Assembly (NCBI GenBank): GCA_009929485.1 | Contig: SAAJ01000011.1 | Span: forward strand, 1-64,000 | From: Negativicutes bacterium | GTDB lineage: Bacteria > Bacillota > Negativicutes > Anaeromusales > Anaeromusaceae | Reading direction: 5' to 3' | Length of the DNA: 64,000 bases | Shown: one piece after another, positions 1-64,000 of the stretch | Numbering within the stretch: the stretch's first letter is position 1 | How the letters are laid out: each line of letters opens with the position of its first letter | Translations under genes and position numbers: made by a program | The notes under the pieces: model-generated | Told to the model about the DNA's origin: nothing | Seen by the model: only the letters and a program-made list of their open reading frames with translations | Database searches by the model: none

Positions 1-42
1 ATGTGAGTTATTTACTTTATGCTCATTTTTTTGTGCAAAAAA

Positions 43-146
43 ATGTTGAGGTAAACATGCTCTTGCGTGCTTACCCCAACATTTATTATAGAACCGAAAA
101 AATTCGACGCCCTTGGAGACATTCCTGCCAAGGGCGTCGAATTTTT
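43..146 (-). terminator. tandem terminators after the RND pump operon
   Basis: A perfect 19-bp stem (98-116 with 128-146, loop 117-127) lies just past the stop of the pump gene. A second, imperfect stem (43-54 with 71-82) follows and is succeeded on the minus strand by a run of seven T (36-42). Two hairpins in a row in the direction of transcription suggest efficient termination. Confidence 0.85.
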
Positions 147-163
147 ACAAAGAATTTCCGAAA

Positions 164-3100
164 TCACATTTGATGTTTCTTGGAACGCATGCTTTCCAAA
201 AGCAAATACACCAAAGGAACCACCACTAAAGTCAGCACCGTCGAAGTAATCAAACCGCCAACAAGAACAACCCCCATGGAAGAACGCATCTCCGCACCGG
301 CCCCAATTCCCATGGCTACAGGGAGCATACCAAAAATCATAGCCATCGTGGTCATTAGAATCGGGCGCAAACGCACCGATCCCGCCTCAACCAAGGCCTC
401 CCGAATCTCCCAGCCTTCTCGGCGCAGCTGATTCGTGTAGTCAATGAGCAAAATGGCGTTCTTCGTTACCAGGCCCATAAGCATGATAGCGCCAATTAAG
501 GAAATCATATTGATCGTCTTGCCTGTCATCATCAACGATAAAATGGCGCCTACCAGCGAAAACGGCAAGGACAGCATAATGGTCATGGGATGCACAAAGC
601 TTTCAAACTCCGCCGCCAGCACCATGTAGATCAAAATAACAGCTAAGAGAATGGCTTTACTGATTTGTCCAAATGCGCTGTTCATACTGTCAGCCTGGCC
701 AACAAATTTATAGGTATAGCCTAAAGGCAGGTTCAAATCTGGAATCAACGCCTTGACTTGGTTGAGAATCTCGCCGGCGGAAACGCCTACAGCGTTGGCG
801 TACACAATAACTTGCCGTTGCCTTGACTCGCGGTCAATCTGCGTCGGTCCTGCGCTGACTTTTACGTCAGCAATATCCGCCAAGCGTACAAAAGAGCCGT
901 TAGCCGTTGTACTGACACGCAAGTTGGCTACATCATCATAGCTAACGCGCCGTCCTTCCTGCAGCCGCAGACGGATATCATAATCATTACCGCCTACATT
1001 ATACTGATTTTTAGTTACAACTCCCAAAAAAGCCAATTGAATAATATCGCCGGCTGTGGCGGCAGTAATTCCCACGCTTCCTGCCTTAGCAGGATCCAGT
1101 TTTACATGGATCTGCGGTTCGTACTGCTCGCTGGAAATGTCAACATCCGCCGTTCCCGGCAGTTGCCGGATCATGTCGGCCAGTTCCTGAGCCTTTTGAT
1201 TCAGCACTTCCAGCTCCGGTCCGCGTAAGCCCAGCTGCACCGGGCGGCTGTCGCCGCGGCCAATCCCCTGATTGGTCACCACCGCTACTTTGAGGCCTTT
1301 AATTTTTCTGGTTTGCACCCGCAGATCGTTCATAATGTCATCCATCGTACGGTTGCGTTCTGAACCAGGTATCAAACGAACCCCTATAGTACCCTTATAA
1401 ATAGGATCGCGCCTAGCCCCAGTCACAACAAACGCCGATTGCAATTCTGGCAGCTCCAGCACCACTTTCTCCAAGGGCTGCGCCAACTGAATCATTTGAT
1501 CCTGAGACGTACCGGCAGGAGCGGAAAAGTTAATGGAAAACTCGCCCGAATCATAGCTTGGTTGAAACTCAACGCCTACAAAAGGCAGCAGCAAACCGTT
1601 AATAAACAAAGATAGAAAGGCGATTGCCACTAGCTTTTTAGGACGCTGCAGCGCCCAGCGCAGCACTTCCCGATAGATGTCGCGCAGCCACAAAAAAGAC
1701 TGCTCCCACAGATCCAGCGCCTTTTGAATAAAAGGCAGCGATTCTCGGCCGCCATGGCCTTTCAGCCAATACGCGGAGAGCATCGGCGTCAGGGTAAATG
1801 CCACAAAGAGAGAAAAGGTAACCGCAAAGGCAACAGTCAGACCAAACTGCTTAAAAAATTGTCCGACGACTTCCCCCATGCTGCCCACAGGCACGAACAC
1901 AGCTAAAATAGACAGCGTCGTCGCCAATACAGCCAGGGAGATTTCCTGCGTTCCTTCTTTGGCCGCCTGCAAGGGAGGTTTACCTTCTTCCATATGGCGG
2001 AAGATGTTCTCAATAACCACAATGGCATCGTCAATCAAAATACCTACGGCCAAACTCAACCCCATCAAAGACATATTGTTAAGGGTAAAATTCATCACTT
2101 TCATCAAAAAGAAGGTGGCAATAATGGACGTCGGAATGGCAATGGCCGAAATAAGCGTAGCCCGCACATTCTGCAAAAACAAAAAGGTAATGATAACCGC
2201 CAGAAAGCCGCCAAAAAGGAGCGAGACCATAACGTCTTCCACATTGTCCCGAATATAAGTGGAACTGTCACGTACAATGGTGACAGTAATATCCTTAGGA
2301 AGAACCCGCTCCTGCATGCTTTGCATCGCTTTTTTGGCACGTTCGGCCACATTAACCGTATTAGAGCCGGACTGCTTCTGCACCGCCACCATGACGCTAG
2401 GTTTGCCGTTAGTATGGGCAAAGCCCCGTTCCTCTGCATAGCTGTCTACGACTTCTACAACGTCACCGACACGAATGAGACGTCCGTCGCGGTTAGCCAG
2501 CACCAAATTACGCAATTCTTCTACCGACGTGTATTTCCCCAGGGTACGCACGGTCAGTTCCAAACTTTTGGCACTGACCTGCCCGCCCGGAGTGTCTATG
2601 TTTTGCGCATTTACTGCTTCATCTAGGTGCTGATACGTAATATTGTAGGCTTCCATTTTGGCCGGATCGATACGCAGTTGAATCTCCCGCAAGGTCGACC
2701 CAAATACATTGACATCGCCCACGCCATCCAGCCGCTGCAGCTCGTCTTTAACAATGTCTACCGCCAATTTACGAATTTCCTGGCGCGGCCGTTCATCCGA
2801 GGCCAAGCTGAAATAAATAATGGATTGCGCACTAATGTCAAAGCGCTGCACTACCGGTTCATCAATCTGATCCGGCAGCTTTTTGCGCACCCCTGCAACT
2901 TTTTCCCGCACTTCATTGGCCGCCATTTTGGGGTCAGTGCCAAATTCAAATTCCAAGGTAATTTGCGAAGAGCCTGTTTTAGAAATAGAAGATAAAGTCT
3001 TTATGCCGGATACCGAGCTAACCGCATCCTCGATCGGTTTGGTAACTAAAGTTTCCATTTCCTCCGGTGAAGCGCCGGTATAGGTTACCGTCACATTAAC

Positions 3101-3226
3101 AATAGGAAATTCCACATCTGGATACAAATCCAAACCAATGCCGGAATAGGAGCTCAGGCCAAATACCACCAGCAACAACACCAGCATGGTAGTAAAAACC
3201 GGCCGCCTGATAAATGTTTCGATCAT
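164..3226 (-). CDS. RND family multidrug efflux pump, inner-membrane subunit (HAE1/AcrB type)
   Basis: This is a proton-driven exporter of the hydrophobe/amphiphile efflux family. At 1020 residues it has the usual family length. The N-terminus (MIETFIRRPVFTTMLVLLL) is the typical first membrane helix, and two large periplasmic loops separate blocks of hydrophobic helices. The motif GILIDDAIVVIEN holds the Asp-Asp pair used for proton relay. The ATG overlaps the adaptor stop as ATGA and has GGAGG upstream, so the two genes are translationally coupled. No TolC-like outer-membrane channel lies in this operon, so one must be supplied from elsewhere. RND pumps imply an outer membrane, which fits a Negativicutes host. 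The substrate cannot be told from sequence. Confidence 0.95.
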   Translation of the reverse strand: MIETFIRRPVFTTMLVLLLVVFGLSSYSGIGLDLYPDVEFPIVNVTVTYTGASPEEMETLVTKPIEDAVSSVSGIKTLSSISKTGSSQITLEFEFGTDPKMAANEVREKVAGVRKKLPDQIDEPVVQRFDISAQSIIYFSLASDERPRQEIRKLAVDIVKDELQRLDGVGDVNVFGSTLREIQLRIDPAKMEAYNITYQHLDEAVNAQNIDTPGGQVSAKSLELTVRTLGKYTSVEELRNLVLANRDGRLIRVGDVVEVVDSYAEERGFAHTNGKPSVMVAVQKQSGSNTVNVAERAKKAMQSMQERVLPKDITVTIVRDSSTYIRDNVEDVMVSLLFGGFLAVIITFLFLQNVRATLISAIAIPTSIIATFFLMKVMNFTLNNMSLMGLSLAVGILIDDAIVVIENIFRHMEEGKPPLQAAKEGTQEISLAVLATTLSILAVFVPVGSMGEVVGQFFKQFGLTVAFAVTFSLFVAFTLTPMLSAYWLKGHGGRESLPFIQKALDLWEQSFLWLRDIYREVLRWALQRPKKLVAIAFLSLFINGLLLPFVGVEFQPSYDSGEFSINFSAPAGTSQDQMIQLAQPLEKVVLELPELQSAFVVTGARRDPIYKGTIGVRLIPGSERNRTMDDIMNDLRVQTRKIKGLKVAVVTNQGIGRGDSRPVQLGLRGPELEVLNQKAQELADMIRQLPGTADVDISSEQYEPQIHVKLDPAKAGSVGITAATAGDIIQLAFLGVVTKNQYNVGGNDYDIRLRLQEGRRVSYDDVANLRVSTTANGSFVRLADIADVKVSAGPTQIDRESRQRQVIVYANAVGVSAGEILNQVKALIPDLNLPLGYTYKFVGQADSMNSAFGQISKAILLAVILIYMVLAAEFESFVHPMTIMLSLPFSLVGAILSLMMTGKTINMISLIGAIMLMGLVTKNAILLIDYTNQLRREGWEIREALVEAGSVRLRPILMTTMAMIFGMLPVAMGIGAGAEMRSSMGVVLVGGLITSTVLTLVVVPLVYLLLESMRSKKHQM

Positions 3227-4374
3227 TTTGCGGCCTCCGCTTCACTGTCGCCTGCGTCAATTTTCGCTCCATCACGCAGTTTGTTCTGACCGGAAACCAC
3301 AATTTGTTCTCCCTCTTGCAAGCCTTCCAAAATTTCAGCCCAGCCGCCGCCAATATAACCGGTTTTCAGCAAGCGCTGCTGCACCCTTCTTTCAGCATTA
3401 ACCACATATACCGTTTTTTGGTCTTCCCTCATAACTAAAGCGCTTTCAGGCACAACCAAGGCATTGGGGTGCGCCGCGCCTGTCACTTCCGCCTTAGCGA
3501 ACATGCCCGGCTTCAAGATCCCTGTAGGATTCGAAATCTCAATTTCCGCCATAAAGGCCCGGGAAGCCGTCGCCGCCGAGGGCGACACACGCACAATAAC
3601 TCCCTCAAAGATTTGATTCCCCAAAGCCTCTATCCGCACAGACACTTTCTTTCCCACAGCAACATCACTTACCTGCGCTTCACCGACGGTTACCTTCGCC
3701 AGCAGAGACGTTAAATCGGCCACCGTTACAATAGCTGTGCCCAGTTTGGTATAGCCCCCAGACTGCAAAAAACGTTTGGTAATTACACCGCCCTTAGGAG
3801 ACCGGACCTGAGTATGATCCAGTTTAGCCTTGGCTAAAGCCAAACTCCCCTCATAAGAACGTACCTGGCCGATAGCCAAGTCGCGCTTCGTCCTAGCCGT
3901 ATCCAAAGAGGAAACTGACACAGCGCCTTGTTCCGACAAAGATTCCATGCGCTGCAAATCCAGCCTCGCCTGTTCTAAATCCGCTTTCTTCGACAACAGG
4001 TTTCCTTCCGCCTGAATAACCTGCGCTTCCAGCTCCGCCGTATCCATTTGCGCCAGCAAGGTTCCCGCAGCTACTTGATCGCCTTCTTCTACGAGCACGC
4101 GATCAAGACGGCCATCCACCTTCGCAGATACGTCTGCATTCCAGACAGGCTCCAAACTGCCCGAAAAAATCAGTACCGGCTGCAAATTTTGGCGTCCAAC
4201 TACAGCAGTCGTAACATTGGGTATTTTCCCCTGGGCCATGCGGGCCGCGCGCTCTTTATTCGCTGAAATATTGCTGTAGATACGAAAGCCAATGACCGCG
4301 GACAATACGACTACAACTAGAACCGTGACTGTAAGTATCTTTTTCTTCCGTGTCACCCTTGCTTCAACTCCCAT
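3223..4374 (-). CDS. RND efflux periplasmic adaptor (membrane fusion protein)
   Basis: The adaptor links the inner-membrane pump to an outer-membrane channel. The 383-residue protein has an N-terminal membrane anchor (about residues 10-30). It then shows a lipoyl/barrel-sandwich half (PVWNADVSAKVDGRLDRVLV), an alpha-helical hairpin rich in Glu, Lys and Leu (about 95-165), the second lipoyl half (VRSPKGGVITKRFLQSGGYT) and beta-barrel domains. No lipobox Cys is visible at the N-terminus, so it is probably anchored by the helix. It is the first gene of a two-gene operon. An in-frame GTG at codon 7 with GGGAG eleven bases upstream is an alternative start. A palindrome at 4383-4403 may be its operator. 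Confidence 0.93.
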   Translation of the reverse strand: MGVEARVTRKKKILTVTVLVVVVLSAVIGFRIYSNISANKERAARMAQGKIPNVTTAVVGRQNLQPVLIFSGSLEPVWNADVSAKVDGRLDRVLVEEGDQVAAGTLLAQMDTAELEAQVIQAEGNLLSKKADLEQARLDLQRMESLSEQGAVSVSSLDTARTKRDLAIGQVRSYEGSLALAKAKLDHTQVRSPKGGVITKRFLQSGGYTKLGTAIVTVADLTSLLAKVTVGEAQVSDVAVGKKVSVRIEALGNQIFEGVIVRVSPSAATASRAFMAEIEISNPTGILKPGMFAKAEVTGAAHPNALVVPESALVMREDQKTVYVVNAERRVQQRLLKTGYIGGGWAEILEGLQEGEQIVVSGQNKLRDGAKIDAGDSEAEAAK

Positions 4375-4382
4375 TTCTCATC

Positions 4383-4403
4383 TATGTTGTTTATACAACT
4401 ATA
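4383..4403. promoter_or_regulatory. palindrome upstream of the efflux operon, candidate repressor operator
   Basis: GTTGT and ACAAC arms (4386-4390 and 4395-4399), flanked by TA on both sides, form a near-perfect palindrome 9-29 bases before the adaptor start. Palindromes of this size are typical sites for TetR or MarR regulators of efflux pumps. No such regulator gene is in the window, and I could not place a convincing promoter. Confidence 0.35.
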
Positions 4404-4462
4404 ATTACAAACATTTAAAATGATTCCACTTATAAAGAAAAATTCCTCCCACAATAGCAATA

Positions 4463-4506
4463 AAAAATACTCTTGTTTGGAAAATTCTCCAACCAAGAGT
4501 ATTTTT
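4463..4506 (-). terminator. terminator after aroB
   Basis: Stem 4463-4480 pairs with 4489-4506 with one mismatch. Its A-rich foot gives a T-run on the minus strand. It lies six bases past the aroB stop and closes the aromatic/pilus gene run. Confidence 0.85.
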
Positions 4507-4511
4507 GTTTT

Positions 4512-5603
4512 TCATTTACCGCAAATATAACATAATGCCGCTAGTACATCCGCCTCAGTTACTTGCTTAGTCACTAAAGCCGTTCCAGCTTCCTGCAGCA
4601 ACACCCAGTGCAGCGTCCCTTCAGCCACTTTTTTATCATGCATTAAAAGCGGCGCCAATTGCTCCGCAGAACATACCGTGCTCCGTATGGGAAGAGCAAT
4701 GGCTTTTAAAATGCGCTCCAGCCGTTCACATGTTCCCGGAGCCGTCACGCCGCAGAGTTCTCCCAAGTAAGCCGCTCCGATCATGCCAATCGCCACCGCT
4801 TCGCCGTGAATATACTGTGCAAAGCCAGTAGCGCTTTCCAAGGCGTGGCCCATCGTATGGCCAAAATTCAAAAGCGCTCTCCGGCCTGTTTCCTTCTCGT
4901 CTTCCGCTACAATCGCCGCTTTATGGCGACAGCAAACGCCAATAACGTATTCTATTTCTGCGCAGCTCTTTTGACGCAAAGCCTCCGCATGCTTCTCCAG
5001 CCATTCCAGAAACGACGCGTCAAAAATCGCTCCGTACTTCACGACCTCCGCCAAGCCGCCGGCCCATTCGCGTTCTGGCAGGGTATCTAGGGTCGCCACA
5101 TCCGCCGCTACCAAATGCGGCTGATAGAAGGCGCCGATCAGATTCTTGCCCTGCGGATGGTTCACCGCGACTTTGCCGCCCACGCTGGAATCCACCTGCG
5201 CCAATAAGGTCGTCGGCAGCTGCACAAAAGGAACCCCCCGTAAAAACGTAGCCGCCACAAATCCCGCCAAATCCCCTACAACACCGCCGCCTAAAGCCAT
5301 AATAGGCCGCTTTCGGTCAATTCCCGCCAGCAGCGCTTCATCATACAGCCGTTGGGCCCAAGCGAAGGTTTTGGCACTTTCACCGGCCGGAACCACAGCC
5401 AAGCGTACTTGCCATCCCGCCGCCTCTAATACGTTTTTCACGGCCTCGCCATATAAAGGCCGCACATTCTCATCTGTCACCACCAGCGTTTTTCCCGCCT
5501 TCAAGGCCGCTTGCGAACACAAAGCCGGTAATTGTCCCAACACTCCGGCTGCAATATGAATCTCGTACCTTCTTTCACCGGTGACCACTTCTACGATGTC
5601 CAC
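4512..5603 (-). CDS. aroB: 3-dehydroquinate synthase
   Basis: This cytoplasmic, NAD- and metal-dependent enzyme converts DAHP to 3-dehydroquinate, step 2 of the shikimate pathway. The 363 residues match family length. The nucleotide-binding segment GGGVVGDLAGFVA (about 105-117), the PTTLLAQVDSSVGGK active-site stretch and the metal-ligand region GHTMGHALE are all present. The GTG start is chosen because AAGGAGG sits eight bases upstream. The gene overlaps the 3' end of aroK by 29 bases and is the last gene before a terminator. Confidence 0.97.
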   Translation of the reverse strand: MDIVEVVTGERRYEIHIAAGVLGQLPALCSQAALKAGKTLVVTDENVRPLYGEAVKNVLEAAGWQVRLAVVPAGESAKTFAWAQRLYDEALLAGIDRKRPIMALGGGVVGDLAGFVAATFLRGVPFVQLPTTLLAQVDSSVGGKVAVNHPQGKNLIGAFYQPHLVAADVATLDTLPEREWAGGLAEVVKYGAIFDASFLEWLEKHAEALRQKSCAEIEYVIGVCCRHKAAIVAEDEKETGRRALLNFGHTMGHALESATGFAQYIHGEAVAIGMIGAAYLGELCGVTAPGTCERLERILKAIALPIRSTVCSAEQLAPLLMHDKKVAEGTLHWVLLQEAGTALVTKQVTEADVLAALCYICGK

Positions 5604-6123
5604 GCAACCAGCCTCCTTGCCTTACAAACTCCACTATTTTTTCCGCTATTTCCTGCGGCCCGCATTCGCTTGTATCAATAACTACGTCTGCTGCTTGCGT
5701 ATATACCTCTTCACGCTGGGTCAACAAGGAGCGCACGCGTTCTTCCCGTTCTTCTACCGCTAACAACGGGCGACTTTGACGTCGGCCGGTACGCTCCAAA
5801 ATAACTTCCGGCGAGGCTTGGAGTAAAACCAAAATTCCATTGCGCCGCAAGCGCTTTACATTCTCCTCGTCCAGAACCACACCGCCGCCGGTAGCAATGA
5901 CGGTACCTGTATAGCGCGACAGGCGAGCAATCATTTCCTTTTCCTTGCCGCGAAAAACTGCTTCGCCGGCTTGCTCGAAAATCTCGGAAATGCTTTTTCC
6001 TTCCTGGCTTTCTAATTTACGATCGCTGTCAACGAAAGGGTAGCCAAGTCTTGCCGCTAAAATCCTACCAATCGTAGTCTTGCCAGTTCCCATAAAGCCA
6101 ATTAGAACAAGATTGCGTCTCAT
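5575..6123 (-). CDS. aroK: shikimate kinase
   Basis: The enzyme phosphorylates shikimate to shikimate 3-phosphate using ATP. At 182 residues it is normal in length. The P-loop GFMGTGKT (9-16), the shikimate-binding DSDRKLE region, and GGGVVLDEE are intact, followed by an Arg-containing lid (RTGRRQSRPLL). Its ATG overlaps the aroC stop by four bases. The last 20 or so residues are basic and overlap the aroB start, and may be a non-essential tail. Confidence 0.96.
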   Translation of the reverse strand: MRRNLVLIGFMGTGKTTIGRILAARLGYPFVDSDRKLESQEGKSISEIFEQAGEAVFRGKEKEMIARLSRYTGTVIATGGGVVLDEENVKRLRRNGILVLLQASPEVILERTGRRQSRPLLAVEEREERVRSLLTQREEVYTQAADVVIDTSECGPQEIAEKIVEFVRQGGWLRGHRRSGHR

Positions 6124-7274
6124 GCTCGCTGCTCCAAACGCTGTTTATAAGCTGCAATGTTATGTTTTAGGTCCTGGAAACAATCGCCGCCAAATTGCTC
6201 GCTAATTACCTGCGCCAAAGTAATGGACAGCATGGCTTCCGCCACTACTGCCGCTGCCGGCACAGCACAGACATCGCTGCGTTCCTTGCAGGCGTCTACG
6301 GCCGCCTTAGTCCGCAAATCCACCGTCGCCAACGGCTGCATTAACGTGGGAATCGGCTTCATTACGAGGCGCAGCCACAACACTTCCCCGTTGCTCATGC
6401 CGCCTTCTAAACCACCGGCATGATTGGTGCGGCGAAAAAAGCCTTTAGGGTCAGCATGAAAAATTTCATCATGCGCTTGGCTTCCAGACAAGTTTGCATA
6501 TTGGAAGCCTTCGCCAAACTCAACGCCTTTAATGGCGGGAATCGAAACCATGGCCGCCGCCAAGCGCGCATCCAAGCGCCGATCTCCTTGGGCATAGGTG
6601 CCAAGTCCCGCCCACAGTCCGTCTGCAAAGAGCTCGATCACGCCGCCTAGGGTATCGCCTGTGCTCTGCGCCTCTGCTACTCTCTGTTTCATAGCCAGCG
6701 AAGCCGCCTCATCCAGACAAGCTGTCTGCGAATCCGGCTGCCGCCAAGCCTGAAAAGCCTCCATACCTTGCAACGGTGATTTCACGCCGCCTAAATTGAC
6801 AACATGAGAACGCACCTGGACGCCTAAGGCTGCTAAAAGCTGTTTGCATACCCCGCCGGCCGCTACGCGCGCTGCCGTTTCTCTAGCGCTGGCTCGTTCC
6901 AGAATATCGCGCGCATCCTGACGGTCATACTTTAATACGCCAGTTAGATCCGCATGCCCAGGCCGCACGGCAGTAACCGCTTCCCCTGCGGGGGCCCCGA
7001 AAGGCGCCATTCTATCCAGCCAATTGGCATGATCCCGGTTCTCCACCACCAAAGTCAAAGGCGAACCTAGGGTTTCCCCAAAGCGCACGCCTGATGTAAC
7101 CCGGACTGTATCGGTTTCTATCGCCATCCTGCCGCCGCGACCTACGCCCTGTTGCCGACGCGCCATCTCTTGTTGCAGCAACTTCTCTTCCAGCTTTACC
7201 CCTGCGGGCACTCCTTCCATAATCACCGTCAAAGATGGTCCATGTGATTCTCCCGCAGTCAAATACCGTATCAT
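6120..7274 (-). CDS. aroC: chorismate synthase
   Basis: This FMN-dependent enzyme eliminates phosphate from EPSP to give chorismate. The 384-residue protein carries the three signature regions GESHGPSL, RPGHADLTGVLKYD and RASARETAARVAAG. GGAGG lies eight bases before the ATG. It sits 24 bases after the end of the pilO-like gene, which places the shikimate genes directly downstream of pilus genes. EPSP synthase (aroA), aroD and aroE are not in this window. Confidence 0.97.
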   Translation of the reverse strand: MIRYLTAGESHGPSLTVIMEGVPAGVKLEEKLLQQEMARRQQGVGRGGRMAIETDTVRVTSGVRFGETLGSPLTLVVENRDHANWLDRMAPFGAPAGEAVTAVRPGHADLTGVLKYDRQDARDILERASARETAARVAAGGVCKQLLAALGVQVRSHVVNLGGVKSPLQGMEAFQAWRQPDSQTACLDEAASLAMKQRVAEAQSTGDTLGGVIELFADGLWAGLGTYAQGDRRLDARLAAAMVSIPAIKGVEFGEGFQYANLSGSQAHDEIFHADPKGFFRRTNHAGGLEGGMSNGEVLWLRLVMKPIPTLMQPLATVDLRTKAAVDACKERSDVCAVPAAAVVAEAMLSITLAQVISEQFGGDCFQDLKHNIAAYKQRLEQRA

Positions 7275-7298
7275 GATCGCGCCCTCCTGCTTTATGCT

Positions 7299-7859
7299 TC
7301 AATTCTCTTTATCACAGTATATAGTAATAGTAAGCTTTGCTTGCACATTTTCTTGCTGCTCCTGCAAAACCAGGCTTTGCAATACTGCCAACCGATTCAG
7401 TTTTCCCAGGGACGTCAAAAAAAGCTGCATATTTTGAAACGAGCCGCGCGCCGCCAATTCCACAGGAAGCTGAAGCCATGAGGCCTCTTGTTGCACCTCT
7501 CTAGGACGCACCTGCACAATCGCTACCCCGGAATCTCGCGCCGCCTGCTCCACCTCCAGCAAAAACGAGCCCACCTCCGGCCCCGGTGGTAGTTTCTGCT
7601 GCAGCAACACATACTTTTCTTGCAGCAACAGTTTCCTGGAACGTTGATCCTGCAAGCCATACTTCTCCAATTGTTCGTTTTTTTCTTCTTGCTGCCTGGT
7701 TTGCGCTTCCAACGCCAGCAGCCGCTCACGGCATGGCATAATATAAGAAAAAACAATTCCCATAAACAAAAGAAAAACGCTCACCAAAAAAGCACCTGAT
7801 TTACGCAACAAAGACTGGTTCTGCCAAAAACGATAAAAAGAAAGCAAGGAAACCTTCAT
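7299..7859 (-). CDS. pilO: type IV pilus inner-membrane assembly protein, PilO-like
   Basis: PilO forms a dimer with PilN in the inner membrane as part of the pilus alignment complex. The 186-residue protein has a short cytoplasmic N-terminus, one membrane helix (about 23-42, SGAFLVSVFLLFMGIVFSYI), a coiled coil rich in Gln, Glu and Leu (about 48-95), and a C-terminal ferredoxin-like domain. Its ATG overlaps the pilN stop by four bases. It is the last pilus gene before aroC. No PilP or secretin PilQ follows, which is normal in Firmicutes without a secretin but worth noting in a diderm. Confidence 0.8.
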   Translation of the reverse strand: MKVSLLSFYRFWQNQSLLRKSGAFLVSVFLLFMGIVFSYIMPCRERLLALEAQTRQQEEKNEQLEKYGLQDQRSRKLLLQEKYVLLQQKLPPGPEVGSFLLEVEQAARDSGVAIVQVRPREVQQEASWLQLPVELAARGSFQNMQLFLTSLGKLNRLAVLQSLVLQEQQENVQAKLTITIYCDKEN

Positions 7860-8383
7860 CTCCCTTTAAAACGTAACGACAATTCAAAATGATCCAGCCT
7901 CTGCTCATCCGCCTCTACCAAACCTAGGCTTAGGCCGCTAAATGACGGCTGGTTCTCTAGATTCTTCATAAAAGCCACTAAATCCCGTTGCGTAAGCGCC
8001 ATCCCCTTTAAGCGCAATTGACCGCCTGCTTCAGCACTGATTTCCTGCAACCAGACTTGCGGCGGCAGCCTCTGTCCAAGAGTTTCTAAGGCATAGCCCC
8101 AAGGAAGGCTCCTCTGCAGCACCTGCTGCACACGACGCCCCTTGCTTTCAATTTGCTCCTGCAACTGTGCTTCTTCTCGTCGGGACGCCTCCACCGGCAG
8201 CAACAGCTGATAGTGATTCCAAGCCTGCTGCCATTTTTCTTCTTGCCGTTGCAACAGGCAGAAATAAAAAAAGCTTAAAGTCATTGCCAAAACAAAAAAA
8301 ACACCTGTAAGAAACCATACTAATTTTTGTAACCGATCCCGGCCGCCGCGTTGAGCTAGCGGCAGAAAGTTAACGCAAACCAC
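7856..8383 (-). CDS. pilN: type IV pilus assembly protein, PilN-like
   Basis: The start VNFLP, the conserved N-terminal segment by which PilN binds PilM, is followed by a membrane helix (about 22-45), a coiled coil, and a C-terminal ferredoxin-like fold with the typical WLQEISAEAGGQLRLKG strand pattern. At 175 residues it is of normal length. The start is a GTG with a G-rich Shine-Dalgarno sequence. It overlaps the end of pilM by 14 bases and the start of pilO by four, as in the usual pilM-N-O order. Confidence 0.82.
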   Translation of the reverse strand: MVCVNFLPLAQRGGRDRLQKLVWFLTGVFFVLAMTLSFFYFCLLQRQEEKWQQAWNHYQLLLPVEASRREEAQLQEQIESKGRRVQQVLQRSLPWGYALETLGQRLPPQVWLQEISAEAGGQLRLKGMALTQRDLVAFMKNLENQPSFSGLSLGLVEADEQRLDHFELSLRFKGR

Positions 8384-9311
8384 TTTGGACCCCCCTCATG
8401 GCCAAACCGATGCTAAGAGACAAGGCCGGAGCCGCCGTCTCTAAAAACGACTTGTCAAAAAGAGGCGCCGCGGTTACCTGCTGCCAACAAGCATTCTGCA
8501 GCACAGGCAACCCAGTCTGTTTGGCTGCAACTCGTCCTAACGCCTCTTTCTCTAGAAGTTCGCCTCCTAAATAAATGCTTTGCAGAGGATACTCCGCATG
8601 CAAAGCCTGATAAGCCGCCGTTCTTTCCGTTAAGACTGCCGCCAATTCCACTATAGAAAGCTCTGTTTCCGTTCCGTCTATCGTTTCGACGGCCCCAGGA
8701 ATCCCTTGATGAACAAAACACAAATGCGCATGTTCCGCTTCCACCTTAACCAAAAGCGCCTCTTCAGGCTCCCCGTTGGCTCGCGCGAAAGCCACAGCTT
8801 CAGGTTCCACCGCAGCCAGCTTCATTCCCGCCTCGCCGGCTGCAGCAGCAAGCCAGTCAACACGCTCTCTAAGTGCGGCAGCAGCAAACACCAAGGTGTC
8901 CCCAGCAACAGAATCACTCTCCAGAACAGCCGCATCATAATAATACTGTTTAGCCTCCTCTGCCAGAAAAGGCTGCAATTCCCAGCGCGCTGCTTCCAAG
9001 AGTTCCTTTTCAGGCATAAACGGCAAGCGAAGCACTTGAAAACAGGAGTGCTCTGCTCCAATACCCGCCACAGCAACTTCTGCCTGCATACCGTTACGGC
9101 CTATGGCATCTCGCAGAAGTTCCCCGGCTATTTGAGAAGAAACCGCCTTCTCCCCCCGCGGCCTGTCTTCAATAGCAAATTGCCGTAAGCTCATCGGCCC
9201 GTCAGGTGTTTGCCCCAGTTCCGCTACTGTTAGATGGATGGCGCCAAATTCAAACCCCACAGCTGCCACAGATTTCCGTCGCCGCCAAATCTGCCGCATC
9301 CGCTCCCACAA
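8370..9311 (-). CDS. pilM: type IV pilus actin-like assembly protein, PilM-like
   Basis: PilM is a cytoplasmic actin/FtsA-fold ATP-binding protein that binds the N-terminus of PilN. The 313-residue protein shows VGFEFGAIHLTVAELG as phosphate-1 strand-turn, PFMPEKELLEAARWELQPFL (the PilM/EpsL-like signature) near residue 100, and IYLGGELLEK as the adenosine motif region. The phosphate-1 region is degenerate compared with classical PilM (GxDxG-type), so ATP binding is uncertain and GspL-like behaviour is possible. A TTG start at 9311 or an ATG four codons later are both possible. Confidence 0.78.
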   Translation of the reverse strand: MWERMRQIWRRRKSVAAVGFEFGAIHLTVAELGQTPDGPMSLRQFAIEDRPRGEKAVSSQIAGELLRDAIGRNGMQAEVAVAGIGAEHSCFQVLRLPFMPEKELLEAARWELQPFLAEEAKQYYYDAAVLESDSVAGDTLVFAAAALRERVDWLAAAAGEAGMKLAAVEPEAVAFARANGEPEEALLVKVEAEHAHLCFVHQGIPGAVETIDGTETELSIVELAAVLTERTAAYQALHAEYPLQSIYLGGELLEKEALGRVAAKQTGLPVLQNACWQQVTAAPLFDKSFLETAAPALSLSIGLAMRGVQSGLR

Positions 9312-9317
9312 AGTTCT

Positions 9318-9593
9318 TTACTCTTCTGTATGACGAGGATTTTTATTAACAATAACCGCCGCCATACTGATTGCACTAATCACATCGACCGTAAATTGCG
9401 CTTCCAGCCCTCTGATTTTAGTGAAAATCTCGCCACGGTCTGTGGCGACATAGCGCGGCGGCAGAAAATTCAGCGCCAAGGCCGCCAAATCATTCCGGCA
9501 GCGCGGACAGCGGCAGACGTTTTCAGGGTACGAATCCAAGACGCGATCCAAATGGCTCCAGACCAGTTCTTCCATGCAGTTTTTTACATTCAT
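9318..9593 (-). CDS. late competence protein ComFB-like
   Basis: The 91-residue protein begins MNVKNCMEELVWSHLDRVL and contains CRCPRCRNDLAALALNFLPP followed by RYVATDRGEIF, the pattern of the ComFB family (Bacillus late competence operon, exact function unknown). The CxCxxC cluster suggests metal binding. AAAGGAGG lies eight bases before the ATG, and the start follows immediately after the stop of the upstream pilin-like gene. Its position inside a pilus operon supports a link to DNA uptake or pilus regulation. Confidence 0.8.
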   Translation of the reverse strand: MNVKNCMEELVWSHLDRVLDSYPENVCRCPRCRNDLAALALNFLPPRYVATDRGEIFTKIRGLEAQFTVDVISAISMAAVIVNKNPRHTEE

Positions 9594-10604
9594 TCAAAGG
9601 CCCTCCTTTAATTCGTAAGTATTCCAGGAACGAAGCAAAAAGACATCTGCACTAGCAGAAGGAAGCTCTGAAAATAACGGCGGCGCAGCTCCGTATAAAT
9701 GAGCTTGTTCGCCAATCTGAAGAAAGTCCTTGCTCCAAGCTCCTCCAACAAGCTGCACCCGGTCGCCCGCTATCAAATGCTGTCCGGCCCATAACCATAC
9801 TTGTTCCAGTTTGGCATCATGGCCGACAATAATGGAGCCGCTCGCCGCCAACAGCCACGGACCTCGAAAGTGATAGTAGGCAGGTACATAGACATCGCCA
9901 TCCACATAAACCGTACCGCTGGCCCCCAGACCGACCGAAGGCTGCACGAGCAACAGCGTGCCGGAATAATAAAAATCGCCGTTAACAAATTGATCCGGCG
10001 ACAACAAGGGCGCATCGCGGTGTCCAGCAATAGGAGGAGTTGGCACCGTCAAGTCTGCCGCAGGATGGCAGCCGCCCACGCTCACGCCCCCATCGGTCTC
10101 AATTTTTTGTCCTAAACAAGGGCCATCCACAAAAACGCCTTGCCTGCCGTGTATCGTTCCTCCTGCTGAAACTAAGCCTTGCAAATAGTCCTGCTCACTC
10201 AAAAACAAATCGCGTTCCGTCGCCAGCAAGCAGCGAGAAAGAGTCAAGGAAAGGTCGGCTTCCACAACTAACTGCCGTGCTTCTCCCTGGCAATTCGCCT
10301 GAGACACCAACAGACGACGCCAGGGCTGGCGAGCTAAAATGCTTACTTTATAAGTTCCTTCACTGCCTAGGTTACGGCTATACGAGCCGTTAAACGCCCT
10401 ATCAGAAGCTAATTTGACGATACCATCCTGAATTCCTGCTTCTGCCAGATATTGCGCCTGAATTCCCCGGCTCAAGGCGGCGGCGGTAGCCGCTTCGCTA
10501 TGTACATAAGCTGCAATGCCAGTTCCTAGAGCTAACAGAAAAAAACAAAGAACCAAAACGGAAACAAGAATAGACCCTCTTTTTCTTCGGTCTTTACAAC
10601 CCAT
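9594..10604 (-). CDS. PilX/GspK-like minor pilin with a beta-helix-like body
   Basis: The 336-residue protein starts with a basic leader and then GSILVSVLVLCFFLLALGTG. This is a type III/IV prepilin-like signal whose residue 5 after the Gly is Ser, not Glu. Lack of Glu5 is the hallmark of the tip pseudopilin GspK/PilX. Residues about 45-70 (YLAEAGIQDGIVKLA) match the PilX N-terminal pattern. The middle (about 130-300) has repeating short Gly/Val strands that resemble a right-handed beta-helix rather than a normal pilin head. The ATG at 10604 has GGGGG seven bases upstream. An in-frame GTG six codons earlier is less likely. The gene overlaps the previous one by 11 bases. Confidence 0.7.
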   Translation of the reverse strand: MGCKDRRKRGSILVSVLVLCFFLLALGTGIAAYVHSEAATAAALSRGIQAQYLAEAGIQDGIVKLASDRAFNGSYSRNLGSEGTYKVSILARQPWRRLLVSQANCQGEARQLVVEADLSLTLSRCLLATERDLFLSEQDYLQGLVSAGGTIHGRQGVFVDGPCLGQKIETDGGVSVGGCHPAADLTVPTPPIAGHRDAPLLSPDQFVNGDFYYSGTLLLVQPSVGLGASGTVYVDGDVYVPAYYHFRGPWLLAASGSIIVGHDAKLEQVWLWAGQHLIAGDRVQLVGGAWSKDFLQIGEQAHLYGAAPPLFSELPSASADVFLLRSWNTYELKEGL

Positions 10605-11193
10605 GTCCACGCCCCCAACCACTGCAGGAAGCGGCTTGTGTTTCCAGCGACAATAGCTTTTGCCCGTCTTGTACTGTCAGCTGAATGCGCACGTTGTCTA
10701 CACCGCCGCTATGAATAAGAGTAAACGCACAATGGCGCAACGGCAAGGTTCGCACGGCCCCTGCGCCGCTGCTTACCGGCTGAGCGCCGCCTCCGTTCTG
10801 TTCCCGCCGTAACAACAGCATAGATTGATCAAAGCAATAGCTGACATTCGTACAAGGTTTTTCCGCCTGATATTTCATATAAAGTTTTAAATGCGTTGAG
10901 TCCGGCACCTCCACATAGCTGGCCAGCATCACATCCCTGGCAATAGCATCTATCAAAAAGCGAGCTTCCCTCTGCAAAAGAATTTGCGTGAAACTTTCCT
11001 GCGTCAGCGCTACGCCTAGTTTAGCTGCAGGAACTACACAACTCAGCAGTGCGCTCCATAGCAACATGGCGACCAGGAGTTCCGCTAAAGTAACCCCCCT
11101 GGAATTTGCGATCCCAAGCCTTTTTCTCAGGGAAGCAAGGTGCTGTATTGCAGTTCGTGCCTGAGACCATCTGCGCCTTGCCAGCCGAACCAT
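10594..11193 (-). CDS. PilW/GspJ-like minor pseudopilin
   Basis: The prepilin motif GVTLAELLVAMLLWSALL has Glu at position 5 after the cleavage Gly, so the protein should be processed by prepilin peptidase. The 199-residue start is set by a strong GGAGG seven bases upstream of the ATG at 11193. Earlier in-frame codons lie wholly inside the preceding gene. The leader of about 33 residues is long for a type IV prepilin. The C-terminal half (YCFDQSMLLLRREQNG, then VRIQLTVQDG) fits the PilW/GspJ beta-rich head. It overlaps the preceding gene by 67 bases. Confidence 0.72.
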   Translation of the reverse strand: MVRLARRRWSQARTAIQHLASLRKRLGIANSRGVTLAELLVAMLLWSALLSCVVPAAKLGVALTQESFTQILLQREARFLIDAIARDVMLASYVEVPDSTHLKLYMKYQAEKPCTNVSYCFDQSMLLLRREQNGGGAQPVSSGAGAVRTLPLRHCAFTLIHSGGVDNVRIQLTVQDGQKLLSLETQAASCSGWGRGHGL

Positions 11194-11495
11194 ACAACCG
11201 CCTCCTTTAAGGAGGGGCTGGCTGTGCTGCTCTGCAACGTTCGGCGGCACTGCACGACCAAGCTTCCTGAAAGCTGCCGCTCTTCCTGTCCTGGGAGAGC
11301 TTCCCCTGTGCGCAGTCGTTCCATTTCTTCCTGCGCTGCCAGCGCCGCCAACGAACGCGCTTTGGCTTCTTGCACGGCAAGCCATTCCGTCTTCAAAAAA
11401 GCAAAAACAGCGCCGCCGACACTGAAAAAGATAAAAAAAGCCAGCAACGCTTCCGCTAAGATAATTCCTGCCTGCGTCTTCTTACATCCAGCCAT
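11127..11495 (-). CDS. PilV/GspI-like minor pseudopilin
   Basis: The 122-residue protein has a leader of ten residues and the motif GIILAEALLAFFIFFSVGG, with Glu five residues after the Gly, typical of prepilin peptidase substrates. GAGG lies six bases before the ATG at 11495. The head (about 30-120) is short and contains LAALAAQEEMERLRTG, which matches GspI/PilV proteins. It overlaps both neighbours, which points to coupled translation with the other minor pilins. Confidence 0.72.
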   Translation of the reverse strand: MAGCKKTQAGIILAEALLAFFIFFSVGGAVFAFLKTEWLAVQEAKARSLAALAAQEEMERLRTGEALPGQEERQLSGSLVVQCRRTLQSSTASPSLKEAVVWFGWQGADGLRHELQYSTLLP

Positions 11496-11961
11496 TGCGC
11501 ACCTCAATCCGCCCCGGCATATCCAAGACTACGTTCATTGCCTGCGTCGGCCAACGATTGCGCCGTAATGTCAGGGTAACGCCAACAGGCATACGCCCGG
11601 CTTGATTAAATTGAACTTGACGACCGCAGGGAGAATTGACTACCACTTCGTCAGGCAGTTGAACGGTCTTGCAAACAGCTCCGTTTCGCAGCAATTGATA
11701 GCCCGTAATCGGAACGCCAACAAAATATAACGAGGGAAATACGGGCTGCTCATAAAGGCGATCCGACGTTCCCATGGCTGTATTAACCGACCACTGTCGC
11801 AGCAAAGCTAAATCCGCCGCCAACTGTTGCGCCCCTACCTCCGTAGGGGCGCCTCTAGGCAGCCGCCAATAAAGCGCACTTGCCGCCATCAAGATCATAA
11901 TTACTGAGCAAATCACCAACAGTTCTAGCAGCGAAGCTCCTTGCTGGCGAAATTGTTGCAT
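11482..11961 (-). CDS. FimT/GspH-like pseudopilin
   Basis: The 159-residue protein begins MQQFRQQGASLLELLVI, a classical short prepilin leader with Gly at 8 and Glu five residues later, followed by a hydrophobic helix. The order GspH, GspI, GspJ and GspK in this operon is the order of the minor pseudopilins that form a pilus tip. GGGAGG is eight bases before the ATG. It is the first pilus gene, 130 bases after the tyrA stop, and could have its own weak promoter in that gap. Confidence 0.75.
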   Translation of the reverse strand: MQQFRQQGASLLELLVICSVIMILMAASALYWRLPRGAPTEVGAQQLAADLALLRQWSVNTAMGTSDRLYEQPVFPSLYFVGVPITGYQLLRNGAVCKTVQLPDEVVVNSPCGRQVQFNQAGRMPVGVTLTLRRNRWPTQAMNVVLDMPGRIEVRNGWM

Positions 11962-12091
11962 CCCAAGCGCCTCCCGACCTATCCAGTCCTGCTAATTCCG
12001 CTTTGGAATTCACATAACTTTTACATATTGTATAGGTCTTCGTCGCTCACTAATAACTTCCTGCCTTAAGTTTGCAAATTTCCGAAGTAAA

Positions 12092-12952
12092 TTAACGTAA
12101 ATCCATCAGCCAGCTTTCCCGAAAGGTGCGTGCCTGCAAAAAATAAGCATGCAGCTTCTGCCGATCTCCGGCCTCAACCGCTTGAGCGCATTCTGCAAGA
12201 ATATCCTGCAGCTTCCCGATTTGCCGGTGTATCTGCGCAGCATTGCTAATGCAAATATCCGCCCACATGTCTGCATCGGAGGAAGCAATGCGCGTAGTGT
12301 CTCGAAAGCCGCCCCCCGCCATTTGCACCCGAGCGTCTCCCAGCTCGGCCCTAGCTAACAAATGCACCAGCGCTGCCGCCGTTACATGGGGAATATGGCT
12401 AATTACAGCCGCCCATTGGTCATGCTCTTGAGGATGCATGACGGCAACCTTAGCCCCCAAGGGAAGCAGCAGGGTTCGCAACATTTCCACTTGCGCCTCT
12501 GAAGCTCTTTTCCCAGGCAGCAGCAAATACCACTGTCCCTGAAACAGGTTTTTTTGCGCCGCTTTCATGCCGCTTCTTTCGCCGCCAGCCATAGGGTGCC
12601 CGCCAATATAAGAACAATGCTCCGGCAACAGCGCTTCTAACGCTTCTGAAACAGCCGATTTAGTGCTTCCCACATCGGAAACAACGCATCCGGCAGGTAA
12701 TTTTTCCGCAATTTCGGCCATTAAAGACGCCATTTGCAGTACTGGTGTCGCCAGAATGACAATGTCAGCCTGCGCCACCGCCTCAACAGCGGTAGCAAAG
12801 CAAATGTCCGCAGCTCCTCGTTCCAGCGCCAACTGCCTTGCTGCCTCCGCTTTATCAAATCCATGTACAAACACATCGGCGCCGCTGTTCCGCAGCGCCA
12901 TGCCCAAAGAACCGCCAATCAGGCCTAAGCCTAAAATCGCAACCCGCTTCAC
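12092..12952 (-). CDS. tyrA: prephenate dehydrogenase
   Basis: The enzyme oxidatively decarboxylates prephenate to 4-hydroxyphenylpyruvate for tyrosine synthesis with NAD(P). The 286-residue protein has the Rossmann motif GLGLIGGSLG (8-17) and the substrate region HPMAGGERSGMKAA with the catalytic His nearby. There is no C-terminal ACT domain and no fused chorismate mutase, so feedback control must come from elsewhere, for example the T-box. The GTG start overlaps the aroF stop by four bases. Confidence 0.95.
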   Translation of the reverse strand: MKRVAILGLGLIGGSLGMALRNSGADVFVHGFDKAEAARQLALERGAADICFATAVEAVAQADIVILATPVLQMASLMAEIAEKLPAGCVVSDVGSTKSAVSEALEALLPEHCSYIGGHPMAGGERSGMKAAQKNLFQGQWYLLLPGKRASEAQVEMLRTLLLPLGAKVAVMHPQEHDQWAAVISHIPHVTAAALVHLLARAELGDARVQMAGGGFRDTTRIASSDADMWADICISNAAQIHRQIGKLQDILAECAQAVEAGDRQKLHAYFLQARTFRESWLMDLR

Positions 12953-13965
12953 GATAGGCTCCTACCCATCAAACCGGCAAAGGAGCGAACCTCGTTCATC
13001 AAAAGATTAAAATTCTTAGGCGTCAAGGACTGATTGCCATCACAAAGAGCCCGCGCCGGTTCCGGGTGAACTTCTACCATCAGGCCGTCAGCACCAGCGG
13101 CAATGGCGGCTCTGGCCATCGGCGCCACCAGGTTCCACTTACCGGTAGCATGACTCGGGTCCACGATAACCGGCAGATGGCTTAACATTTTCGCAGCCGC
13201 AACAGCGCTCAGGTCCAAGGTATTGCGCGTGAATGGCTCAAAGGTCCTTATCCCTCGTTCACAAAGGACCAATTGAAAATTCCCTTCGCGCAAGATGTAC
13301 TCAGACGCCTGCAGCCATTCTTCAATCGTCGCCGACAAGCCCCGCTTCAACAAAACCGGCTTGCCTTTCTTGCCCACTGCCTGCAGCAGCTTGAAGTTCT
13401 GCATATTGCGAGCGCCGATTTGCAGCATGTCCGCGTAATTGCTTACCAGATCCAAAGATTCCACATCCACCACTTCGGTAACCACTTGCAGGCCCACTTC
13501 CTGACTGACTTCCGCCAAAAACTTCAGGCCTTGCTCCTCCAGCCCTTGAAACGCGTAAGGAGAAGTGCGCGGCTTGTAGGCGCCGCCCCTTAGAAATTGA
13601 GCGCCGCCGGCTTTTACCGCCAGGGCCGCTTCCCGCAGTTGTTCCTTGCTTTCCACAGCGCAAGGTCCCGCCATGACGGCCAATTCTGTACCGCCAATCT
13701 GCGCGTCGCCAACCGTTACGATGGTATTGCTTTCCTTAACATCCCGGCTCACCAAATTCAGCCCCGAGCTGACAGGCACTGCTTTTTCAACACCAGGCAG
13801 CGCTTCTAAGGCCAGTACGTCAATCGCCTCCCGCGCGCCAATTACGCCAATAATCGTATGGGTGGAGCCGTCCGAAAGATGCGGACGCAAGCCTGCCTGC
13901 TCAATGTATTCCACTACACGCTGTACGTCTTCCTGGTGGGCGTTCTTTTTCATAACTACGATCAT
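12949..13965 (-). CDS. aroF: 3-deoxy-7-phosphoheptulonate synthase (type I beta)
   Basis: The enzyme condenses PEP and erythrose 4-phosphate into DAHP, the entry step of the shikimate pathway. The 338-residue protein has an N-terminal ferredoxin-like regulatory domain (about 1-70) and then the KDO8P-synthase-like barrel with GPCAVES (100-106) and RGGAYKPRTSPYAFQG. The fused small domain is typical of the Thermotoga/Firmicutes type and usually mediates feedback inhibition by tyrosine or phenylalanine. GGAG lies nine bases upstream of the ATG. A Tyr-type T-box and a tiny ORF precede it. Confidence 0.96.
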   Translation of the reverse strand: MIVVMKKNAHQEDVQRVVEYIEQAGLRPHLSDGSTHTIIGVIGAREAIDVLALEALPGVEKAVPVSSGLNLVSRDVKESNTIVTVGDAQIGGTELAVMAGPCAVESKEQLREAALAVKAGGAQFLRGGAYKPRTSPYAFQGLEEQGLKFLAEVSQEVGLQVVTEVVDVESLDLVSNYADMLQIGARNMQNFKLLQAVGKKGKPVLLKRGLSATIEEWLQASEYILREGNFQLVLCERGIRTFEPFTRNTLDLSAVAAAKMLSHLPVIVDPSHATGKWNLVAPMARAAIAAGADGLMVEVHPEPARALCDGNQSLTPKNFNLLMNEVRSFAGLMGRSLS

Positions 13966-13980
13966 GATAAATATCTCCTT

Positions 13981-14058
13981 TTAGGCGCCGCAGGGCGCAT
14001 TTATTTTTTTCCTCGTTTTTTGAATGCACTGTATCTGATAGGCATAGCCATCTTCCAT
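13981..14058 (-). CDS. 25-residue ORF between the T-box and aroF
   Basis: An ATG with an excellent AAGGAGG eight bases upstream opens a 25-codon frame starting MEDGYAYQIQCIQKTRKKIN and ending APCGA. It begins 22 bases after the T-run of the T-box terminator and ends 16 bases before the aroF ATG. It would therefore be translated only from transcripts that read through. It has two Tyr near the start and a basic middle. I do not recognise it. It may be a leader peptide, a small protein, or simply a device that loads ribosomes ahead of aroF. Confidence 0.5.
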   Translation of the reverse strand: MEDGYAYQIQCIQKTRKKINAPCGA

Positions 14059-14080
14059 GGCAACCACCTCCTTAAAAAAC

Positions 14081-14360
14081 AAAAAGCACCCGTCCCCTCT
14101 CAGGGACGGATGCATGCATCCGCGGTACCACCCTGCTTGCAAAGCAAGCCTCTCATTTAGGTACAGGCTGGTCAATGCCGATACCTTAGCCTCTGATAAC
14201 GGTGGCGCTCCGTCGTATCCTACTTGGAAAAATTCCGTTCGGACCGCAGCTCACGAGTGTATTTCCACCGTCTTCTTTACTGTGTCACAGCGCCCCACAG
14301 CTCTCTGTAAAAGAAATTCGATGTACTTCTCCCGGTCATTGCCTGTTCTTTTTTTCCTTG
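14081..14360 (-). promoter_or_regulatory. T-box riboswitch leader, predicted tRNA-Tyr specific
   Basis: The 14-base antiterminator signature AGGGTGGTACCGCG is at 14134-14121. A terminator follows (14113-14103 with 14096-14086, then five T). Stem I carries AGAGAG (from 14304) and the specifier region GGAAATACACTCGTGAGCTG. By alignment with the valS leader in this window, the specifier codon is TAC (Tyr) at 14261-14259. Uncharged tRNA-Tyr should prevent termination and switch on aroF, tyrA and what follows. Confidence 0.92.
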
Positions 14361-14366
14361 GGTCTT

Positions 14367-14395
14367 ACTATAACAGGCAAGTACAAACAAGTCAA
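14367..14395 (-). promoter_or_regulatory. sigma-A type promoter of the aro T-box operon
   Basis: TTGACT (14395-14390), 17 bases, and TATAGT (14372-14367) form a near-consensus promoter. Transcription would begin about 14360, at the 5' edge of the T-box leader. No clear terminator separates it from rng upstream. Confidence 0.85.
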
Positions 14396-14431
14396 TACAT
14401 TTTACCTGTTTCGTAAAATTTTCTTTTTCTG

Positions 14432-15850
14432 TTAGCCTAGGAGTACATATTGTTCTGGCTGTAAGGACGTATTTCTCTCCACGGAGAACGAACGACAAAA
14501 CTCTTTTTCCCATTGCCGCAAACGCTGTCCTAAAAAAGGCTGTTCCGCCAGAAAAGCCGACAACTGCAGTGTCACATTTCCCTGGAGCAAATTCTGCCGC
14601 TGCCGCCGCCGAAGTTCGCGAGCTACTTCTAAAAAAATAGTTTCACTGGAGCGAATGCGGCCGCGACCGCTGCAGCAAGGACAGGGCGCATGCAGCAAGG
14701 CGCCGATGCTCTGCCGCGATTTCTTGCGAGTCATTTCTAATAGGCCTAAAGCCGTAAAGCCCATAACATGTGTTTTGGTTCGATCCCGGCGCAATTCTTT
14801 TTGCAACGCCTCCATAACTCCCTGGCGCGCTTCTTCGCTCTCCATATCGATAAAATCAATAATGATAATACCGCCGATATCGCGCAACCGCAGTTGTCGA
14901 GCTATCACTTGCGCCGCTTCCAGATTGGCGTGATACACAGTTTCAGCCAACGTACTTTTACCAATAAATTTCCCTGTGTTTACATCAATTGCAGTAAGCG
15001 CCTCGGTCTGATCAATAACAATAAAACCGCCGCAGTCCAAGGGGATTTCTCTACCGGATAAAAGAGCCAGCTGCTCCTCCACGCCAAAACGCACATACAT
15101 GTCTTCTTTGGCTGTATATAGTTTCACTCGCTCCGCCAGTTCCTGAGAAATGCGCAACAGTAATTCCCGCATGCGTTGGTATGCATCGCCTTGATCCACA
15201 AGCACTTCCTCTATATCCTGGGTGAACTGGTCTCGGATCAGGCGAATGACTAAGTCAGCATCCCGATACAGCAGATGCGGCGCCTGGCTGCGTTGATGCC
15301 GCGCCAGCAGAGTTTGCCAAAGATTGCAAAGGTAGGCTATATCTTTTTCCAGATCCTCCCGGCCTGAACCTGCCGCTACAGTACGCACAATCAGACCCAT
15401 GCCCTCTGGCCGCAGTGATTCAGCCAGCTCTTTCAAGCGTTCTCGTTCTTCTTCCTGCTCAATACGTCTGGAAACGCCAACATAATCAGCGCCAGGCATC
15501 AGTACCACATAGCGTCCTGGCAGAGTAATCTGCGCCGTAGCGCGGGGGCCTTTACTGCCTACTGCATCCTTCGCAATCTGTATAATCAGCTCCTGCCCGA
15601 CACTCAGGGAGCCGGCCTGCGCCGAAGCTTCCGGCAAATCGCCTAAATACAAAAAAGCGTTTTTCTCTGTCCCAATATCAATAAAGGCTGCCTGCATCCC
15701 AGGCAGAACATTTTGTACCTGTCCCTTGTAAATATTACCAACCAGCGGACCTGCCCCTTGACGTTCCGCGGCAATTTCCAAAAGAATGTCGTCTTCGCAA
15801 AGAGCCAGACGCGTCTCTTCGGGGGTCACATTTACCAAATACCGTCTCAT
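14432..15850 (-). CDS. rng: ribonuclease G/E family endoribonuclease
   Basis: This cytoplasmic endonuclease functions in rRNA maturation and mRNA decay. The 472-residue protein has an N-terminal S1-like RNA-binding segment (VGNIYKGQVQNVLPGMQAAF), the DNase I-like catalytic core with ALTAIDVNTGKFIG (catalytic Asp), and DIGGIIIIDFIDM. It also has the zinc-link motif CPCCSGRGRI near residue 390. It lacks the long C-terminal scaffold of RNase E, so it is RNase G-like. Its start overlaps the previous gene by four bases. Confidence 0.95.
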   Translation of the reverse strand: MRRYLVNVTPEETRLALCEDDILLEIAAERQGAGPLVGNIYKGQVQNVLPGMQAAFIDIGTEKNAFLYLGDLPEASAQAGSLSVGQELIIQIAKDAVGSKGPRATAQITLPGRYVVLMPGADYVGVSRRIEQEEERERLKELAESLRPEGMGLIVRTVAAGSGREDLEKDIAYLCNLWQTLLARHQRSQAPHLLYRDADLVIRLIRDQFTQDIEEVLVDQGDAYQRMRELLLRISQELAERVKLYTAKEDMYVRFGVEEQLALLSGREIPLDCGGFIVIDQTEALTAIDVNTGKFIGKSTLAETVYHANLEAAQVIARQLRLRDIGGIIIIDFIDMESEEARQGVMEALQKELRRDRTKTHVMGFTALGLLEMTRKKSRQSIGALLHAPCPCCSGRGRIRSSETIFLEVARELRRRQRQNLLQGNVTLQLSAFLAEQPFLGQRLRQWEKEFCRSFSVERNTSLQPEQYVLLG

Positions 15851-16569
15851 GACGGCATGGCCTCCACAACCTCACCAGTTCCAAACAGGCTTTGCTCTTG
15901 GCCTTGCGCATCGTCGACGTACAAGCCCACGCGATGAATCCGCGCCGCAGCCCGCCAGCGTTGTCCCTGCCCTGCTAACGCTCCTGCCGCTTCAACCACC
16001 TCCACAGGCTTCATACTGCCTGTAGGCGTGATACGAATGGAAAAAGAAAGAGCGCACTCCTCATCTGACAACCGCTGCACGGTCAATGTTCCCGGCACAT
16101 ACGTCTTGGCGTCAATCGCCCGATTTCCTTTGGGTGACAGCTTAGTATACGGAACGGTTGCGGCATTTTGAAAAGCCGCAGCCCCTTGAACCGCTTCTAT
16201 TTCGGGCAGACGCAAAACCACGCGGTAAGAAGCGCGATTAATTTGCGACATCAAAGAGGGCGCGCGCTCCGGCAGATAGCACAACCGTTTCACGCGAATA
16301 CCCCGAGGCAAGGCTTGGTTCAGCCTGGCGGCGCAGTCCTCTAACGCCACCGTCTCCGTTAGTTCTAAATCCATATACTCCCCTTCGCTGGTTACTCCCA
16401 CCGACAAAGCCGAAGCAAAGGCCAGTTTCATGTGCGGATTGAACCCTTCGGAATACGCCGCAGGCAGTTTGGCCCGACGGATGGCCCGTTCCATGGCGCG
16501 GGCATAATCCAAATGCGAAATAAAGCAAACTTCTTCTTCTTTGGTAATCTCCATCCGAACCTTATGCAT
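15847..16569 (-). CDS. radical SAM-linked protein (TIGR03936/DUF2344 family)
   Basis: The 240-residue protein starts MHKVRMEITKEEEVCFISHLD and contains RRAKLPAAYSEGFNPHMKLAFASALSVGVTS-type sequence. This family is always found beside, or fused to, the B12-binding radical SAM protein encoded just upstream here, and its function is unknown. There is no Cys cluster. GGAGGAG lies seven bases before the ATG. It overlaps both neighbours. The likely role is partner or substrate-handling subunit for the radical SAM enzyme, possibly in RNA or ribosome modification given the neighbouring rng. Confidence 0.85.
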   Translation of the reverse strand: MHKVRMEITKEEEVCFISHLDYARAMERAIRRAKLPAAYSEGFNPHMKLAFASALSVGVTSEGEYMDLELTETVALEDCAARLNQALPRGIRVKRLCYLPERAPSLMSQINRASYRVVLRLPEIEAVQGAAAFQNAATVPYTKLSPKGNRAIDAKTYVPGTLTVQRLSDEECALSFSIRITPTGSMKPVEVVEAAGALAGQGQRWRAAARIHRVGLYVDDAQGQEQSLFGTGEVVEAMPS

Positions 16570-18418
16570 TTTTGCTCCTCCAATCCTGCACAGAAACGCC
16601 CAACGCCGGGCAGACGCCGCAAGCGCCGCAAGCCCCCCGCCGACAGTCTTCGGTTAGCGTCTCCGCCAGCGCTGCTGCATACTCGCTCTTTAAAAACTCC
16701 TTATCCACACCACAGGATAAATGGTCCCAAGGCAACTTCTCCTCAAACCGTCTTTCACGGTTGGCGTATTGATGCGGATCTACATTACAAGCTTCAAAGG
16801 CTTCCATCCAGGTCCGGTAGTTAAAATGCTCCGACCAGCCGTCAAAGCGCGCACCGCCGCGCCAGGCTGCAAGCAACACCGCTCCCAAACGCCGATCTCC
16901 CCTGGCAAAAGCGCCTTCTAAAAAGCTGGTTCGCGAATCATGCCAGCTCAACGAAACACCGCCGCCTCGGATTCGCTCACGCAGCAATTGCTGCTTGCGC
17001 TCAATTTCTTCACGGCTGTTCTGAGGAAACCACTGAAACGCCGTGTGCGGTTTGGGCACAAAAGAGGAAACGCTGACCGTCACTTTAACGCCTTTTCTTC
17101 CTTTTACAGCCTTGTACCAATCTACTACTTTATACGCCAAATCAGCAATGCCCAAGACGTCTTCATCCGTTTCCGTAGGCAAGCCTATCATGAAATACAG
17201 CTTCACCGTCGACCAGCCAGACGAGAAAGCCGCACTGACCGCTTGGCGCAGATTCTCTTCGGTAACCCCTTTATTGATTACATCCCGCAGACGCTGCGTT
17301 CCCGCTTCCGGCGCAAAGGTCAAACCGCTTTTACGCACTTGCTGTACCTTATGAGCCAGATCCACCGAAAAGCTGTCAATACGCAGGGACGGCAGCGATA
17401 GGCTAACCCCCTCCGCTTTGTGCTTCTCCAGCAATGTCTCCACTAAGGGTTCCAAGCAGGAATAATCAGCGGAGCTCAGGGAGGTTAAGGACATTTCGTT
17501 GTAGCCCGTATTATCTAGCATCTCCTTAGCCAGCGCCTGTAAGGTCTCTTGCTGTCGCTCCCGTACCGGGCGGTAGATAATGCCAGCTTGGCAAAAACGA
17601 CAGCCTCTGGTGCAGCCGCGAAACAGCTCCAGCATAATCCGGTCATGCACCGATTCCACATAAGAAACAATGGGCCGCGTTGCCGTTCCCATCGCATCCA
17701 AGTCTGCCACCACGCGTTTTTGCACGCACGCCGGCGCCTCCGGCTGCAGCGGCGTTATGGTCGTATCAAACGAGGCTTCATCATAATGAATCTCATAAAA
17801 AGAGGGGACATAGATGCCGCGGCAAGTCGCCAAACGACGTAAAATCTCCTGACGTCCGCCCGGTTTGCCGGCTTGTTTCCAGGCGCCGTACTGCGCAATC
17901 ACTTCCCCTAGGACTTCCTCGCCCTCGCCCAGCACAAAGCAATCAAAAAAGTCAGCCGCAGGCTCTGGATTAAACGCACAAGGACCGCCGCCAATTACCA
18001 ACGGCTCATCCTCTTGACGTTCCCTCGCCAAAAGGGAAATCCCCGCCAAGTCGAGCATGTTCAGCACATTGCTGTAGCTCATTTCATATTGCAAGGAAAA
18101 ACCAAGTAACTCAAAGTCCCGGATCGGCGTGCGTGTTTCCAGAGAATATAAAGGCAAGCCAGCCTGGCGCATCTCCTTCTCCATGTCCACCCATGGCGCG
18201 TATACTCGCTCCACGGCGGCGTCCTCTCGCTCATTCAGCAGCTGATACAGTATTTTCAACCCCAAATTAGACATACCTACTTCATACACATCAGGCAGGG
18301 ATAACGCCACACGCACTAGCCCAGAATGCAATTCTTTACGCACACTATTATACTCCTGCCCAGTATAACGGGCAGGCTTTTCCACACGACTTAGCATGGC
18401 CGCATCTAATTGAAGCAT
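16562..18418 (-). CDS. B12-binding-like radical SAM protein (TIGR03960 family)
   Basis: The 618-residue enzyme has an N-terminal cobalamin-binding-like domain (about 15-190) and a radical SAM core beginning at LFRGCTRGCRFCQAG, whose CxxxCxxC motif binds the [4Fe-4S] cluster. A C-terminal Cys-rich end CRRGACGACGVCPALG suggests an extra cluster. The substrate is unknown for this family. The second ATG is chosen because GGAGG lies six bases upstream of it and abuts the first. It pairs with the downstream partner gene and then rng, a conserved trio in Negativicutes and Clostridia. Confidence 0.88.
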   Translation of the reverse strand: MLQLDAAMLSRVEKPARYTGQEYNSVRKELHSGLVRVALSLPDVYEVGMSNLGLKILYQLLNEREDAAVERVYAPWVDMEKEMRQAGLPLYSLETRTPIRDFELLGFSLQYEMSYSNVLNMLDLAGISLLARERQEDEPLVIGGGPCAFNPEPAADFFDCFVLGEGEEVLGEVIAQYGAWKQAGKPGGRQEILRRLATCRGIYVPSFYEIHYDEASFDTTITPLQPEAPACVQKRVVADLDAMGTATRPIVSYVESVHDRIMLELFRGCTRGCRFCQAGIIYRPVRERQQETLQALAKEMLDNTGYNEMSLTSLSSADYSCLEPLVETLLEKHKAEGVSLSLPSLRIDSFSVDLAHKVQQVRKSGLTFAPEAGTQRLRDVINKGVTEENLRQAVSAAFSSGWSTVKLYFMIGLPTETDEDVLGIADLAYKVVDWYKAVKGRKGVKVTVSVSSFVPKPHTAFQWFPQNSREEIERKQQLLRERIRGGGVSLSWHDSRTSFLEGAFARGDRRLGAVLLAAWRGGARFDGWSEHFNYRTWMEAFEACNVDPHQYANRERRFEEKLPWDHLSCGVDKEFLKSEYAAALAETLTEDCRRGACGACGVCPALGVSVQDWRSKNA

Positions 18419-18442
18419 GCTCATCCTCCTCTTAATAAAACG

Positions 18443-18523
18443 TCAACAAGACGCCTCCAGCGCCATAGCACCGAATAGGCGCATGACCACTACGGGGCGT
18501 CCTGTTACAATATGTTTCGCCAT
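18443..18523 (-). CDS. possible 26-residue ORF between rodA and the radical SAM gene
   Basis: An ATG four bases after GAGG opens a frame starting MAKHIVTGRPVVVMRLFGAM and ending ALEASC. It follows ten bases after the rodA stop in the same direction. No family is recognised and its size makes chance likely. Confidence 0.2.
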   Translation of the reverse strand: MAKHIVTGRPVVVMRLFGAMALEASC

Positions 18524-18532
18524 CAGGCCTCT

Positions 18533-19639
18533 TCAGAACATAATTTTCTGTCTGCGCATATAAACATTTAACAGCAAGCCGACACTAAGCAAATTAGTAG
18601 TCAGCGCACTGACGCCATAACTCATAAAAGGCAAAGGAATACCCGTCACAGGCATAATGCCAGCAGTCATGCCGACGTTAACCAGCACATGGAATCCCAG
18701 CATCGACGTTACGCCTGTCGCCAAAAGAGAACCAAAATTGTCTCTGGCCTCCCCGGCGATCTTAACGCCCCTGTAGAGCAGGACAAAGTACAATAGCAGC
18801 AGCAGCACAGCGCCCAAAAAGCCCAATTCTTCCCCAATAACTGCAAAAATAAAATCCGTATGGTTTTCAGGCAGAAAGTTCAGCTGACTTTGGGTACCGC
18901 CAAAAAGTCCCTTGCCAAATAGCATGCCCGAACCAATAGCAATTTTCGACTGAATAATATGATAGCCAGAGCCCAAAGGATCTACGTTAGGATCCAAAAA
19001 AACAGTCAAGCGCTTTTTTTGGTACTCTTTAAGAAAATGCCAAAAAATAGGCATAAAAGCCAAGCCGGCTCCAAAAATAGCCATCAAATGTTTCGCATTA
19101 ATCCCGGCGATAAAAACCATACCGAAAAGAATGGCTAAAAACACCAGGGACGTTCCCAAATCCGGCTGCTTCATCACCAGCAGGAAAGGTACGGCCACAT
19201 ACAAGAACACCGGCAAGATTTCCCGGAATGAGTTGAGTTTGCCGACCCGCCCCTCTAACAATTTTGCCAAAGCAATAATCATGATCAGCTTGGAAAATTC
19301 CGAAGGCTGCAAACTAATGGGTCCCACCTGAATCCATCGCTGCGCGCCCAGCGCGCTCTGTCCAACAAACATTACTGCCAGAAGCAGTACCAAGTTAAAT
19401 CCATATAGCGGCTGCGCCAGCCGCCCTAAGGAACGATAGTCAAAGTTCAACAACCCCACTATCAGCACCACATTCAAAATAGCAAACAGCCCTTGCCGTT
19501 GCACAAACCAATATCGTTCTTCTGAAGGATTATTGATGTGCGTGGCGCTGCCGATGATAACCAGGCTCAACAAAAGCAACAACACTGTTACTCCGATAAG
19601 AGTCCAGTCAAGATTGCGCAATAGTCTTCGGTTAAGCAT
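18533..19639 (-). CDS. rodA: rod-shape SEDS peptidoglycan glycosyltransferase
   Basis: RodA polymerises lipid II for lateral wall growth together with PBP2. The 368-residue protein has about ten membrane segments. The SEDS signatures GAQRWIQVGPISLQPSEFSK, FAVIGEELGFLGA and PLPFMSYGVSAL are all present, as is the catalytic Asp region near VNPLGSGYHIIQS-type sequence. The only Shine-Dalgarno candidate (AGGAAGG) is about 14 bases from the ATG, so the start is slightly uncertain. It follows minE, and PBP2 (mrdA) is in the same gene run. Confidence 0.94.
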   Translation of the reverse strand: MLNRRLLRNLDWTLIGVTVLLLLLSLVIIGSATHINNPSEERYWFVQRQGLFAILNVVLIVGLLNFDYRSLGRLAQPLYGFNLVLLLAVMFVGQSALGAQRWIQVGPISLQPSEFSKLIMIIALAKLLEGRVGKLNSFREILPVFLYVAVPFLLVMKQPDLGTSLVFLAILFGMVFIAGINAKHLMAIFGAGLAFMPIFWHFLKEYQKKRLTVFLDPNVDPLGSGYHIIQSKIAIGSGMLFGKGLFGGTQSQLNFLPENHTDFIFAVIGEELGFLGAVLLLLLYFVLLYRGVKIAGEARDNFGSLLATGVTSMLGFHVLVNVGMTAGIMPVTGIPLPFMSYGVSALTTNLLSVGLLLNVYMRRQKIMF

Positions 19640-19705
19640 TGCACGCGATGTTTCCTTCCTCTTTGATCTGCCCTTTCGCCATGCTGCATGCCTGGAAACG
19701 GTCTA

Positions 19706-19966
19706 TTAACGCTTCATGCGCTGCACGGGAATATTAGCGATCAACGCCACTGCAGATTTATCATTTGTCAAACTGAATTCCATATCGTGTTCATTGATTT
19801 CCATATATTTGGAAATTACTTTGATCAAGTCATCACGCATGGCTTCCATAATCTGCGGCGATACACTGGCCCGGTCATGTACAAGAACAAGACGCAGACG
19901 CTCTTTGGCAATATCTTTGGACGCATTGTTTTCACGTCCGAAAATTTTTTGGATAAGTGCTAACAT
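19706..19966 (-). CDS. minE: cell division topological specificity factor
   Basis: MinE drives MinD oscillation and confines division to mid-cell. The 86-residue protein has the normal size, with an N-terminal membrane-targeting helix (MLALIQKIFGRE), the MinD-binding segment AKERLRLVLVHDRA, and the C-terminal topological domain. A good GGAGG precedes the ATG. MinE is absent from Bacillus but common in Negativicutes and Clostridia. It is the last gene of minCDE. Confidence 0.95.
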   Translation of the reverse strand: MLALIQKIFGRENNASKDIAKERLRLVLVHDRASVSPQIMEAMRDDLIKVISKYMEINEHDMEFSLTNDKSAVALIANIPVQRMKR

Positions 19967-19978
19967 CTTTGTCCCTCC

Positions 19979-20770
19979 TTACAGGCCCAAAATCCGTTTT
20001 AACCGTCCAAAAAAGCCGTCTTCTTCTTCAAAAGACAACAACGGGACTTCTTCGCCCATCAAGCGCTGCACCATATTGCGATAGGCCTGGCAAGAAGCGG
20101 CCGCCGGGTTGGTCACAACCGGCTCGCCGCGATTGGTTGATACGACAATAAACTCGTCCTCTGGAATAATGCCCAGTAAATCCACCGCCAAAATTTCTAC
20201 AATATCGTCAATACTCATCATATCGCCGCGCTGCACCATTTTAGGACGAATACGATTAACGACCAAGCGGGTGTTTTCCTTTTGCTCCGAATCCAAAAGA
20301 CCAATAATACGGTCAGCATCACGAATTGCGGACACTTCCGGCGTTGTTACCACAACCGCCCGGTCCGCGCCGGCAATGGCATTTTTAAAGCCCTGCTCGA
20401 TGCCAGCGGGGCAGTCAATGAGCACATAATCAAACTCCTGCCGCAATTCCTCGCACAAAGCTTTCATTTGCTCTGGATTAACAGCGGATTTATCTCTTGT
20501 TTGCGCCGCCGGCAGCAAAAATAAGGTTTCATAGCGCTTGTCACGAATCATGGCCTGTTTCAGACGGCAGTTGCCTTCCACCACATCCACCAAATGATAT
20601 ACAATACGATTTTCCAGACCCATGACCACATCTAAGTTGCGTAAGCCGATGTCTGCATCAACCAACGCCACTTTCTTGCCTTGCAATGCAAAACCCGTGC
20701 CAAGATTGGCAGTTGTTGTCGTTTTGCCAACACCGCCTTTACCGGAAGTAACAACAATAACTTCTCCCAT
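19979..20770 (-). CDS. minD: septum site-determining ATPase
   Basis: This membrane-cycling ParA-family ATPase recruits MinC. The 263-residue protein begins with the deviant Walker A motif GKGGVGKTTTTANLG (10-24). DADIGLRNLDVVMGLENR follows, and the C-terminus ends FGRLKRILGL, an amphipathic membrane-targeting helix. GAGGAGG lies ahead of the ATG. It sits two bases after minC and 12 before minE. Confidence 0.97.
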   Translation of the reverse strand: MGEVIVVTSGKGGVGKTTTTANLGTGFALQGKKVALVDADIGLRNLDVVMGLENRIVYHLVDVVEGNCRLKQAMIRDKRYETLFLLPAAQTRDKSAVNPEQMKALCEELRQEFDYVLIDCPAGIEQGFKNAIAGADRAVVVTTPEVSAIRDADRIIGLLDSEQKENTRLVVNRIRPKMVQRGDMMSIDDIVEILAVDLLGIIPEDEFIVVSTNRGEPVVTNPAAASCQAYRNMVQRLMGEEVPLLSFEEEDGFFGRLKRILGL

Positions 20771-20772
20771 GG

Positions 20773-21378
20773 TTAGTCCTCCTCTTGCTCGATCGGCGCA
20801 ATTACAACAATTTCGTTTTCAATGCGGGCCATTTCCGTCTGTTTAGGTTGTTCCAACACCTCATCCGGCGCCCTGGCAATCAAATCGGCAATGCGAATCT
20901 GGCTGGCCATCAGGCGATCCGCGACAATATAGGCGCTGCGGTCTGATGGAAACCCGGCATGAACCACGCCTCTACAAGCGCCGAAAATGCGAATATTCCC
21001 CCCGGCTACAACGACAGCCCCAGGATTAATGTCCCCGGTAATTTCAATATCGCCTTCATGGCGAATTTCTTGGCCGCTGCGCAGGGTCCTTGTTACATAC
21101 AAGGTTTCCGTTTGAAGAGGCGTTGCTTCCGTTTCTTCAAATGGCTCCCACTGCAACTCGTACTTCGCCAGCAGCTGCGTCAATTTTTCCTGTTCGACCG
21201 CTTCTTCCCGCCAGGAAGAAGGAATTTTTACCTGCAGGCGCGTACCGGCCAGAAAAAACTGCGATGCATTCGCTAGCTTTTCCGCCAATTCTTTAAACAA
21301 CGCCTCCATATTGTCAGTATCAGCCAGGAAAAGTTGAATGCCTCCCCGGTTCCCCTTAAACACTACCATATCTTGCAT
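20773..21378 (-). CDS. minC: septum site-determining protein, FtsZ inhibitor
   Basis: MinC blocks FtsZ assembly at poles when bound to MinD. The 201-residue protein has an N-terminal FtsZ-inhibitory domain and a C-terminal beta-helix from about residue 95 with the typical repeating turn GDINPGAVVVAGGNIRIFG and MinD-binding RIADLI. AGGGAG lies five bases before the ATG. It is the first gene of minCDE, 95 bases after mrdA. Confidence 0.95.
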   Translation of the reverse strand: MQDMVVFKGNRGGIQLFLADTDNMEALFKELAEKLANASQFFLAGTRLQVKIPSSWREEAVEQEKLTQLLAKYELQWEPFEETEATPLQTETLYVTRTLRSGQEIRHEGDIEITGDINPGAVVVAGGNIRIFGACRGVVHAGFPSDRSAYIVADRLMASQIRIADLIARAPDEVLEQPKQTEMARIENEIVVIAPIEQEED

Positions 21379-21473
21379 GACGACTCCCTATATCTCGCTA
21401 AAAATGAAAACATTCTTGCTTATATTCTCTGTTTTTATCGAGATTCCTTCTTTACTCTCCAGAGTTCCAACAT

Positions 21474-23309
21474 CTATAGTATGGTTCCGGGCCGAAGGAG
21501 CCTCGCACCTTCACCTGGCGGCTGATTAAGATTAAAAGCAGCTTCCAGTATCTTTTTGACGATCGGCCCCGCAGAACCTGCGCCAAAACCGCCTTGCTCC
21601 ACAAGCACAACAACAACCACGCGCGGGTCCTCATAGGGAGCGTAAGCTACAAACCAACCATGATCGCTGCCATGAGAATTTTCCGCGGTACCAGTCTTGC
21701 CGGCAATGCTGACCGGGAAGTCTTGGAATAACGAAGCGCCTGTACCGCCTTCTTTCGCTACATCACGCAGTCCCTCTCTCACTAATTGAAGCGTTTTGGG
21801 AGAAACAGGCGCATCACCGACTTTCTCCGGTCCAAAGGTCTTGATCGTCTCACCGCTTGGCGATAAAATTTTATTCACTAAATACGGCCGATAACGCTGG
21901 CCGCCATTAGCAATTTGACTCATCACTACGCCAATCTGCAGCGGCGTTGCTAACTGGAATCCCTGCCCAATAGCTGCGTCAAAAGTCTCTGAAAGATACC
22001 AGTCTTCCTCAAAGACCTTTTTCTTATAGCGTTGATTGGCCACTAAACCGTCGGCTTCTTCTGGAAGCTTAATACCGGTATAGTCACCCAAGCCAAAAAG
22101 CCGGGCGTATTTCTCAAGATTATCAATCCCAAGGCGATTACCCATTTCATAGAAATACACATTATCCGACTTGGACAAGGCTTCATTGAAATTAATCCAC
22201 CCCAACGCCTCGCCTTCGGCATTGCCCTTAGGAATCAGCCAGTGTTTGCCGGTATCCAGTATTTTTTCTTCCGGCGTCACCTTGCCAAGTTCCAAAGCGG
22301 CTACGCCGGTGACGATTTTAAAGGTTGACCCGGGCGGATACTGACCGGAAATCGCTTTATTATTCATAGGATAGAAAGGATTGCTGTTTAACGCGTTCCA
22401 ATCCTTGCTGGATATCCCACCGGCAAACAAATTCGGGTTAAACGTCGGCCGACTGGCCATCGCCAAAACTTCGCCCGTTTTAGGATTAAGCACCACTGCC
22501 GCCGCCGCCCGGGCGTTACGGAATTGACTTTGCGTCTGCAAATAGTAAAGCTGCGCATCCATGGCCTCTTCCGCCGCTTTTTGAATGCGTGAATCAAGAG
22601 TCAGCACCAGATTATTTCCTGGCTGCGGCTCTCGTTTTCCCAGCACCGTCACCGGGCGACCAGTAACGTCGACTTCCATTTGCCCGCCGCCGTCCACGCC
22701 GCGCAGCTCGGAATCGTATACCTTTTCTAAGCCAAATTTACCAATAATATCGCCTGATTTATAACCTTCCGCCTTTTTCTTTTCCAGCTCGTCCCCGTTA
22801 ATTTCACTGACATAGCCAAAAACATGCGCCGCCATTTCATTGAAATTATAATTGCGGATAGGTTGAATTTCGATCATCACGCCCTTTAGCTCACTGCGCC
22901 GTTCTTCAATGCGGGTAACAATATCCGCCCCTACATTCGTCTTGATGCGCACCGGTTCAAAAGAGCCAACATGTTGCTCCAGCTTCTGCTTGATTTCATC
23001 TACAGGCATGACTAGAATAGCCGACAGCTGCTGCAGCACTGAGTCTTCCACAGGTCCCACCAGGGGCAGCAAAGAAACAGTAAAGCCAGGACGATTGGAT
23101 ACGACCGCGACGCCATTGCGGTCATAAAAAATGCCCCGAGGAGCCATGGAGGGAATCAGACGAATCCGATTTCCATCCGCCAGCAGGCTGTAATAGTCGC
23201 CTTGATACAATTGCAAATAAGCCAAACGGCTTATTAGGGCAACAAAAATAAAAATGACAATTAAAAATAAGACATCGAAGCGATGACTCAAGCGTTTGGT
23301 TATAAGCAC
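21474..23309 (-). CDS. mrdA: penicillin-binding protein 2 (elongasome transpeptidase)
   Basis: This class B PBP partners RodA and crosslinks the lateral wall. The 611-residue protein has one N-terminal membrane helix (about 12-32), a dimerisation domain (about 60-240) and the transpeptidase domain. The active-site motif is STFK (in PPGSTFKIV), followed by SDN in the SxN position and KTGT (in AGKTGTAEN). The GTG start is preceded by only a weak AGGG. An intrinsic terminator lies between mreD and this gene, so its expression may be separately controlled. Confidence 0.96.
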   Translation of the reverse strand: MLITKRLSHRFDVLFLIVIFIFVALISRLAYLQLYQGDYYSLLADGNRIRLIPSMAPRGIFYDRNGVAVVSNRPGFTVSLLPLVGPVEDSVLQQLSAILVMPVDEIKQKLEQHVGSFEPVRIKTNVGADIVTRIEERRSELKGVMIEIQPIRNYNFNEMAAHVFGYVSEINGDELEKKKAEGYKSGDIIGKFGLEKVYDSELRGVDGGGQMEVDVTGRPVTVLGKREPQPGNNLVLTLDSRIQKAAEEAMDAQLYYLQTQSQFRNARAAAAVVLNPKTGEVLAMASRPTFNPNLFAGGISSKDWNALNSNPFYPMNNKAISGQYPPGSTFKIVTGVAALELGKVTPEEKILDTGKHWLIPKGNAEGEALGWINFNEALSKSDNVYFYEMGNRLGIDNLEKYARLFGLGDYTGIKLPEEADGLVANQRYKKKVFEEDWYLSETFDAAIGQGFQLATPLQIGVVMSQIANGGQRYRPYLVNKILSPSGETIKTFGPEKVGDAPVSPKTLQLVREGLRDVAKEGGTGASLFQDFPVSIAGKTGTAENSHGSDHGWFVAYAPYEDPRVVVVVLVEQGGFGAGSAGPIVKKILEAAFNLNQPPGEGARLLRPGTIL

Positions 23310-23354
23310 CAGCCATCCCTACTTTCGCCTTTTTTGCACATGCTTACCATCCTC

Positions 23355-23394
23355 AAAAAACAAGTGAAAGCACAGACCTATTGCCGTGCTTCAC
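23355..23394 (-). terminator. terminator or attenuator between mreD and mrdA
   Basis: Stem GTGAAGCAC (23394-23386) pairs with GTGCTTTCAC (23373-23364, one bulged base) and is followed on the minus strand by TTTTTT (23360-23355). It has the form of an intrinsic terminator inside the mre-mrd-min gene run, 46 bases before the mrdA start. Confidence 0.7.
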
Positions 23395-23406
23395 AATCAT
23401 TACCTC

Positions 23407-23886
23407 TTAGGGAATCCGGTATAAAAGGCGAACCAAGCCATATACCGGCACAGCCACTGCCATATTATAAATCGCTTGAGGCAATACAATCTCATACAAG
23501 CTTTCGCCCCATCCCAAAGACAAACCAAGGAGTTTGAGGAAAAAAACTGCAAAAATGCCTTCGCTCAACGTAGCGCCGCCGGCCGCCAATAAAGGCAGCA
23601 GACTATGATCTTTAAAAACTTTACGCTCCGCCATGCCGGCCAAATATCCCATAATAGTCAAAGGAATCAGATGTAAGCCTAAAATTCCTCCTGTTGCTAA
23701 ATCTTGCAGAAGGCCGCCAAAAAATCCGCAGATCGTTCCTGGTGTGCGGCCTCCTAAAAACGCAGCGGCAAGCACAAAGCAAACGACAAAGTCTGGTTGA
23801 ATATCATTAAAGGAAATGGCCGGAGCCAAAGTAGTCTGCAAAGCCAATAATAAAATCACACTAAGGCACCAGGCAAAAAGCTTCAC
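23407..23886 (-). CDS. mreD: rod-shape determining membrane protein MreD
   Basis: The 159-residue, very hydrophobic protein has five or six membrane segments. It contains the family pattern NDIQPDFVVCFVLAAAFLGG and GFFGGLLQDLATGGILGLH. It links MreC and the MreB filament to wall synthesis. The GTG start overlaps the mreC stop by one base (TAGTG), with GGGGGG upstream. Confidence 0.93.
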   Translation of the reverse strand: MKLFAWCLSVILLLALQTTLAPAISFNDIQPDFVVCFVLAAAFLGGRTPGTICGFFGGLLQDLATGGILGLHLIPLTIMGYLAGMAERKVFKDHSLLPLLAAGGATLSEGIFAVFFLKLLGLSLGWGESLYEIVLPQAIYNMAVAVPVYGLVRLLYRIP

Positions 23887-24764
23887 TACTTTTTCCCCCC
23901 TGCATTGCTGGCCGCTGGCGCCAACGGCGCAGGCGGCGGCTGCCGCGAACCAACAAGGACTTGCACCTCTTCTAAGCGATCAAATTGCACCGCCGGCTTA
24001 AGCACTGCATACTTTAGCAGCCCGCCTTCACTGTTCACAACATCAACCACTTCCCCTAAAGCAATGCCCTGGGGGTAAATGCCGCCGAAGCCTGACGTAA
24101 CCACGGTATCGCCGATAATAATATCCGCGTCACGCGGTATATTCACCATGCGCGGCTGCTGCGGCGAAGCCGCATGCCCTTCCAAGACTGCCGCCACTCT
24201 TGATTCCGGTCGCTGTACCAAGGCGCCTACGGCATTACGAGGATCTAAGAGCAACTGCACTTGCGCAGTATGCGCATATACATTACTAACACTGCCAACA
24301 ACGCCTTGCGCCGTAACCACAGCCATGTCTTTAGTTACGCCATCGTCGGCGCCGCGATTGATTGTCAGTGAATTGGTCCAAGAAGACGCATCTCTGGCAA
24401 TGACCTTCGCCATCAGCAGATCAAACTGTGGCGAGCTGGCTTTATAATCCAGCAGTACCTTCAAGCGAATGTTCTCCGCCTGCACTTCCGCCAGTTGCGA
24501 GCGCTCCTGGCGCAATTGCTCCACTTCCGCTTTTAGCAGCTGATTGTCATCATACACATTCCAAAGATCGCTAACCTGCGATCCAGTACTGTGAATGCCA
24601 TGTCCTAACGAAGAAAAGACATACTGAAAAGGCGAAAGAACCGTTACTGCTGCCGCTTCCACAAAAGGAATACGCACAGGTCCTTTCGTTGCCGTTACCA
24701 GTAAAATCACCAGCAACAGCGCCGCAATACTCAGCGGCAGTTTTTTATTGTCGAACCACCCCAC
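23886..24764 (-). CDS. mreC: rod-shape determining protein MreC
   Basis: The 292-residue protein has an N-terminal membrane helix (about 8-30), a coiled coil (LLKAEVEQLRQERSQLAEVQ, about 75-105), and extracytoplasmic beta domains with GADDGVTKDMAVVTAQGVVG. It scaffolds PBP2 and the elongasome. The C-terminus ends in a Pro/Ala-rich tail. The GTG start has GAGGAG nine bases upstream, 15 bases after mreB. Confidence 0.94.
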   Translation of the reverse strand: MGWFDNKKLPLSIAALLLVILLVTATKGPVRIPFVEAAAVTVLSPFQYVFSSLGHGIHSTGSQVSDLWNVYDDNQLLKAEVEQLRQERSQLAEVQAENIRLKVLLDYKASSPQFDLLMAKVIARDASSWTNSLTINRGADDGVTKDMAVVTAQGVVGSVSNVYAHTAQVQLLLDPRNAVGALVQRPESRVAAVLEGHAASPQQPRMVNIPRDADIIIGDTVVTSGFGGIYPQGIALGEVVDVVNSEGGLLKYAVLKPAVQFDRLEEVQVLVGSRQPPPAPLAPAASNAGGKK

Positions 24765-24779
24765 GGCTTTGACTCCTCT

Positions 24780-25823
24780 CTAACCCAGTTTTTTGGGAGA
24801 AGCCATTAGTACGCGCTTCAAAAGATCAATGCTTTCCAAAACGCGGCCTGTGCCAATGCCTACGCAAGAAAGCGGGTCTTCCGCCAAATACACGGGCATG
24901 CCGGTTTCCCGGCTTATCAGTCGGTCCAAGCCATGCAACAAGGCGCCGCCGCCTGTCATGACAATGCCTCGGTCCATAATATCCGATGCCAGTTCCGGCG
25001 GTGTTTTTTCTAAGGTGATTTTTACAGCGTCAATAATGCCGCTGATTGGTTCGCTTAGGGCTGTTTGCACCTCACTTGATCTCAAGTGCAGCGTTTTCGG
25101 CAAGCCGGAAACCAAATCCCGACCGCGAATCTCCATGCCGATATCCTCTTCACGCGTAATCGCTGAGCCAATTTTCATTTTCACTGCTTCTGCAGTACGT
25201 TCGCCAATCATCAAGCTATATTTTTTCTTCACATAACTAACGATAGCTTCATCCATCTCATCGCCGCCAATACGAATCGACCGGCTAGTCACAATACCGC
25301 CTAAGGAAATAACAGCAACTTCCGTCGTCCCGCCGCCAATATCAACCACCATGTTTCCCATAGGCTCATGGACGGGCAGACCGGCGCCAATCGCGGCCGC
25401 CATCGGCTCTTCAATTAAATACGCTTCTCTGGCTCCCGCTTGAATCGCTGCATCAATTACGGCACGCTTTTCCACTTCTGTAACGCCCGAAGGAACACCC
25501 ACAACCACACGCGGACGAATAACGGTGTTTGTCTCAATCGAGCGGCGAATAAAATATTTCAGCATCGCATGGGTCACGTCAAAGTCAGCAATAACGCCAT
25601 CCTTCAGCGGCCGAATAGCCACTATATTGCCAGGCGTCCGGCCAATCATTTGCTTGGCTTCCTCGCCAACAGCCAATACCTGGCCGCTATCCTTCTGAAT
25701 GGCCACAACCGAAGGTTCCCGCACAACAATGCCTTTCCCTTTCATATGCACCAAGGTATTCGCCGTTCCTAAGTCAATTCCCATGTCCCTCGATAGAGAC
25801 CGGAAAGGATTCCAAAGTTTCAT
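24780..25823 (-). CDS. mreB: cell shape-determining actin homologue
   Basis: MreB forms membrane-bound filaments that organise cell-wall elongation. With the start at 25823 it is 347 residues, the normal size. This ATG is chosen because AAAAGGAG lies seven bases upstream. Earlier in-frame ATGs lack a properly spaced site. The phosphate-1 motif DLGTANTLV, the [12 protein letters not shown] phosphate-2 motif and [16 protein letters not shown] are intact. The N-terminus [15 protein letters not shown] is amphipathic. It follows radC by 44 bases. Confidence 0.97.
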
Positions 25824-25867
25824 GTTCATACTCCTTTTCATCATACCAAAATATTTCTTAGCTGTTC

Positions 25868-26572
25868 TCAATAAAGTAAGCCTTTTTCTTTTAAGCTGAC
25901 AAACCGCCCGTCGCCGATGATTACATGATCCAATACTGGCAGTTCCAACAACTTGCCGGCTTCCGCCAGACGCAAAGTCAAGGCAATATCTTCTTTACTG
26001 GGCGAAGGATCGCCACTGGGGTGATTATGCGCTAGAATCAACGCAGCCGCTTGATGCCGAAGCGCTTCCTGAAACACCCTTCTTGGATCAACAAGAGCTG
26101 CATCCATAGTGCCAACTGCGACGCAGCAACTGGCTAAGACCTGATGCTTCGTCGAAAGCAGCAGTACATGAAATTCTTCCTGCTGCACATAGCGCAGCCG
26201 ATGCAAATACCAATTCGCAGCATCCTCCGGCTGCCTAATGCTGGTTATATCGCCGGAAGCTTGCCGCGCATACAAACGTCTGCCAAATTCAATGGCAGCA
26301 GTTATTGTAATCGCTTTGACATTGCCAATTCCCTTATACTTCGACAAATCTTCCGGCCTGGCTGCAGCCAACAAAGCTACGCCGCCCGGCTGCTCATACT
26401 CCTTCAACAATCCTTGAGCAATGGACAATGCTGACTCTTCCACGGTGCCTGTACGCAACAAAATAGCCAACAATTCTGCATCACTCAAGCCTCTTGCTCC
26501 CAGACGCAGCATTTTTTCCCTAGGCCGTTCTTTTTCCGGCAGTTCCCGCATGGTCCTCGCCGGCCGCCGCAT
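25868..26572 (-). CDS. radC: RadC-family JAB1/MPN-fold protein
   Basis: The 234-residue protein has an N-terminal helix-hairpin-helix region ([19 protein letters not shown]) and a C-terminal JAMM metalloprotease-like site [14 protein letters not shown]. The name is historical, and a role in DNA repair is not established. The ATG at 26572 overlaps the maf stop as TGATG. Seven codons later another ATG ([14 protein letters not shown]) is also plausible. Its place between maf and mreB is conserved in Firmicutes. Confidence 0.93.
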
Positions 26573-27138
26573 CACAAGGGAAGGTCGGTCTGACGTAAAA
26601 GATCGACAAGCGCAAACAGCGGCAGTCCTACCACATTTTGGTAGCACCCTCGAATACCGCGAATAAAACGGGCTCCTTGGCCCTGGATGGCATAAGCCCC
26701 CGCTTTGTCCAAAGGTTCGCCGGTTGCTACGTAAGCAGCCAATTCCCTTTCGTCAAGAGGTCCCATATCCACCTCGGTTTTTTCACAATGGCTCCAAATC
26801 TGTTTTCCCTGCACAACGGCAATGCCAGTATATACCTGGTGTGTTCTGGCAGCCAGCAAAGCAAGCATACTCTTGGCATCCTCCGCATCGGACGGCTTAC
26901 CCAAAACAACACCCTCGCACACCACAATCGTATCCGCACCAATAACAATCGTATCCGGATCGGAATGCGCCGCTACATCCAGCGCTTTGCTGCGTGCATG
27001 CCCCAATACTAACTGATCCGGCGGTACCGGTGCGTCATTTTTTTCTTCTACCGAACTTACTTCGATACTAAAGGGAATCCCCAGCAACTCCAAAATTTCT
27101 TTGCGACGCGGAGATGCTGAAGCCAGCTTCACCTGCAT
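26572..27138 (-). CDS. maf: Maf nucleotide pyrophosphatase
   Basis: The enzyme hydrolyses non-canonical nucleoside triphosphates, such as dTTP/UTP or modified forms, to monophosphates. The 188-residue protein carries SASPRRKEILELLG near the N-terminus, GADTIVVCEG, the catalytic Asp region, and AYAIQGQGARFI. The ATG at 27138 has AAGGAG eight bases upstream. The in-frame GTG three codons earlier overlaps the Shine-Dalgarno and cannot be used. Confidence 0.95.
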   Translation of the reverse strand: MQVKLASASPRRKEILELLGIPFSIEVSSVEEKNDAPVPPDQLVLGHARSKALDVAAHSDPDTIVIGADTIVVCEGVVLGKPSDAEDAKSMLALLAARTHQVYTGIAVVQGKQIWSHCEKTEVDMGPLDERELAAYVATGEPLDKAGAYAIQGQGARFIRGIRGCYQNVVGLPLFALVDLLRQTDLPL

Positions 27139-27150
27139 AGCTCTCACTCC

Positions 27151-27432
27151 TTATAGTCGGCGGAACAAAAGCACCGCGGCAATAATCCCCAATAAACTGA
27201 TAAAATTGGGATATAACGACAAAGAAAACTGGATCTGCAGCACGTATAGATTCACCAGCACTGGAGGCATTTCCAATAGCGGAAACTTTCTGGTCAAATA
27301 AGGCGCCAGTGGACTAAGCCAGCCGGAGGACGCCAAAAAATCTCCCAGCATACCGCCAAATACAGCGCCGGTTACTACAAAAAGCGCTAACATGCCATAT
27401 CCCCTGCCCAACGAGCCGGTACGGACCGCCAT
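27151..27432 (-). CDS. DUF4321 family small membrane protein
   Basis: The 93-residue protein has two or three hydrophobic segments, contains GAVFGGMLGDFLASSGWLSP and ends IAAVLLFRRL. It matches the DUF4321 family, which regularly sits ahead of maf in Clostridia and Negativicutes. The function is unknown. It is the first gene of the maf-radC-mre block, with GGAGGAG before the ATG and a promoter about 75 bases upstream. Confidence 0.8.
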   Translation of the reverse strand: MAVRTGSLGRGYGMLALFVVTGAVFGGMLGDFLASSGWLSPLAPYLTRKFPLLEMPPVLVNLYVLQIQFSLSLYPNFISLLGIIAAVLLFRRL

Positions 27433-27507
27433 CCAATCTCCTCCTATGTTATAGGCTATTCAAACGCTTTGAGAAAAAAGAGAAGCAACCCAAAAGCGTT
27501 CTGGTTT

Positions 27508-27537
27508 ATTGTACCCTATTTGCTCACACACTGTAAA
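27508..27537 (-). promoter_or_regulatory. promoter for the DUF4321-maf-radC-mre block
   Basis: TTTACA (27537-27532), 18 bases, and TACAAT (27513-27508) precede the first gene of the block by about 75 bases. They lie just downstream of the propionate operon terminator. Confidence 0.55.
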
Positions 27538-27553
27538 TAGCTGCAACCAAGAG

Positions 27554-27588
27554 AAAAGGCGCTTCTCCCGTCAGGAGAAGCGCCTTTT
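27554..27588 (-). terminator. terminator after the propionate operon
   Basis: A perfect 15-bp stem (27554-27568 with 27574-27588) with a five-base loop lies 14 bases past the biotin carrier stop. T runs of four on both sides make it potentially bidirectional. It separates the operon from the shape genes and shows that no membrane beta subunit follows. Confidence 0.9.
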
Positions 27589-27601
27589 GCCTTATATGTT
27601 C

Positions 27602-27988
27602 TTACTTGCCAATAACAGCGATAACATCGCCAGGCTTTACGCCTTGGCCAGCTACAGCGTTGAGGGACTTGAGGGTACCCGCAACAGGAGCCGTAATTTC
27701 GTTCTGCATTTTCATGGCTTCCAGAATCATCAGCACGTCGCCTTTTTTAACGGCTTTGCCGGCTTCGGCAACCAGACGGATAATTTTGCCAGGCATAGGA
27801 GCTTTAACCGGAGTGTCGCCATCAGCAACAACAGCCGGAGCAGCAGCGGCAGCCGGAGCGGCCGGAGCGGCAGCGGGAGCAGCGGCCGGTTTAGCGGCCG
27901 GAGCGGCGGCTTTCGCCGGAGCTGCGATAACTTCTTCTACTTCTACCTGATAGGAAGCACCATTAACAGTAATGTTAAATTTTTTCAT
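27602..27988 (-). CDS. mmdC: biotin carboxyl carrier subunit (methylmalonyl-CoA decarboxylase gamma or transcarboxylase 1.3S type)
   Basis: The 128-residue protein has a short N-terminal strand region, an Ala/Pro-rich flexible linker (about 25-60), and a biotinyl domain with the canonical EAMKMQNE, whose Lys is biotinylated. It carries CO2 between the carboxyltransferase and a second partner. GGAGG is well spaced before the ATG. It is the last gene of the operon. The linker and size match Veillonella MmdC and the Propionibacterium 1.3S subunit alike, so the partner decides which enzyme it belongs to. Confidence 0.92.
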   Translation of the reverse strand: MKKFNITVNGASYQVEVEEVIAAPAKAAAPAAKPAAAPAAAPAAPAAAAAPAVVADGDTPVKAPMPGKIIRLVAEAGKAVKKGDVLMILEAMKMQNEITAPVAGTLKSLNAVAGQGVKPGDVIAVIGK

Positions 27989-28033
27989 GTGTAAATTCCT
28001 CCAATTTATAAGATTATAAATCTAGAAGACCAA

Positions 28034-28192
28034 TCAATGAGAATTCATATTCTTGCTGCGTCCAGCTTGAGCCCAAGCCAAGCTAACGTTGGAAATCCGC
28101 AGCGCCTTGATTTGTCCGCCCATCATGGCAGCTACTGCAGCGGCAATGACCGCTACTACTTCGGGTTTTACATTTTTCGCATCAATTGTCAT
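28034..28192 (-). CDS. 52-residue decarboxylase small subunit, MmdE/OadG C-terminal-like
   Basis: A 53-codon frame lies exactly between mmdA and mmdC, 15 bases after mmdA. It starts MTIDAKNVKPEVVAVIAAAV and has AGGAAGG about nine bases upstream. After a hydrophobic Ala/Val helix it contains KALRISNVSLAWAQAGRSK. The helix plus the W-x-x-AGR end is the pattern of the epsilon subunit and the C-terminus of the delta subunit in sodium-pump decarboxylases (Veillonella MmdE). It lacks the membrane helix of a full delta subunit. It probably stabilises the alpha/biotin-carrier complex. Confidence 0.8.
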   Translation of the reverse strand: MTIDAKNVKPEVVAVIAAAVAAMMGGQIKALRISNVSLAWAQAGRSKNMNSH

Positions 28193-28207
28193 GCCATTCA
28201 CCCTTCC

Positions 28208-29737
28208 TTATACCGGGAGGTTGCCGTGCTTTTTGGCCGGACGAGCCTCACGCTTGCTGGACAACATGTTGAAGGCCGTAATAATGCGCGGACGAGTTTC
28301 CTTGGGCTCAATGACGATGTCAACGAAGCCGCGTTCAGCCGCTTTGTACGGAGTTGCGAACTCTTCAACATATTTTTCGGTTTTCGCAGCCACATCAGGA
28401 TCCTTACGGAAGATGATGTTAGCAGCACCGGCAGGACCCATAACGGCAATCTCAGCAGTCGGCCAAGCAAACACTTGATCGGCGCCCAAGTCCTGAGAGC
28501 ACATGGCCAGATAGGAACCGCCATACGCTTTACGGGTAATTACGGTTACTTTCGGCACGCTGGCTTCGGAATATGCATAAAGCATTTTGGCGCCATGACG
28601 GATGATACCGCCATATTCTTGATCAACACCAGGCAAGAAGCCAGGAACGTCAACCAAGGTGAGAATCGGAATATTGAAGGCATCGCAGAAACGAATAAAC
28701 CGCGCGGATTTATCCGAAGCGTTGATGTCTAAGCAGCCAGCCATAACGTTCGGCTGATTGGCAATAATACCGACCGCGCGACCGTCCAAGCGGGCAAAGC
28801 AAGTGATGATGTTCTGCGCATAATGCTTATGCGATTCATAGAACTCACCATTGTCAACCACTTCGCGGATTACATCGAACATGTCGTAAGGCATGTTCGG
28901 GTTATCCGGCAGCAAGGTGTTGAGCTCGTCAGACATGCGGTTCGGGCAGTCGCCGGTATCCACAACCGGAGTTTCTTCCAGGTTGTTGCTGGGCAGGAAG
29001 CTCAGCAGGTACTGGATCTGCTCCAGGCAGTCCTGATCATTTTCAGCTGCAAAATGAGCCACCCCAGATACGGAGTTATGCGTCATAGCGCCGCCGAGGT
29101 CTTCTGCGGTTACTTCTTCCGCCGTAACGGATTTAATAACTGCAGGACCGGTAATAAACATCTGGCTGGTGTTCTTCACCATATAGATGAAGTCGGTCAG
29201 AGCCGGAGAATACACAGCGCCGCCAGCACATGGTCCCATGATTACGGAAATCTGCGGGACAACGCCGGATGCCAGAGTGTTTTTGTAGAAAATTTTGCCG
29301 TAGCCTGCCAAAGCGTCAACCGCTTCTTGAATACGAGCGCCGCCGGAATCGTTTATACCAACGATCGGAGCTCCCATTTTCAAGGACAGATCCAACACTT
29401 TACAGATTTTAGCAGCATGCATTTCACCCAAAGAACCGCCTTCGCAGGTGAAATCCTGAGCAAATGCATACACCAGGCGGCCATTAACCGTGCCGTAGCC
29501 GGTAATAACGCCTTCGGCGGGAATTTCTTTCGTCTGCATGCCAAAGTTTACGCAACGATGCCGTACAAACTGATCCAATTCCACAAAGCTTTCGGGGTCA
29601 AAAAAGAATTCAATGCGCTCACGGGCCGTCATCTTACCGGAAGCATGTTGCTTTTCAACGCGTTTTGCGCCGCCGGCTTGCATGATTTTGGCCTGATTGG
29701 CTTTCAGTTCTTGGATTTTTTCCTGAACAGTAGCCAT
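28208..29737 (-). CDS. mmdA: methylmalonyl-CoA carboxyltransferase (decarboxylase alpha or transcarboxylase 12S)
   Basis: The enzyme moves the carboxyl group from (S)-methylmalonyl-CoA to biotin, releasing propionyl-CoA. The 509-residue protein has the two crotonase-fold carboxyltransferase halves. GYGTVNGRLVYAFAQDFT and GGARIQEAVDALAGYGKIFY form the first oxyanion region, and RKAYGGSYLAMCSQDLGAD lies in the second half. GGAGG lies ahead of the ATG. It follows the epimerase, as expected for succinate-to-propionate fermentation. Acetyl- or propionyl-CoA carboxylase is a less likely reading because no biotin carboxylase gene is nearby. Confidence 0.94.
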   Translation of the reverse strand: MATVQEKIQELKANQAKIMQAGGAKRVEKQHASGKMTARERIEFFFDPESFVELDQFVRHRCVNFGMQTKEIPAEGVITGYGTVNGRLVYAFAQDFTCEGGSLGEMHAAKICKVLDLSLKMGAPIVGINDSGGARIQEAVDALAGYGKIFYKNTLASGVVPQISVIMGPCAGGAVYSPALTDFIYMVKNTSQMFITGPAVIKSVTAEEVTAEDLGGAMTHNSVSGVAHFAAENDQDCLEQIQYLLSFLPSNNLEETPVVDTGDCPNRMSDELNTLLPDNPNMPYDMFDVIREVVDNGEFYESHKHYAQNIITCFARLDGRAVGIIANQPNVMAGCLDINASDKSARFIRFCDAFNIPILTLVDVPGFLPGVDQEYGGIIRHGAKMLYAYSEASVPKVTVITRKAYGGSYLAMCSQDLGADQVFAWPTAEIAVMGPAGAANIIFRKDPDVAAKTEKYVEEFATPYKAAERGFVDIVIEPKETRPRIITAFNMLSSKREARPAKKHGNLPV

Positions 29738-29767
29738 CGTACACCTCCTGTAGATTCTCGCAATGAT

Positions 29768-30175
29768 CTATTTGCGCTCGGACAGTTCCACCAGCACACT
29801 GCCGGTCGCTTTCGGATGTACGAAGGCGATGCTGGCTCCACCGGCACCATAGCGGGGTTTTTCGTCAATCATACGAATGCCTTGCTCTTTCAAAGTAGCA
29901 AGCGCAGCTTCCAGGTTTTCGACGCGGAACGCCACATGCTGGATGCCTTCGCCTTTTTTCTCAATGAACTTGGCAATCGGGCCGTCTGGGCTAGTGGACT
30001 CCAACAGTTCCACTTCGCTGTCGCCGCAAGGAATGAAGCAAACGCGAACTTTCTGCTCTTCTACCACTTCTTCGCCCATGGCTTGCAGGCCCAAAACTTC
30101 TGTATAGAATTTTTTAGCCTGTTCGAGATCTTTTACTGCAATCCCGATATGATCTACTTTCAAAGCTTTAAACAC
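29768..30175 (-). CDS. mce: methylmalonyl-CoA epimerase
   Basis: The enzyme interconverts (R)- and (S)-methylmalonyl-CoA, linking the B12 mutase to the decarboxylase. The 135-residue vicinal-oxygen-chelate protein has the metal ligands in VDHIGIAVKDLEQAKKFY (His), GIQHVAFRVENLE (His) and the C-terminal SVLVELSE (Glu). The GTG start has GAGGAGG upstream. It sits between meaB and mmdA. Confidence 0.96.
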   Translation of the reverse strand: MFKALKVDHIGIAVKDLEQAKKFYTEVLGLQAMGEEVVEEQKVRVCFIPCGDSEVELLESTSPDGPIAKFIEKKGEGIQHVAFRVENLEAALATLKEQGIRMIDEKPRYGAGGASIAFVHPKATGSVLVELSERK

Positions 30176-30211
30176 GATTCTACCTCCTCTTTCTAAGCTT
30201 GCTCTAGGAAC

Positions 30212-31150
30212 TCAGCGCAACACTTGGTGTAAAATTTCACGCACCACCGAATAGGGATCTTTCTCTCTTTGCTCTACTTGGATAACCAAGTTGTCAAAGT
30301 TTCCAGACTCCTGCAGATGACGCATAACTTTCCTGCCAATTTCCTCGTCCAGTAAATCCAGTAGCTCGTTTTTCGTCCGCTCGCGTCGACGCACCGTTAG
30401 AGCGCCGCTTGTTTGCAGATATTCAAAATGTTCGCCAATGGTCTCTACCAGCTCAGTTACGCCCTCATCCCGGCTGGCTACCGTCCGCTTCACCGGCGGT
30501 CTCCAGTCGGTATGCTCCTGATTTAAGTCGAGCATCATGTCTAATTCGACATGGAGCTTGTCGACTCCTTCCCTGTCCGCTTTGTTGATGGCAAAGACAT
30601 CGCCAATTTCCAAAATGCCTGCTTTGATCGCTTGAATGTCGTCTCCCAGACCGGGAACCATCACTACAATTGTAGTGTCCGCAGCCTTTACGATGTCGAC
30701 TTCTGACTGACCAACGCCGACGGTTTCAACAAAGACTACGTCCATGCCAAACGCGTCAAGGATTTTCACAGCTTCCGCCGTTTTGCGCGACAAGCCTCCC
30801 AGAGAACCTCTGGTGCCCATACTACGGATAAATACGCCTTCGTCCATGGTGAGATCCACCATGCGGATGCGGTCGCCTAAAATAGCGCCGCCCGAAAAAG
30901 GACTTGTAGGGTCAATGGCAATAATGCCTACTGTCTTGCCTTGGCGGCGATAAGCTTTGGCAAGTTTGTCGGTCAACGTGCTTTTACCGGCTCCCGGCGC
31001 GCCAGTGATACCGATAACATGAGCTCGGCCAGTATGAGGATACAGGGCTTTCATAATGTCTACCGCCGTATCATACTCATTCTCCACCGCTGTAATCGCC
31101 TTAGAGAGCGCTCTCCGAGATCCTGCTAGCACTTGTTCTGCAATATTCAT
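30212..31150 (-). CDS. meaB: methylmalonyl-CoA mutase-associated G3E GTPase MeaB
   Basis: MeaB (ArgK type) guards and reactivates methylmalonyl-CoA mutase and gates cobalamin loading. The 312-residue protein has the P-loop GAPGAGKST, IAIDPTSPFSGGAILGDRIR (switch region), ETVGVGQSE and NKAD for guanine. The ATG at 31150 is preferred over two in-frame GTGs that overlap the AAGGTGG ribosome site. A GC-rich hairpin at 31171-31196 stands just before that site. Confidence 0.95.
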   Translation of the reverse strand: MNIAEQVLAGSRRALSKAITAVENEYDTAVDIMKALYPHTGRAHVIGITGAPGAGKSTLTDKLAKAYRRQGKTVGIIAIDPTSPFSGGAILGDRIRMVDLTMDEGVFIRSMGTRGSLGGLSRKTAEAVKILDAFGMDVVFVETVGVGQSEVDIVKAADTTIVVMVPGLGDDIQAIKAGILEIGDVFAINKADREGVDKLHVELDMMLDLNQEHTDWRPPVKRTVASRDEGVTELVETIGEHFEYLQTSGALTVRRRERTKNELLDLLDEEIGRKVMRHLQESGNFDNLVIQVEQREKDPYSVVREILHQVLR

Positions 31151-31170
31151 TGGCAAATGCACCACCTTAT

Positions 31171-31196
31171 GGCCGCCCGCCTAAAGGCGGACGGCC
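31171..31196 (-). other. GC-rich hairpin between mcmA2 and meaB
   Basis: Eleven-base arms (31171-31181 and 31186-31196) pair with one mismatch around a four-base loop, with no T-run. The hairpin ends two bases before the meaB Shine-Dalgarno. It is more likely an RNA stabiliser or translation modulator than a terminator. Confidence 0.6.
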
Positions 31197-31234
31197 ACAC
31201 ATTCCTAACATAACCTGTGAACAGGCTAAAACGC

Positions 31235-31627
31235 TTATTTTACGTTTTCGTTGATAAAAGCTACGATGTCAGCGGTGGAAGTTCCTGGAGTAAAGACAGC
31301 GGCTACGCCGGCTTCTTTCAGGAAAGGAATGTCGCTGTCGGGGATAACGCCGCCGCCAACAACCAGTACGTCGGCCATGTCTTTTTCCTTCAAGCCTGCA
31401 ATAACTTTCGGGAAAAGAGTGTTATGAGCGCCGGACAGCAGGCTCAGAGCCACTACATCGACGTCCTCTTGCAAAGATGTCTCTACAATTTGTTCCACAG
31501 TTTGACGCAGGCCGGTATAAATAACCTCGAAACCTGCATCGCGCAAAGCGCGAGCCACTACTTTTGCGCCGCGGTCATGACCGTCAAGGCCCGGTTTAGC
31601 TACTAATATACGAATTTTTTTCTCCAT
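31235..31627 (-). CDS. mcmA2: methylmalonyl-CoA mutase, cobalamin-binding subunit
   Basis: The 130-residue protein is the separate B12 domain of the mutase. It begins [20 protein letters not shown], with the DxHxxG lower-ligand motif, and continues with [16 protein letters not shown] and [15 protein letters not shown] for the dimethylbenzimidazole pocket. Splitting of the mutase into catalytic and B12 chains is known from archaea and some Firmicutes. It lies directly downstream of the large subunit. Confidence 0.95.
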
Positions 31628-31655
31628 CGTTCGCTGTGCCTCCTAACTCTATCGC

Positions 31656-33299
31656 TTACAGGGTGCTTCCCGGTTGATATTCGCCGAATACTTTACGCAT
31701 TACGCCGCAAACTTCGCCCAAAGTGGCATACGCTTTAACTGCATCCAAAATCAAAGGCATGAGATTGTCTTCGCCTTTGCAAGCCGCTTCCAAAGCAGCC
31801 AATTTGGCAGTAACAGCAGCGTTGTCGCGAGTAGCGCGCAATTTTGCCAATTTATCCTTCTGCAGCTTACCAACGGACTCGTCGATTTTCAGCAGACCTT
31901 CAACAGGCTTTTCTTCGATTTGGAACTTATTGACGCCAACGATGACGCGCTCTTTGCGTTCCACTTCCATTTGCCATTTATAAGCGCTGTCCTGAATTTC
32001 TTTTTGGACATAGGCTTTTTCAATAGCTACAACTGCGCCGCCCAAATCATCAATTTTCTTGATGTAGTCGAGAGCTTCGCTTTCGATCTGGGTGGTCAAA
32101 GCTTCTACATAGTAGGAGCCGCCCAACGGATCGACGACGTCAGCCAGGCCGCTTTCATAAGCGACAATCTGCTGGGTACGCAGAGCAACGCGTACGGAAT
32201 CTTCCGTAGGCAGTGCCAACGCTTCGTCCTTGGAGTTGGTATGCAGGGACTGCGTACCGCCGAGAACGGCAGCTGCGGTCTGCAAAGCCACGCGGACAAT
32301 GTTGTTGTCCGGCTGTTGCGCCGTCAGCATGGAACCAGCAGTCTGGGTATGCACGCGCAGCATCCAGGAGCGAGGGTTCGTAGCGCCAAAGCGCTCTTTC
32401 ATGATTTTAGCCCAAACGCGGCGGGAAGCGCGGAATTTCGCAACTTCTTCCAACACGTTGTTATGAGCATTCCAGAAGAAGGACAGACGTCCAGCGAAAT
32501 CATCAACATTCAGGCCGGCTTTAATAGCCGCATCGACATAGGCAATGCCGTTGGCGATAGTGAAAGCGATTTCTTGGGAAGCAGTCGAGCCAGCTTCACG
32601 AATGTGATAGCCGGAAATAGAGATGGTGTTCCACAGGGGAACGTTTTTCGAGCAATATTCGAAAATATTGGTAATCAGACGCATGGACGGCTTAGGCGGG
32701 AAAATGTAAGTACCGCGAGCCGCATACTCTTTCAAAATATCATTCTGGATGGTGCCGCGCAGTTTGTCAGCGCTGACGCCTTGTTTCTCGCCAACGGCGA
32801 TGTACATGGCCAAAAGTACCGAAGCCGGCGCGTTGATGGTCATGGAAGTGGATACTTTGCTCAGATCAATCTGATCAAAGAGGATTTCCATGTCGGCCAG
32901 CGAGTCGATAGCCACGCCCACCTTGCCTACTTCGCCTTCAGCCATATCGTCGTCAGAATCGTAACCGATCTGAGTCGGCAGGTCAAATGCGCAAGACAGG
33001 CCGGTGCTGCCCGATTCGAGCAGGTAACGGTAACGCTTGTTGGATTCTTCCGCCGTGGAGAAGCCGGCATACATACGCATGGTCCAGAAACGGCCACGGT
33101 ACATGGTAGGCTGTACGCCACGGGTGAAGGGATAGGATCCTGGGAATCCGATATCGTTGACATAGTCGGTTCCTTCGATATCCAACGGAGTGTAGAGACG
33201 ATTGTGGGCCAGGTTACCGCGTTCAGGATTTTTCGCAATAGCCTTTTCCACTTTGGCTGCATAGGCTGCCAATTTTTCTTTCAAAACTTCATTGCTCAT
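31656..33299 (-). CDS. mcmA1: methylmalonyl-CoA mutase, catalytic subunit
   Basis: The enzyme rearranges succinyl-CoA and (R)-methylmalonyl-CoA through a B12 radical. The 547-residue TIM barrel has [20 protein letters not shown], which lines the substrate channel, [17 protein letters not shown] and [14 protein letters not shown]-like sequence (here [19 protein letters not shown]). It lacks a C-terminal B12 domain, which is encoded by the next gene. The ATG at 33299 has AAAGGAGG ten bases upstream. The in-frame TTG two codons earlier is less likely. Confidence 0.95.
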
Positions 33300-33326
33300 T
33301 AACAAAGGGCCTCCTTTACTCTTTCT

Positions 33327-34835
33327 TTATTTCAATTTCATTGTGCCCGTTTCTTGAAAACGGACATGCCACGAAAGGGCCTCGGACAAAATGTGCGGGG
33401 TATGCGCATTTTTTGTCGCTTTACAAGCACGTTCATAGTAGTCCAGCAACATGGGCTTGAAGTCGGGATGAGCACAGTTTTCAATAATAACCTTAGCTCG
33501 CTCACGCGGGCTGAGGCCGCGCACATCAGCCAGACCTTGCTCAGTAACAAAGACGTCAATGTCATGCTCGCTGTGATCCACATGGGATACAAAAGGCACG
33601 ATCGAGGAAATAGCACCGTCCTTCGCCGTTGAAGTGGAGAAGAACATGGTCAAATAGCCGTTACGAGCGAAATCGCCGGAACCGCCAATACCATTCATCA
33701 TTTTGCTGCCCATGATATGAGTGGAGTTGACATTACCATAAATGTCAAATTCAATCGCCGTATTCATGGCGATAATCCCCAATCGACGGGCCAGTTCCGG
33801 GCTGTTGGAAATTTCCTGCGGCCGCAGAACCATCTTAGTACGATATTCATCAATATTTTGATACAAACGCTCCAAGCCTTCCGGAGACGGCGAGAAGGAA
33901 GTACCAGAGGCAAAGCGAAGTTTTCCGGCGTCAGCCAAATCCAGCATGCCGTCCTGAATAACTTCGGTAAAAACTTCAAGGTTTTCAAAATCGGAATTCA
34001 CAAAGCCAGTGACAACAGCGTTTGCTACAGAGCCTACGCCAGATTGCAAAGGCAACAGGTTTTTCGGCAAACGGCCGGCTTTGATTTCCTGATGGAAAAA
34101 CTCAATAGCCAGTTCCGACATTTTTTTAGAATCATCGTCAATGGGCGCAAAACCGCGCACATCGTCTTTGATGTCGCAAGCGACAATATACTTGATTTTA
34201 TCCGGACCGCAGGGAATATAGGGAGTTCCAATCCGTTCGTCAACTTTGCACAACGGAATAGCTTTGCGGTGCGGCGGATCTTCCGGCGTATAGACATCAT
34301 GCATGCCTTCCAGCTCTAACGGCTGGCTGGTATTCACTTCTACGATAACTACATCGGCTTCCTGTACAAAGGATGCGGTGTTCCCCATAGAGGTCGTAGG
34401 AATAATATGGCCTTCTTCCGTAATCGCACAGGCTTCTACGATAGCCACATCCACTTTGCCGCCAAGAAAACCATAACGCACCATCTGGGCGGAATGGCTC
34501 AAGTGCAGGTCAAAGTATTCCAATTTACCCGCATTTAAGGCTTTACGCAAATCATTGTTGGTCTGATAAGGCATACGGCGGGCAATACCGCCAACCTCCA
34601 TCAAAGCGCCATCCAATTCCTTGCCTACGGAAGCGCCTGTCCAAAGGTTAATCTGGAAAGGTTCTTTTTTCATTCGCTCCGCCAACGCCAAAGGCACAGC
34701 CTTCGGATAGCCGGCAGGAGTGAAACCGCTGGCGCCAATGTTCATCCCGGGTTTAATAAAGGCTGCAGCTTCTTCGGCGCTGACAATCTTTGCATGCAGT
34801 TCTTTATTGCGCACGCGATCCCGAATGTCAATCAT
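33327..34835 (-). CDS. acetyl-CoA hydrolase/transferase family CoA-transferase (succinate/propionate type)
   Basis: The enzyme transfers CoA between succinate and propionyl-CoA or acetyl-CoA. The 502-residue protein has the class I CoA-transferase Cat1/ScpC features: GASGFTPAGYPKAVPLAL near residue 35, a catalytic Glu in the SFVQEADVVIVEVN region, and GIGGSGDFARNGYLTMFFS with VTEQGLADVRGLSPRERAK near the end. In this operon it would regenerate succinyl-CoA while releasing propionate. The ATG at 34835 has GGAGGAG eight bases upstream. It is the first gene of the operon. Confidence 0.9.
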   Translation of the reverse strand: MIDIRDRVRNKELHAKIVSAEEAAAFIKPGMNIGASGFTPAGYPKAVPLALAERMKKEPFQINLWTGASVGKELDGALMEVGGIARRMPYQTNNDLRKALNAGKLEYFDLHLSHSAQMVRYGFLGGKVDVAIVEACAITEEGHIIPTTSMGNTASFVQEADVVIVEVNTSQPLELEGMHDVYTPEDPPHRKAIPLCKVDERIGTPYIPCGPDKIKYIVACDIKDDVRGFAPIDDDSKKMSELAIEFFHQEIKAGRLPKNLLPLQSGVGSVANAVVTGFVNSDFENLEVFTEVIQDGMLDLADAGKLRFASGTSFSPSPEGLERLYQNIDEYRTKMVLRPQEISNSPELARRLGIIAMNTAIEFDIYGNVNSTHIMGSKMMNGIGGSGDFARNGYLTMFFSTSTAKDGAISSIVPFVSHVDHSEHDIDVFVTEQGLADVRGLSPRERAKVIIENCAHPDFKPMLLDYYERACKATKNAHTPHILSEALSWHVRFQETGTMKLK

Positions 34836-35024
34836 TAACAACTCTCCTCCTTAGTTCTGGCAACAGAAGCATTTTTACCGGAAATTCCTTGCACGTAATC
34901 TCCCTACTACCTCACCTCCAGCACTGATGCTGTTACGTAAGAATCCTTGCTTTTCAGGGCCGACACCCTTGCGTTCAATATAGAACAAGCTAGGATAGTC
35001 ACTGCAAAAAAGGAAAGGGTCGCA

Positions 35025-35068
35025 AAAATGCCGTCAATTGACGGTTTCGCGGCAACTGACGGCATTTT
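35025..35068 (-). terminator. terminator-like hairpin with alternative fold upstream of the propionate operon
   Basis: Twelve-base arms (35025-35036 and 35057-35068) pair perfectly and are followed on the minus strand by a T-run. Within it the palindrome CCGTCAATTGACGG (35031-35044) can form a second, competing hairpin. It stands about 190 bases before the start codon and may be a second rex terminator or an attenuator. Confidence 0.6.
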
Positions 35069-35148
35069 CACACCCATGCAGCTTCAAAACGAACCGATAA
35101 CACAAAAACTCATACAAGATATAATTACTATATTTAGTTATAAAAATC

Positions 35149-35185
35149 CTGCTCGATTGTGAATGTATACACGTATTCACAGCAG
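35149..35185. terminator. terminator after rex
   Basis: CTGCT/AGCAG and TGTGAAT/ATTCACA arms form a bulged stem 24 bases past the rex stop. T runs on both strands allow termination in both directions. Confidence 0.75.
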
Positions 35186-35208
35186 TTTTTTTATTTATAA
35201 TACTCCAT

Positions 35209-35844
35209 CTAGTCTTGACGCGTCAAATAATAAGAAAGACTGCTTAAGCCTACTGACAAATCTTCGTTAATTAAAGACACCTGACGCGGCACTTCAATCT
35301 TACGGGGAGCAAAGTTCCAAATCCCTTTGACACCAGCCGCCACCAGGCGATCTACCATCAGCTGCGCATGTTCCGCCGGCACGGCAATAATAGCAATCTG
35401 TATCTGCCGCTGCCGAACGATTTCTTCTAGTTGGTCGGCATGCTCAATGGCCACACCGTTTACAACCATGCCAATACGCTCCGGCGCCACATCCAAGAGC
35501 GCCGCCATATTAAAACCTAAGGAAGAAAAATTTTTGTAATGCGCCAAGGCCCAACCCAAATGTCCCATACCTACAACCGCAATATTCCAGTTGTGATGCA
35601 AACCAAGGATCTCGCCGATATTGCGCAAGAGCTCCCGCACATAATAACCGACGCCTTTTTTTCCAAATTGTCCGAAAGAAGCCAAATCCTTGCGAATCTG
35701 CTCTGGCGTCACGCCCAAGCGATTTCCCAGTTCCTCCGAGGAAATAATTTCAATCCCCTCTTCTTGGCTCAACTTCAGCGTGCGAAAGTACAGCGGCAAA
35801 CGATCAATTGTCGCCTTCGAAATCATGATATGTTCTTTCAACAA
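35209..35844 (-). CDS. rex: redox-sensing transcriptional repressor Rex
   Basis: Rex senses the NADH/NAD ratio and represses fermentation and hydrogenase genes. The 211-residue protein has an N-terminal winged helix (about 8-80, with SSEELGNRLGVTPEQIRKDL and FGQFGKKGVGY) and a Rossmann domain with VVGMGHLGWALAHY. The C-terminal domain-swapped helix is present. The start is one of two adjacent TTG codons (35844 or 35841) with GGGGG five to eight bases upstream. Next to both the propionate and hydrogenase operons, it is their likely regulator. Confidence 0.95.
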   Translation of the reverse strand: MLKEHIMISKATIDRLPLYFRTLKLSQEEGIEIISSEELGNRLGVTPEQIRKDLASFGQFGKKGVGYYVRELLRNIGEILGLHHNWNIAVVGMGHLGWALAHYKNFSSLGFNMAALLDVAPERIGMVVNGVAIEHADQLEEIVRQRQIQIAIIAVPAEHAQLMVDRLVAAGVKGIWNFAPRKIEVPRQVSLINEDLSVGLSSLSYYLTRQD

Positions 35845-35922
35845 ACAATCCCCCTACTCCACTGGGATTTCATTTTGTTCTTTAAAATCATTATTTTCTC
35901 TTTAACTTTACTTATCTTTATT

Positions 35923-35940
35923 TTGTTATTCGCACTACAA
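35923..35940. promoter_or_regulatory. candidate Rex operator upstream of rex
   Basis: TTGTTATTCGCACTACAA resembles the clostridial Rex consensus TTGTTAA-N4-TTAACAA, with six of seven matches on the left and four of seven on the right. Its location 79-96 bases ahead of the rex start would fit autoregulation. The match is imperfect. Confidence 0.35.
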
Positions 35941-35983
35941 TGACAAAATCCTCCTCTATAGAATATAAAAAATCGCATTACAA

Positions 35984-36028
35984 AAGGAAAGGCGAATGTT
36001 GTTATATTCTGCAAATTCGCCTTTCCTT
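35984..36028 (-). terminator. terminator after the hydrogenase operon
   Basis: A perfect 14-bp stem (35984-35997 with 36015-36028) lies 61 bases past the hydA stop, with a short T-run on the minus strand. It separates the hydrogenase operon from rex. Confidence 0.8.
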
Positions 36029-36088
36029 CTATTCTGAATATATGAAGCATTTACACGCGCCTGCTTAAACAGAAACGCCAAGAGCAGC

Positions 36089-37813
36089 TTATCCTCTCCG
36101 TTGCGGCTTGTAATGCGTATGCAGTAAATGATGCGACTTTTCGCTCAATGGAGCCTGCAGCCAAGAAGCATATAACTCCTGCACCGCCGGGTTTTCATGG
36201 GATTTACGCAAACCGCTTCTTTCATCGCATTCGTACAAGGCCGCCATACGACGCTGACGAAAGTCCGCCATCTTGCTGCGCGGCTGTCCGCCTCCGCCCA
36301 GACAACCGCCAGGACAAGCCATAATCTCAATAAAGTGGTAATCAACCTCGCCAGCTCTTACTTTTTCCAGCAACGTTCTCGCATGGCGCAGCGAATGCGC
36401 GATGGCCACGCGAACGATTGTGCCCTGCAGGTCAATTTCCGCTTCCCGAATTCCTTCCAGGCCGCGTACTTCACGCAGTTCCACTTTTGCTAAAGCACAG
36501 CCAGTTACCGTCTCGTAGACCGTCCTCAAGGCGGCCTCCATCACACCGCCGGTACTGCCGAAAATAACGCCAGCACCGGTAGAAATACCCATAGGAGCGT
36601 CAAATTCTTCTTCTGGCAACGCTTCAAAATCCAAGCCGGCTTCGCGAATCATAGCCGCTAGTTCCTGGGTTGTCAGCACATAATCCACATCCCGAAAGCC
36701 GCTGTCACACATTTCCGGGCGCACCGCTTCGGCTTTCTTCGCCGTACAGGGCATTACCGAAACAGAGACAATATCCTCCGCCTTAATCCCGCTTTTTTCT
36801 GCATAGTAGGTTTTCACCAAGGCGCCGAAAATCTGCTGAGGCGACTTAGCTGTCGACAAATGCGGCAGCAACTCCGGATAAAAAAGCTCCGCAAAATTAA
36901 TCCATCCAGGGCTGCAAGAAGTGATCATCGGCAGCACGCCGCCTTCTTTAATGCGCCGCAAGAGTTCATTGCCTTCTTCCATAATGGTCACATCGGCGGC
37001 GAAATCAGTATCGAACACCTTATCAAAACCAAGTCTGCGCAAGGCCGCCACCATTTTCCCCGTTACGATGCTGGCGGCCGGCAAGCCCAGCGCTTCCCCC
37101 AAAGCTACCCGCACTGCCGGCGCTGTCTGGACTACCACATGCTTGCCTGCATCGGCCAGCGCCTCCCAAACCGGCGCCGTATCATCTTTGATGGTAATCG
37201 CTCCTGTCGGGCAAACAGCCGCGCACCGTCCGCAGTAGGTACAGGCCGCCGCGTCTAAGCCCATGCCAAAGGCAGGAGACACTTCCGTATGAAAGCCCCG
37301 CTTCGTGAAGCTATATACATGAACTCCTTGCACTTCACTACACGCCCGTATACACCGACCGCATAAAATACACTTTTCAGGATCGCGCACAAGGGATGGA
37401 TTGGAAGCATCCTTTCCTCCCCGCCGGCGTTCCCCGTTAAAACGAACCTGTCGAATACCAAGTTCTGCGGCAATGGTCTGCAGCTCGCAATCGCCATTGC
37501 GTTCGCATGCCAGACAATCTGCCGGATGATTCGCCAAAAGCAATTCCACCACCATTTTGCGCGCATCCCGCACCGCCGGACTATGCGTATGCACTACCAT
37601 GCCTTCCGCCACAGGATGCACGCAAGACGCCGCTAACGAACGGGCGCCCTCAATTTGCACCAGACAAACACGACAGCTTCCCTCTGGGTGCAGCTCCGGA
37701 TGATGGCAAAGAGTGGGAATCTTTACGCCGGCCAGGCGCGCCGCCTCCAAGACAGTAGCCGATTTGGGCGCTTCAACAGTCTGGCCGTCCACTGTAATAC
37801 ATACCGTATCCAT
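36089..37813 (-). CDS. hydA: NADH-linked [FeFe] hydrogenase catalytic subunit
   Basis: This is the H2-evolving or H2-oxidising subunit. The 574-residue protein has an N-terminal [2Fe-2S] domain (Cys 36, 47, 50, 64), a His-ligated cluster segment HPADCLACERNGDCELQ (96-112), and two [4Fe-4S] ferredoxin motifs (148-158 and 191-201). The H-cluster motifs are TSCSPGW (298-304), MPCTAKKAEA (from 354) and MACPGGCLGGGGQP (from 498). With NuoF- and NuoE-like subunits in the operon it matches the trimeric bifurcating enzyme that uses NADH and ferredoxin together. The maturases HydE, HydF and HydG are not in this window. Confidence 0.96.
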   Translation of the reverse strand: MDTVCITVDGQTVEAPKSATVLEAARLAGVKIPTLCHHPELHPEGSCRVCLVQIEGARSLAASCVHPVAEGMVVHTHSPAVRDARKMVVELLLANHPADCLACERNGDCELQTIAAELGIRQVRFNGERRRGGKDASNPSLVRDPEKCILCGRCIRACSEVQGVHVYSFTKRGFHTEVSPAFGMGLDAAACTYCGRCAAVCPTGAITIKDDTAPVWEALADAGKHVVVQTAPAVRVALGEALGLPAASIVTGKMVAALRRLGFDKVFDTDFAADVTIMEEGNELLRRIKEGGVLPMITSCSPGWINFAELFYPELLPHLSTAKSPQQIFGALVKTYYAEKSGIKAEDIVSVSVMPCTAKKAEAVRPEMCDSGFRDVDYVLTTQELAAMIREAGLDFEALPEEEFDAPMGISTGAGVIFGSTGGVMEAALRTVYETVTGCALAKVELREVRGLEGIREAEIDLQGTIVRVAIAHSLRHARTLLEKVRAGEVDYHFIEIMACPGGCLGGGGQPRSKMADFRQRRMAALYECDERSGLRKSHENPAVQELYASWLQAPLSEKSHHLLHTHYKPQRRG

Positions 37814-37834
37814 ATAAGTCAGCTCCTTTGCTTC

Positions 37835-39625
37835 TTATCCTTTAACAATGGCCTGGAATGGACATTTAGCCAGACAACTGCCGCACTTGATGCATTTTTG
37901 CGCATCGATAACATGCCGCCCTTTGATTTCTCCGGAAATGGCCCCTACAGGGCATACCTTCTTACAAAGACCGCAGCCCTTGCATGTATCCGTAATCGAA
38001 TACGCCGCCATTTTAGCGCAGGCGCCGGCTGGACAGCGTTTCTCCCGGATATGGGCTTCATATTCGTGACGGAAATAGCGCAGTGTACTGAGCACCGGAT
38101 TGGGCGCCGTCTGTCCCAAGCCGCAAAGAGAAGCCGCCTTAATGCTGCGTCCCAGTTCTTCGAGCAGTTCAATGTCTCCTTCTCGGCCCTCGCCTTCTGT
38201 AAGGCGGGTCAGAATTTCCAACATGCGTTTTGTACCTTCCCGACAGGGCGTACACTTACCGCAGGATTCGGACTGAGTAAAATTCAAGAAAAAGCGAGCC
38301 ACATCCACCATACAGGTGGTTTCATCCATGACTACCAGACCGCCTGAACCCATCATAGCCCCCACCTGTAATAAAGAGTCATAATCTACAGGCAGGTCTA
38401 AAAGCTCTTCCGGCAGGCAGCCCCCGGAAGGTCCTCCTATTTGCACGGCTTTGAATTTTTTTCCGTTTTGAATACCGCCGCCAATATCAAAAATGATTTC
38501 CCGCATCGTAATGCCCATGGGCACTTCCGCCAAGCCCGTATGATTCACTTTGCCAGTCAAAGCAAATACTTTCGTTCCTTTGCTTTTTTCCGTACCGATA
38601 GAAGCGTACCATGCGCCGCCTTTGGCGATAATTTGCGGCACATTGGCAAAGGTTTCCACGTTATTGATATTTGTCGGCTTGCCCCAAAGCCCAGCCACTG
38701 CCGGAAAAGGAGGTCTGGGACGCGGCATGCCTCGCTTGCCTTCAATAGATGCCAAAAGAGCCGTTTCTTCACCGCATACAAAGGCGCCAGCGCCTTCTTT
38801 GATCTTAATATGAAACGAGAAGCCGGAACCCAAGATATCCTCTCCCAAAAGGCCCATGGCTTCCGCCTGAGCGATAGCCACCTTCAGCCGCTTGATGGCC
38901 AAAGGATATTCGGCTCGCACATAGATATAGCCCTCGTCCGCACCAATGGCATAGCCGCAAACAAGCATACCTTCCAGCACCCGGTGCGGATCTCCTTCCA
39001 GCACGCTGCGATCCATAAACGCCCCCGGGTCTCCCTCGTCGGCATTGCAAACCACATATTTTTTCCCTTGCGGCTCCTTGGCGGCAAAGCTCCACTTCAA
39101 GCCGGTTGGAAAGCCGCCGCCGCCGCGCCCCCGCAGACCGGAAAGTTTAACCTCGTCTACTACCTGCTGCGGCGTCATCGTCGTCAAAGCTCTGCCTAAG
39201 GCCTCATAACCGCCGCCGGCAATATATTCCTCAATTACTTCCGGATTGATATGCCCGCAATTGGCCAATACCAAGCGCTGCTGCTTATGATAAAACTGAA
39301 TGTCCTCATAACTGGGAATGCGTTCCGCCGTCAACGGCTCTTGGTAAAGCAGCCGCTGCACAATACGTCCCTTGTAAAAATGCTCTTCTACCAGTTCTGG
39401 AACATCTTCCTCCTGCACTCGCACATAAAAAACGCCCTCTGGGTAGACAATAAGCAACGGCCCCATCTCGCAAAAACCGTGACAGCCGGTTTCAACAATC
39501 TTAATTTCCCGAGCTAAGCCTTTTTCCTCCAGCTCCCGCCGCAATGCGGCTTCCACCTTTTTTGAGCCGGACGACGTACAGCCTGTTCCGGCACAAATCA
39601 ATACATGCGCCCTTACGTATTCCAT
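37835..39625 (-). CDS. hydB: NuoF-like flavoprotein subunit of the [FeFe] hydrogenase
   Basis: This subunit carries FMN and is where NADH and ferredoxin meet in bifurcating hydrogenases. The 596-residue protein has an N-terminal thioredoxin-like [2Fe-2S] domain (Cys 11, 16, 48, 52). The FMN/NADH-binding motif GLRGRGGGGFPTGLKW follows, and SCGKCTPCREGTKRM carries a [4Fe-4S] cluster. Two C-terminal ferredoxin clusters (CKGCGLCKKVCP and CIKCGSCLAKCP) end the chain. It is larger than NuoF of complex I because of both added domains. GGAGGAGG precedes the ATG. Confidence 0.95.
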   Translation of the reverse strand: MEYVRAHVLICAGTGCTSSGSKKVEAALRRELEEKGLAREIKIVETGCHGFCEMGPLLIVYPEGVFYVRVQEEDVPELVEEHFYKGRIVQRLLYQEPLTAERIPSYEDIQFYHKQQRLVLANCGHINPEVIEEYIAGGGYEALGRALTTMTPQQVVDEVKLSGLRGRGGGGFPTGLKWSFAAKEPQGKKYVVCNADEGDPGAFMDRSVLEGDPHRVLEGMLVCGYAIGADEGYIYVRAEYPLAIKRLKVAIAQAEAMGLLGEDILGSGFSFHIKIKEGAGAFVCGEETALLASIEGKRGMPRPRPPFPAVAGLWGKPTNINNVETFANVPQIIAKGGAWYASIGTEKSKGTKVFALTGKVNHTGLAEVPMGITMREIIFDIGGGIQNGKKFKAVQIGGPSGGCLPEELLDLPVDYDSLLQVGAMMGSGGLVVMDETTCMVDVARFFLNFTQSESCGKCTPCREGTKRMLEILTRLTEGEGREGDIELLEELGRSIKAASLCGLGQTAPNPVLSTLRYFRHEYEAHIREKRCPAGACAKMAAYSITDTCKGCGLCKKVCPVGAISGEIKGRHVIDAQKCIKCGSCLAKCPFQAIVKG

Positions 39626-39635
39626 GGTCCTCCTC

Positions 39636-40001
39636 CTAGTTATCTATTTTAGCCACAACCCATTCTTCGACAATGCGCCCGTTCACCACATGCTCGCCTA
39701 CAATGCGCTCCACCTTGTCCGGAGTTACTTTTCCATAAATAATGCGCGGCTGCCCCGGCAGCACCACATCCAAAAGAACCTCTTGCTCGCACATGCCTAT
39801 ACAGCCTGTTTGTTGTACACTGACCCCTTCCAAGTGTCTCTTAGCCACCTCTTCCAGGGTTGACTTAAGCACCTCGCGCGCGCCGGCGGCTATGCCGCAC
39901 GTGCCCATGCCAATAATAATTCGCGTATCTGTCTGCTGCCGAATACGAATATCCTGCCGCACGCGTTCACGCAAACGATTTAACTCTTCCAGTGTTTTCA
40001 T
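39636..40001 (-). CDS. thioredoxin-fold [2Fe-2S] ferredoxin-like protein of the hydrogenase operon
   Basis: The 121-residue protein starts MKTLEELNRLRERVRQDIRI, a short helical region, then GMGTCGIAAGAREV and TGCIGMCEQEVLL. Only three Cys are at the cluster positions (35, 67, 71) where classical thioredoxin-like ferredoxins have four. This pattern seems usual for small proteins beside NuoF-like hydrogenase subunits. GAGGAGG marks the ATG at 40001, which overlaps the upstream stop by four bases. It may pass electrons or form part of the complex. Confidence 0.82.
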   Translation of the reverse strand: MKTLEELNRLRERVRQDIRIRQQTDTRIIIGMGTCGIAAGAREVLKSTLEEVAKRHLEGVSVQQTGCIGMCEQEVLLDVVLPGQPRIIYGKVTPDKVERIVGEHVVNGRIVEEWVVAKIDN

Positions 40002-40516
40002 GCTTGTTCCTCCTCTTTCAATGCATTCCAGCCTGTCTCCAGCACTTCTTTCAAAGTCAACATGTCCAGCCCTGTTGTAGTCGATGAATCCCACTGCCAT
40101 TGCCGCCCATCCCGATAATGCAGGTATTGAAAATGAATTTGCGGCATTGTCACCGCCAAGGTCCACAAAGTACCGGGCAAATCGCCCCAAGGCGGCAAAT
40201 CAGGATGGCTTCTGCCAAAGGAAGCGCAAAGCATCGTCCCTAAACCAGGCCGGGAAATCATCCTCACTTTGCCGCCGCAATGTCGCGTCCACATATCTAA
40301 AAGACCCAAACCTAGGCCAACAGCGCGTGTTGTTCGTTTCGTAAAAAAAGGATTCAACGCCTCTTTGCATTCTTGGCGCGTCATGCCTCTCCCGTCATCA
40401 GCAATCCTCCATGTTAAAGAGTCTCCAATTTCTCGTACGCGGATATCCACACGGGCCGCCCCCGCTTCCAGAGAATTTCGCAAAAGCTCTAACAGAAGCA
40501 GCGACAGCTCTTTCAT
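39998..40516 (-). CDS. GHKL ATPase-domain protein of the hydrogenase operon
   Basis: The 172-residue protein has a histidine-kinase-like ATP-binding fold. The N-box is LLLELLRNSLEAGA, the G1 box DDGRGM and the G2 region RAVGLGLGLLDMW. No dimerisation domain or phospho-His is present. The last 70 or so residues (from about 105) do not look like any domain I know. It sits between the two [2Fe-2S] subunit genes, overlapping both by four bases. A signalling or anti-sigma-like role is inferred from the fold only. Confidence 0.8.
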   Translation of the reverse strand: MKELSLLLLELLRNSLEAGAARVDIRVREIGDSLTWRIADDGRGMTRQECKEALNPFFTKRTTRAVGLGLGLLDMWTRHCGGKVRMISRPGLGTMLCASFGRSHPDLPPWGDLPGTLWTLAVTMPQIHFQYLHYRDGRQWQWDSSTTTGLDMLTLKEVLETGWNALKEEEQA

Positions 40517-41019
40517 GACTGTCCACGATAGGGCTGCAAAATACCTCCTATGCCTTCCGGCGTCAAACGGCCGTACGTGTCATCGTCAATCATCATAACC
40601 GGCGCCAGGCCGCAGGCGCCAATACAGGCCACGGTTTCCAAGGTAAAGTTCAAGTCTGCTGTCGTCTCGCCCGGCTTTACGCCCAACTCTTTTTCCATGG
40701 CTTCTAAAATTGCTTTAGCGCCCCTTACATGGCAGGCCGTTCCTTGGCACACCCTTACAATATGTTTCCCTCGCGGATTAAGATGGAACTGTGAGTAAAA
40801 TGTCACCACGCCATATACTTGGCTGATAGGCAAATGCAAGCCATCGGCAATCCGTTCCAGCACCTCCCGCGATAAATACCCATAAGCGTCTTGAGCCTGT
40901 TGCAGTACCGGAATTAAAGCTCCCGGCGCCTCTTGATAGCGCGCAAGAATAGCTGCAAGTTCTTCATACCTCTCACCAGCTCCTCCGCACGCACATCCTG
41001 ACTTCGATAATTTCATCAT
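40513..41019 (-). CDS. hydC: NuoE-like [2Fe-2S] subunit of the hydrogenase
   Basis: The 168-residue protein matches the 24-kDa subunit of complex I: helical N-terminal domain with LIPVLQQAQDAYGYLSREVL, then the thioredoxin-like fold with VCQGTACHVRGA and ETVACIGACGLAPVMM (four Cys for one [2Fe-2S]). An extra N-terminal Cys pair (GCACGG) is present. It would complete the HydABC complex. Either of two adjacent ATGs may be used, after GGGGG. Confidence 0.94.
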   Translation of the reverse strand: MMKLSKSGCACGGAGERYEELAAILARYQEAPGALIPVLQQAQDAYGYLSREVLERIADGLHLPISQVYGVVTFYSQFHLNPRGKHIVRVCQGTACHVRGAKAILEAMEKELGVKPGETTADLNFTLETVACIGACGLAPVMMIDDDTYGRLTPEGIGGILQPYRGQS

Positions 41020-41030
41020 CGTTTCCCCCT

Positions 41031-41804
41031 TTACGCGTTCTCCTCTTTATTACGGTTATGCCATCGCAGCCAACGTCCGTCTTTGCCCTGCAAAGCCAGA
41101 TGAAATTCGGCTAACGTAGGCTTTTCCATCATGATTTGCACTTTGCCGCCTTGACAAAGCGCATCTAAGCTATGCGCATCTGATGCCGTCACCAAGGGCA
41201 GCTCCTGCGGCAAAAGCGGCAATCTCCGCCGCGCTTCAGCTTCGGTCGCCACACAAGTTGAGATTTCCGCCGCCGCCACGGGCAATTCCGTCGGCCAAAT
41301 TCCCAACTGCCCCAAAAGGCTGTAAGCTGGCCGATCCACATGACTGGCAATGACCATCCCGCCCAGGCGAACCGCTTCTTCGCAAAGAGTTTGCGCATCC
41401 GCCGTTAACGCCGAAAGCAGCAACTCCTCCCGCTCGCCCAGCAGTTCATCTTCCGCGCTTAAAATCCACTGCGGCCCAAAAAGACGACTCTGATTCAGTC
41501 TGCCATTACGCCAGCCGTCCACTTTGGCGCACCAAGACGCAAACGCCGGCCAATCGTCAAAAATCGCCAGTAAATGCGCTTCCTCGGCGCACTCCACTTC
41601 CATCCCCGGCCAAACCGTTAATGAGCTCTGCCTCGCCGCCTGCCAGACCGCTTTGGCATTGTCACCGGCATTATGGTCGGTAACAGCGATAATATCCAAG
41701 CCTAACTCCAGCGCCGTCTCCACCACCAAAGACGGCGTCATCTCCACTGAAGCGCAAGGAGACAACACCGTATGCACATGCAAGTCCGTCAAATAAGATC
41801 GCAT
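41031..41804 (-). CDS. PHP-domain phosphoesterase-like protein of the hydrogenase operon
   Basis: The protein starts MRSYLTDLHVHTVLSPCASV and is 257 residues. It has the metal-binding PHP motifs DLHVHT, VTDHNAGDN, a downstream ASHVDRPAYSL and TASDAHSLD. PHP proteins hydrolyse phosphoester bonds, but the substrate is unknown here. The start is placed so that it overlaps the DRTGG gene by 16 bases. A start 12 codons earlier is possible. Genes like it recur in hydrogenase clusters of Clostridia and Thermotogales. Confidence 0.85.
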   Translation of the reverse strand: MRSYLTDLHVHTVLSPCASVEMTPSLVVETALELGLDIIAVTDHNAGDNAKAVWQAARQSSLTVWPGMEVECAEEAHLLAIFDDWPAFASWCAKVDGWRNGRLNQSRLFGPQWILSAEDELLGEREELLLSALTADAQTLCEEAVRLGGMVIASHVDRPAYSLLGQLGIWPTELPVAAAEISTCVATEAEARRRLPLLPQELPLVTASDAHSLDALCQGGKVQIMMEKPTLAEFHLALQGKDGRWLRWHNRNKEENA

Positions 41805-42154
41805 ATTTCTTGGCCCACGCCCAGTGCATGGAGCCGGCAAACGATATCAAAGGCGGGCAAGTCCGTTACTAGAAGAGGCATCCCTACTTCGTCCGCCTTG
41901 GCCAAGGCCGCCGCTTCCGGTTTAGCGCCTCCCGCAACGATCACTGCCGCCATTCCCGCCAAGGAAGCGACGGCCAACAAATTCACATGACTTTGCATGG
42001 TCACCCATACCGTTCCCTCGCCAGCCTGCGCTAAAGCGCAGCTCATCAAATCTGAAACAAACCCCCCCTGCACTTCGCGCTGCAACCCTTGCGCCCCTCC
42101 GGCAAGCTTCAGCGGCAATTCCCGAGTTAAATCCGCTACCAGCACAGCCTCCAC
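41789..42154 (-). CDS. DRTGG-domain protein of the hydrogenase operon
   Basis: The 121-residue alpha/beta protein is a stand-alone DRTGG domain, the regulatory module also seen in phosphotransacetylase and CBS-domain proteins. LQREVQGGFVSDLMSCALAQ and VWVTMQSHVNLLAVASLAGM fit the family. It has no catalytic residues that I can see. The GTG start lies one base after the upstream stop, so translation is coupled. A ligand-sensing function is inferred. Confidence 0.8.
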   Translation of the reverse strand: MEAVLVADLTRELPLKLAGGAQGLQREVQGGFVSDLMSCALAQAGEGTVWVTMQSHVNLLAVASLAGMAAVIVAGGAKPEAAALAKADEVGMPLLVTDLPAFDIVCRLHALGVGQEICDLI

Positions 42155-42155
42155 C

Positions 42156-43448
42156 TCAGCTTTCTTCTTCGCTTTTATCCAAGGAAGGCGGCAGTTTCTC
42201 CGCCAAACTTTTCATTTCTTGGGCTAAATCGCGCACTCGCTGCCGCAGCAAAAATACGCAATCCGTTTCACTGGCCTGCCCCTGCACAATGTCCTCCGCC
42301 AGAGCGCGGCAGTTCGGCGACCCGCAGGAGCCACAGTCTAATCCCGGCAGCTTGTACAGCATTTCTTCCATGCTTTCCACTTTACGCAGCGCTTCGTGAA
42401 TATCCTGATCCAGGCGCAGCACCGGCTTAGGCAGCGGCAACGGCAGCACCTCCACGGCCCTATGTTTTTCCGGCGTCTTCGACGGCCAGATGGAAGCCCG
42501 TCCGCGAAGCTGCGTCTCGCCTACAAAACGGTTAACCGCCGTCAAAGGACCTCCAATGCAGCCTCCGGCGCAGGCCAGCGCCTCGATATAGCGCACCTGA
42601 CCCAACGTACCAAAAGCAACCTGCTCCAGCAGTTGACTGACTTGCTCAATTCCGTCCACCGCCAGCACGCTGTCTTGCATTACACCTTGACTTTCCCCGC
42701 CGGCTAAGGCCCAGCCGGCTCCCAGCCAGCTAGACTCCACCTCCACCTCAGGGCAATCCTTATCGTGAACTTTAGCCAGTAATTCCCCGTAAAGATGCGA
42801 AATAGCGATAGCCCCGTCAATAACACCGCAGGCTTGCTTCACCGCCGTCATCTTCGCCGGGCAAGGCGTCAAAAACCAAACGCCTATTTTCTCCGGCGGC
42901 AAGCCAGTCTGCTCAACCGCTCTGGCTCTAGCTAAGCGAGCCGTAACCGTTACAGGCGCCTCCATAGGCACCAGGCAAGGCAGCAGGTCTGGAAACTTCA
43001 CCTGTACCAGACGCACAACCGCAGGACAGGCTGAGGAAATCAAGGGTTTCGGAATCTCTTTTTTCTGGAGCAATCGCTTCACTGCCGCCGTCACGTCAGC
43101 CGCCCCCAAAGCCACTTCACACACTGCATCAAAACCAAGCTGCAGCAATCCCCCCAAAATTCGTCCCACCGATACAGTTGCTGGAAATTGAGCATACAGC
43201 GACGGCGCCGGCAAGGCCACATTGTAGGAGAACCGTTCCAGGCAATCCATGGCGTCGGTTACCGTTGTCTTCGCCTTAGCCGGACAAAGACGAATGCATT
43301 CGCCGCAATCAATACAACGTTCTTCCAAAATGCGCGCTTTTCCGGCGCGCACTCGAATGGCTTCCATGGGACAGTGCTTAGCACAGACTACGCAGCCTCG
43401 GCAACGCGCTTCAATCAAACGCACCGAATGAAAATAGCTGTCACTCAT
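42156..43448 (-). CDS. sensory-type [FeFe] hydrogenase-like iron-sulfur protein
   Basis: The 430-residue protein has two N-terminal [4Fe-4S] ferredoxin motifs (CRGCVVCAKHCP and CIDCGECIRLCP). An H-cluster-like domain follows, with SSACPAVV, TPCPAKMTA and ALACAGGCIGGP in place of the L1, L2 and L3 motifs. The C-terminus has LDCGSCGSPNC, an added Fe-S domain. Cys ligands are mostly kept, but the Trp of L1, the Met of L2 and the Gly-rich tail of L3 are changed. This resembles sensory [FeFe] hydrogenases rather than catalysts. GGGGAG is six bases before the ATG at 43448. It lies between a GHKL protein and the DRTGG protein. Confidence 0.85.
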   Translation of the reverse strand: MSDSYFHSVRLIEARCRGCVVCAKHCPMEAIRVRAGKARILEERCIDCGECIRLCPAKAKTTVTDAMDCLERFSYNVALPAPSLYAQFPATVSVGRILGGLLQLGFDAVCEVALGAADVTAAVKRLLQKKEIPKPLISSACPAVVRLVQVKFPDLLPCLVPMEAPVTVTARLARARAVEQTGLPPEKIGVWFLTPCPAKMTAVKQACGVIDGAIAISHLYGELLAKVHDKDCPEVEVESSWLGAGWALAGGESQGVMQDSVLAVDGIEQVSQLLEQVAFGTLGQVRYIEALACAGGCIGGPLTAVNRFVGETQLRGRASIWPSKTPEKHRAVEVLPLPLPKPVLRLDQDIHEALRKVESMEEMLYKLPGLDCGSCGSPNCRALAEDIVQGQASETDCVFLLRQRVRDLAQEMKSLAEKLPPSLDKSEEES

Positions 43449-43896
43449 GGTCTGCTCCCCTCTGATGCCGAAATAACATGGAAACCGACGTACCCACACC
43501 CGGTTTCGAATCGATAACCAATTCATCGGCGCAACGCTTCATATTAGGTAAACCCATCCCCGCGCCGAAACCCATCTCACGAATTTCCGGCGGCGCTGTA
43601 GAAAAGCCCTCGCACATGGCTTGGCTTACATCCGCAATACCAGGCCCCTCATCTTCCACAACCACTTTTGTTTCTTCAGCAGTGACGCTCGCCCGCATTA
43701 CCCCGCGCCGTGCATGAATGATCACATTCAGCTCCGCTTCATACGCGCCCACCGATGCCCGGCGAATTACATCTCCTGGAAGTCCCAACCGACGCATAAC
43801 GTCTTTTAATTGCATAGCGCCGTCGCCTGCCCGCGAGAAATCAAAGCCCTTTATGGGCCATTCTTTCTGCCAGGCATTCATTTTTTCCTGCTCCAT
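43441..43896 (-). CDS. anti-sigma-factor-like GHKL ATPase, first gene of the hydrogenase operon
   Basis: The 151-residue protein has the compact RsbW/SpoIIAB fold. The N-box is SVGAYEAELNVIIHA, the G1 box VEDEGPGI and the G2 region GFGAGMGLPNMKR. Such proteins bind ATP and act as kinases or anti-sigma factors. The ATG at 43896 with GGTGG about eight bases upstream is preferred over an in-frame TTG eight codons before. No sigma factor or anti-anti-sigma gene is nearby, so the partner is unknown. It starts the operon just below a promoter. Confidence 0.85.
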   Translation of the reverse strand: MEQEKMNAWQKEWPIKGFDFSRAGDGAMQLKDVMRRLGLPGDVIRRASVGAYEAELNVIIHARRGVMRASVTAEETKVVVEDEGPGIADVSQAMCEGFSTAPPEIREMGFGAGMGLPNMKRCADELVIDSKPGVGTSVSMLFRHQRGADHE

Positions 43897-43927
43897 TATT
43901 TCACCACCGCTTGTACACAATCTTTTA

Positions 43928-43956
43928 TGTATACAATTGAGTTAGAGCTTTCACAA
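43928..43956 (-). promoter_or_regulatory. promoter of the hydrogenase operon
   Basis: TTGTGA (43956-43951), 17 bases, and TATACA (43933-43928) precede the first hydrogenase gene by about 30 bases. The -35 hexamer lies in TTGTGAAA, which resembles one Rex half-site, but no second half is present. Confidence 0.6.
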
Positions 43957-43972
43957 TTCTCTAATAAAACCA

Positions 43973-44019
43973 AAAGCGTGTCAAGATGCATTTGGAATGA
44001 ACATCTCTTGACACGCTTT
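43973..44019 (-). terminator. terminator after the O-antigen ligase gene
   Basis: Arms 43973-43988 and 44002-44019 pair over 16 bases with a two-base bulge and are followed on the minus strand by T-rich sequence. It lies 63 bases past the waaL stop and just upstream of the hydrogenase promoter. Confidence 0.8.
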
Positions 44020-44081
44020 GTGCTTTTTGGTCTATATTCGCTTTATTTAATGTAAATTCCTGCAACTTAGTTATAAAAATT

Positions 44082-45335
44082 TCAAAATCTATTTCCGCCT
44101 GCTTCTGAGAAGAAAATCGATTTGGCAGCAACGACAATGATGGCGTTCAACAGCCAGAACAGCATAGACAGCTGTATATTGAACAAAACATAGTCAGTCA
44201 AGCCGTTAAAAAATAAGCCGCCCAGCGCCGCCAGCAAGCCCAAACTCAGACCAGCCATCCAAGGATCCTTCGTTTCTTGCAGAATTTTTCTGGCCTTACG
44301 CCAGTGCCCATACATTACAGCCAGAAAGGCGAAAAAACCAGGCAGACCGATTTCCGCTGCGATATTCAAATACATATTATGAGCATGAAAAATCTTAGTA
44401 TGGCCATCATTAATAAAAAAGTCATATTCCGGATAAACCATCCAGTACGCTCCCCAGCCGATGCCGGAAAAAGGATTGTCCTCAATCATGGCTACCGTGC
44501 TCTCCCATAAAGCAATACGCAAAGTAGAAGAAGTATCTGTTGGATTCAAAATAGAAGTCAAGCGCGCCAAAATGCTGTCCTGCGCCACCAGCAGGCCTAG
44601 CGGCAGCAAGCAGAAAATCCAAAAAATACGCCGATTATACAGCCAGCCGTAGATGCCGACAACCGCCGCCACGCTCAACCAAGCGCCGCGCGAATACGTA
44701 TAGACCAAACAAAGACCAAATAACGCCGTCAGAGCAAACAGCAGGCCCTTCTCCCTCCAGCTTCGAGGAGCAAACGCCATGCCGCTGGCTAACGCCATCA
44801 TCATAACTAAATAGCCAGCCAAAAGATTGGGGTTTTCCAACGTTGAAAACACCCGCGTCTTAAGTTCCGGAAACTGCTCGCCATCCACCCATTGCGTCGC
44901 AGAAATGTCAAAACCAACAACATATTGATACAAACCATAGACAGTCACAAAAAACGCCGAACAAAGCACAGCCCAGATGAGCTTGCGCAATTGTTCCGTC
45001 GAATCCAGATTGCAGACCACCAGATAGTACAGGAGCACATACCGGCCCATTAGATGCGTATAATTGTAAAGACTAAACCCAGGATCCGGCGAGACCAAAA
45101 TGGAAAGCGCCCCTAAAACAACGACAGCTCCCACCGCCCAATCCAGAAAAGTAATTTGCCAGCGACGGCCCTTGCGAAACCATAATGATTTCACGCCCCA
45201 TCCCAGTGCACCGGTAATTAAAAACACACTTGCGACATCTAAAGAAAGCGGCAAAAAAAAGGCCACTGCGTAAATGCAGTGTTCAATCAAAAAAGCGAGC
45301 CGCCGTTCCCAACCGTTTTTAACCACTTCGTTCAT
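44082..45335 (-). CDS. waaL: O-antigen ligase family polymerase/ligase (Wzy_C domain)
   Basis: This polytopic inner-membrane enzyme transfers O-antigen or other glycan to lipid A-core. The 417-residue protein has ten to twelve membrane segments. The large periplasmic loop contains the family pattern ALWESTVAMIEDNPFSGIGW and later HAHNMYLNIAAEIGLPGFF, with the conserved His. GGAGG lies six bases before the ATG at 45335. Its presence supports an LPS-bearing outer membrane. No other LPS gene is adjacent, so Wzy-type polymerase activity cannot be excluded. Confidence 0.87.
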   Translation of the reverse strand: MNEVVKNGWERRLAFLIEHCIYAVAFFLPLSLDVASVFLITGALGWGVKSLWFRKGRRWQITFLDWAVGAVVVLGALSILVSPDPGFSLYNYTHLMGRYVLLYYLVVCNLDSTEQLRKLIWAVLCSAFFVTVYGLYQYVVGFDISATQWVDGEQFPELKTRVFSTLENPNLLAGYLVMMMALASGMAFAPRSWREKGLLFALTALFGLCLVYTYSRGAWLSVAAVVGIYGWLYNRRIFWIFCLLPLGLLVAQDSILARLTSILNPTDTSSTLRIALWESTVAMIEDNPFSGIGWGAYWMVYPEYDFFINDGHTKIFHAHNMYLNIAAEIGLPGFFAFLAVMYGHWRKARKILQETKDPWMAGLSLGLLAALGGLFFNGLTDYVLFNIQLSMLFWLLNAIIVVAAKSIFFSEAGGNRF

Positions 45336-45365
45336 ATACATCCTCCGCATCCTAGTTCTTCACCA

Positions 45366-45394
45366 ATTATAGCCTGTCCCTGCTGCGGATACAA
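45366..45394 (-). promoter_or_regulatory. promoter of waaL
   Basis: TTGTAT (45394-45389), 17 bases, and a perfect TATAAT (45371-45366) lie about 30 bases before the start codon. The repeat element 45410-45690 begins just upstream. Confidence 0.7.
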
Positions 45395-45409
45395 GAAAAG
45401 AAAACTCGG

Positions 45410-45690
45410 CAGGAACGGAAACGCAGAGTAATTGATGAAGCAGATGAAAGCCAGAGAAGGTCCAGAGAGAGTGGATTAAAGTGAGTAAAACGAGGAAACG
45501 AACAAGGCTATGGAGGCCGTGATTGTATTTGAGACTTTTATTGGAGCAAGACGGTCCGCCGGACGAAAAAGCAGGGTAAGACGGATGACAGTTTCGCCTG
45601 TTTGAGCGCAGCGAGTTAAGAAACTGCCGCCTTAGCCTGCTTTTCCGAGGCGCGCGCAAATCTTGTCTCAAATACAATTATGCCGCCGTT
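45410..45690. repeat. interspersed repeat with long covarying hairpin, copy A
   Basis: A preamble (45410-45470) with recurring CAGAG motifs is followed by a 157-base imperfect palindrome. Outer arms 45522-45535 and 45665-45678 are a perfect 14-bp inverted repeat. Inner arms 45567-45584 and 45627-45644 pair with two mismatches, and 45589-45595 pairs with 45620-45626. The loop carries TGTTTGAGCGCAGCGAGTT. A short side hairpin GTCC/GGAC is at 45554-45564. Copy B at 52492-52765 shares the layout and conserved blocks. Confidence 0.85.
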
Positions 45691-45764
45691 TAGATAGAAG
45701 CTCCCAATCCTTGATAACTCTAGGTTTTTCAGCTGTAAAAACTTATAACTTCTAGTATAGGTAC

Positions 45765-45796
45765 AAAAAAAGCATCCCTTATGCAGGAATGCTTTT
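45765..45796 (-). terminator. terminator after the 126-residue unknown gene
   Basis: An AGCATCCC/GGAATGCT imperfect stem is followed on the minus strand by seven T. It begins five bases past the stop of the gene at 45801. Confidence 0.75.
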
Positions 45797-45800
45797 CTCT

Positions 45801-46181
45801 CTATATTTTATGCCACGGCGCAAAGGCCTGCTGTAATTCCAGTACGTCAAACTTGAACTCCCGCCGCATCCAAACATCTTCAGGCAACTGCTGGCTGACC
45901 TGGTGCGACAACTCACCCAAGGCTTCGCGAATGGTCGGCGGATGCGCCTCGCACCTAAACGACGCATGATCCTGCCAAAGCTGCTGCTGGTGAAACCAAG
46001 AGCGCGCCTGCAATTGATTAGAAGCCTGCCCCCGCAGAATTTCAAGAGTAATGACAGGACTGGATCCCGGCATTGGCGCCTCCGTTAAGGGTTCCACCAT
46101 CCCCTTGGTTCCATGATAACGCCACATACCTTCCGGCAAGGCGTTTTGAAAAAAACGCTGAGCAAACTCTTCAATTCGCAT
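45801..46181 (-). CDS. hypothetical protein, 126 residues
   Basis: I do not recognise this protein. It is soluble, rich in Gln, Glu and His, starts MRIEEFAQRFFQNALPEGMW and has no signal peptide or membrane segment. It contains HQQQLWQDHASFRCEAHPP and ends FKFDVLELQQAFAPWHKI. The ATG at 46181 has GGAGG seven bases upstream and so is preferred to an ATG two codons earlier. It lies 102 bases after folC with no terminator between, so it may share its transcript, and it has its own terminator behind it. The good ribosome site and terminator argue that it is a real gene. Confidence 0.75.
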   Translation of the reverse strand: MRIEEFAQRFFQNALPEGMWRYHGTKGMVEPLTEAPMPGSSPVITLEILRGQASNQLQARSWFHQQQLWQDHASFRCEAHPPTIREALGELSHQVSQQLPEDVWMRREFKFDVLELQQAFAPWHKI

Positions 46182-46283
46182 GACCATTCCTCCTTGTCAC
46201 TTTCCGTAGACAACTTTACCAAATTTAAACAAAGAGGTAAACATGCATAGTGTAAATATTTTGTATTCTTTCTCGGTTTGTAA

Positions 46284-47579
46284 TTATTTGTTTTGCAGTT
46301 TTTGCAGTAAAAGAGGCCTCACTGCGCCTAATAAATATAACGAACCGGCTACACAAGCCACTTTCCGAGGCTCTTGCTCCGCTAATTCCAGCAATCGGTT
46401 TACACCTTCTTCCCAGTCAGGTACCGCTTCCACTTGGTGCGGCGGAAAATGGCTTGCTAAATCACCCGCTTCTGCGGCGCGTTCCGAAAGCGGCCTCACT
46501 GCAATAACCCGGTCCTGCTCCCGCACCAAAAGGCCGGTAATACCTTCAATATCCTTATCCTTTAAAATCCCCAGCAAAAACAGTACCTCTCGCCCTGGAA
46601 ACACTTGATCCAGCGTGCGCCGCAGCACCGCAGCGCCAGCCGGATTATGCGCTCCGTCAATCACCAACGGCGGTTGGGTGCGCAACACTTCAAAGCGCCC
46701 CGGCCAGCAAGCCTTTGCCAAACCGCGGGCAACAGCTTCCTGATTCACTGCGGTTTCCCTTACTGTTAACGCCGCCATCACCGCCAACGAAGCATTGTAG
46801 ACTTGATGTTCTCCCACAAGGCGCGCCTGCAAAGGCCAACTAGATCCGTTAGGCTGCTGCAGCATCCAGGCAATTCCGGTTAAAGACACCGACTGCATCT
46901 GAGCCTGCCATTCTTCGCCGAGCACTTGCACTACCGCGCCGCAATCAGCTGCCCGCTGCCGGATAACCTCGAGCGCCTCCCCTTGCGCCGCCGTCAGCAC
47001 GCGAGAGTTTTTCTTGATAATGCCCGCCTTGTGTTCAGCAATTTTTCGTACCGTAGATCCGCAGCGATCCTCATGCTCCAGCGTCACATTCGTAATTACC
47101 GCCACACGACTTTCAATGACATTCGTGGAATCCAGACTCCCGCCCAAACCCACTTCAATTACTGCATAGTCCACTTTCATGGCCGCAAACATGACAAATG
47201 CGGCTGCCGTCAGCACCTCAAACTGTGTCGGATGCTCCAAGCCGTCCCGCTCCATCTCTCGCGCCGCCGCAGCGGTTTGCTCAATGGCGTGGGCAAACAC
47301 AGCCTCTTCCACTTCCAAGCCGTCAATGCGCATGCGCTCTGTATAACGCTCCAAATGCGGCGACGTATACATGCCAGTACGAAACCCGGCTTCTTGCAAA
47401 ATAGCCGCTAAGCAAGCCGTCGTAGAGCCTTTGCCATTCGTACCGGTTATATGAATGGTCGGATATTTTCTTTCTGGATGCCCCAAGCGAATTACCAGCT
47501 CTTGCATCCGCTCCAAGCCCAGGCGAATGCCAAAACGCGACAAACCTTCTAAGTATGCAATCGACTCTTGATAGGTCAT
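46284..47579 (-). CDS. folC: bifunctional folylpolyglutamate/dihydrofolate synthase
   Basis: The enzyme adds glutamate to dihydropteroate and folates with ATP. The 431-residue Mur-ligase-fold protein has the P-loop region TGTNGKGSTTA, LEHEDRCGSTVRKIAEHKAGI (with the conserved Lys region) and VIDGAHNPAGA. Its start at 47579 is fixed by GAAAGGAGG seven bases upstream. It lies after valS, a common Firmicutes pairing. Confidence 0.95.
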   Translation of the reverse strand: MTYQESIAYLEGLSRFGIRLGLERMQELVIRLGHPERKYPTIHITGTNGKGSTTACLAAILQEAGFRTGMYTSPHLERYTERMRIDGLEVEEAVFAHAIEQTAAAAREMERDGLEHPTQFEVLTAAAFVMFAAMKVDYAVIEVGLGGSLDSTNVIESRVAVITNVTLEHEDRCGSTVRKIAEHKAGIIKKNSRVLTAAQGEALEVIRQRAADCGAVVQVLGEEWQAQMQSVSLTGIAWMLQQPNGSSWPLQARLVGEHQVYNASLAVMAALTVRETAVNQEAVARGLAKACWPGRFEVLRTQPPLVIDGAHNPAGAAVLRRTLDQVFPGREVLFLLGILKDKDIEGITGLLVREQDRVIAVRPLSERAAEAGDLASHFPPHQVEAVPDWEEGVNRLLELAEQEPRKVACVAGSLYLLGAVRPLLLQKLQNK

Positions 47580-47614
47580 CGAAAAACCTCCTTTCAAAAA
47601 ACCGAGTTAAAGAA

Positions 47615-47660
47615 ACACGGAACACAGAGTAACTGAGGAAAACAGAGAGAACAGTGGAAA
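47615..47660. repeat. partial copy C of the interspersed repeat (preamble only)
   Basis: CGGAACACAGAGTAAC at 47618-47633 and the following GAG/CAGAGAGAA motifs match the preamble of copies A and B. The palindromic part is missing. It lies between folC and valS in the same orientation. Confidence 0.65.
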
Positions 47661-47712
47661 AAGCTATTGGGATGCGAGATTCGAATAAAGCAATGCTTTC
47701 CCTTAAAAATAA

Positions 47713-47741
47713 CGCCGCTGCCACCAGAGGGGGCAGCGGCG
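47713..47741 (-). terminator. terminator after valS
   Basis: Perfect ten-base arms 47713-47722 and 47732-47741 are followed on the minus strand by TTATTTTTAA. It lies 20 bases past the valS stop. Confidence 0.85.
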
Positions 47742-47760
47742 CATTGTACAGCTCCGCAGG

Positions 47761-50415
47761 TTACAACGTTGCTAAATATTCCATGCGCTCGCGGATTGCG
47801 CCTAATTTATCCTCGCATTCTTGGGCTTTAGCGCGTTCTTTTTCAACAACCGCCGCCGGCGCTTTAGCCATAAAGCCTTCATTGCCGAGCTTGCCAGTAA
47901 TCCGTGCCAGTTCCTTGGTCAGAGACTCGCGTTCTTTAGAAAGGCGGGCCGTTTCTTTTTCTACGTCAATCAAGCCCTTAAGCGGCAAATATACTTCCAG
48001 CCCAGCTACAACTGTCGCCATAGCGTTTTCCGGTTTTTCCGCCCCCACTACCGGCAAAGTCACAGGCTCTGCCGCCGCCAATTGACGGAAATAACCTTCG
48101 TTTTGCTGCAGCACGCTGCGCACTTCTTCGCTGCCGGCCTGCAAAATCACTTCACTGCGCCGTCCCGGGGGAACATTCATTTCCGCCCGCATATTGCGAA
48201 TGCCTTTAACAGCTTCCATGATCAGGTTCATCTGTGCTTCTGCCGCAGCTTCACTCCGTCCCGCCTGCGAAGAAGGCCACGAGGCTTTCATGATGCTGCT
48301 ACCTTCATGCGGCAGATGCTGCCAGATCTCTTCGGTAATAAAAGGCATGAAAGGATGCAACAGGCGCATGGTTCCTTCCAAAACCTCCCACAGCACATAC
48401 TGAGCCACCGCGCGCTGCGATGCTTCCTCTTTGTTGTACAAACGCGGTTTGGCCATTTCAATGTACCAGTCGCAGTATTCGCCCCACAGAAACTCATAGA
48501 CCAACCGAGCGGCCTCGCCCAGTTCAAATCGGCCCAGGTTCTCGGTCACAGCTTTAGCCACATTGTCATAGCGGCTGAGAATCCAGCGATCCGCCAAGGT
48601 CAGCTGCTCTGGCTGCGGCGCTTGGCCGGTAAAGCCTTCCAGGTTCATCAGCACAAAGCGGGAAGCATTCCAAATTTTATTGGCGAAGTTACGGCTGGCT
48701 TCCACGCGCTCCCAATAAAAACGCATATCATTGCCAGGCGTGTTGCCTGTAATCAGCATGAAGCGCAAGGTATCGGCGCCGTATTTTTCCACAACTTCCA
48801 AAGGGTCAATGCCATTCCCCAGAGACTTGGACATCTTCCTCCCCTGACTGTCACGCACCAAACCATGAATGAAGACATGACGGAAAGGAATTTCCTGTTT
48901 GAATTCCAGCCCCATCATAATCATCCGCGCTACCCAGAAGAAAATGATGTCATAGCCTGTTACCAGCACGCTTGTTGGATAAAACTGCCGCAATTCGGCC
49001 GTATTTTCAGGCCACCCCATCGTAGAAAAAGGCCAAAGAGCCGAGCTGAACCAAGTATCCAGCACGTCCGAGTCCTGCTCCACAGCGCCGCCGCAATGCG
49101 GGCAAACCGTCAGATCCTCGCGGGAAACAATCGTTTTACCGCAGCTTTCGCAGTACCAGGCGGGAATGCGATGCCCCCACCAAATCTGCCGAGAAATACA
49201 CCAGTCGCGGATATTTTCCAGCCAGTTCAAATACGTACGACTGAACCGCTCCGGCACAAATTGCACCTGTCCGTTCCGCACCACTTCCATCGCCGGTTTC
49301 GCCAGAGGTTCCATTTTAACAAACCACTGTTTAGACACCAGCGGCTCCACAACGGTGCCGCAGCGCTGGCAATGCCCCACCGCATGAGGATGGCTTTCTA
49401 CCTTAACCAAAACTCCCATCGCTTCCAAGTCCACCAAGAGCGCTTTACGGCACTCATAGCGATCCTGTCCGGCGTATTTGCCAGCCTCGTCGGTCATATT
49501 GCCTTCCGGGCCAATGACCACCACCTGCTCTAAATTGTGACGCTGACCCATCTCAAAATCGTTAGGATCATGGGCCGGCGTAATTTTTACAGCCCCCGTA
49601 CCAAAAGAAGGATCGACATAGTCGTCCGCCAAAAGCGGAATGCGACGATTCACCACAGGCAGAAGCAAAGTCTTGCCAATTAAATCCTGGTAACGCGCAT
49701 CGTCCGGATGCACCGCCACTGCCGTATCGCCCAGCATGGTTTCAGGACGCGTCGTGGCAATGATCACGTAACGGCCGGCTTCGCCTTCCACTTCATAGCG
49801 CAGATGGTACAAATGGCCTTCTTTTTCTTCATGTTCTACTTCAATATCGCTCAACGCCGTGTGACAGCGCACACACCAATTGGTAATGCGGTGTCCCTGA
49901 TAAATCAGCCCTTTTTCGTATAGAGAAACAAAGACCTCCCGTACAGCCTGAGAACAGCCTTCATCCATCGTAAAGCGTTCCCGCTCCCAGTCGCAGGAAG
50001 CGCCCAAGCTGCGCAGCTGCCTGGTAATGCGGTCGCCATACTGCTTTTTCCATTCCCAAACGCGTTCGATAAAGGCGTCGCGCCCTAAATCATAACGGCT
50101 TTTGCCTTCTTCTTTTTTCAGCATCTCTTCCACTTTAATTTGCGTAGCAATGCCTGCATGATCGGTGCCGGGCATCCACAGGGTATCGTCGCCGCGCATT
50201 CTATGCCAGCGAATCAAAATATCCTGCAGCGTATTATCAAGAGCATGCCCCATATGCAGCTGTCCTGTTACATTCGGCGGCGGAATTACAATACTAAAAG
50301 CATCTTTCTGCTCATCTGTTTCTGCGTGAAAGCAGCCTTCTTTTTCCCAGGCTGCGTACCATTTTTCCTCAACACCTTTGGGATCGTACACACTAGATAA
50401 GTTTTGTTCTGTCAT
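47761..50415 (-). CDS. valS: valyl-tRNA synthetase
   Basis: This class Ia synthetase charges tRNA-Val. The 884-residue protein has the HIGH-type motif HMGHALDNT, the CP1 editing domain (about 150-330), the zinc-type Cys pairs (CQRCGTV, CESCGKT, CPHCGG), [12 protein letters not shown], an anticodon-binding domain and a C-terminal coiled-coil arm (about 820-884). The ATG at 50415 has AAAGGGG upstream. Earlier in-frame codons fall in the T-box terminator. Expression is set by a Val T-box. Confidence 0.97.
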
Positions 50416-50435
50416 GCCTGTTCCCCTTTCAATAA

Positions 50436-50684
50436 TAAAAGGCCTTTTCATCCTTTTTGTAAGGACGAAAAAGCCTCATTTCGCGGTACCACCTTGCTTC
50501 TCCGGGTCGCCCCGGACTCTAACGGCTGTAACATAGCCGCCGACGGCTGCGCCTACTATTGGGTTCAGCGCAGCAGCTCCGGGAGGACCTTCAACCATCG
50601 TTTCCGTAAGACCTCACAGCCAAGGGCCTTTTCTCTGACCGCAATCCGACGCCTACTCTTCCCATCTTCACTTTCTATGCAATT
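50436..50684 (-). promoter_or_regulatory. T-box riboswitch leader of valS, tRNA-Val specific
   Basis: The antiterminator signature AAGGTGGTACCGCG is at 50495-50482. A terminator (about 50476-50440) with a T-run follows. The specifier region GGTTGAAGGTCCTCCCGGAG aligns base for base with that of the aro leader and places the codon GTC (Val) at 50588-50586, which agrees with the gene controlled. Confidence 0.94.
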
Positions 50685-50690
50685 ATTTTT

Positions 50691-50719
50691 ATCATACCTG
50701 CTTGCCCAATCCTTGTCAA
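50691..50719 (-). promoter_or_regulatory. promoter of valS
   Basis: TTGACA (50719-50714), 17 bases, and TATGAT (50696-50691) place the transcription start near 50684, at the beginning of the T-box leader. The -35 lies inside one arm of the inverted repeat 50713-50736. Confidence 0.85.
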
Positions 50720-50736
50720 CACCACTTTGTTGACAA
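50713..50736. promoter_or_regulatory. inverted repeat in the valS-ilvD divergent region
   Basis: TTGTCAAC (50713-50720) and GTTGACAA (50729-50736) are perfect eight-base arms. They cover the valS -35 and lie 22 bases upstream of the ilvD -35. They could be an operator serving both genes. No regulator is identified. Confidence 0.45.
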
Positions 50737-50757
50737 CAACGTTCCGACTTTTCAATC

Positions 50758-50786
50758 TTGCATTATGTATTTTTCCAGTGTATGAT
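50758..50786 (+). promoter_or_regulatory. promoter of ilvD
   Basis: TTGCAT (50758-50763), 17 bases, and TATGAT (50781-50786) give a start near 50793, with a leader of about 37 bases that has the ribosome site and no T-box. Confidence 0.7.
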
Positions 50787-50829
50787 CTTAACAAATACAC
50801 CTCACATGAGGAAAAGGAGTGAGCTTTTC

Positions 50830-52482
50830 TTGCGCAGTGATATTGTAAAAAAAGGTTCCACCCGTGCCGCCCATCGTACCCTCTTCTATGCTATGGGCTA
50901 TGGTCCTGAGGAGTTGAAGAAGCCCCTCATTGGTATTGTCAATTCCTTTAATGAAATCATTCCCGGCCACATACATTTGCGTGAAATTGCCGAAGCCGCT
51001 AAGCAGGGCGTTTTAGCCGCCGGCGGCACTCCCATGGAATTTCCAGCCATCGGCATCTGCGACGGCATCGCGATGGGCCATGACGGCATGAAATTTCCCT
51101 TGGCTAGCCGCGAGCTCATTGCCGACTCCATTGAATCGGTGGCAACAGCCCATGGTTTTGATGGCCTAGTACTCATCCCTAACTGTGACAAAATTGTTCC
51201 GGGCATGCTCATGGCCGCCGCCCGCTTGAACATTCCTTCGGTTGTCGTCAGCGGCGGACCTATGCTGGCAGGCCGCCATCAAGGCAAGGACATTAGCGTC
51301 AGCAATCTCTTTGAGGCTGCCGGCCGTTTTGAAGCAGGCAAAATTTCTGCGGAAGAGCTGGAAGAGCTCGAAGCCTCCGGCTGTCCCGGTTGCGGTTCCT
51401 GTGCGGGCCTCTTCACTGCCAACAGCATGAACTGCCTGACCGAGGTTCTTGGCATGGGACTCCCCGGCAACGGCACCATCCCGGCCGTCTATAACGGCCA
51501 ACGACGCCTGCTGGCCAAAAGAGCCGGTAAAATCATCTTGGATTTGGTGGCCAACGACATCAAACCGCGCGATATCTTAACGCCCGCCGCCTTCCACAAC
51601 GCCATCGCCGTCGACATGGGCATCGGCGGCTCTTCCAACACCGTACTTCATTTACTGGCTATCGCCCATGAAGCTGGTGTTGCCTTGGCGCCGGAAACCT
51701 TCGACCAAATCAGCGCCAAAACTCCGTATATTGCCAAGCTCAGTCCTGCCGGGAGCCATCATCTGCAGGATCTGAATGAGGCCGGCGGCATCAACGCCGT
51801 CATTAAAGAGCTGGCGAAAAAGAAGGTCATTGATTTGACCGTCCGCACCGTCGACGGCACCATGGGCGAACGTGTAGCCCAGGCCGCTATCTTACGACCT
51901 GATGTCATTCGTACAGTAGAAGACCCGTACATGAATAAAGGCGGCATCGCCATCCTTAAAGGAAATTTAGCGCCTGATACTGCGGTAGTCAAAGAAAGCG
52001 CCGTGGCGCCGGATATGCTGAACTTCACTGGCCCAGCCAAATGCTTTGACTCCGAAGAAGACGCTATCGACGCCATTATCGCCAAAAAAGTGCAGAATGG
52101 CGACATCGTTGTCATCCGCTACGAAGGCCCCAAAGGCGGCCCGGGCATGCGAGAAATGCTCAATCCCACCGCCGTTATCGCCGGCATGGGGCTCAAGGTG
52201 GCCCTCTTGACGGACGGCCGTTTCAGCGGCGCGACCCGCGGCGCCTGCATCGGCCACATTTCTCCGGAAGCCCGCGATGGCGGCCCCTTGGCCTTTGTCC
52301 AAGACGGTGATACCATCGAAATTGATATCCCCGGCCGTAAGCTCAATGTGGCGCTTAGCGATGAAGAAATGGCCAAGCGTAAAGCCGCCTGGCAGCCGCC
52401 AGCTCCTAAAGTGGACAAAGGCTACCTGGTCCGCTACGCCCGTATGGTCACCTCGGCCAACAGCGGCGCGGTGCTGAAATAA
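50830..52482 (+). CDS. ilvD: dihydroxy-acid dehydratase
   Basis: This Fe-S enzyme dehydrates 2,3-dihydroxy-isovalerate and -methylvalerate in branched-chain amino acid synthesis. The 550-residue protein keeps the cluster Cys in [16 protein letters not shown] and in [20 protein letters not shown]. The Lys/Ser active-site region [19 protein letters not shown] is also present. I choose the TTG at 50830, giving a start [15 protein letters not shown] as in the family, because AAAAGGAG lies ten bases upstream. The ATGs before it lie in or before the promoter. It is the only plus-strand gene of the window, divergent from valS. Confidence 0.95.
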
Positions 52483-52491
52483 GAGTAGAAA

Positions 52492-52765
52492 CAGGAACGG
52501 AACACAGAGTAACAGAGAAAAGCCAGAGGAACCAGAGAGAAGATGTAAATTCCCGCATGGATACATGTAAGATACACTAGCAAGTTGCGGCAGCAGCCGT
52601 TGTTTTTGCGACTTTTTTGGAGCAAGGCGGTCCTCAGGACGCTAAAATGGAAGGCGACGGAGAAAAGTTCCGTATGTCTGAGCGCCAGCGAGTTCGCGGA
52701 ACTTCCGTTGCCGCCCATTTTGGCGAGGCTTGCGGAAATCTTGTCGCAAAAACATGGCGACTGCC
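52492..52765. repeat. interspersed repeat with long covarying hairpin, copy B
   Basis: It starts ten bases past the ilvD stop. A preamble (52492-52541) is followed by the palindrome. Outer arms 52601-52612 and 52743-52754 pair perfectly but differ in sequence from copy A. Inner arms 52644-52660 and 52705-52721 pair with three mismatches, and 52665-52672 pairs perfectly with 52697-52704. The loop has TGTCTGAGCGCCAGCGAGTT. A GTCC/GGAC side hairpin is kept. Confidence 0.85.
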
Positions 52766-52783
52766 ATACTAAACTGCAACATA

Positions 52784-52823
52784 AAACACCATTGGCTGAC
52801 CGCAAGGTCCTCCAATGGTGTTT
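52784..52823. terminator. terminator between ilvD and nfnB
   Basis: Twelve-base arms (52784-52795 and 52812-52823) form a perfect stem, with five T following on the plus strand and an A/T-rich flank for the minus strand. It can serve both convergent genes. Confidence 0.85.
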
Positions 52824-52836
52824 TTGTTTGACTATA

Positions 52837-54240
52837 TTACTTGCGCTTGTTTTGCAGGTACTCATCCATAGCGGCGGCGGCTTTTTTACCAGCCCCCATA
52901 GCCAAGATGACGGTCGCTGCACCGGTAACAACGTCGCCGCCGGCAAAAACGCCTTCGCGGCTGGTAGCGCCGGTTTCCGCGTCAGCTACAATGTTGCCGC
53001 GGCGGTTGACGTCAAGTCCTTTAGTCGTCTGCTGCACCAGCGGATTGGGTCCTTGGCCAATGGCCATGATCACCGTATCCACATCCAGCTCAAACTCCGA
53101 GCCAGGCACCGCTTCCGGGCGTCTGCGTCCTGATGCGTCCGGCTCGCCCAAGGTCATGCGGATGCAGCGCAATTGCCGTACCCAGCCGTCTTCTCCCAGA
53201 ATCTCCACCGGATTGTTAAGAAGCTGAAAATCAATGCCTTCTTCTTTGGCATGATGCACTTCCTCCAACCGCGCCGGCAGTTCCGCTTCGGAACGGCGAT
53301 AGACGATATAGACCTTCTCCGCCCCCAGACGCAGAGCCGTACGGGCGGCGTCCATGGCCACATTGCCGCCGCCGACAACGGCGACGCGACGTCCCACATG
53401 AATGGGCGTGGCGCATTCAGGAAAACGGTAAGCTTTCATCAAATTGCAGCGGGTCAAAAACTCGTTAGCCGAATAAACGCCATTATACTGTTCGCCAGGA
53501 ATCCCCATAAAATGGGGCAGTCCTGCGCCAGTAGCGATGAACACAGCCTCAAAGCCCTCTTCTTCCAGCAGCTCGTCAATGGTGTAGGTCTGGCCGATAA
53601 CAACGTTGACTTCAATATCTACGCCCAGTTTCCGCAACGCGTCAATCTCCGCCTGGACCACTTCGTCTTTAGGCAGACGAAACTCGGGAATGCCATACAC
53701 TAAAACGCCCCCGGGACGATGCAAGGCTTCAAATACCGTCACCTGGTAACCGCGCTTGGCCATTTCGCCAGCCGCCGTCAAGCCCGCCGGTCCCGAGCCA
53801 ATTACCGCCACTTTCTGAGCGTCGGCCGCAGCTAGAACCGCCTCTTCTTGCGGCGCAGCCTGGTTGCGCGCTGTATCGGCAGTATAGCGCTCCAAACGGC
53901 CAATACCGACAGCCTCGCCTTTTTTCGCCAGGACGCAATACTTTTCGCACTGTTCTTCCTGCGGACAGACGCGACCGCAAACAGCAGGCAAACCGTTGTA
54001 GTCTTTCAGCACTTCTCTGGCGCCTGCAACATCGCCAGTTTTCAGCTTGCCGATAAAGCCGGGAATATCGACACCTACCGGACAGCCTTGACGACAAGGA
54101 GCGGTTTTGCACTGTAAACAGCGCGCTGCTTCGGTTAAGGCCTGTTCGTCAGAATACCCCAACGTCACTTCTTTAAAATTGCGACCACGCTCTATGGCGT
54201 CTTGTTCCGGCATAGGCGTTTTTTTCAGCGAGAGTGACAT
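52837..54240 (-). CDS. nfnB: NADH-dependent ferredoxin:NADP oxidoreductase subunit B (GltD-like)
   Basis: NfnB, with NfnA, couples NADH and reduced ferredoxin to NADP reduction by flavin-based bifurcation. The 467-residue protein has the N-terminal cluster domain with CLQCKTAPCRQGCPVG and CGRVCPQEEQCEKYC, an FAD-binding IGSGPAGLTAAGEM, an NADPH-binding VVGGGNVAMDAARTA and a C-terminal FAD motif GVFAGGDVVTGAATV. GltD small subunits look alike, but adjacency to nfnA with overlap argues for Nfn. The second ATG is preferred for spacing. Confidence 0.9.
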   Translation of the reverse strand: MSLSLKKTPMPEQDAIERGRNFKEVTLGYSDEQALTEAARCLQCKTAPCRQGCPVGVDIPGFIGKLKTGDVAGAREVLKDYNGLPAVCGRVCPQEEQCEKYCVLAKKGEAVGIGRLERYTADTARNQAAPQEEAVLAAADAQKVAVIGSGPAGLTAAGEMAKRGYQVTVFEALHRPGGVLVYGIPEFRLPKDEVVQAEIDALRKLGVDIEVNVVIGQTYTIDELLEEEGFEAVFIATGAGLPHFMGIPGEQYNGVYSANEFLTRCNLMKAYRFPECATPIHVGRRVAVVGGGNVAMDAARTALRLGAEKVYIVYRRSEAELPARLEEVHHAKEEGIDFQLLNNPVEILGEDGWVRQLRCIRMTLGEPDASGRRRPEAVPGSEFELDVDTVIMAIGQGPNPLVQQTTKGLDVNRRGNIVADAETGATSREGVFAGGDVVTGAATVILAMGAGKKAAAAMDEYLQNKRK

Positions 54241-55091
54241 TGGCATTGCCCTCCTTCATGATGGCCGTGACCGCCGCAGCTGTGTTCTGTATGGCGAGCT
54301 TCCTGGCTCTTATACATGCGTTGCCTTGACATCAGCGCATCAAAATCAACCTTATGGGCGTCAAATTCCGGTCCGTCCACACAGGCAAATTTAACTTCGT
54401 CCCCTAGGGAAACACGGCAGCCGCCGCACATGCCGGTGCCGTCGACCATGACCGGGTTCAAGCTGACAACCGTCGGCACGCCAAAAGGACGCGTCGTTTC
54501 GGCTACGCTTTTCATCATAATGACCGGACCAATAGCCATGACCAAATCAATTTTCTTGCCCGATTCTAAGAGACGCTGTAAGGGGCCGGTTACGCGGCCG
54601 ACTTCGCCGTAAGAGCCGTCATCAGTAGTAACCACTAGTTCATCACTGACAGCGGCCATTTCTTTTTCATAAATCAAAAGGTCCTTGTTGCGAGCGCCGA
54701 TGATGGAAATCACTTCATTGCCGACTTCCTTCATGCCTCTGGCAATGGGATACACAGGCGCTACGCCGATACCGCCGCCTACGCAAATGACGGTACCCAG
54801 CTTTTCAATGTGTGTTTTTTGTCCCAGCGGACCCACTAAATCATGCAGGCTTTGGCCCTGTTCCAACTGCCCCATTAGACGGGTGCTGGCGCCCACTTCC
54901 TGAAAAATCAGCACAATCGTGCCGGCTTCGCGGTTAAAATCGGCAATCGTCAGAGGAATACGTTCCCCTTCTTCATCCACGCGGACAATGACAAATTGCC
55001 CCGGCTGCGCTTTTTTAGCAATGCGCGGCGCCGCAACTTCAAAGAGCTTGACGTCAGCGGACAAGCTTTCTTTACGTACAATCTGGTACAT
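54225..55091 (-). CDS. nfnA: NADH-dependent ferredoxin:NADP oxidoreductase subunit A
   Basis: NfnA is a dihydroorotate-dehydrogenase-electron-transfer-like FAD/[2Fe-2S] protein that binds NAD(H). The 288-residue protein begins MYQIVRKESLSADVKLFEV, then GQFVIVRVDEEGERIPLTI (FAD), VICVGGGIGVAPVYP (NAD) and GTGMCGGCRVSLG with the downstream FACVDG for the cluster. The C-terminus adds a tail with six His and three Cys (HTEHSCGGHGHHEGGQCQCH), which is unusual and may bind metal. GGAGGAGG precedes the ATG. It overlaps nfnB by 16 bases. Confidence 0.92.
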   Translation of the reverse strand: MYQIVRKESLSADVKLFEVAAPRIAKKAQPGQFVIVRVDEEGERIPLTIADFNREAGTIVLIFQEVGASTRLMGQLEQGQSLHDLVGPLGQKTHIEKLGTVICVGGGIGVAPVYPIARGMKEVGNEVISIIGARNKDLLIYEKEMAAVSDELVVTTDDGSYGEVGRVTGPLQRLLESGKKIDLVMAIGPVIMMKSVAETTRPFGVPTVVSLNPVMVDGTGMCGGCRVSLGDEVKFACVDGPEFDAHKVDFDALMSRQRMYKSQEARHTEHSCGGHGHHEGGQCQCHSR

Positions 55092-55110
55092 GCTTTTCCT
55101 CCTCCAGTTT

Positions 55111-56778
55111 TTAGAACAAACCGCTGATGCGGCCTTGCACATCGATATCCATGCGTTCCGCCGCCGGACGTTTAGGCAGCCCCGGCATCGTCATGATGTC
55201 GCCGGTAAGGGCTACCAAAAAGCCGGCCCCTGCGGCCACACGCACTTCACGGACGGTGATGGTAAAACCTTCCGGCCTTCCCAGCTTGCGCATGTCATCA
55301 GACAAGGAGTACTGTGTCTTCGCCATGCAAATAGGCGTCTTGTCATAGCCCAAAGCATTCAGCTCGGCAATGGCCTTATCCGCAGCTGCTGTATAATTCA
55401 CATCCGCCGCGCCGTAGATTTCCTTAGCAATGGCTGCAATTTTTTCCTTGATCGGCTGCGCTGCATTATAGAGCAGCTTGAAGTCGCTAGGCTGTTCGCA
55501 GGCCGCCAGCACTTTCTTAGCCAGTTCTTCGCCGCCTGCGCCGCCTTTGGCCCAAACCTCAGACAAGGCCACTTCGGCGCCCAGCTTCTTGCAGCACTCT
55601 TCCACTCGGGCCAATTCCGCCGGAGTATCCGTCGGGAACGCGTTAATGGCGACCACTGTCGGTAAGCCGTATTTTTTCATGTTTTCAATATGCTTGGTCA
55701 AGTTGGCCATACCGGCTTCCAATGCCGCCAGGTTTTCTTGGCCCAGCTCCTCTTTGGCCACGCCGCCATGCATTTTAAGCGCTCGCACGGTCGCGACAAT
55801 GACTGTCGCCCTCGGCCGCAGGCCGGCAAAACGGCACTTGATATCCAAAAACTTTTCAGCGCCCAAGTCAGCGCCAAAGCCTGCTTCGGTTACCACTACA
55901 TCCGCCAGTTTCAGCGCATACTTCGTCGCCATCACGCTATTGCAGCCATGGGCGATATTGGCAAACGGTCCGCCATGTACAAAGGCCGGCGTATGCTCCA
56001 GCGTCTGGACCATGTTGGGTTTAATGGCGTCTTTGAACAACAAAGTCAGCGCGCCAGTCACATTGAGCTGCGCCGCTGTCACCGGCTTATTATCATACGT
56101 ATAGCCCACAATAATCCGGCCAATGCGCGCCTTCATGTCCTCAAGATCGCTGGCCAGGCATAAAATAGCCATCATCTCCGAAGCCACGGTAATATCAAAA
56201 CCGCTTTCGCGCGGCACGCCGTGCACCTTGCCCCCAAGACCGCAGATCACGCTGCGCAGCGCCCTGTCATTTAGATCCAATACACGCCGCCAAGTAATGC
56301 GCCGCGGGTCTATATTCAGCTCATTCCCCTGATGAATATGGTTGTCAAGGACAGCCGCCAACAGGTTATGCGCCGAAGTAATGGCGTGAAAATCGCCGGT
56401 AAAATGCAGATTGATGTCTTCCATCGGCACGACTTGGGCGTAACCGCCTCCAGCTGCGCCGCCTTTGATGCCAAAGCAAGGCCCCAGCGACGGCTCGCGC
56501 AAGGCAATGGCCACCTTATGGCCTAAGCGCCGCAGCGCATCTCCCAACCCGACGGTTGTCGTGGTTTTCCCTTCCCCAGCCGGAGTCGGATTGATAGCAG
56601 TCACCAAAACCAACTTGCCATCAGGACGATTCTGCACCGCCTCCCAGGCTTCTCTGGACAATTTCGCTTTATAACGTCCGTACAACTCCAGCCCTTCTTC
56701 GGGAATCCCCAGATGCTGCGCTACTTCTGCGATAGGTTTCATAACTGCCTCTTGGGCAATTTCCACATCACTCTTCAC
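55111..56778 (-). CDS. fhs: formate-tetrahydrofolate ligase
   Basis: The enzyme activates formate on tetrahydrofolate with ATP. The 555-residue protein has the family P-loop-like [20 protein letters not shown], the region [20 protein letters not shown] and [12 protein letters not shown]. The GTG at 56778, giving MKSDVEIAQ, has GGAGGAGG eight bases upstream and is chosen over an in-frame TTG that overlaps it. It lies between folD and nfnA, so it belongs to a C1-folate group. It need not imply acetogenesis. Confidence 0.96.
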
Positions 56779-56805
56779 TGCAATACCCTCCTCCAAAATT
56801 CCTTC

Positions 56806-57666
56806 TTACCGTACCGCCAGCTGTGCCGCCTTCACCGTATTGGCCAGCAGCATGGCAATGGTCAATAGCCCTACGCCTCCAGGCACAGGCGTAATCGCCC
56901 CAGCTACATGCTGCACCTGTTCAAAGTCAACATCGCCCGCCAGTTTGCCGTTGGGCAGACGGTTAATGCCTACGTCAATCACTACAGCGCCTTCTTTCAC
57001 CATATCTGCCGTAACAAAATGCGCTTTCCCCACAGCCGCCACCAAAATGTCCGCCTGACGGGCCATAGCCGCCAAATCCTTGGTTCGAGAATGGCAGATA
57101 GTTACCGTAGCGTCCCGGGCCAGCAGCAATTGCGCCATCGGTTTGCCTACAATGTTACTGCGGCCAATGACTACGGCATGCTTACCTTTGATTTCCAGTC
57201 CCGCCATCTCCAGCATTTTAACGCAGCCTGCAGGCGTACAAGGAACCAAATGCTCGTCCCCCACCGCTAAACGTCCCGCATTGAGAGGGTGAAAGCCATC
57301 CACATCCTTGGCTGGATCGATAGCCAGCAGCACTTCCTGCTCCACCGTCCGCAGAGCCTTGGGCAAGGGCAGCTGCACCAAAATACCGTGCACCGCCCGG
57401 TCTTGATTTAAACCTGCGATCACGGTTAGCAGCTCTTCCTTGCTCGCCGTTTCCGGCAAGCGGACAATATCCGAACGAATACCAAGCTCCAAACAGGCTT
57501 TGTGCTTGTTGTTCACATATACCTGCGAGGCTGCGTCCTCGCCGACCAGCACCACTGTCAGCCCGGGAACCACACCGGTCTTTTCCAGCAACGCCCCTGC
57601 GTCCCGCCGCACTTCTTCTTTAATCTGCAGAGCAAATTCTTTCCCCGACAAAATACGAGCGCTCAT
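56806..57666 (-). CDS. folD: methylene-tetrahydrofolate dehydrogenase/cyclohydrolase
   Basis: This bifunctional enzyme interconverts methylene-, methenyl- and formyl-tetrahydrofolate. The 286-residue protein has [14 protein letters not shown] (Lys active site), [20 protein letters not shown] and [17 protein letters not shown] for NAD(P). The ATG at 57666 has AAAGGAGG upstream. It stands directly before fhs, making the formate-folate conversion pair. Confidence 0.96.
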
Positions 57667-57682
57667 GGACAAGCCTCCTTTT

Positions 57683-58531
57683 CTATACGTAAAGACTTAC
57701 AAGCGTAAAAACAAATACTAAAATACTCACTAACCCGTTGCGCATAAAATACGCTTGAGTCACCCTGCTCAAATCATCAGGCTCCACCAATCGATGCTGA
57801 TACACTAGCACTGCTGCAGCACAGGCCACTCCTATGTAGTACGGCCAAGCCAAAGAGAACAGCACGCCAGCAAGAACAAAGCAGAGAATGCTAAAGACAT
57901 GCATCAGCTTGGCAAAAAACAGCGCCCGCCGCAAGCCAAAGCGCAGCGGCATGGAATGCAGCCGCTGTCGTCCGTCAAAAAGCACGTCCTGACTGCCATA
58001 AATCACGTCAAAGGCGGCAATCCAGATCGCCACTGCCAAACCCAAAATCACGATCGCCGCAGTTAATTCGCCCTTTACCGCCATCCAAGCGCCGATAGGC
58101 GCAATCGAAAGAGCAAGCCCCAACACCAAATGGCAGGTCCAGGAAATCCGCTTCATATAAGGATACAAAGTAAACGGAATCACCGCTACCGGCGCCAAGG
58201 GAATGCAAATCGGGTCCAAATGGCTGGCGGCAAATAAAAACACTGCCAGACTGCCTGCAATTAGCAATACCGCTTCCCAAGGTTTCACTGCGCCCGTTAC
58301 CATCGGCCGAGCCTTAAAGCGCGGATGCAGGCGATCATATTTTAAATCAATTAAATTGTTCAAAGCCAATGCCGCACTGCGGGCGCCCACCATGGCAACG
58401 GTTACCCACAGAAGATCGCTGCCCGCAGGCCAGCCCCCCGAGGCCAGCACCAGCCCCATATAGGCGAAAGGCAGCGCAAATACGGAATGCGACAAGGCGA
58501 TATTATCCATGTGCGCTTTTATCTTACTCAA
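57683..58531 (-). CDS. mqnP: UbiA-family prenyltransferase, MqnP-like (menaquinone pathway)
   Basis: This integral membrane enzyme attaches a polyprenyl chain to an aromatic acid. The 282-residue protein has seven to nine membrane helices and the two Asp-rich sites [20 protein letters not shown] and [20 protein letters not shown] that bind prenyl diphosphate through magnesium. It lies eight bases inside the UbiD-family gene, and this pair marks the futalosine route. The other Mqn genes are not in the window, so the pathway call is inferred. The start is a TTG with AAGGAA upstream. Confidence 0.85.
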
Positions 58532-59984
58532 GGTTCAATTCCTTCCATTTCGCATCAACTCGTTCTTTGACCTCCTGAGACATGACAATCTCATCCGGCC
58601 ATTCGCGGCTGTAGCCTTCGGACGGCCAGGTCTTCGTGGCGTCAATACCAACCTTAGTGCCCCAATTAGGCATAGGCGACGAATGGTCCAGCACATCCAG
58701 CGGCCCGTCCACCATCACAATGTCACGCCGGGCGTCAATGTTGTTGAACACGCGCCACCAAACCTCTTGCTCGTCTTGGACATTGACATGCTCATCCACA
58801 ACAATCACCATTTTGGTAAACATCATCTGCCCCATACCCCAGACAGCATGCATCACCTTCTTAGCGTGCTGCGGAAAACTCTTCTTGATGGAAATCATGG
58901 CGCAATTGTGAAACACGCCAGCTAAAGGCAGATTGATATCCACAATTTCCGGCATCTGCGATTTCAGCACAGGCAGAAAAATTCGCTCCGTCGCTTTCGC
59001 CATGTAGCAGTCCTCCATAGGAGGCTTGCCGACGATCGTCGCCGGATAGATAGGGTTCTTTCTGTGAGTAATGCAGGTAATATGGAATACCGGGTACTCG
59101 TCCGCCAGCGAGTAATAGCCGGTATGGTCGCCAAAAGGACCTTCGCGACGCAGTTCGTCCAGCAGCACATATCCCTCCAGGATAATTTCCGCGTGAGCTG
59201 GCACTTCCAAATCTACAGTCTCGCACTTCACCAATTCCACTGCCTTTTTGCGCAAAAAGCCGGCAAATACCATTTCATCAATATCCTTCGGCAAGGGAGC
59301 CGTCGCGCAATAGGTCAGCACCGGATCGGCGCCAATGGCCACGGCCACTTCAATGCGGTCCTTCCCGAGTTCCTGATGAGCCCGGAAGTTTTCCGCGCCA
59401 TTCTTATGAATGTGCCAATGCATCCCTGTAGTCTGCCCGTCAAACACCTGCATGCGATACATGCCTACATTGCGTTTGCCATTGCGAGGGTTTTTAGTAA
59501 AAACCAGCGGCAGCGTAATGAATTTGCCGGCGTCGTCCGGCCAACATTGCAGGATAGGAAATGCCTCCAGCGTCGGCGCATCCTTAATAATAACTTCTTT
59601 GCACGGACCGGTCTTTACGTACTTAGGAAAGTTGATGGCGCTTTTCGCTTTCGGAATCAGCTTCAGTAAATCAAGCTTGTTTTGCAAAGAAATATGAGGC
59701 AAGCGAAAAATTTCCGCAATATCCTCAGCAATATCGTCGAGTTTCTCCGCTCCCAAAGCCAGAGCCATACGCTCCATGCTGCCGAAAGCATTCATCAAGA
59801 CCGGCATGGTATGCCCTTTGACATTTTCAAAAAGCAACGCTACATTTTTCTCCCCGGTCATCTTAGAAACGCGGTCGGTAATTTCCGTAATCTCCAAATC
59901 ACAATCCACTTCGGTCTGAATGCGCTTTAAAAGCCCCCGTTGCTCCAGATCGCGAATAAATTCTCTTAAATCGTTATAAGCCAC
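58524..59984 (-). CDS. mqnL: UbiD-family decarboxylase, MqnL-like (menaquinone pathway)
   Basis: This prenyl-FMN-dependent decarboxylase removes the carboxylate of the prenylated precursor. The 486-residue protein starts MAYNDLREFIRDLEQRGLLK and contains NVKGHTMPVLMNAFGSMERM. It also has EGPFGDHTGYYSLADEYPVF, with the conserved Glu and Asp region, and HAVWGMGQMMFTKMVIVVDE. The GTG at 59984 has GGAG seven bases upstream. No UbiX flavin prenyltransferase is in the window. Confidence 0.88.
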   Translation of the reverse strand: MAYNDLREFIRDLEQRGLLKRIQTEVDCDLEITEITDRVSKMTGEKNVALLFENVKGHTMPVLMNAFGSMERMALALGAEKLDDIAEDIAEIFRLPHISLQNKLDLLKLIPKAKSAINFPKYVKTGPCKEVIIKDAPTLEAFPILQCWPDDAGKFITLPLVFTKNPRNGKRNVGMYRMQVFDGQTTGMHWHIHKNGAENFRAHQELGKDRIEVAVAIGADPVLTYCATAPLPKDIDEMVFAGFLRKKAVELVKCETVDLEVPAHAEIILEGYVLLDELRREGPFGDHTGYYSLADEYPVFHITCITHRKNPIYPATIVGKPPMEDCYMAKATERIFLPVLKSQMPEIVDINLPLAGVFHNCAMISIKKSFPQHAKKVMHAVWGMGQMMFTKMVIVVDEHVNVQDEQEVWWRVFNNIDARRDIVMVDGPLDVLDHSSPMPNWGTKVGIDATKTWPSEGYSREWPDEIVMSQEVKERVDAKWKELNLE

Positions 59985-60092
59985 AAGCAATCTCCTTTCT
60001 GTATTAAAACCAAATAATTTCTTTTCAATATTTTCATGCCTTCGCCACGGACGTCTGCCGCGATTGCGGCGCAGCCTTCTGCGACGCTAAAA

Positions 60093-60131
60093 AGCAGGGA
60101 AGAATGCGTCCGCCGCATGCTCTTCCCTGCT
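60093..60131 (-). terminator. terminator after tatC
   Basis: AGCAGGGAAGAATGCG (60093-60108) pairs with the segment ending at 60131, with a two-base bulge, and is followed on the minus strand by TTTTT. It separates the tat genes from the UbiD-UbiA group. Confidence 0.85.
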
Positions 60132-60147
60132 GCAATACCTTTTTTTG

Positions 60148-60924
60148 TCAGCGGCGCAGTACATAACGCACCACCCACAAACTCGCCTCATAAAGCAGAA
60201 TAATGGGAATGGCAATCATTGACTGAGTAAATACATCCGGTGTCGGCGAAATAATCGCCCCCACAATAAAAGAACCTACCAAAACCACTTTGCGTTTAGC
60301 CCGTAAAAAAGCAGACGTAATAATGCCCATTTTCGCCAAAACAATTACAAACAGCGGCAGTTCAAAAACAAAGCCGAAAGGCAGCAGCATCGAAACAAAA
60401 AACGACAAATACTGTCCTAACGAAAACATCGGCGTTAGCGTTTCCGTAGCAAAGCCCATAAAAAACTGCGTAGCCGCCGGCAATACAAGAACATAGGAAA
60501 ACAAAATGCCTACAAAGAAGAGCAGCACCGAAGAAGGAAGCAGCACCAGCAGCATCTTGCGTTCCTTCTTCGTCAATGCCGGTACGATAAAGGCCCATAC
60601 TTGGTATAAGACAACAGGCAACGCCAACAAAAAACCGGCAAATACAGAAACCTTCAAATAAGCAAAAAAGGCTTCCATCGGATTTAAATAATATAATTTT
60701 CCCGCTGGCGCCGTAATCATGGCTACCAATTGTTCTGCATAAAAATAACAGACGCCGGAACCAACGCCCACGGCGACCAAGACAATTAAAATTCGCCGGC
60801 GCAGTTCTTCCAAATGCCCCACAAGGGACATTTCGTCTTCCTCCATTGGTGTTTCCAGCTCCGGCTCCGTATTAATTACGGCAGACTGGGATTCCTCTTC
60901 ACGTTCTTTATCATCTGCGGACAT
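60148..60924 (-). CDS. tatC: twin-arginine translocase subunit TatC
   Basis: TatC is the signal-peptide receptor of the Tat system. The 258-residue protein has six membrane helices. The family start EMSLVGHLEELRRRILIVLV is present, as is FETELPLFV-type sequence (here FVFELPLFVIVLAKMG). The acidic N-terminal extension of about 35 residues is longer than usual. GAGG lies six bases before the ATG at 60924. It follows tatA. Confidence 0.95.
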   Translation of the reverse strand: MSADDKEREEESQSAVINTEPELETPMEEDEMSLVGHLEELRRRILIVLVAVGVGSGVCYFYAEQLVAMITAPAGKLYYLNPMEAFFAYLKVSVFAGFLLALPVVLYQVWAFIVPALTKKERKMLLVLLPSSVLLFFVGILFSYVLVLPAATQFFMGFATETLTPMFSLGQYLSFFVSMLLPFGFVFELPLFVIVLAKMGIITSAFLRAKRKVVLVGSFIVGAIISPTPDVFTQSMIAIPIILLYEASLWVVRYVLRR

Positions 60925-60932
60925 GCGCAACC

Positions 60933-61154
60933 TCACTTTTTCTCCGGTGCCTGTTGTTCCTTCTCCACGGCTTTCACGTCAATAGTTTTAGACTCTTCCG
61001 GTTTTGTCTCTTCTCCTGCCACAGTTGTGGCCTTGCGAAATTCCTGCAAACTCCGCCCTAAGGCTTTGCCGACATCCGGTAATTTTCCCGGTCCAAAAAC
61101 CACCAAAGCAATCACCAAAATCAAAACCAGTTCAGGCATGCTAAAGCTGAACAT
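60933..61154 (-). CDS. tatA: twin-arginine translocase pore subunit TatA
   Basis: TatA oligomers form the protein-conducting assembly. The 73-residue protein starts [20 protein letters not shown], then [20 protein letters not shown], the conserved hinge and amphipathic helix, and a charged tail rich in Glu and Lys. Only one TatA/B-type gene is present, so a minimal TatA-TatC system is likely. The ATG at 61154 is chosen because of its AAGGG, though spacing is long. Confidence 0.93.
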
Positions 61155-61202
61155 ATTGCCACAACCCTTCTTAGCTATCACTTGCATAAATCCATGTATT
61201 TC

Positions 61203-61231
61203 ATTATACCGTTCAACTAAAAAAAAGACAA
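61203..61231 (-). promoter_or_regulatory. promoter of tatA-tatC
   Basis: TTGTCT (61231-61226), 17 bases and a perfect TATAAT (61208-61203) lie about 50 bases before the tatA start. The T-run of the lactate permease terminator forms part of the spacer. Confidence 0.75.
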
Positions 61232-61234
61232 CTA

Positions 61235-61268
61235 AGAAGGGCGGCAGGCTTACGCCTGCCGCCCTTCT
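61235..61268 (-). terminator. terminator after the lactate permease
   Basis: A perfect 15-bp GC-rich stem (61235-61249 with 61254-61268, loop TTAC) is followed on the minus strand by TTGTC and eight T. It lies 12 bases past the permease stop. Confidence 0.92.
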
Positions 61269-61280
61269 CTCTTCGATTGC

Positions 61281-62936
61281 TTAAGGTAGCATCCAATGCA
61301 AACTATACGCCTGCAAGTAGGTCAATACTGCCATAAAGATCAACATCGCAATACTATGTCCTACTGTAAATCGGAAGATGTCTCCTTCGTGGCCAACCAT
61401 GCCGGTGGCAGCGGTGGCAACGGAAATACTTTGCGGGGAAATCATTTTGCCGCAAACACCGCCGGAAGAGTTAGCCGCTACTGTCAAATAAGGATCTACG
61501 CCAATTTGCTCGGCAGCGGTACGCTGCATGCTGCCGAAGAGCGCATTCGCCGACGTATCAGAACCGGTCAGGAATACGCCCAGCCAGCCAAGAATCGGCG
61601 AGAAGAAGGGGAAGAGAGTCCCCGTTTTCGTGAAAGCAAGGCCCATTGTGGAACTCATGCCCGAGAAGTTCATAATATAAGCCAAGCCGAGAATCATGGC
61701 AATGGTGCAGATCGGGAAAACTAACTGCTTCGTGGTACGAGCCAAGCAAGCCATCGCGCGTCCCAAACCATAGTTGGGGATGATCAGCAAGGACAGCAAA
61801 CCGGAGAAGAAAATAGCCGTACCAGCCGCCGACAGAAGATTCACCGTGTAAATAGCGCCGTAAGGAGTGTTTTTAGCCACAACTGGCGCCGCTTTGATGA
61901 CCATGTTGTGCAAGCCCGGCCACTGCAGCGCAAACCAAGGCATTTGCTTATCAATATTCACCAAAACTTTTTTCAGGCCGATAAATTTGTCATCCGCCCA
62001 CAAGAACACCAACAGCGCCAAGATTAGGTAAGGCGCCCAGGCGCGCAGCACTTCGCCAACACTGTACTGCAGCTCAACTTTACCTTCACCAGTTTGTTTT
62101 TCATCCGGGAATTTCCAAATCGTAGCTGGTTTCCAGATTTTCAGGAAAATCAAAAGACCGACAATGGTCACAACTGCCGAAGTAATATCCGGCAGATAAG
62201 CATTAACATAGTTAGACGTGAAGAACTGGGTGCCTGCAAAGCAAACGCCAGCTACAACCAAGGCGGGAAGCACTTCCATAGCCCGTTTCCAGCCAGCCAT
62301 GGTCACGCACAACCACAAGGGAACCAAAATGGACAAGAACGGCAGCTGACGCCCAACAACCTGGCTGACATGCATCAGATCCAGATTAGCTACCTGCGCC
62401 GCCACAACTACCGGTATACCGATAGCGCCGAAAGCCACCGGAGCCGTATTGGCAATCAAGCAAATACCGGCTGCATAGATCGGGTTAAAGCCCAAGCCGG
62501 TCAGCATGGCCGCCGTAATGGCCACCGGAGTACCAAAGCCAGCAGTGCCTTCAATAAAGGAACCAAATGCAAAGGCAATGAATAAGGCCTGTAAACGCCG
62601 ATCATCAGTAATGGAAGCCAAAGAATTTTTAATAATTTCAAATTCACCGGACTCCACCGTCATGTTGTAGACCCAAATAGCGGTGACAACAATCCAAACG
62701 ATCGGGAAAATACCAAAAGCCGCACCATACAATACCGAATTAATTGCGAAGCCTGCAGGCATGCCCCAGGCAAAAATGGCAACAAGTACCGCCGAGGTCA
62801 AACCAAACGCGGCTGCCACATGGCCCTTGGCCCTCCGTACACCCAGCATAAAGAGAATGATAAATAGAGGAATAGCCGCCACCAAGGCAGAGACAACAAT
62901 GTTACCAAGTGGATTATATGTCTGAACCCATGTCAT
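61281..62936 (-). CDS. lctP: L-lactate permease
   Basis: This membrane transporter takes up lactate, and probably glycolate, with protons. The 551-residue protein belongs to the LctP family with 12-14 membrane segments. It has FGSFIEGTAGFGTPVAITAA in the N-terminal half and TGSDTSANALFGSMQRTAAE with SSGGVCGKMISPQSISVATA near the end. AAAGGAG lies eight bases before the ATG at 62936. A second copy lies upstream in transcription order. In this organism it supplies the substrate for propionate fermentation. Confidence 0.95.
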   Translation of the reverse strand: MTWVQTYNPLGNIVVSALVAAIPLFIILFMLGVRRAKGHVAAAFGLTSAVLVAIFAWGMPAGFAINSVLYGAAFGIFPIVWIVVTAIWVYNMTVESGEFEIIKNSLASITDDRRLQALFIAFAFGSFIEGTAGFGTPVAITAAMLTGLGFNPIYAAGICLIANTAPVAFGAIGIPVVVAAQVANLDLMHVSQVVGRQLPFLSILVPLWLCVTMAGWKRAMEVLPALVVAGVCFAGTQFFTSNYVNAYLPDITSAVVTIVGLLIFLKIWKPATIWKFPDEKQTGEGKVELQYSVGEVLRAWAPYLILALLVFLWADDKFIGLKKVLVNIDKQMPWFALQWPGLHNMVIKAAPVVAKNTPYGAIYTVNLLSAAGTAIFFSGLLSLLIIPNYGLGRAMACLARTTKQLVFPICTIAMILGLAYIMNFSGMSSTMGLAFTKTGTLFPFFSPILGWLGVFLTGSDTSANALFGSMQRTAAEQIGVDPYLTVAANSSGGVCGKMISPQSISVATAATGMVGHEGDIFRFTVGHSIAMLIFMAVLTYLQAYSLHWMLP

Positions 62937-63549
62937 GCAATACACTCCTTTGCTTCCTTATTCCATCTCCTTAAAAAACGGGATTTCAGCTTGTCTTCCT
63001 ACTCATTGCCTTCCTGCGTCTTCTCGCCCCTCCTTTCCCGCTATACTTTGGAATGCAACACGGCAAGCCGGCGTAACCCGGTTACCTATCATTTCGCAAT
63101 TTAGTGTTATTTTTTAATATTTTATATTTTTTCTGTCTTTTCATGTATTCTACTTACGTAACCAAATTCCTTCTCGTCCCTTATCCTTTTAACTACTCAC
63201 GCAGACACACTACATCCTTTTCATTTCTTTATCTTTCTACTATTTACTCTCATTTTCGAGATTTTTTTAAAAACAAAGCCTCATTTGCATCTACTTTGTT
63301 TTTTGTATACTTTTATGTATTTTTATTTTGCGCGCTATTTTCCGTAAAATTATGTATGAAAGACCTAATCTTCCCTATTTACCTCTGAGCGCATCTTATA
63401 GTATAATTAGGTAAATTTTGATGAAAAATAAGCAAAATCCCTTTCGCGTATTTCGTGTGTTTCGCGGCTTGTTTTATAAATTCTGGCATAACAAAAAAAA
63501 GAACGCCGCCGGCAAAACCGGCGACGCTCTTCCTTTTTAAACCGAACCT
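62937..63549. other. AT-rich intergenic region between two lactate permease genes
   Basis: No gene is supported on either strand. It holds the terminator of the upstream permease (63499-63532) and a small inverted repeat GTAACCCGGTTAC at 63073-63085. A short T/A-rich stretch at 63100-63420 has possible but unconvincing promoter boxes. The regulation of lctP probably lies here. A 39-codon plus-strand frame (63421-63540) is discussed as doubtful. Confidence 0.55.
63499..63532 (-). terminator. terminator after the second lactate permease
   Basis: Fourteen-base arms with two mismatches around CAAAA are followed on the minus strand by a run of eight T. It lies 17 bases past the stop of the gene at 63550. 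Confidence 0.85.
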
Positions 63550-64000
63550 TTAAGGCAGGGGCGGTAACATCCAGTGCAGGAAATAGGCCTGCGAATAGGT
63601 CATTAAGGCAACGATGATGATCATCGCAATACTATGGGGCAAGGTAAAGCGGAAGATCGTTCCTTCCTGCCCTACCAGGCCGGTAGCTGCGGTCGCCACG
63701 GAAATACTCTGCGGCGAAAGCATTTTGCCGCAAACACCGCCGGACGAGTTAGCTGCAACCATCAAATAGGGGTCGGCGCCGATTTGCTCGGCAGTCGTTC
63801 TCTGCAGCGACGAGAACAAGGCGTTGGACGAAGTGTCCGAACCAGTCAAGAACACGCCCAACCAGCCAAGGATTGGCGCAAAGAGCGGGAACAAAGCTCC
63901 GGTCTTTGTGAAAGCCAGACCCATGGTAGCGCTCATGCCCGAATAGTTCATCAGATAAGCTAAGCCCAAGATCATGGCAATCGTTACAATCGGGAACATG
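63550..64000 (-). CDS. lctP: second L-lactate permease, C-terminal part (runs off the window)
   Basis: Only the last 149 or so residues are in the window, and the gene continues beyond base 64000. They contain TGSDTSSNALFSSLQRTTAE and SSGGVCGKMLSPQSISVATA, almost identical to the first copy. The gene appears intact to its stop and has its own terminator. Tandem permeases of this kind often serve different lactate isomers or conditions, but the sequence does not tell which. Confidence 0.9.
   Translation of the reverse strand, partial: MFPIVTIAMILGLAYLMNYSGMSATMGLAFTKTGALFPLFAPILGWLGVFLTGSDTSSNALFSSLQRTTAEQIGADPYLMVAANSSGGVCGKMLSPQSISVATAATGLVGQEGTIFRFTLPHSIAMIIIVALMTYSQAYFLHWMLPPLP

Follow-up and report, generated by a model that had tools for sequence, protein, structure and literature searches.

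A sensory-type group D [FeFe] hydrogenase in a probable signal-transduction cassette of a bifurcating HydABC operon

In the 64,000-nucleotide stretch of Negativicutes DNA that we analyzed (here called the window), five genes of a hydrogenase operon probably constitute a signal-transduction cassette serving the bifurcating enzyme HydABC, to judge from their sequences and genomic distribution. We refer to them as W (RsbW-like ATPase), S (sensory-type [FeFe] hydrogenase), D2 (DRTGG protein), P (PHP phosphoesterase), and K (second GHKL ATPase). A preliminary description of the same DNA had placed the first four ahead of HydABC-like genes; their positions and identities held up, all on the minus strand and with Pfam or predicted-fold support (Table 1). 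Based on the open reading frame coordinates, positions 36089 to 43896 make up a single nine-gene operon, tightly packed with overlaps (8 bp between the S and W frames) or short gaps, in the order W, S, D2, P, HydC (C), K, a 2Fe-2S protein (F), HydB (B), and HydA (A), followed by rex. The operon likely starts downstream of a terminator-like inverted repeat. Class relatives share the order valS-folC-D1-W-S-D2-P-C-K-F-B-A-rex; D1, a further DRTGG protein, is absent from the window cassette and was lost in the window's genus. The solved structures nearest to HydA are those of T. kivui and A. woodii HydA1, and the genome encodes the maturase HydF.

Table 1. Positions of the hydrogenase operon and adjoining features in the window
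Feature	Position	Strand	Basis
W, 151-aa GHKL ATPase resembling RsbW/SpoIIAB, putative Ser/Thr kinase	43441..43896	-	Pfam HATPase_c_2
S, HydS-like sensory-type [FeFe] hydrogenase assigned to group D (M2e), 430 aa	42156..43448	-	Pfam, residues, tree
D2, small protein of predicted DRTGG fold, 121 aa, GTG start	41789..42154	-	Predicted fold
P, phosphoesterase of the PHP family, 257 aa with ATG start	41031..41804	-	Pfam PHP, 4.1e-9
HydC, NuoE-like 2Fe-2S subunit	40513..41019	-	Pfam 2Fe-2S_thioredx, 1.3e-57
K, 172 aa, the cassette's second GHKL ATPase	39998..40516	-	Pfam HATPase_c, 6.1e-14
F, thioredoxin-like 2Fe-2S protein, located between HydB and K	39636..40001	-	NCBIfam fdxn_Clost, 1.5e-11, below cut-off; position conserved
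HydB, NuoF-like, FMN/NADH	37835..39625	-	Pfam Complex1_51K, 1.4e-48; NuoF family
HydA, catalytic group A hydrogenase, NADH-dependent/bifurcating type	36089..37813	-	Above cut-off of NCBIfam FeFe_hydrog_A6 (889 bits)
rex-like gene for a redox (NADH/NAD+) repressor, downstream of operon	35209..35844	-	Ortholog there in most class relatives
Inverted repeat, terminator-like, between W and upstream gene	43966..44026		21-nt arms, 86% complementary

In S, Pfam finds Fe_hyd_lg_C (1.1e-28) and the FeS domain PF04060, along with a pair of 4Fe-4S motifs at the N terminus. The architecture is 2x[4Fe-4S] and an H-domain with a C-terminal Cx2Cx4Cx16C motif; this last motif recurs in 81/81 orthologs. The active site of S was mapped by alignment, an AlphaFold model built from four sequences being too poor for use (mean pLDDT, 52.5). 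The H-cluster cysteines C141, C196, C293, and C297 (C300, C355, C499, and C503 of CpI) are invariant in 81/81 orthologs, so that all four, and not just most of them as the preliminary description had it, are kept. None of the 81 orthologs has the proton-relay Cys at the CpI C299 position, which is occupied by Ala (48), Ser (26), Thr (5), Asn (1), or His (1). The other readings of that description were accurate: the L1 motif of S is SSACPAVV, with A140 at the C299 position ahead of the remaining Cys, and L2 and L3 are altered (M353 to T, at T194; E361 to A; M497 to L; GGGxP to GGPL). Replacement of M353 by Ser or Thr extends to 79/81 orthologs. The alignment does not yield a full catalytic site, the group A proton relay being incomplete. 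However, a missing C299 does not imply missing turnover, since the proton path of group D is largely present in S: E252 is found in 78/81 orthologs, E289 in 81/81, and D265 in 71/81, while position 249 (S249 in the group D path) is Ala in S and only moderately conserved across the family.

S had no Pfam match to a PAS domain and hence lacks the C-terminal PAS of group C (M2f). In a tree taken without the TamHydS sequence, S and 26 orthologs formed one clade (SH-aLRT, 100) apart from group A and from the PAS/MCP types; the likeness to TamHydS rests on published traits. Since these group D traits are present (PMC8163306, PMC10407848), including the hallmark replacement of C299 and of M353 by Ser/Thr (PMC8163306), we assign S by sequence to group D (M2e), TamHydS type, and not to group C. 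The proposed likeness to the Thermotoga HydS, a group C protein with PAS, was not supported, and TamHydS is the appropriate model.

The remaining cassette proteins retain the residues of their families. W matches Pfam HATPase_c_2 and HATPase_c (8.8e-11 and 6.8e-9), and across 18 aligned orthologs its N-box (E53/N57), G1 box (D82xG84xG86), and G2 glycines are invariant, with the GHKL ATP-site and kinase-type residues retained. K, which the preliminary description did not include, has an ortholog in nearly all cassettes; it scores lower in the window's genus (125 bits) than in class relatives (141 to 189 bits). D2 scored 23.1 against a cut-off of 25.2 for Pfam DRTGG (6.7e-5), and its AlphaFold model (pLDDT 89.5) had as its best PDB match the DRTGG protein AF1212 (2ioj; TM 0.74), with further matches to the CBS-DRTGG region of pyrophosphatase 3l2b and to the HPr kinase N-domain; its predicted fold is thus DRTGG. 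The metal ligands of P (H9, H11, D43, H44, E69, H77, H155, D209, and H211) are invariant in 19 sequences and complete the PHP pattern (HxH, DH, E, H, H, DxH). An alternative TTG start for P is possible at 41840.

Among 300 genomes of the phylum, W was found in 127, S in 120, and P in 116. The genome-wide co-occurrence that the preliminary description had suggested looking for was evident: W and S were found together in 119 genomes, compared to 8 with W only and 1 with S only, a distribution that is not due to chance (Fisher P of about 1e-72, in a test that ignores phylogeny). Of the 128 W genes, 116 have S on their own strand and no more than 300 bp away. Nor are these families mostly independent of hydrogenase genes, as a HydB-like gene is present in 65 of 82 cassette loci; several of the other loci end at contig edges. 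The association with HydABC, though strong, has exceptions: four W-S loci had no HydABC in the flanking DNA examined, and in two of these genomes D1-D2-P-K lies elsewhere, adjoining rex. HydS is not obligatory for W either, considering that six W-bearing genomes, judged on sufficiently long contigs, lack it. No cassette relatives were found in viral contigs.

Gene fusions link genes that neighbor each other in the cassette and were of five types, with representatives of each confirmed by Pfam: D1-W (5 loci), CBS-W (6 loci), W-S (locus L101), S-D2 (loci L043 and L046), and P-K (4 loci). S is thus tied to the kinase-like ATPase, the DRTGG protein, and the phosphoesterase both genetically and by fusion, and these fusions, with near-perfect co-inheritance, make W, D1, and D2 probable direct partners of S and P a likely antagonist. 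Three genomes that lack S have a W gene with CBS domains, in one case next to an Rnf operon, and D1-W was seen adjoining rnf. Because CBS-W occurs in S-less genomes, S appears to be one interchangeable input to a broader redox module. We tentatively raise the possibility that D1-W-D2-P-K is an undescribed kinase/phosphatase signaling module that serves anaerobic redox metabolism and can be fitted with different sensors, HydS sensing H2 and CBS pairs sensing adenine nucleotides; in it, a DRTGG switch would be phosphorylated by W and reset by P. Such a module might control complexes that handle ferredoxin and NADH: in most lineages HydABC, in some Rnf.

In the mechanism that we consider most likely, S, with its H-cluster site complete, its two N-terminal [4Fe-4S] clusters and C-terminal [4Fe-4S] domain retained, and its group A proton relay replaced by group D residues, would read H2 and/or the redox state of ferredoxin. 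W, the GHKL kinase, would receive the state of S through direct contact, with D2 and D1 (the latter lost in this genus) as possible regulatory or phospho-accepting partners. Both DRTGG proteins have a conserved Ser (Ser38 in D2; Ser35 in the D1 of locus L039). P, together with the second ATPase K, may act as the opposing phosphatase, and the output would tune the level or activity of HydABC. Counting against this mechanism, the cassette encodes neither a transcription factor nor a sigma factor nor a STAS protein. No Rex operator was found upstream of W; the whole window held one three-mismatch match, elsewhere and below chance expectation.

The lack of a DNA-binding or sigma-type output gene might suggest that the cassette acts on the HydABC enzyme itself, using ATP to assist its assembly, activation, or gating, and not on its expression. 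S would then exchange electrons with HydABC, while W and K would supply ATP-driven conformational work. The presence of two GHKL ATPases, the interleaving of cassette and structural genes (HydC between P and K), and the tight co-inheritance with HydABC are all consistent with such a role. However, the D1-W-D2-P-K set is also found without HydABC or beside Rnf, CBS and DRTGG domains typically serve as regulatory inputs, and, to our knowledge, the HydABC structures 7q4v, 8a6t, and 7p5h were deposited without cassette proteins. We consider action on the enzyme unlikely.

It could also be argued that W is an anti-sigma factor/kinase of the SpoIIAB/RsbW type that takes S as input and has its STAS and sigma partners encoded elsewhere. 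SpoIIAB is the best named relative of W, though W lies below the NCBIfam cut-offs of both SpoIIAB (50.5 bits; cut-off, 135) and RsbW (16.1 bits; cut-off, 145), and at least one STAS protein was found in 78 of 80 W-bearing genomes. The other two, one of them 98% complete, had no STAS match; as only 2 of 80 genomes are affected, STAS absence is a weak test of partner switching. Many other W-bearing genomes have a single STAS protein, probably the sporulation protein SpoIIAA. Considering also that the cassette brings no STAS or sigma gene and that the fusion partners of W in the loci read are DRTGG, CBS, and HydS but never STAS, a partner-switching role appears quite improbable. Separately, a SpoIIE-like PP2C phosphatase, encoded beside a group C HydS in the same genome (locus L121), was rejected as an obligate partner of W, since 69 genomes have both, 58 have W without PP2C, and 25 have PP2C without W. 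That S is instead a slow metabolic hydrogenase (e.g., for ferredoxin-linked H2 uptake or as a safety valve) amid ordinary operon regulators would fit its complete H-cluster ligation, its group D proton path, and the H2 turnover of TamHydS (PMC10407848) but is very unlikely given the very low activity of TamHydS, about 0.1 umol per mg per min (PMC10407848), and the natural W-S and S-D2 fusions, which place S within a signaling protein.

Earlier publications already place group D sensors upstream of bifurcating hydrogenases and next to a kinase-like ATPase, and such a pairing of group D with HydABC is reported from Clostridium (Acetivibrio) thermocellum and Thermoanaerobacter. A sensory role in this setting, beside a histidine/serine kinase, had been proposed by 2012 (PMC3561251, drawing on an earlier survey) and was argued on biochemical grounds in 2020 (PMC8163306). 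The statement in the preliminary description that no function had been assigned was thus too strong; its reading of S as a sensory-type hydrogenase with linked partners is supported. In the literature searched, we found no description of the full cassette D1-W-S-D2-P-K. TamHydS responds to H2 with slow turnover (PMC8163306, PMC10407848, PMC13104023), and the authors who characterized it called its mode of signaling open (PMC8163306); the C-terminal cluster, a candidate route, gave no H2 response (PMC13104023). Fermenting bacteria have group D hydrogenases among their main candidates for H2 sensing, and H2 control in such bacteria is relevant to fermentation in the gut and rumen, to syntrophy, and to the yield of biofuels.

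Among known systems, TamHydS of Thermoanaerobacter mathranii, a group D (M2e) protein and proposed H2 sensor, shares with S, by its published traits, a domain layout free of PAS, the C-terminal Cx2Cx4Cx16C, Cys299 to Ala, Met353 to Ser/Thr, Met497 to Leu, and Glu252/Glu289/Asp265. It differs in having Ser rather than Ala at position 249 and, as its other neighbor, an AraC regulator where S has a DRTGG protein (PMC8163306, PMC10407848, PMC13104023). Cthe_0335 with Cthe_0340-0342 and Csac_1857 with Csac_1862-1864 (PMC3561251) likewise combine a nearby kinase with a sensor that lies upstream of HydABC, and their gene-number spacing, judged from locus tags, fits S-D2-P-C-K-F-B-A. That account, however, is silent on the DRTGG and PHP proteins, on the fusions, and on HydS-less cassettes; the window, for its part, lacks D1. 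TmHydS of Thermotoga maritima (group C/M2f) resembles S in its relay Cys-to-Ala replacement, its C-terminal FeS domain, and an operon shared with a bifurcating hydrogenase (PMC10055695), but group C carries PAS, whereas S is PAS-free and falls in a separate clade. The anti-sigma kinases SpoIIAB and RsbW have the GHKL fold of W, with N, G1, and G2 boxes and ATP-site residues, yet W is below their family cut-offs, has no STAS or sigma gene in its cassette, and is fused instead to DRTGG, CBS, or HydS. Finally, the CBS-DRTGG region of clostridial inorganic pyrophosphatase (3l2b, 3l31) resembles the predicted fold of D2 and the CBS pairs in the modules of relatives, although in these cassette relatives the domains are attached not to a pyrophosphatase but to a kinase-like ATPase.

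The four genes singled out in the preliminary description, encoding an RsbW-like GHKL ATPase (W), a second [FeFe]-hydrogenase-like protein (S), a DRTGG protein (D2), and a PHP phosphoesterase (P), were confirmed in position and on the minus strand, where they are the first four genes of a nine-gene operon. That description had overlooked a second GHKL ATPase (K) within the operon. Neighboring genes overlap or are separated by gaps of ≤~21 bp, which indicates a single transcript, and a rex-like gene lies downstream. Domain and family profile searches placed HydA in group A6, the NADH-dependent type. D2 scored slightly under the Pfam DRTGG cutoff; its predicted structure (pLDDT 89.5) matched the DRTGG protein AF1212, as well as the CBS-DRTGG region of a clostridial pyrophosphatase and the HPr kinase N-domain. 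Judging from open reading frame (ORF) translations, the region adjoining the operon encodes methylmalonyl-CoA mutase, epimerase, a decarboxylase subunit, and CoA transferase, a predicted propionate-type pathway.

Features of the window and of related loci (L numbers; L121 lies on contig C31 of the window's own genome)
Feature	Location	Strand	Content
Nine-gene operon	43896 to 36089	minus	W, S, D2, P, HydC, K, 2Fe-2S protein, HydB, HydA
Terminator-like inverted repeat	43966-44026		Sets operon apart from upstream gene
K	39998-40516		Second GHKL ATPase
HydA	36089-37813		Catalytic subunit
Predicted propionate-type pathway	28208-34841		Adjoins operon
D1-W fusion	L061, L062, L063, L069, L089
CBS-W fusion	L050, L100, L126, L127, L128, L129
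W-S fusion	L101
S-D2 fusion	L043, L046
P-K fusion	L091, L094, L099, L117
D1 and CBS-W at rnf operon	L127 8160-15557
Hydrogenase/sigma-54 activator fusion	L050 16906-19200, L045 11080-12498, L074
Hydrogenase/chemotaxis fusion	L041 6937-8847, L053 6834-8747
Three-gene row	L121 541-4990		Two [FeFe] proteins, SpoIIE-like phosphatase

Across 300 genomes from the phylum, in which ortholog groups were clean and separated from other families by a large score gap, W was present in 127, S in 120, and P in 116. W and S occurred together in 119 genomes (W only, 8; S only, 1) and P and S in 112, with 116 of 128 W genes ≤300 bp from S. Fisher tests that ignore kinship gave values of about 1e-72 and 1e-66 for these genomes, which were drawn from well over a hundred families. 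The proposed tie of the four families to hydrogenase genes held in this comparison: W, S, and P are coinherited, and a HydB-like gene was found in 65 of 82 fetched loci, several of the others ending at contig ends. The usual gene order in these loci was D1-W-S-D2-P-C-K-F-B-A, where D1 is a further DRTGG protein, F the 2Fe-2S protein, and C, B, and A the Hyd subunits. In most relatives read from the window's class, this order was flanked by valS-folC and rex.

When 81 S orthologs, taken from the window and the fetched loci, were aligned with HydA of the window, it was seen that the H-cluster cysteines (C141, C196, C293, and C297 in the window), the eight N-terminal cluster cysteines, and a C-terminal Cx2Cx4Cx16C motif are invariant. 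The position of the proton relay Cys299 of the reference hydrogenase CpI was never Cys but Ala in 48 orthologs, Ser in 26, Thr in 5, and Asn and His in 1 each, as expected of the sensory-type protein originally suggested. The Met353 position was Thr or Ser in 79 of 81, the Glu361 position was mostly Ala, and the Met497 position was variable. Such traits define group D (M2e) (PMC8163306). The suggested likeness to Thermotoga HydS (group C) fell away, since no PAS domain was detected in the window's S. A tree of 47 sequences separated 27 group D-type proteins, across a branch supported at 100, from HydA and from relatives that carry PAS, sigma-54, or MCP domains. The maturase HydF is encoded in the window's genome. 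Loss of the group A relay should not be taken as inability to turn over H2, because the group D model TamHydS is slow but active and the group D-specific proton path, E252-E289-S249-D265 (PMC10407848), is found in the window's S except for Ala at position 249.

A 2012 paper, citing an earlier clostridial survey, listed M2e genes of group D that lie upstream of trimeric bifurcating hydrogenases, often with a histidine/serine kinase in between, and proposed a regulatory link (PMC3561251). A sensory role was argued for TamHydS and its flanking kinase-like ATPase noted, with signal transduction called an open question (PMC8163306); its C-terminal cluster is not reduced by H2 (PMC13104023). The view that no function had been assigned to the combination therefore fails for the sensory role and regulatory link and appears to stand for the complete cassette: a full-text literature search, with subscription papers mostly outside its scope, returned no description linking DRTGG, PHP, or RsbW to hydrogenases. 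The sensor kind is known, and the cassette anatomy, which appears to be undescribed so far, makes the question of group D signaling testable.

Natural fusions, representatives of every type confirmed with Pfam, join cassette neighbors. They support direct contact between partners, short of proof, because fusions arise more readily between adjacent genes than between distant genes. S is used in ~94% of W-bearing genomes in the sample. Of the eight without it, two are truncated by contig ends; in three of the other six, W is fused to a CBS pair (L126; L127 and L128, same genome; L129). HydABC is present with L126 and was not found within the flanks examined for L128 and L129. At L127, D1 and CBS-W lie directly upstream of an rnf operon, from which position the kinase module may control Rnf too. 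L134 and L135 carry D1-D2-P-K beside rex, with W-S elsewhere in the genome. Given the S-less CBS-W genomes, the rnf-linked genes, and these split cassettes, S appears to be one input to a broader redox module. The window lacks D1, as do another genome of its species and two further genomes of its genus. D1 is kept in all remaining class relatives whose upstream sequence could be read (16 loci), a pattern that indicates loss in the window's genus. The window's genome has only one other DRTGG match, in a 565-aa frame elsewhere. K in this genus (~125 bits, 172 aa) scores clearly under most class relatives, perhaps reflecting partial module decay.

From the observed parts, order, conservation, coinheritance, and fusions of the cassette, a signaling route can be proposed. 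S would equilibrate with H2 through its H-cluster and with ferredoxin through its N-terminal clusters, and the state of S would alter the activity of W, in which the ATP-site residues are retained, as are the N-box Glu and Asn found in Ser kinases. DRTGG proteins would be regulatory partners or phospho-acceptors (in both D1 and D2, an Asp and a Ser spaced three residues apart are invariant), and P, with complete metal ligands, would reverse the modification. The output would be the amount or activity of HydABC. The phosphorylation target of W is the weakest step of this route; the partner of W may instead be a STAS/sigma protein encoded outside the cassette. The idea that W has an obligate partner in the SpoIIE-like phosphatase encoded in the group C cluster was tested and rejected.

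Other hydrogenase arrangements accompany the cassette. Some relatives carry, downstream of the same operon, a fusion of a group C-type [FeFe] hydrogenase with a sigma-54 activator (PAS and Sigma54_activat confirmed with Pfam for L050), possibly a direct H2-to-transcription switch. Adjoining W-S in two loci, an [FeFe] hydrogenase-like protein is fused to a methyl-accepting chemotaxis domain (confirmed with Pfam for L041), an arrangement suggestive of H2 or redox taxis. In the window's own genome, a group C-like [FeFe] protein (569 aa; C-terminal FeS domain and extension) is encoded in a row with a SpoIIE-like PP2C phosphatase and, last, a 500-aa third [FeFe] protein, and this row resembles the published hfsB-hfsC-hfsD arrangement. 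The L1 motif of the window's catalytic HydA is TSCSP, which places Ser where CpI has Cys300, an H-cluster ligand; among HydA proteins of the operon, TSCSP outnumbered TSCCP 44 to 4. The same TSCSP is found in Acetobacterium woodii HydA1 (7q4v), whereas HydA of Thermoanaerobacter kivui has TSCCP.
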